A DNA stretch of 18,251 bases. Origin: Tannerella sp. Lineage in GTDB: Bacteria; Bacteroidota; Bacteroidia; Bacteroidales; Tannerellaceae. Both the position numbers and the translations under genes were made by a program. The notes below the pieces were generated by a model. That model was not told the origin of the DNA. It did no database searches and worked only from the letters and a program-made list of their open reading frames with translations. The stretch is from NCBI GenBank assembly GCA_031272655.1, contig JAISTJ010000067.1, forward strand, positions 1 to 18,251, given 5' to 3'. Below, in pieces: positions 1 through 18,251 of this stretch. How positions within the stretch are numbered: the first letter of the stretch is position 1; every line of letters starts with the position of its first letter.

Positions 1-41
1 CCTTATTCCCTTATTAAACAATTGAAAATAAGGGAATAAGG
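1..41. repeat. Perfect 15-bp inverted repeat (hairpin) beyond the galE stop
   Basis: Positions 1-15 (CCTTATTCCCTTATT) are the exact reverse complement of 27-41, with an 11-nt spacer at 16-26. The arm may extend beyond the window edge, because the G at 42 would pair with an unseen C. On the minus strand this lies about 90 nt past the galE stop and could fold in that transcript. No clean T-run follows within view, so a terminator role is not shown. It could equally be the end of a small mobile or dispersed repeat. Confidence 0.7.
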
Positions 42-72
42 GAGAGAGAGGCGAATATGTCCGACATGCTAC

Positions 73-116
73 TAAGGGTTCCTCCTCAAATAAGGGTTTA
101 CCTCGCAATGACGGGG
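73..116 (-). repeat. Repeat-rich spacer with dispersed 'GTCATTGCGA' repeat fragment
   Basis: TAAGGGTT occurs twice, at 73-80 and 91-98. It is followed at 103-116 by a 14-nt stretch whose reverse complement, CCCCGTCATTGCGA, is identical to 14787-14800 inside the rhamnosidase gene. The same family of sequence, GTCATTGCGA followed by GAAGC and CAATCC, is known as a dispersed repeat in many bacterial genomes. Here only the left end of the unit is present. No gene is visible in 1-127. Confidence 0.6.
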
Positions 117-127
117 TACTCATAACT

Positions 128-1144
128 CTATCGAAGTTTTTCCTGCCACTTCCAAGCTGAGCGGAGCGTATCGGCGAGGGTTTCGGTCGCTTTCCATCCG
201 AGGACATTGTTGGCGTGTTCGGGGTTTGCCCATACTTTTTCTATATCACCTTCGCGCCTGCCGGTGATTTTGTGAGGCACCTTCACACCGGTAGCCGACT
301 CGAAAGTGTTTATCAGTTCAAGCACCGACACCCCGTTGCCTGTTCCGAGGTTGAACACTTCAAGGTTTGCCCCCGACTTGCCGCTAAGCATCCGGTTGAT
401 AGCCACAACATGCGCTTTTGCGAGATCAACTACATTAATATAATCGCGTATGCACGAGCCGTCGGGAGTGTCATAATCATCGCCGAAGACACTCAGTTCC
501 TTGCGCACGCCGGCCGCCGTCTGCGTCAGGAACGGCACAAGGTTTTGCGGCACACCTATCGGCAACTCCCCTATCTCAGCCGACGGATGAGCGCCTATCG
601 GATTGAAATAGCGCAAGAGGATACTCTTGTAAGGCGCTCCCGCATGAATAGCGTCGCGGATAATCTCTTCATTTATCTGTTTGGTGTTGCCGTAGGGCGA
701 CAAAGCGGGTTTTACCGGCGCATCTTCGGTAACAGGCAGAATATCAGGCTGTCCGTAAACCGTACATGACGACGAGAAAACTATACCCCTGATACCGTAA
801 GCCGGCATCAATTCAAGCAGGTTAAGAAGCGATACAATGTTGTTCCGATAATATCGGAGCGGTTGCTGCACCGATTCACCCACAGCTTTGAAGGCCGCAA
901 AATGGATAATGCCGGCTATCTCCTGATTATCAGCTATAACCTTCTCTACAGCAGCCTTGTCGTTGCAGTCGGTCTTATAAAAAATCGGACGTACGCCCGT
1001 GATCCGTTCAATCCCGTCTATCACTCCTGCATTTGAGTTCGACAGATTGTCAATAATAACAACTTCATAACCTGCATTTTGCAGTTCCACAGTTGTATGC
1101 GACCCGATATATCCCGTTCCGCCCGTAACTAAAATCTTTTCCAT
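128..1144 (-). CDS. galE: UDP-glucose 4-epimerase
   Basis: This NAD-dependent cytoplasmic enzyme interconverts UDP-galactose and UDP-glucose in the Leloir pathway. The protein of 338 residues has the usual family length. It opens with the Rossmann motif GGTGYIG (residues 8-14), carries the serine cluster near residue 125 (FSSSCTVYGQ), and has the catalytic Y-x-x-x-K as PYGNTK with Tyr151 and Lys155. The start is placed at 1144 because MEKILVTGG is the typical N-terminus. An in-frame ATG at 1168 would add eight residues that the family lacks and would overlap the predicted -7 box. It is transcribed away from the sigma factor gene. In this setting it could process galactose released by the GH36 enzyme, but GalE is also a housekeeping enzyme for cell-surface sugars, so the link to the PUL is inference. 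Confidence 0.97.
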   Translation of the reverse strand: MEKILVTGGTGYIGSHTTVELQNAGYEVVIIDNLSNSNAGVIDGIERITGVRPIFYKTDCNDKAAVEKVIADNQEIAGIIHFAAFKAVGESVQQPLRYYRNNIVSLLNLLELMPAYGIRGIVFSSSCTVYGQPDILPVTEDAPVKPALSPYGNTKQINEEIIRDAIHAGAPYKSILLRYFNPIGAHPSAEIGELPIGVPQNLVPFLTQTAAGVRKELSVFGDDYDTPDGSCIRDYINVVDLAKAHVVAINRMLSGKSGANLEVFNLGTGNGVSVLELINTFESATGVKVPHKITGRREGDIEKVWANPEHANNVLGWKATETLADTLRSAWKWQEKLR

Positions 1145-1165
1145 AAAAATGTAATTTTTTTGGTG

Positions 1166-1194
1166 CAAATGTAAGAAAATTTTTATTTTTTCAA
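1166..1194 (-). promoter_or_regulatory. Bacteroidetes-type promoter for galE
   Basis: On the minus strand a perfect TAnnTTTG box (TACATTTG) lies at 1173-1166, with a TTG at 1194-1192 eighteen nucleotides upstream as a partial -33 element. The spacing fits the Bacteroidetes housekeeping sigma factor. The box lies just upstream of the galE start at 1144, which implies a very short leader and supports that start over the ATG at 1168. Confidence 0.6.
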
Positions 1195-1202
1195 TACATT
1201 TG
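1195..1202 (+). promoter_or_regulatory. -7 box for the ECF sigma factor gene
   Basis: TACATTTG matches TAnnTTTG exactly and lies 25 nt before the ATG at 1228. No convincing TTTG is found about 20 nt upstream, where the sequence is A/T-rich, so the -33 element is weak or absent. The box abuts the -33 element of the divergent galE promoter, so the two units may compete for polymerase. Confidence 0.5.
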
Positions 1203-1227
1203 TAGCCAAAAAATCGAAAAACAGAAA

Positions 1228-1809
1228 ATGAGACTGTACCGTACAGATGAAATTTTACATCGCGAATTTCCTTTCACTGACGATAAACGCCTGAGGAATA
1301 TTTACATGAGTTACTTTCCGCGCCTGCTTCGCTTTGCTATCGAATATGTTGATACTAAGGAAGATGCGGAAAATATAATTCAGGATATCTTTACGTATAT
1401 ATTGGAAAACCGGCACACAATCTGCATCAATACTACGCTTAACGCATGGCTCTATGCGATAGTGAGGAACAAGTGCATTGATTTCCTGCGGCACAGGCTT
1501 GCCGTCGAAGAGGGCAACCGTCATCTTCAGGATTCGTTCGTACTTGAACAGAAAATCAAACTCCAGTCGCTGCAGTTTTTCGACGACGAACTGACGGAAG
1601 ACACCGACGCCACGATTCAAGCCATCTATGACGCCATAGAGAGCCTCCCCGAACGATGCCGCCGGATTTTTAAGATGAACAAACTTGAAGGCAAAAAATA
1701 CAGCCGTATAGCGGAAGAGCTGGGCATATCCGAGAAAACGGTTGACAACCAGATGGGAACAGCCCTCGCAAAACTCCGTGAAAAACTCAAGCGGCGACCG
1801 CCCAAATGA
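1228..1809 (+). CDS. ECF-type RNA polymerase sigma-70 factor (Bacteroidetes PUL type)
   Basis: This 193-residue protein has the two-domain layout of extracytoplasmic-function sigma factors. Region 2 spans about residues 25-92 and includes YFPRLLRFAIEY, the acidic DAENIIQDIF helix and the AWLYAIVRNKCIDFLR core. Region 4 spans about 130-185, with the LPERCRRIF helix followed by the helix-turn-helix YSRIAEELGISEKTVDNQM. This resembles the large Bacteroides sigma-70 family that pairs with FecR-like anti-sigma factors to switch on glycan uptake operons. The partner is presumably the fecR product at 7174-8238, although that gene is about 5.4 kb away and on the other strand. The likely target is the susCD promoter region between fecR and susC. 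Ending at 1809, it converges on susD. The start at 1228 is the first in-frame ATG after the promoter box. Confidence 0.95.
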   Translation: MRLYRTDEILHREFPFTDDKRLRNIYMSYFPRLLRFAIEYVDTKEDAENIIQDIFTYILENRHTICINTTLNAWLYAIVRNKCIDFLRHRLAVEEGNRHLQDSFVLEQKIKLQSLQFFDDELTEDTDATIQAIYDAIESLPERCRRIFKMNKLEGKKYSRIAEELGISEKTVDNQMGTALAKLREKLKRRPPK

Positions 1810-1832
1810 AAAAAACACTTAACAAAAAAATA

Positions 1833-1868
1833 AGCATCAACTCCACCAAAAGAGATGAAGTTGATGCT
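1833..1868 (-). terminator. Rho-independent terminator of the susCD operon
   Basis: AGCATCAACT (1833-1842) pairs perfectly with AGTTGATGCT (1859-1868) around a 16-nt loop. Read on the minus strand, the hairpin comes 11 nt after the susD stop and is followed by a seven-T run (complement of the A-run at 1824-1830). This is the expected position and orientation for ending the fecR-susC-susD transcript. On the plus strand the downstream side is A/T-rich but lacks a clear T-run, so termination of the sigma gene here is less certain. Confidence 0.75.
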
Positions 1869-1879
1869 AAATAATTGAT

Positions 1880-3424
1880 TTACAGCGGGTTTTGGTCTGC
1901 GGGAGTGATGTTTTGGTTATAGTTCAATTCCGTTTCCAACGGGATTTGGAATGTGAAATGACCCGCCGGATGCGACAGTTTCTCCAAATGATTGGCAGAG
2001 CTTGCCCTGTCAATCCCGATATTCCATCGCTTGTTGTCATAGAACTCATGTCCTGCTTCTCCCCACAACTCGATACGCCTGTGCAGTTGAATTTCTTTGA
2101 ACAAGGCATCGCCCGTAGCGGAAGACTTTACATAGCCCGGATCACGCTGCGACACTAAAGAATACAGGGTATTTTGCGCTGCGGCGTCATTTCCGGAGCG
2201 CTGCTCCGCCTCTGCCTTTGCAAGATACATTTCCGAAGCCCGGATGTAGATTTCATCCTGATTATAAGCTGTATTATCGCGCAAGGTAGAAGTCGCCCAT
2301 TTTAACTGGAAGTATTTTTCTACCAGAACGGTCGCGTCAGACACAGGATAAGTGTATTCAAACGGCTCGGATGTGAAGTTCTTCTTGCGATAGTCAGTTT
2401 CGGGAATCTGGTCGTATAGACGTTGATCTATAGCGAGCCACGACGTCTGTTGAGAACCGCCATAACCGCCCTCACCGTAGATATTCATCCACGCATCAAA
2501 CGAAGATTGAGCCTTGTTTGAATTTGAAGAATAGAAATGACCGAATATAACTTCTTTTTCCATGACTGTGAAGCCTTTAGTCGTATAGTCTTCTTCATTG
2601 AAAAGTTCAGGGTAGGCGTTAATCACGTCTGAAGCCGCCGAAATAGCCGTTTGCCATTCGCCCATTGTCAATGCCGCACGCGCAAGCACTACCGATGCGA
2701 AACTTCCGTCTATATCATCGCGTTTGTCTGTCATATAATTTCCTGAAACCTTAAACAGCTGAACGGCTTCGGTAGCGTCATCAATAATCTGTTTCCAGAC
2801 TTCGGCTGAAGCGGCGCGAGGTTGCGCCACATTAGTAGTTGTTGTGTAAAGAGGCACTCCGGCTTTGTCTTTTCCGCCATGAAGGTAGTCGTCCTGAAAC
2901 AACCACATCAGATAGGTATAAGAAAAAGCCCTGATAGTCAGCGCAGAAGCTTTAAATGTCATTACGGCCTTATTTTCATCCGATAAATCCGACAAATTCA
3001 GGCTTTCCGGCACTGCAGCGATAATCTGGTTGGCATAAAAGATGTATTTATAGAAATTTCTCCAGAAGCATACGGGTAGCGGCGAGATTTGAGTCTGCCA
3101 GTCCCGAAGCCTGTAATCATCATCTAACCATCCTGATTTAACTTTCACAACGTCATTTCCAATAAAATTCAAACGTATGTGCAATACCGCCAAATTCCTG
3201 TCGTTTACAGACCCTGTTCCATAATCATGAATCTGCGACGTCAGGGCGGTTACCATCGGCTCAAGTACCGAGTTAGGATCTTTTAAAACCATTTTTTGAA
3301 TATCGGCTTGGGTCATCCGATCCATCGGGTCAATCTCCAACAGGTCGTTACATGAGAATAAAAAGGCTAAACAGCTTATACTCAACAGCCATATATGGTT
3401 TGTTATTATTTTATATGTGTTCAT
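1880..3424 (-). CDS. SusD/RagB-family glycan-binding outer membrane lipoprotein
   Basis: SusD-like proteins sit on the outer face of the outer membrane and act as a lid on the SusC channel, delivering oligosaccharides to it. This protein of 514 residues has normal family length. It begins with a lipoprotein signal whose lipobox is LFSC, with Cys25 as the lipidated residue, followed by the typical NDLLEIDP. The body has family landmarks: a helical TPR-like core around ALTIRAFSYTYLMWLFQDD, the region VPLYTTTTNVAQPRAASAEVWKQI in two stretches, and the C-terminal RASEMYLAKAEAEQRSG and RRIELWGEAGHEFYDNKRW motifs. It starts 23 nt downstream of the susC stop and is surely cotranscribed. The ligand cannot be read from sequence, because SusD binding sites vary. 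Identity as SusD family is firm; the substrate is unknown. Confidence 0.95.
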   Translation of the reverse strand: MNTYKIITNHIWLLSISCLAFLFSCNDLLEIDPMDRMTQADIQKMVLKDPNSVLEPMVTALTSQIHDYGTGSVNDRNLAVLHIRLNFIGNDVVKVKSGWLDDDYRLRDWQTQISPLPVCFWRNFYKYIFYANQIIAAVPESLNLSDLSDENKAVMTFKASALTIRAFSYTYLMWLFQDDYLHGGKDKAGVPLYTTTTNVAQPRAASAEVWKQIIDDATEAVQLFKVSGNYMTDKRDDIDGSFASVVLARAALTMGEWQTAISAASDVINAYPELFNEEDYTTKGFTVMEKEVIFGHFYSSNSNKAQSSFDAWMNIYGEGGYGGSQQTSWLAIDQRLYDQIPETDYRKKNFTSEPFEYTYPVSDATVLVEKYFQLKWATSTLRDNTAYNQDEIYIRASEMYLAKAEAEQRSGNDAAAQNTLYSLVSQRDPGYVKSSATGDALFKEIQLHRRIELWGEAGHEFYDNKRWNIGIDRASSANHLEKLSHPAGHFTFQIPLETELNYNQNITPADQNPL

Positions 3425-3447
3425 AAATTCTTATATTTAATTGTTAA

Positions 3448-6400
3448 TTAAAATGTTAGATTAAGTCCTATGGAATAGGATTTTGCCTGCGGGAATCCGA
3501 AACCATTAATAGGCGCACCGTCATACGAAACGCGCGGGTCAAGTCCTTTCTTTGCCGTCAGCAAGAAAAGATTTTCACCGAGAAGATAGATATGCAGGTT
3601 TTGGGCATAAATTTTCTGCGCTGCATGTTTAGGCAATGTGTAACCCAGAGTAATTGACTTCATATTCAGATAACTTGCATTAAATAAATAGAAATCGGAG
3701 TACTGTCCGGCGCTGCCGCCGGCAGGCTGAAAAGATAAATCCCTTGACATTCCTAACATTCTCATCGGATATTTACCGTTGGGATTTTCGGGGGACCACG
3801 TATCAAGCATATCGGTAGAAACGCCTCGACCAATAGTCATTCCTGTTAAATACTGGTATGTCAAATTGATGATTTTGCCGCCTAACTGGTAACTTGCTAT
3901 CATTCCGGCATCAAAATCCTTGAATTTTATGTTGGTATGGAAACCGCCATAAAGCAAAGCTTTGGGCGAGCCGAGTTCAAATCTGGTCGCTTCATTAGGA
4001 TCGGTCGTTGTTACAATGTCGCCTAATTTATGACCCGGGTATTTCTCCAGATCGGAATCATAACGCAATTCCTTGTACAGCAAGCCTATCCCGGTTTCTT
4101 TATCAACGCCGGCATAACGGTACATATACAGGTTGAAATAATCTTTGCCGATGCCGCGAAGATAGTTTTCAGTTACATAGCCATGAACGCCGGGATATAC
4201 CTCTGTGCCTATCTGATCGGGCATTTTTGTCAATTCATTTTTATAATTAGACAAATTAATTCCAACATTCCAGTAAAAGTCTTTATTTTTGACTATGTCA
4301 TAGCCCAAATCCAGTTCAAGACTTGTATTCAGCATTTCCCCTATGTTTTGCGTAGCGGAAGATTGCCCTGTAGATGCCGCTAATGCAACAGACCAGAGCA
4401 TGTCTTTGGTTTTCTTGTTAGAATAATCTAAAGAACCTGTAAAACGGTCTGCAATAATGAAATCCAAACCTACATCAAAGCCGTAATTTTTTTCCCATGA
4501 AAGTGTGGGATTGCCAAATGCGGTCTGTGATACGGATAACACAGGCGTGCCGATAGAACCGGCATTGGAAATCTGCCAGATATCCGTCCAGCTATACAGT
4601 CCTATGTTATTATTGCCGAGCGTGCCATAGTTCACTCTCAATTTCAGCTCGTTTAACCATGGTGCATTTTCTTGCATGAATGATTCCTGAGTTATTCGGT
4701 AAGCGCCGCCTACCGACCAGAAAGTTCCCCATTTGTTGCCTCGGAAACCCGACCATCCATCGGTTCTGATACTGGATGACAAATAATACTTGCCGGCATA
4801 ATTATAATTGGCTCTTGCAAGGTAGCCTTCAAGTGCGCTGCTTTCTTCGCCTCCGCTTAATCCGCTTATTTGCAGAGCATTAGAGAGCGATGGCCTGTCC
4901 ACCATGAATAGATTCCTCTTCGAGCCGCTCATGTATTTACTCGTGCTCCATCTAAATTCATGCCCTATCAAAGCATCTACGTGATGAGAACCGAAATTTT
5001 TGTCATAAGTCAAACGTTGAGTGGAATTTAAAGTCAAATATCTGTACCATGAATTTGAAATTGTGCCGTGATAGTCGCGAGCCGCAGTTCCGCTTTCGTT
5101 ATTGCCGTAACTCACGCTTAACTGGTGAATTTCATCCATATTCAAGTCTATAAATGCCTTAAAATCATTCAGCAACGTTGCTTCCAAATAAGTATAACCG
5201 TTGAGATTATTCCTTGTCGTTTCACTAAGATCCTTGTCAAAATAGACTCCCGGAGAGTAGCCCGGGAAAGTTGTCCTCCTTGTATTCCCAAGAGGGGAAT
5301 CGGTTTGTCCGGTACCTAAATCCCAGATCGGTTTGCCATCTTCGTCATATTTTATCTTGCCGTCCAAATCATGGGCAAACAACGGCCAGGTCGGGGCGAA
5401 AAGCCCTAACCAGACAAAAATATTAGTATTAACGGTACCGCCGGAATAACCGGGGGCGTTTGAATAAGTTCTGGAATACGACAGATTCATGCCTCCTTTT
5501 AACCATTTGGTTATCTGGGTGTTAATTTTCATTTTGGCGGAATACCTGTCGAATGTAGAGCCCATTACATAAGAAGGATTACCAAGGTATCCCAAAGAGA
5601 AATAGTAATCCATATTGTCTGTTCCTCCGCTGATATTGGCATTATACTCCTGACGGAGAACGGTTTTAATAAAGTAGTCCGCCCAATCGTCCTGATACAG
5701 CAATTTCGCGTCGCTTCTGACTTTGCCCGTTGAAGGGTCAATCAAAGTAGAGCCTTCGGGAATGCGATATAACAGATAATTGCCGAGACCATTATCCGCG
5801 CCAAGTGTGTTCCCGTTCATTTTAAACAGGTTATCGGCAGCATATTGGCGCAACTCCTGATCGGACATTGACTTAAACTGCTCTGCCCTGCCGGAATAAT
5901 ACTTGATATAATTATAGTTGCCCTGATATACATATTCGTAATATTTATCCGCATCTGTAATCATATCGAAAAACGGCACTCCTTGGGATGATGTTCCTAC
6001 CCTGACATCAAAATCTATTTTGGGCTTACCGGTTTTGCCTTTTTTCGTTGTAACCTGCAGAACCCCGTTTGCTGCACGTGAACCGTACAAAGAGTTTGAA
6101 GCAGCATCTTTAGAAACTACAATAGACTCTATATCAGACGGATTGATAGAATTTAAGCTCATACTTGTAGGTATGCCGTCAACAACGACCAACGGACTTG
6201 TTCCGCCGGAAATAGACCCCATGCCCCGCACTCGGATATCGGCTTCGGCGCCGGGTTGTCCGGTACTTTGAGCAAACTGGACGCCCGGGACAAGACCCAC
6301 CAACGCTTGAGAGGCCGATGATACCTGCTGGATTTTCATTTGGTCGGCCGAAACCGAAGTTACAGACCCTGTCAGGTCTTTCTTCTTAACCGTTCCGTAA

Positions 6401-7026
6401 GCTACTACAACCACTTCGTCAAGGTTTTGGGCGTCTTCAAACAGCGTGATTCGCAGGTCTGTCTGGTTGCCTACCGTGATTTCTTGGGTGGCGTAGCCGA
6501 TGTAGGTGATTCTTAGTACGGCTTTGGCGTCTTTGACTGTTAAAGAGAACCTTCCGTCGGCGTCGGTACTGATGCCGTTGGTAGTGCCTTTTTCAGCTAC
6601 GTTGGCGCCCGGGACAGGCTCGCCGGTCTCATCTACAATTATTCCCGTGATGCGCTTGCCTGTCTGCTGCGGCATGGGAGCACCAATCATGCGCTTCATC
6701 AGCATGATATTCTTGCCTTCAACGGCGTAAATAACATCCGAATTAGCGAAAGTGTTTGAAAGCACCTCGGCTACCGAAGTGTTCTCGGCATCCATTGATA
6801 TCCTCCGCCTGACATCTATTGCCGTGTTGTCATAAACGAACAGGAAATCGGTCTGCTTTTCTATCTCGTCAAAGAGCGTTAACAACCTCTCATTTCTTAA
6901 ATGAATGTTAATTTTGGCGAGTTGCGAATTTGCCTCTTCTGCGAAAACTGCTGAAAGACAAATAGTTAAAAAAATTAGAGTATTTCTCATAACTCTTATG
7001 GTTTGGTAATTTAAAATATTATTCAT
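3448..7026 (-). CDS. SusC/RagA-family TonB-dependent transporter with STN signalling domain
   Basis: This is an outer membrane active-transport channel for oligosaccharides, powered by TonB-ExbBD. The domains of the 1192-residue protein, in order, are: a signal peptide (hydrophobic run ending near residue 30, before AEEANSQ); an STN signal-transduction domain at about 36-112; a carboxypeptidase-regulatory-like domain at about 125-197 (ITGIIVDETGEPVPGANV); a TonB-box region DEVVVVAYGTVKKKDLTGSV at 203-222; a plug with VRGMGSISGGTSPLVVVDG; and a 22-strand-type barrel ending in the aromatic GLNLTF. The STN domain marks it as a transducer that contacts a FecR anti-sigma factor, which is encoded next door. 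Two starts are possible. The ATG at 7026 gives a long signal peptide, as is common in this family. The ATG at 6990 (MRNTLIFLTI) gives a standard one. I chose the first without strong evidence. The susD gene follows after 23 nt. Confidence 0.96.
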   Translation of the reverse strand: MNNILNYQTIRVMRNTLIFLTICLSAVFAEEANSQLAKINIHLRNERLLTLFDEIEKQTDFLFVYDNTAIDVRRRISMDAENTSVAEVLSNTFANSDVIYAVEGKNIMLMKRMIGAPMPQQTGKRITGIIVDETGEPVPGANVAEKGTTNGISTDADGRFSLTVKDAKAVLRITYIGYATQEITVGNQTDLRITLFEDAQNLDEVVVVAYGTVKKKDLTGSVTSVSADQMKIQQVSSASQALVGLVPGVQFAQSTGQPGAEADIRVRGMGSISGGTSPLVVVDGIPTSMSLNSINPSDIESIVVSKDAASNSLYGSRAANGVLQVTTKKGKTGKPKIDFDVRVGTSSQGVPFFDMITDADKYYEYVYQGNYNYIKYYSGRAEQFKSMSDQELRQYAADNLFKMNGNTLGADNGLGNYLLYRIPEGSTLIDPSTGKVRSDAKLLYQDDWADYFIKTVLRQEYNANISGGTDNMDYYFSLGYLGNPSYVMGSTFDRYSAKMKINTQITKWLKGGMNLSYSRTYSNAPGYSGGTVNTNIFVWLGLFAPTWPLFAHDLDGKIKYDEDGKPIWDLGTGQTDSPLGNTRRTTFPGYSPGVYFDKDLSETTRNNLNGYTYLEATLLNDFKAFIDLNMDEIHQLSVSYGNNESGTAARDYHGTISNSWYRYLTLNSTQRLTYDKNFGSHHVDALIGHEFRWSTSKYMSGSKRNLFMVDRPSLSNALQISGLSGGEESSALEGYLARANYNYAGKYYLSSSIRTDGWSGFRGNKWGTFWSVGGAYRITQESFMQENAPWLNELKLRVNYGTLGNNNIGLYSWTDIWQISNAGSIGTPVLSVSQTAFGNPTLSWEKNYGFDVGLDFIIADRFTGSLDYSNKKTKDMLWSVALAASTGQSSATQNIGEMLNTSLELDLGYDIVKNKDFYWNVGINLSNYKNELTKMPDQIGTEVYPGVHGYVTENYLRGIGKDYFNLYMYRYAGVDKETGIGLLYKELRYDSDLEKYPGHKLGDIVTTTDPNEATRFELGSPKALLYGGFHTNIKFKDFDAGMIASYQLGGKIINLTYQYLTGMTIGRGVSTDMLDTWSPENPNGKYPMRMLGMSRDLSFQPAGGSAGQYSDFYLFNASYLNMKSITLGYTLPKHAAQKIYAQNLHIYLLGENLFLLTAKKGLDPRVSYDGAPINGFGFPQAKSYSIGLNLTF

Positions 7027-7033
7027 AATTTTG
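7002..7033 (+). promoter_or_regulatory. Plus-strand promoter antisense to the susC start
   Basis: TTTG at 7002-7005 and TAATTTTG at 7026-7033 are separated by exactly 20 nt, a full match to the Bacteroidetes promoter consensus TTTG-N19-21-TAnnTTTG. The -7 box touches the susC start codon (7026-7024 on the minus strand). No plus-strand ORF of note follows, but a terminator does at 7101-7134. Initiation would be expected near 7039. Confidence 0.6.
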
Positions 7034-7038
7034 TATGT

Positions 7039-7134
7039 TCATTAAGTTCGACTTCTTGAATTAAAATCTCAATTTTGTTTTAATGGGTATTAAACCCGAG
7101 GTCGGGATGCGCTGGAACGCTTCCCGACTTTTTT
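7039..7134 (+). ncRNA. Candidate cis-antisense sRNA to the susC leader (DonS-like arrangement)
   Basis: The sequence shows a promoter (7002-7033), then about 95 nt without a plausible ORF, then an intrinsic terminator with six Ts. The predicted RNA has a small hairpin with stem GGGT/ACCC (7085-7097) and the terminator hairpin. It is perfectly complementary to the 5' leader of the susC mRNA between fecR and susC. From established knowledge, Bacteroides PULs controlled by ECF sigma/anti-sigma pairs often encode a short antisense RNA at the susC 5' end that represses the system, DonS of the Bacteroides fragilis N-glycan locus being the studied case. By inference, this RNA would dampen susC expression when the glycan is scarce or less preferred. 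The 5' end is estimated, and I see no sequence evidence linking it to DonS beyond position and architecture. Confidence 0.6.
7101..7134 (+). terminator. Intrinsic terminator in the fecR-susC gap, plus-strand orientation
   Basis: GTCGGGA (7101-7107) pairs with TCCCGAC (7122-7128). One T-T mismatch and three further pairs (GCG/CGC) close a 6-nt loop, and TTTTTT follows at 7129-7134. The T-tail is only on the plus strand, so it ends a transcript antisense to susC rather than the fecR message. On the minus strand the same hairpin has no T-run after it, so fecR-susC read-through should be possible. Confidence 0.7.
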
Positions 7135-7173
7135 ATGTTGCAGCAGTCTATTTTTCCTTTCCCATAGGCATAA

Positions 7174-8238
7174 TTATTTGATTGTTATAACATTATTGTC
7201 ATCTCGCGTGTAAGTGTATCTATGCTCTAACTGCAGCACTTTGATAGCCTGCTCTACACCGTCAATAGTATGAAACTTGCCGGTATAATGCCTTGACATA
7301 AAAGGCGCTGCAGTGTCGGCCACTATCTTTACATTATAGAATGAGCTGAGTTTGTCGAAGATGTCGCTCACCTTCTCATCCTTAAAACTGAGCAGCCCCT
7401 CTTTCCAAAGGAAATAGTCCTTATTCGGAATGTTGTCTATTTTTAATACATTTTTGACTGGGCTTGGTACTAACTTCGACGTTATTTGTGCGGTTTTGTC
7501 TTTCGGCTCGTCCATATTTTCAACCGAAACAATCCGGTTGTCGTTAAACGTAACTTTCTGATTTTCTTTCAGTAAATATGGCTCTTTCATGCCTTTCGAT
7601 TTTACCGAGACACTGCCTCTCACAAGCTGCACTTCGGGTTGCGACTGTTCATCATAGTCCGATACGTTAAATTCGGTGCCAAACACCTCTACATCAATAT
7701 GTTTCGTCTTGACATGAAAAGGAACGCCTTCGTCGCGGGTTACATTAAAATATGCCTCCCCGATAAGCGTTACTTCGCGCTCTGCGCCGGCGAATTGACC
7801 CGGATAAACGATAGTCGAGTTTGAGTTGAGCCATACCGTAGTGCCATCACTGAGGGTAAGGTTGGCGCGTTGTCCGGGAGGCGCTGTCAGAGAGTTCATC
7901 GCCTGCACTGCGCTTTCGTTTTTCGGGATAAGCGTTGCAAACATCAGCGCTGCACCTGCAATGAAGATGGCTGCATATTTTGAAACCATCAATATGACGG
8001 TGTTGCGCTTGCGCCTGTTATTAAGATTCCGGAACTCGTCCCACCGATTGTCGGCTTCTACAGCGTCGGTGCAAAGTTTTTCCGAATTTAAGACGGCTTT
8101 CACAGCCAGCATGTCGGCAAACTGCCGCTGCACTTCGTCGTCTTCGGAAGCGGCGCGAAACAACTCTTCCTTCTCTTCCGGAAGGATTTCATCGGAGAAG
8201 TAACGGGCTGTTAAAATATTTATTTTTTCGGTTGTCAT
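7174..8238 (-). CDS. FecR-family anti-sigma factor (inner membrane)
   Basis: FecR-like proteins hold an ECF sigma factor inactive at the inner membrane and release it when a TonB-dependent transducer reports substrate. The 354-residue protein has a cytoplasmic N-terminal domain (about 1-78) with ILTARYFSDEILPEEKEEL, one transmembrane helix at about 81-104 and a periplasmic FecR domain at about 118-214 (APPGQRANLTLSDGTTVWLN, then GEAYFNVTRDEGVPFHVKT). A C-terminal DUF4974 domain runs from about 280 to 354 (WKEGLLSFKDEKVSDIFDKL), which is thought to meet the STN domain of SusC. The linker between the last two domains (about 215-275) is rather long. It lies 147 nt upstream of susC on the same strand. 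It is not next to a sigma gene, unlike the usual sigma-fecR order; the only sigma gene in view is at 1228. No TAnnTTTG box is seen upstream of it. Confidence 0.95.
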   Translation of the reverse strand: MTTEKINILTARYFSDEILPEEKEELFRAASEDDEVQRQFADMLAVKAVLNSEKLCTDAVEADNRWDEFRNLNNRRKRNTVILMVSKYAAIFIAGAALMFATLIPKNESAVQAMNSLTAPPGQRANLTLSDGTTVWLNSNSTIVYPGQFAGAEREVTLIGEAYFNVTRDEGVPFHVKTKHIDVEVFGTEFNVSDYDEQSQPEVQLVRGSVSVKSKGMKEPYLLKENQKVTFNDNRIVSVENMDEPKDKTAQITSKLVPSPVKNVLKIDNIPNKDYFLWKEGLLSFKDEKVSDIFDKLSSFYNVKIVADTAAPFMSRHYTGKFHTIDGVEQAIKVLQLEHRYTYTRDDNNVITIK

Positions 8239-8280
8239 ACTCTTAAGAACGTTTCAACTTGAAAAAACCCCTATCCGGAT

Positions 8281-8311
8281 TTTGGTTTTTCTTAAATTTT
8301 TTGTTCCTTTG
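8281..8311 (+). promoter_or_regulatory. Promoter of the GH36 gene
   Basis: TTTG at 8281-8284 and TTCCTTTG at 8304-8311 are 19 nt apart. The second box differs from TAnnTTTG at one position (T for A). It would start transcription near 8317, about 20 nt before the ATG at 8338. It lies in the 99-nt region divergent from fecR. Confidence 0.5.
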
Positions 8312-8337
8312 TATCTCAATTGACAAAATAATATGCT

Positions 8338-10380
8338 ATGAAGAGATTGATAATCAACGTTTTAATTTTTGCGGCTTTTGTTGCCGGATTTGAGGCTTCG
8401 GCGAAAGTAACTGCTGATGCCAAAGTTGATGTAAACAAGTGGATTTCCGCTAATTTCGGAAAGGGGAAAACGCCGCCGTTCTCGTTTGTTTACAACGGGA
8501 TACGGTCGGACGAGTTCATCCGCAAATGGGATTTTTCGTCCGAAGAGTGGTCGAGCGCGGAGCCTAACAGCGTCGGGAAGCATTTCGTATGGCGGGATGC
8601 CGCTACGGGGCTGAAAATTGAGTGCGACGTAACGGGTTTCACGGATTTCGGGGCGGTGGAATGGGTCATGCGGCTTACGAATACATCCGACAAGGATACG
8701 CCTTTGATGGACAGTTTCAAGGTAGTGGACAAGACTTTTGAAACCCGTTCAGACGGCGCTTTTTCCGTTTTGCACGCCCGCGGGAGCATCGGCGCGAGGT
8801 CGGATTTCCTTGTCTCGCAAACGCCGCTTCAGCCCGCAGGGACGCTTCACCTGCAGCCCGAAGGCGGACGCTCGTCCGACCATACGGCTTTCCCGTTTTT
8901 TAACATCATCAATCCCGACGGCAAAGGGGGAGTGGTAACGGCTGTGGGTTGGACAGGCGGCTGGCAGGCCGACATCACCGCCGTGAACGGCAAAAAGGTA
9001 AGCCTGACGGCGGGAATGGAACGGTTCCATCTTTATTTGAAAGCAGGCGAGACCATCCGCACGCCCCGAATAGCGCTTGTTTTCTGGGAGGGTGAAAACC
9101 TTATGGCTGGGCAGAACAAATTCCGCCGCTTTCAGCTCGCCCACTACAGCCGACGGATAGACGGCAAGCTCGCCGAAGCGCCTTACGCATCGGGGTTTGC
9201 AATGACGGGACCGAAACCCTGCACCGAAAACGGTTGCCTTACCGAAGAATTAGCCATAGCCATGGCGCGGAGGATGAAAATGTTCGACATCGTTCCAGAA
9301 ATATTGTGGCTCGATGCGGGATGGTACACCGATTCGGGTGCGCCCAACTATGACTGGTGCGACATCGTAGGCACGTGGACGCCCGACACTACCCGTTTTC
9401 CACGCGGGCTTAAGCCGCTCGCAGACGAGGCTCACAGGCTCGGCGCGGGTTTCCTGCTCTGGTTTGAGCCTGAAAGAGTCAGCCGCTTCTCGTGGCTCGC
9501 CAACAACCATCAGGAATGGCTTCTTCATTCACCGACACGCAACTCGGCGCTGCTCGACCTTGGCAACCCCGACGCCTTGAAGTGGCTTTGCAACCACGTA
9601 GGCGACATGATTGAGCAAACGGGCATTGACATCTACCGTCAGGACTTCAACCATCCGGGCAAATCGTTCTGGACGGCAAACGAGGCGCCCGACCGCATCG
9701 GCATGATGGAAATACGTCATATTGAGGGGCTTTACGCTTTTTGGGACTATCTCATCGCACGTTTTCCAAAGTTAAAAATTGACAACTGCGCGTCGGGAGG
9801 GCGACGGATAGATTTGGAAACGATGTCGCGCAGCTTCCCGCTCTGGAGCTCCGATTACAGCTATCAGGAACCGTGCGGCAAACAAAGTTATTCCTACGGG
9901 TTGAATTTCTTCCTTTCACAGCACGGAGCGGGGATTTTCGACCCGTCGGACTATATGTTTCGTTCGGCGCTCGGGGCGGCGCTCGTTACTAATTTCGACC
10001 TCTATACGCCTGCAAACACGGTCGCCGACATGCAGCAGGTAATGGCAAAATTCAAAAAATACCGCCCTTATTTTTATGAAGACTTCTATCCTTTGACGGG
10101 CATTTTCGACACTACGCCCGATGATATCTGGCTTGCGTACCAGATGCACAATCCTGCCGACAATTCGGGCATCGTGGTGGGTTTCCGCCGCGCACAAACG
10201 GCTTCCGACCGCTATCCCGTTCAGTTACAGGGACTTGACCCGCAGGCTACATACGAGATCTATAATGACAACAACGGACAGACACAGCGCATGACGGGCA
10301 AACAGATGAGCGAACGCCTGATGCTCTGGGCGAACGGCAAGCCTGGCTCCGTTTTGCTGCATTATAAAACAGTTAAATAA
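8338..10380 (+). CDS. Secreted alpha-galactosidase, clan GH-D (GH36-type)
   Basis: A retaining glycosidase predicted to remove terminal alpha-galactose (or alpha-GalNAc) from oligosaccharides, probably in the periplasm. The 680-residue protein starts with a signal peptide (KRLIINVLIFAAFVAGFEAS). It then has an N-terminal beta-sandwich (about 25-280), a catalytic (beta/alpha)8 barrel (about 290-600) and a C-terminal beta-domain ending in GSVLLHYKTVK. Barrel landmarks are WLDAGW (Asp326), LLWFEPERVS, the nucleophile strand YRQDFN (Asp436), the substrate-loop NCASGGRRID (Cys484) and WSSD with the likely acid/base Asp506. The two aspartates are in the places expected for GH36. The YRQDFN form, rather than the KWDMN of classic enterobacterial and lactobacillal enzymes, suggests a Bacteroidetes subgroup of uncertain linkage specificity. 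It is divergent from fecR and is the first gene of the hydrolase block. Confidence 0.92.
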   Translation: MKRLIINVLIFAAFVAGFEASAKVTADAKVDVNKWISANFGKGKTPPFSFVYNGIRSDEFIRKWDFSSEEWSSAEPNSVGKHFVWRDAATGLKIECDVTGFTDFGAVEWVMRLTNTSDKDTPLMDSFKVVDKTFETRSDGAFSVLHARGSIGARSDFLVSQTPLQPAGTLHLQPEGGRSSDHTAFPFFNIINPDGKGGVVTAVGWTGGWQADITAVNGKKVSLTAGMERFHLYLKAGETIRTPRIALVFWEGENLMAGQNKFRRFQLAHYSRRIDGKLAEAPYASGFAMTGPKPCTENGCLTEELAIAMARRMKMFDIVPEILWLDAGWYTDSGAPNYDWCDIVGTWTPDTTRFPRGLKPLADEAHRLGAGFLLWFEPERVSRFSWLANNHQEWLLHSPTRNSALLDLGNPDALKWLCNHVGDMIEQTGIDIYRQDFNHPGKSFWTANEAPDRIGMMEIRHIEGLYAFWDYLIARFPKLKIDNCASGGRRIDLETMSRSFPLWSSDYSYQEPCGKQSYSYGLNFFLSQHGAGIFDPSDYMFRSALGAALVTNFDLYTPANTVADMQQVMAKFKKYRPYFYEDFYPLTGIFDTTPDDIWLAYQMHNPADNSGIVVGFRRAQTASDRYPVQLQGLDPQATYEIYNDNNGQTQRMTGKQMSERLMLWANGKPGSVLLHYKTVK

Positions 10381-10399
10381 TCATAAAATATTACCTGAT

Positions 10400-10427
10400 G
10401 TAACACGAATTAAAAAAATCGTGTTAC
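10400..10427. promoter_or_regulatory. 9-bp perfect inverted repeat overlapping a promoter (candidate operator)
   Basis: GTAACACGA (10400-10408) is the exact reverse complement of TCGTGTTAC (10419-10427), with a 10-nt A-rich spacer. The right arm covers the first three bases of the -7 box of the TonB-receptor gene. There is no T-run after it, so it is not a normal terminator for the GH36 gene. A dimeric regulator bound here would occlude the core promoter. The protein that would bind is unknown and no regulator gene of that kind is in the window. Confidence 0.5.
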
Positions 10428-10432
10428 CTTTG
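10425..10432 (+). promoter_or_regulatory. -7 box of the TonB-receptor gene
   Basis: TACCTTTG matches TAnnTTTG exactly and lies 22 nt before the ATG at 10455. No TTTG is found about 20 nt upstream, where the left arm of the inverted repeat lies instead. It shows that this gene can be transcribed separately from the GH36 gene. Confidence 0.6.
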
Positions 10433-10454
10433 CAGCGAATTAAATACGAATCAA

Positions 10455-12350
10455 ATGAGAACTACATTTTTATTATTGAGTTTATGCGCTGCTACACAGG
10501 TATTTGCGGCGGCTGCGGAAGATGATGACAAGTCGGTTGTTGATACTACCGTCAATCTTCAGCAGATAGTTGTTACAGCCAACAAAATTGCGGTTAACCG
10601 CAACAGCATCCCCCTTTCAATCTCGGTTATAGGCAGGCAGGAGATTGAAGCGAGCGGCGAGTCGGCGTTGTTGACGGTGCTTTCGCATCGCGTGCCTTCG
10701 CTTTTCGTTACCGAAAAGGGCATGACGGGCTTCGGGGTGAATACCAACTCGGCTGGGATGGTCAATATTCGCGGTATCGGTCAGGGTAACAAGGTGTTAA
10801 TGCTTTTTGACGGTCAGCCGCAATGGGCGGGGATATTCGGACATTCGTTGCCCGACAGTTATGTAGCGTCTGACGTTGAGCGTGTTGAGGTTATACGCGG
10901 CCCTGGCTCGTTGCTCTATGGCTCTAATGCAATGGGCGGGGTCATAAATATCATCACCCGCCGCCAACAGGAAGACGGTCGGCATACGCAGGCGAGGGTT
11001 ATGTACGGCTCTTACAACACACAGAAGTACCTGATTAACAACGGATATAATGCAGGCGATTTCAGCAGTTTCGTTTCCGTAAACCACGACCGCACCGACG
11101 GCTTGCGCAAAAACTCCGACTTCAATATTACCAACGGATTCGCGAATCTTGGCTACAGACTCAACGAGAGTTTCAACCTGAAAGGCATTGCGAGCCTTGC
11201 CAAATCGCATAATCAGAACCCTGGCCCGATTGATAACCCTTTGGAAGACAACCTGATGGATATATTCAGGGGTACGGGTTCCGTTAGTTTGACGAACACT
11301 TTTGAACGCTCGTCGGGCGCCGTGCAGCTCTTTTACAATTGGGGACGGCACGAGATAAACAACGGCTATAGTTCCTTTTCAAGCCAGATGCACCCTGCTT
11401 TCCTCTTCAAGTCATCGGATCACAATGCGGGCATTCTTTTGTACCAGACTTTCAGACTGTTCGAGGGCAACAGCTTCACTGCAGGCTTCGACTACAAGAA
11501 TTGGGGCGGGCACGCATGGAACGACAGCCTTACAAACGGGATTACAAGCGAGATTGTAAGCCGTTCGGTCAATGAAATTGCAGGCTATGCTATTGTGCAG
11601 CAGGACTTTTTCAATATCTTGAGCCTCAATGCAGGAGTTCGCTACGAGCATAACGACGCTTACGGCGGACGCCTTAATCCGCAGGTCGGCGTCGCTCTGC
11701 GTCCTTTCACGGGTAACAGCATAAAACTCTCATATTCAGAAGGTTATCGCAGTCCGAACATCCGCGAACTTTATATTTCATACCCTCCTTACTCTATCGC
11801 CAACCCCGACCTGAAACCCGAAACGCTTAAAAACTATGAGGCTTCAATCGGACAGTATCTGTTTGATAATAAGTTTTTTGCCGAACTGACAGCCTATTAT
11901 CTTGATGCCGAAAATCTTATCGAAGCCGTTAACGGCAAACTTACAAATGTTACCAATAAAACCAACTATGGTACGGAGCTTGAACTGTCGTGGTTTCCGT
12001 TGAAGTCATTAAGCCTGAACGCCGTTTACAGCCATCTGATGACGAGCGTCCCGACCGAAGGCGCCCCAAAGAGCATGTTTTTCGGCGAAGCTGCATATAA
12101 AATAGGCGGGCTGACGCTTTCCGCCGACGTCAAGACCGTAAACCGCATGCGCAAGATTGGCGCCGTTAACGAACTGATGTCGTTTTATTACCTGCTTGAC
12201 GCCCGCGTATCATACCTTTTCGGCACGCAACAACGCGGACTGACGCTTTTCCTGAACGGCGAAAACCTCAACGGCAGAAACTACGAAATCTTGAAAGGTT
12301 TCCCCATGCCCAAACAAACAGTGATGGCCGGAATCAACGTGGCATTTTAA
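10455..12350 (+). CDS. TonB-dependent outer membrane receptor (non-SusC type)
   Basis: This 631-residue outer membrane receptor is half the size of SusC and resembles classical siderophore, cobalamin or small-ligand receptors. It has a signal peptide (TFLLLSLCAATQVFA), a TonB-box-like QQIVVTAN at about 36-43, and a plug at about 45-165. The plug contains VNIRGIGQGNKVLMLFDG and the family signature VERVEVIRGPGSLLYGSNAMGGVINI, given here as two overlapping parts of one stretch. A beta-barrel follows, with YSEGYRSPNIRELY and NPDLKPETLKNYE, and it ends in the aromatic GINVAF. It lacks an STN domain, a carboxypeptidase-like domain and a SusD partner, so it is neither a PUL importer pair nor a sigma-linked transducer. 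It sits between two glycosidase genes and has its own promoter with an overlapping inverted repeat. The ligand cannot be told from sequence. It may be a metal chelate, a cofactor or a small sugar. Confidence 0.92.
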   Translation: MRTTFLLLSLCAATQVFAAAAEDDDKSVVDTTVNLQQIVVTANKIAVNRNSIPLSISVIGRQEIEASGESALLTVLSHRVPSLFVTEKGMTGFGVNTNSAGMVNIRGIGQGNKVLMLFDGQPQWAGIFGHSLPDSYVASDVERVEVIRGPGSLLYGSNAMGGVINIITRRQQEDGRHTQARVMYGSYNTQKYLINNGYNAGDFSSFVSVNHDRTDGLRKNSDFNITNGFANLGYRLNESFNLKGIASLAKSHNQNPGPIDNPLEDNLMDIFRGTGSVSLTNTFERSSGAVQLFYNWGRHEINNGYSSFSSQMHPAFLFKSSDHNAGILLYQTFRLFEGNSFTAGFDYKNWGGHAWNDSLTNGITSEIVSRSVNEIAGYAIVQQDFFNILSLNAGVRYEHNDAYGGRLNPQVGVALRPFTGNSIKLSYSEGYRSPNIRELYISYPPYSIANPDLKPETLKNYEASIGQYLFDNKFFAELTAYYLDAENLIEAVNGKLTNVTNKTNYGTELELSWFPLKSLSLNAVYSHLMTSVPTEGAPKSMFFGEAAYKIGGLTLSADVKTVNRMRKIGAVNELMSFYYLLDARVSYLFGTQQRGLTLFLNGENLNGRNYEILKGFPMPKQTVMAGINVAF

Positions 12351-12388
12351 AAAATCCGTTTAATCGCCCGTTAAATCATAAAATTAAT

Positions 12389-12396
12389 TATCTTTG
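12389..12396 (+). promoter_or_regulatory. -7 box of the GH106-GH92 unit
   Basis: TATCTTTG matches TAnnTTTG exactly, 20 nt before the ATG at 12417, in the 66-nt gap after the TonB-receptor gene. No clear TTTG -33 element is seen. No such box occurs before the GH92 gene, which suggests that both glycosidases can be read from here. Confidence 0.5.
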
Positions 12397-12416
12397 CAAC
12401 TTCATTAGAAAAAATT

Positions 12417-15400
12417 ATGATGAGGTTTGGGAAGATTAATATTTTGATAATCACAGTATTACTGCTATCAGGATGCAAACGGACGACTGTTGACGGGGAT
12501 ATTTTGAACGGCGAGACATTCAAAAATCCGCCGCGGGAGTTTGCCGTGCATACATGGTGGCACTGGCTGTCGGGGCAAATCACTAAAGAAGGGATTACCA
12601 AAGACCTTGAATCCATGCGGGCGCAAGGCGTTTCGCAGGCTACGATCCTGAATGCGGGTGCGTTCTACGTCGAAGGGATGCTGAAAGAGGAAACTCCTTT
12701 CGGGTCGGAACGGTGGTATGACATGTTCAGCCACGCATTGAAAGAAGCCGCACGGTTGGACATCACCCTCGGCGTGCACAACTGCGACGGTTGGAGCGCT
12801 TCGGGCGGCCCGTGGATAACGCCCGAAATGTCAATGAAAAAATTCGTCTTCACTAAAACGGCTTTCAAAGGCGGACAAAAAAGCGCCGTCCTGCCGAAAC
12901 CCCTCTGTGACATTGACTTTTACAGGGATGTCGCCGTCATAGCGTGCCGCACCGCATATCCCGCCGCAACAGCCGCAGACCTTCAAGATGTAACGGTGAT
13001 GCTCAACGACACCATTGACGGTAGCGTTTTGAAAGACGGCAGCCCCGAAAGCATGCTGCCGATATTCCAGAATACTTCCGTAACATTCATTTACGGAAAA
13101 CCCGTTACAAAATCCTCAATATCAATACTTTTGAATTTCAAAGGGGCGTTTTATTTCCCTGGTCACAAACGGGTCGGATACACGCTTTCGGCTTCGGACG
13201 ACGGCAAACATTACCGCAAAACGGCGGAGTTTGATACCGAGAAGTTTTACACGCCTCAAAAGATTGATTTCCCGTCAGTTACGGCAAAATATTTCCGCCT
13301 TGAAGTGAGCCGTATTTATAACTTGCGCCCGTGGCATCAGGCGGCTTTCGCGGAGGTGCAACTGCTTGGCGGGGACGAAAAGCCCGTTTACAGCCCTACA
13401 GTGCCGTTTTATCTCGAAAAAGTGGCGTCGGGGCGTATCCTTGACCCTTCAATTATATATCAAAGAGCGGACAGCCTCGATAAAAACCTGATACTCAGCA
13501 AGTTATCAATGATAAACCTTACCGACCGCATGAAGCCCGACGGTGAGCTTGACTGGGAAGCGCCTGAAGGCGACTGGGTTGTGTTCCGCTTCGGATACAC
13601 CTCTACGGGCGCCATAAACGGCCCTGCGACGGTTGAAGGTACGGGTTTGGAATGTGATAAATTGGATACGGCCGCCGTTAACCTGCATTTTCGCAACTTC
13701 CCGCTCAAACTGATAGAAACGGCAGGCGATTTTACTGGTAATACGTTCAAATTCCTGCTTTTGGACAGCTGGGAAAAAGGTTTCCATACATGGACGAAGG
13801 CTTTCCCCGATGAATTTCTGAAGCGACGCGGATACGAGGTAACAGACTGGTTACCTGTACTTTGCGGGGAGACGATGGAGAGCGTTGAAGCTACCGAAGG
13901 CTTTCTGTATGATTTTCGCCTTACGCTCGCCGAGCTGATGGAAGAAAACTATTACAGGCATTTCAGCGACCTGAGCCATAAATACGGTCTGGAGCTGCAT
14001 GCAGAGGCGGCCTACGGCAATACGGGGCCTTATCCGCCGCTTGACGTACTGCGGACAAACAGCATCCTCGACATGCCGATGTTCGAGTTTTGGGCTATCC
14101 CCGACAACGATAACACGGTCAATTACAGGCCTGAAAATCAGGAAGATTGGACTAATTTCGCCGCCTTCACGCATAATTTTTACAAGCCGCGCGTCGTGGG
14201 AGCGGAGGCATACACGGGTTATGCGCACTACAGCGAAACGCCCGCCAATCTCAAATTGTTTGGCGACATGGCTTATTGCGCGGGCATAAACCAGATGATT
14301 TTTCACAGCTACGTGCATCAGGCGTTAGACAGCATGCCTGGCGTAACGCTCGGCGGGCACGGGTCGGTCTTGAACCGCTCAAATCCGTTCTGGAATTATT
14401 CACGCGGATGGCTTGAGTATCAGGCGCGGGTGCAATATTTGCTTCAAAAAGGCGAGATTGCCGCAGAGATTCTTTATTTCATCGGCGACCAGATGCCGCA
14501 GTTCTTCGCGAACAGCTATATTGACAGTCTGCCACGCAACGTGAAGGCTGTTCCATGCAACGCGGATGTGTTGTCGAAACTTATAGTTACGGCCGACGGG
14601 AAGCTCAAAGTGCCTGACAGACAGGAATATGAAATTCTTGTCTTGCCCGATAAGCCGTTAATGACTTACTCGACGATGAAACAGATTGAGCGGCTGAAAA
14701 AAGATGGCGCTACAATCGTCGGAATGCAGCAGGAAGGTTTGATTTCGCTTTCCGATATGATCAGGGAAGGTCATTGCGAACCCTCTCCCCGTCATTGCGA
14801 ACGAAGTGAAGCAATCCAGAAAATAATAGCCAACGCCGCCTTCCCCTGCGAAGACATCAACAATATAGCATTTATCCACAAAAAGACCTCGGATGCCGAC
14901 ATATATTTCTTTGTAAATCAGCTGCAAACAAATGCGGAAAAAGATTTAACATTCCGCGTCAAAGGCAGAACGCCTGAGATTTGGGATCCTTTGACGGGAG
15001 TGATTCATACGCCTGATTATTACGAAGATAACATCGGCATATTGCATGTTCCGATAATCTTTGACGCGGCTCAATCTTTGTTTGTCGTTTTCAGGGAAGG
15101 GAAAAACATTCTTGCCGCTTCACCTGTCCAAAAGCCTTTCACGACAATTATCACTCCGCGCAAAGAGCTTGAAATCAATAATTTCAGTGGTAAAATCATC
15201 TTTCAACCGCTCAACTGCGACGCACCGACCGATTCGATCGAAATTTCAACTTTCGGTTCGTTTACCGATTTTGAACAGCCTATTGTGAAATATTTTTCCG
15301 GTTACGCAACGTATAAGATTGATTTCGAGATTTCCGACGCTGATTTTCTGCAGGAAGCATCAACGGTTTTCCTCAATTTCGGTCAATTTTCGGCTGCCGG

Positions 15401-15659
15401 CGAAGCGACGCTCAACGAAACGCCGCTGGGCAATATCTGGATGCCGAACAGCGATATTCCCGTAACGGGATTGCTCGAAAAGAATAATCATCTTGAAATT
15501 ACTGTCGCTACAACCTGCCGTAATCGCATTATTGGTGACTTGCGGGAATACGGCCGGCTCAAATCGGTATGGAGCCATATTTCGAATGTGCTGACAGCGA
15601 CTTCGGGACTGCAGGATTCGGGCGTAAGCGGACCGGTTAAATTGAAAATTGAGAATTGA
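12417..15659 (+). CDS. GH106-type alpha-L-rhamnosidase, lipoprotein
   Basis: GH106 enzymes are calcium-dependent inverting alpha-L-rhamnosidases acting on pectic and other rhamnose-containing glycans. The 1080-residue protein has a lipoprotein signal with lipobox LLSGC (Cys20). It then has the family N-terminal motif HTWWHWLSGQITKEGITKDL and GVHNCDGWSASGGPWITP, and a discoidin-like insert near 250-310. The barrel follows, with conserved acidic residues at Glu453 (LDSWE), Glu530 (LHAEAAYG), Glu557 (MFEFW) and Glu597 (GAEAYTGY). The C-terminal beta-sandwich holds FSGYATYKIDFE, LNETPLGNIWMP and NRIIGDL. I cannot say which glutamates are catalytic. About 17 residues (785-801) come from a dispersed DNA repeat inserted in frame. 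The last four residues (KIEN) and the stop lie in a heptamer array. GH92 follows after 42 nt and is probably cotranscribed. Confidence 0.9.
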   Translation: MMRFGKINILIITVLLLSGCKRTTVDGDILNGETFKNPPREFAVHTWWHWLSGQITKEGITKDLESMRAQGVSQATILNAGAFYVEGMLKEETPFGSERWYDMFSHALKEAARLDITLGVHNCDGWSASGGPWITPEMSMKKFVFTKTAFKGGQKSAVLPKPLCDIDFYRDVAVIACRTAYPAATAADLQDVTVMLNDTIDGSVLKDGSPESMLPIFQNTSVTFIYGKPVTKSSISILLNFKGAFYFPGHKRVGYTLSASDDGKHYRKTAEFDTEKFYTPQKIDFPSVTAKYFRLEVSRIYNLRPWHQAAFAEVQLLGGDEKPVYSPTVPFYLEKVASGRILDPSIIYQRADSLDKNLILSKLSMINLTDRMKPDGELDWEAPEGDWVVFRFGYTSTGAINGPATVEGTGLECDKLDTAAVNLHFRNFPLKLIETAGDFTGNTFKFLLLDSWEKGFHTWTKAFPDEFLKRRGYEVTDWLPVLCGETMESVEATEGFLYDFRLTLAELMEENYYRHFSDLSHKYGLELHAEAAYGNTGPYPPLDVLRTNSILDMPMFEFWAIPDNDNTVNYRPENQEDWTNFAAFTHNFYKPRVVGAEAYTGYAHYSETPANLKLFGDMAYCAGINQMIFHSYVHQALDSMPGVTLGGHGSVLNRSNPFWNYSRGWLEYQARVQYLLQKGEIAAEILYFIGDQMPQFFANSYIDSLPRNVKAVPCNADVLSKLIVTADGKLKVPDRQEYEILVLPDKPLMTYSTMKQIERLKKDGATIVGMQQEGLISLSDMIREGHCEPSPRHCERSEAIQKIIANAAFPCEDINNIAFIHKKTSDADIYFFVNQLQTNAEKDLTFRVKGRTPEIWDPLTGVIHTPDYYEDNIGILHVPIIFDAAQSLFVVFREGKNILAASPVQKPFTTIITPRKELEINNFSGKIIFQPLNCDAPTDSIEISTFGSFTDFEQPIVKYFSGYATYKIDFEISDADFLQEASTVFLNFGQFSAAGEATLNETPLGNIWMPNSDIPVTGLLEKNNHLEITVATTCRNRIIGDLREYGRLKSVWSHISNVLTATSGLQDSGVSGPVKLKIEN
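14770..14818 (+). repeat. Dispersed 'GTCATTGCGA' repeat inserted in frame in the GH106 gene
   Basis: GTCATTGCGAA occurs at 14770-14780. It recurs as the start of a fuller unit at 14791-14817, which ends in GAAGCAATCC. Within that unit ATTGC (14794-14798) and GCAAT (14811-14815) are inverted. The translated form contains HCERSEAIQ, a peptide string often seen where this DNA repeat has entered reading frames in unrelated bacteria. A 14-nt part (14787-14800) also occurs, inverted, at 103-116. The reading frame stays open through it. Confidence 0.75.
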
Positions 15660-15695
15660 GAATTAAAAATTAAGAATTAAAAATTAAGAATTAAG
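15640..15695 (+). repeat. Tandem heptamer array, eight copies of AATTRAR
   Basis: The units, in order, are AATTGAA, AATTGAG, AATTGAG, AATTAAA, AATTAAG, AATTAAA, AATTAAG and AATTAAG, 56 bp without interruption. The array begins inside the GH106 gene, contains its stop codon (15657-15659) and ends 6 nt before the GH92 start codon at 15702. It therefore makes up nearly the whole GH106-GH92 spacer. Since seven is not a multiple of three, unit gain or loss upstream of the stop changes the phase, although stops are frequent in the repeat. Confidence 0.9.
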
Positions 15696-15701
15696 AGATT
15701 T

Positions 15702-17990
15702 ATGAAACGGTTTTTGGTGTTATTTGTTATTATAGCTCTACAGGCGCAGGCGCAGACACGGCTCTCGGATTATGTTGACCCATTCGTAGGGGCTACTACT
15801 CAGGGCTATGAAGCGGGTAAGACGTTTCCGGGGGCGGCGTCGCCTTTCGGACTTGTACAGGTCAGCCCTAACACAATCTATGGCGGCGACAACGGTTCGG
15901 GCTACAGCTATGAGCATGAGAGCGTTGAAGGGTTTGCCCTGACGCAGATGAGTGGCTGCGGCTGGGGCGGAGACCTCGGTAACTTCCTCGTGCTGCCCGC
16001 TACCGGCGAGATGAAACTCGTTGCCGGAACGCTCGACAACCCAGACGAAGGCTATCGCTCGCGCTTCAACAAACAGACGGAGACTGCCCGTGCAGGCTAT
16101 TACTCCGCCGAACTCACCGACTATGGCGTAAAAGCCGAGATGACTTGCTCGCCTCATGCGGGCTTCTTCCGCTTCACCTATCCAGAAAACAGACAGTCGC
16201 GCATCCAGATTGACCTTACGCACCGCGTTGCAGGCACGTCGGCGCTGCAAAAAGTGCGTCGCGTCGGCGATAATGCAATAGAAGGCTATATAGTATGTAC
16301 GCCCAAAGAAGGCGGCTGGGGCTATGGCAACGGGAAAGCCGAATACACCCTTCACTTTTATGCCGTATTCTCCAAACCGTTAAAGAATTACGGCGTCTGG
16401 AGCGCCAATATCCCCGACGGACATCCGCGAAAAATGGATGACGTTTTAAAAGATGATTATCAGCAACTTATAAAAGATGCCACAATAATCCGCGATTTTC
16501 AAGGCGACATCGAAGGCAAGCATCTTGGCTTCTTCACTGAATTTGAAACCAAAGCAGGCGAACAGGTGCTGATGAAAGTAGGCGTCTCGTTTGTGAGTGA
16601 AAAAAGCGCCGCTGCTAACCTCAATGCGGAGATTGCCGACATGGATTTCGACGGCGCTTACGAACGCAACCGCGCCGCATGGGACAAAGCATTGGCTACG
16701 ATTACCGTCAAAGGCGGTTCGGAAAAACAGAAGCGAATATTTTACAGCGCCCTGTATCACGTGATGATAGACCCGCGTCTCGTCGCCGACGTGGACGGCA
16801 AATATCCGGGCGGCGACGGACAGATTCACGAGACGTCCTCTTTCAACAAGAGGATGTTCTTCAGCGGGTGGGACGTCTTCCGCAGTCAGATGCCGCTGCT
16901 GACAATCATTGCGCCCCAAATAGTCAGCGATATGCTCAACTCGCTCATCACCCTTGCCAAAGAAAACGGCAGCAACTACCTCTGCCGCTGGGTGTTCTTT
17001 AACTCCTACAGCGACGAATGTATGGTAGGAAATCCCACTATATCAGTTATTTATGACGCCTACGCAAAGGGGATACGCAACTTCGACATAGACAAGGCAT
17101 ATCGCTTCGGGGTTAATACCTCGAAGATTTGGGGCAACGAAAGGCTTGGATTCATGCCTGATACGGTATGGCGCGGCTCTGTCTCAACCACGCTCGAATA
17201 TGCTTATACCGAATGGTGTATGGCGCAGTTGGCAAAAGCGCTCGGCAAGAAAGACGATTACAAAAAATATATAAAGCTCTCAAAATCATACAGAAACGTC
17301 TGGAACGACAGCATCAAGTGGTTCTGGCCAAAGAACGAGAAAGGCGAGTTCCTGCCATACACCAAGCGCGGACGGCTGCATGAAAACTACGGCGCTGTGG
17401 AATGTAACCCTTTTCAGCAAGGATGGTTCGTGCCGCATGATATACCCGGACTTGTGAAGCTTATCGGCGGCAAAGACAAGACCCTTAAAGAGCTTGACTA
17501 CCTGTTTGCCAACACTCCGGCAGACTTTAGCTGGAACGAGTTCTACAATCATTCCAACGAGCCGGTTCATCATATTCCGTTCCTGTACAACCGTCTCGGC
17601 GAGCCATGGAAAACGCAGCGCTGGTCGCGTTTTATTTGCGACAACGCCTACAAAGAGGGTATTCACGGCATCATCGGCAACGAAGACCTCGGACAGATGT
17701 CGGCTTGGTACGTCCTCGCAGCAAGCGGCATTCATCCGGTCTGTCCGGGCGAAACGCGCTTCGAACTGACATCGCCCGTTTTCGACGAGATTTGTTTCAA
17801 CCTTCCTTCCGGCAAGACCTTTATTATTAAGGCTATAAACAACTCTCCAACAAATATTTATATCCAATCGTCCACCCTGAACGGGAAAAAGTACAACAAA
17901 TATTACCTTGAATACGGTGATATAATGAAAGGCGGAATGCTGGAACTGCAGATGGGGGGCAAGCCCATGATGTCAGCTGGTGGCGCATAA
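15702..17990 (+). CDS. GH92 alpha-mannosidase, secreted
   Basis: GH92 enzymes are calcium-dependent inverting exo-alpha-mannosidases, abundant in Bacteroidetes that eat N-glycans, yeast mannan and other mannosides. The 762-residue protein has a signal peptide (KRFLVLFVIIALQAQAQ). It then has the family opening LSDYVDPFVGATTQGYEAGK with TFPGAASPFGLVQVSPNT, an N-terminal beta-sandwich, and an (alpha/alpha)6 catalytic domain. Conserved sites in the latter are VECNPFQQGWFVPHDIPGL (Glu567, likely general acid), SNEPVHHIPFLYN (Glu620, substrate/calcium region) and GNEDLGQMSAWYV (Asp662, likely base region). The linkage specificity (alpha-1,2, 1,3, 1,4 or 1,6) is not certain. An Asn619-Glu620 pair is present where, as I recall, alpha-1,2-specific members have His-Glu. 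It lies 42 nt after the GH106 gene, separated only by the heptamer array, and has no promoter box of its own. Confidence 0.95.
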   Translation: MKRFLVLFVIIALQAQAQTRLSDYVDPFVGATTQGYEAGKTFPGAASPFGLVQVSPNTIYGGDNGSGYSYEHESVEGFALTQMSGCGWGGDLGNFLVLPATGEMKLVAGTLDNPDEGYRSRFNKQTETARAGYYSAELTDYGVKAEMTCSPHAGFFRFTYPENRQSRIQIDLTHRVAGTSALQKVRRVGDNAIEGYIVCTPKEGGWGYGNGKAEYTLHFYAVFSKPLKNYGVWSANIPDGHPRKMDDVLKDDYQQLIKDATIIRDFQGDIEGKHLGFFTEFETKAGEQVLMKVGVSFVSEKSAAANLNAEIADMDFDGAYERNRAAWDKALATITVKGGSEKQKRIFYSALYHVMIDPRLVADVDGKYPGGDGQIHETSSFNKRMFFSGWDVFRSQMPLLTIIAPQIVSDMLNSLITLAKENGSNYLCRWVFFNSYSDECMVGNPTISVIYDAYAKGIRNFDIDKAYRFGVNTSKIWGNERLGFMPDTVWRGSVSTTLEYAYTEWCMAQLAKALGKKDDYKKYIKLSKSYRNVWNDSIKWFWPKNEKGEFLPYTKRGRLHENYGAVECNPFQQGWFVPHDIPGLVKLIGGKDKTLKELDYLFANTPADFSWNEFYNHSNEPVHHIPFLYNRLGEPWKTQRWSRFICDNAYKEGIHGIIGNEDLGQMSAWYVLAASGIHPVCPGETRFELTSPVFDEICFNLPSGKTFIIKAINNSPTNIYIQSSTLNGKKYNKYYLEYGDIMKGGMLELQMGGKPMMSAGGA

Positions 17991-18013
17991 TAAACGGGGA
18001 TATAAAATTTGCC

Positions 18014-18044
18014 TTGTTGATGTCAATAATTATTTGTATTTTTG
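18014..18044 (+). promoter_or_regulatory. Promoter of the gene starting at 18146
   Basis: TTG at 18014-18016 and TATTTTTG at 18037-18044 (exact TAnnTTTG) are 20 nt apart. A second possible -33, TTTG at 18008-18011, is 25 nt away. Transcription would start near 18051, leaving a leader of about 95 nt before the ATG at 18146. This marks a transcription unit separate from the glycosidases. Confidence 0.6.
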
Positions 18045-18060
18045 CTGCGATTTTCCGACC

Positions 18061-18114
18061 ATGTCAGTTCGGCAAGTTGCAAAACACCGGCGAAAGAAGA
18101 AGTGGGAAATTTGA
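18061..18114 (+). CDS. Short leader ORF, 17 residues, strongly basic
   Basis: ATG at 18061 opens a frame encoding MSVRQVAKHRRKKKWEI before TGA at 18112-18114. It begins about 10 nt after the predicted transcription start, so translation would be nearly leaderless, and no ribosome binding site is seen. Eight of the 17 residues are Lys, Arg or His. It might be a regulatory leader peptide for the gene at 18146 or simply a chance ORF. I do not recognise it. Confidence 0.25.
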   Translation: MSVRQVAKHRRKKKWEI

Positions 18115-18145
18115 GTTTGATAATAACTAAAAAGTTACCTCAATC

Positions 18146-18251
18146 ATGCGGAAGCGCCTGTTAACAATGCTGATATTCCTGCTGTATGCGGGGAGGATGT
18201 CCGGTCAGGGGGGCGGGACGAGCTTCAACACGCCCATCCTGCTGGGCCCCT
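18146..18251 (+). CDS. N-terminus of a secreted protein, truncated by the window end
   Basis: Only 35 complete codons are visible. They encode a clear Sec signal peptide (basic RKR, then LLTMLIFLLYAG, with likely cleavage after MSGQ) followed by GGGTSFNTPILLGP. The mature start resembles, from memory, the N-termini of some large secreted Bacteroidetes proteins, but that is too little for a family call. It has its own promoter and a leader of about 95 nt. Whether it belongs to the PUL cannot be judged. Confidence 0.6.
   Translation, partial: MRKRLLTMLIFLLYAGRMSGQGGGTSFNTPILLGP

Follow-up and report, generated by a model that had tools for sequence, protein, structure and literature searches.

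A putative cis-antisense RNA opposite the susC leader in a Tannerellaceae-like PUL, and the recurrence of its promoter and terminator behind other fecR genes

The gap between fecR and susC in a PUL of probable Tannerellaceae origin is likely to encode a cis-antisense RNA of about 97 nt that would repress susC. The stretch of DNA analysed, 18,251 nucleotides long and referred to here as the window, carries in this gap a promoter and a terminator facing away from susC, placed opposite the susC leader. The same arrangement recurs behind other fecR genes in the same orientation, and across the family the stretch between promoter and terminator folds specifically on the antisense strand. An earlier note, drawn from the letters of the window, had proposed a cis-antisense RNA at this place, and that reading is supported by how often the layout recurs, by its orientation and by folding that in the family is specific to the antisense strand. 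From these features we infer transcription of the antisense strand, pairing with the susC message, repression and promoter occlusion.

Results

The anti-sigma gene fecR (7174–8238, minus strand; Pfam FecR and FecR_C) is followed on the same strand by susC (3448–7026; SusC/RagA family, TIGR04056) and susD (1880–3424; Pfam SusD_RagB and SusD-like_3, with no match in the NCBIfam search). Convergent with susD is an ECF sigma gene (1228–1809, plus strand; TIGR02985), the presumed partner of FecR. It lies beyond susD and does not adjoin fecR. The window is contig C23 of a genome of 2.18 Mb that is 72.5% complete. For one window protein the nearest organism-named relatives come from 'Tannerella sp.' MAGs at 86% identity, and one protein without an organism name is closer at 88%; the host is thus probably a member of the Tannerellaceae and not a Bacteroides.

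On the plus strand of the gap a perfect TTTG −33 box (7002–7005) is followed, after a 20-nt spacer, by the −7 box TAATTTTG (7026–7033), as the earlier note had described. Since the −7 box has been placed at −12 to −5 (PMC9723704), transcription would start near 7038. With an end at the T tail at 7134, the predicted RNA measures about 97 nt, close to the 95 nt from about 7039 first proposed; both of its ends are predictions. Its complement in the susC leader is the stretch about 12 to 108 nt 5′ of the start codon. The start codon of the long susC ORF (7024–7026, minus strand) is embedded in CATAATTTTG, and the −7 box begins at the base that pairs with the A of this codon (CAT at 7024–7026), so that the contact between box and start codon noted earlier amounts to one base common to both. 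A perfect promoter arose in 35 of 5000 dinucleotide shuffles of 6991–7173. The claim that the unit holds no ORF is true of the RNA as terminated; a mechanical 32-aa ORF on the plus strand (7083–7181), with a hydrophobic end, crosses the terminator.

The terminator hairpin of the predicted RNA occupies 7098–7131 and runs into a T6 tail at 7129–7134; it rests on folding and on compensatory changes in the family described below. No terminator of −14 kcal/mol or better with a T6 tail appeared in 400 dinucleotide shuffles of 6991–7173. The plus strand from 7037 to 7138 folds at −30.4 kcal/mol (z −4.3). The sense leader (6960–7140) also folds better than its shuffles (z −4.0) since either strand can form the terminator stem, at −18.5 kcal/mol in the sense and −16.7 kcal/mol in the antisense reading when the T run is left aside, and folding alone therefore cannot tell the strand in the window. 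The 5′ part of the window's unit folds weakly on either strand (antisense z −0.9, sense z −1.1). A generic scan of the window for sigma-70 promoters and terminators listed neither element, the promoter because such a scan looks for sigma-70 boxes and the terminator probably because its stem has an internal mismatch. Rfam gave no matches, for the window at the gathering threshold and for 6960–7200 even at an E value of 1.

Other fecR loci, 243 in all, were gathered from the genome of the window, its genus, its order and its class. Removal of 3 with an incomplete fecR frame, 4 with short 3′ sequence and 9 duplicates left 227 unique gaps, and removal of 9 without a downstream ORF left 218, a non-random sample made up of best-scoring fecR places and places chosen by hand among the matches listed. 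All gap counts refer to the next downstream ORF, regardless of whether it is susC. In the 130 gaps of 110–300 nt, 85 have an antisense terminator and 8 a sense terminator, with no antisense terminator detected in the other 45; the sequence CATAnnTTTG, which joins start codon and −7 box, lies exactly at the ORF start in 63, and the two features occur together in 48. The layout of promoter and terminator that the earlier note suggested seeking at other loci thus recurs. Antisense terminators were found in 7 of 8 such gaps in the window's own genome, 42 of 68 in the genus, 26 of 38 in the order and 10 of 16 in the class outside the order, and the corresponding figures for CATAnnTTTG at the start are 4/8, 39/68, 18/38 and 2/16. 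The 80 gaps shorter than 110 nt hold 10 antisense terminators, 2 sense terminators and 2 copies of CATAnnTTTG. Over all 218 gaps an antisense-only terminator is present in 95 vs a sense-only one in 6.

An earlier set of 160 gaps gives the same orientation. An exact −7 box with at least three of the four −33 bases and a terminator occurs in 25 gaps on the antisense strand and in 1 on the sense strand, with about 1.7 expected from shuffles. CATAnnTTTG is present in 54 of these gaps; in 53 of them the ATG shares the reading frame of the ORF, and in 50 it coincides with the ORF start. Counted by genome, box and terminator occur together in 13 of 29 further members of the order and in 1 of 22 genomes outside it, a single fecR gap having been read in 22 of the former and 17 of the latter. 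The unit is also present in the window's Tannerellaceae-like genus. Predicted RNA length falls within 78–128 nt in 38 of 52 units. Among units the position relative to susC is kept, while little of the sequence from promoter to terminator is conserved.

The last position of the −7 box is G in 40 of 60 gaps (110–300 nt) with an antisense terminator and in 23 of 79 gaps, whatever their size, that lack one. At both n positions G is avoided, in the units as well as in 47 TAnnTTTG sites lying 5′ of genes on contigs of the window's own genome. The −33 box, though perfect in the window, is not conserved among the family units of the 160-gap set. It is weak at the 47 own-genome sites too, where 12 have TTTG at spacings of 19–22, and a conserved −33 box was dropped as a family feature.

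The 40 units used to compare folding between strands were chosen for having an antisense terminator together with a −7 box close to the start; the stretch from the start to the terminator had no part in their selection. Its mean z is −2.82 on the antisense and −0.37 on the sense strand, with the antisense value lower in 37 of 40 units (Wilcoxon p 8e-11, a level of significance that is too favourable because the sequences are related) and values of −2 or below in 28 antisense vs 4 sense readings. An overlapping set of 51 complete units agrees, the antisense strand being lower in 29 of 30 units from the genus and 20 of 21 from outside it, and the 5′ part alone reaches z ≤ −2 in 39 of the 51 antisense vs 5 of the 51 sense readings. 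A 5′ part that folds on the antisense strand together with the terminator makes the typical RNA one of two hairpins, an AU-rich hairpin at the 5′ end and then the terminator; the window, with its weakly folding 5′ part, is an exception. Compensatory changes were found in all 11 consensus pairs of the terminator stem among 38 aligned units (MAFFT alignment A1, which took in 38 of the 40 and left out L143 and L037). These counts concern the terminator only, because the alignment aligns the terminator and not the 5′ hairpin. The terminator alignment, whose units had been picked by an antisense terminator, contains in its antisense reading 39 cells with G-U and 5 with A-C. A YUNR U-turn loop as the starting point of pairing was considered and rejected; it is not enriched, occurring in 8 of 52 units vs 24 of 185 control terminators.

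No close orthologue of the window's FecR was found in the 40 other genomes of the genus searched, where the best bit score is 133 vs 782 for the protein against itself, and the listed identities in genus genomes are about 28–50%, often over part of the protein. The nearest FecR paralogue, at 47%, is locus L003 on contig C195 of the same genome; its next ORF follows after a 22-nt gap with neither a box at the start nor a terminator. The loss of boxes and T tail in close relatives, which the earlier note held to count against the antisense unit, is in part what this paralogue shows, in this one lineage only, and a gain or loss of the unit seems to separate the two copies. A search of the genome contigs with SusC returned three loci at 21–28% identity, which were set aside. 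Genome G023 of the same genus, a single contig that is 99% complete, has no match to the window FecR, and 40 of the 41 genus genomes have one.

Loci from named organisms came from a plasmid collection, whose records are possibly chromosome pieces filed as plasmids; 16 were picked from 116 FecR-matching records, and 15 of them have a downstream ORF. CATAnnTTTG at the start together with an antisense terminator was found in only 2 of the 16, Bacteroides finegoldii (L276) and Phocaeicola massiliensis (L269). Among the six Bacteroides loci that of B. finegoldii is the one with the unit, and B. fragilis L268 has neither feature. Parabacteroides distasonis L277 has an antisense terminator and a box variant that differs by one base, weaker antisense terminators lie in the gaps of L270 and L279, both shorter than 110 nt, and L282 has the sole sense terminator of the set; in the remaining named loci, L268 included, no unit was found. 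Terminators at these loci were judged by eye and then by the detector, which confirmed those of L269, L276 and L277 and added the weaker ones of L270 and L279. An antisense terminator seen by eye at L271 was not confirmed and was discarded. A sigma gene stands immediately 5′ of fecR, on the same strand, in 11 of the 14 named loci with annotation.

On the sense strand of the gaps, the motif GCCTATG recurs near the end of fecR. It is found on the sense strand of 62 of the 218 gaps (58 of the 130 gaps of 110–300 nt), as the reverse complement in none and as the reversal in 2. In the 160-gap set it occurs in 51, of which 48 have it 2–54 nt past the fecR stop, with a looser TAACC-TTTAAA stretch on its 5′ side. 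In the window GCCTATG lies at 7163–7169 (minus strand), and a TAAC at 7184–7187, inside the 3′ end of fecR, is a possible, weak −35 partner suggested by the alignment. GCCTATG is perhaps the ECF −10 region of susC. A strict ECF pattern was tried and abandoned: among 59 family genomes from 16 genera it gave only 5 sites, spread over 3 genomes, with none in G000, and the −35 half is regarded as loose because of this rarity. The antisense T run begins 19–72 nt from GCCTATG in 25 units, so the antisense RNA would end just inside the sense transcript. For comparison, in 2020 no motif was known for any alternative ECF of B. thetaiotaomicron (PMC7366714), and a paper of 2025 covers later motif searches for single sigmas in that species (PMC12596196).

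The susC start at 7024–7026 is probably real, since starts so placed, followed by a signal peptide, are found repeatedly in the family. In the 51 complete units the median position at which the hydrophobic core of that peptide begins is residue 21; it is 19 in 15 box-only loci, 20 in 42 terminator-only loci and 10 in 85 loci with neither feature. A stretch of about 20 residues ahead of the core fits a promoter lying inside the coding start, although assignment of starts to the first ATG could bias these medians.

Discussion

In the mechanism we propose, housekeeping RNA polymerase would start near 7038 on the plus strand and end at 7134. With no inducer present and the sigma factor held by FecR, the resulting RNA would pair with leaky or left-over susC message, and pairing would either block ribosome loading or leave the message open to duplex cleavage. 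Once sigma is released, a promoter near 7163–7187 would drive sense transcription across the antisense promoter and the start codon, and the antisense RNA would be both occluded and swamped. A broader form of this proposal, held tentatively and with somewhat less than even confidence, is that Bacteroidales ECF-type PULs share one compact switch, in which the fecR end carries an ECF promoter (TAACC, then GCCTATG), the susC leader is filled by an antisense RNA of two hairpins, and the start codon of susC lies within the antisense −7 box. Transcription in the sense direction and initiation on the antisense strand would then be mutually exclusive, and the N-terminal extension of SusC by about 20 residues would be forced by the promoter in the coding start.

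The features could be read without any antisense RNA, with CAAAnnTATG as the context in which susC translation starts and the hairpin as a structure of the susC mRNA leader. The overlap of box and start codon, the poor conservation of the −33 box and the ability of the stem to fold on the sense strand, where it is the more stable of the two without the T run and gives the window's sense leader its low z, are all in keeping with such a reading. However, CAAAnnTATG occurs at only 6 of 169 contig starts in the window's own genome, 4 of them susC with the unit, and was for that reason rejected as a general start-codon context. The T run sits on the antisense side, across the family it is mostly the antisense strand on which the 5′ part folds, and the excess of G-U over A-C cells favors the antisense reading, in units that had themselves been picked by their antisense terminator. 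Leader structure alone is therefore an improbable account. Another reading, random noise from antisense promoters, draws on the warning that promoters arise easily in AT-rich genomes (PMC7366714), but a fixed geometry that recurs in many genomes makes it very improbable indeed.

Two further accounts accept that the RNA is made. It could act in trans on other mRNAs, in the manner of FopS and GibS, with its place opposite susC incidental, and of the 14 FopS genes 4 have themselves been assigned to the antisense RNAs (PMC11697453). Against this stand the lack of an Rfam match even at an E value of 1 and the contrast between poorly conserved internal sequence and a position against susC that is kept, and we give trans action about as little weight as leader structure. 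Regulation mainly by transcription rather than pairing, through convergent polymerases and promoter occlusion at the fused start codon and −7 box, is the strongest of these competitors though still unlikely. It overlaps with the preferred reading in that the antisense RNA is made in both, and the fusion in 63 of 130 gaps speaks for it; but the RNA seems to be under structural constraint, which pure interference does not need. Repression of susC by pairing of a cis-antisense RNA remains the reading that we prefer.

DonS-type RNAs are linked to sigma/anti-sigma PULs, and DonS itself was reportedly described by Cao et al. in 2016. The window resembles such systems in having fecR next to susC and a TIGR02985 sigma gene, the inferred partner, beyond susD. 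DonS represents a family of antisense RNAs of 78–128 nt that are divergent to susC homologues (PMC7366714). The window RNA would likewise lie opposite the 5′ region of a susC homologue and divergent to it, its length of about 97 nt falls inside that range with both ends predicted, and it has its own predicted promoter, TTTG-N20-TAATTTTG. The window-type layout in Bacteroides (L276) and Phocaeicola (L269) adds to the likeness, and the host, which appears to belong to another, Tannerellaceae-like family, sets the window apart. This comparison goes by the description of DonS in citing papers. In B. thetaiotaomicron 32 PUL-associated antisense RNAs are counted, and antisense-susC pairs show positive as well as negative correlation (PMC10994844). 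For B. fragilis, antisense RNAs at 15 PULs are given, and the DonS family lowers susC expression by a mechanism that, for DonS, is stated to be unknown (PMC7366714, PMC10994844, PMC11697453, PMC9723704, PMC12596196, PMC10861873).

With FopS and GibS the predicted RNA shares a 3′ terminator hairpin, and the repression exerted by FopS is on a susC-like message, close to the start codon (PMC11697453). These sRNAs differ in acting in trans through a shared seed, with RbpB and a single-stranded 5′ stretch (PMC11697453), whereas the window RNA has no match to a known Rfam sRNA family and would be defined by its place opposite susC.

Plasmid antisense RNAs such as CopA are structured and fully complementary to a leader, and in both respects the proposed RNA is similar. 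The YUNR loop motif is a feature of these classical plasmid RNAs, and its lack of enrichment in the units marks a difference. The available parts of the PUL antisense-RNA literature, a body that here excludes Cao et al. 2016, yielded no mention of the fusion of start codon and −7 box. As far as that literature could be read, this fusion, the antisense-specific 5′ hairpin and the strand-specific GCCTATG motif are new.

The window RNA would thus be a DonS-type PUL antisense RNA outside Bacteroides, as the earlier note had suggested might be found and as the 'Tannerella sp.' identities of the host bear out; its transcription and its repression of susC follow by inference. An RNA layer in the control of glycan uptake would then extend from Bacteroides to other families of its order. 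The family-wide anatomy adds a testable signature, CATAnnTTTG at the susC start with a downstream antisense terminator, by which the unit can be sought without RNA-seq, and GCCTATG with a looser TAAC may be a promoter motif for ECF sigma factors of the PUL type. Elsewhere in the window, the plus strand from 8338 to 17990 carries a row of genes for Melibiase-domain, TonB receptor, GH106 and GH92 proteins, which possibly form a PUL for a rhamnose-containing glycan; the best model for the TonB receptor is a B12 receptor, with a score below the cut-off.
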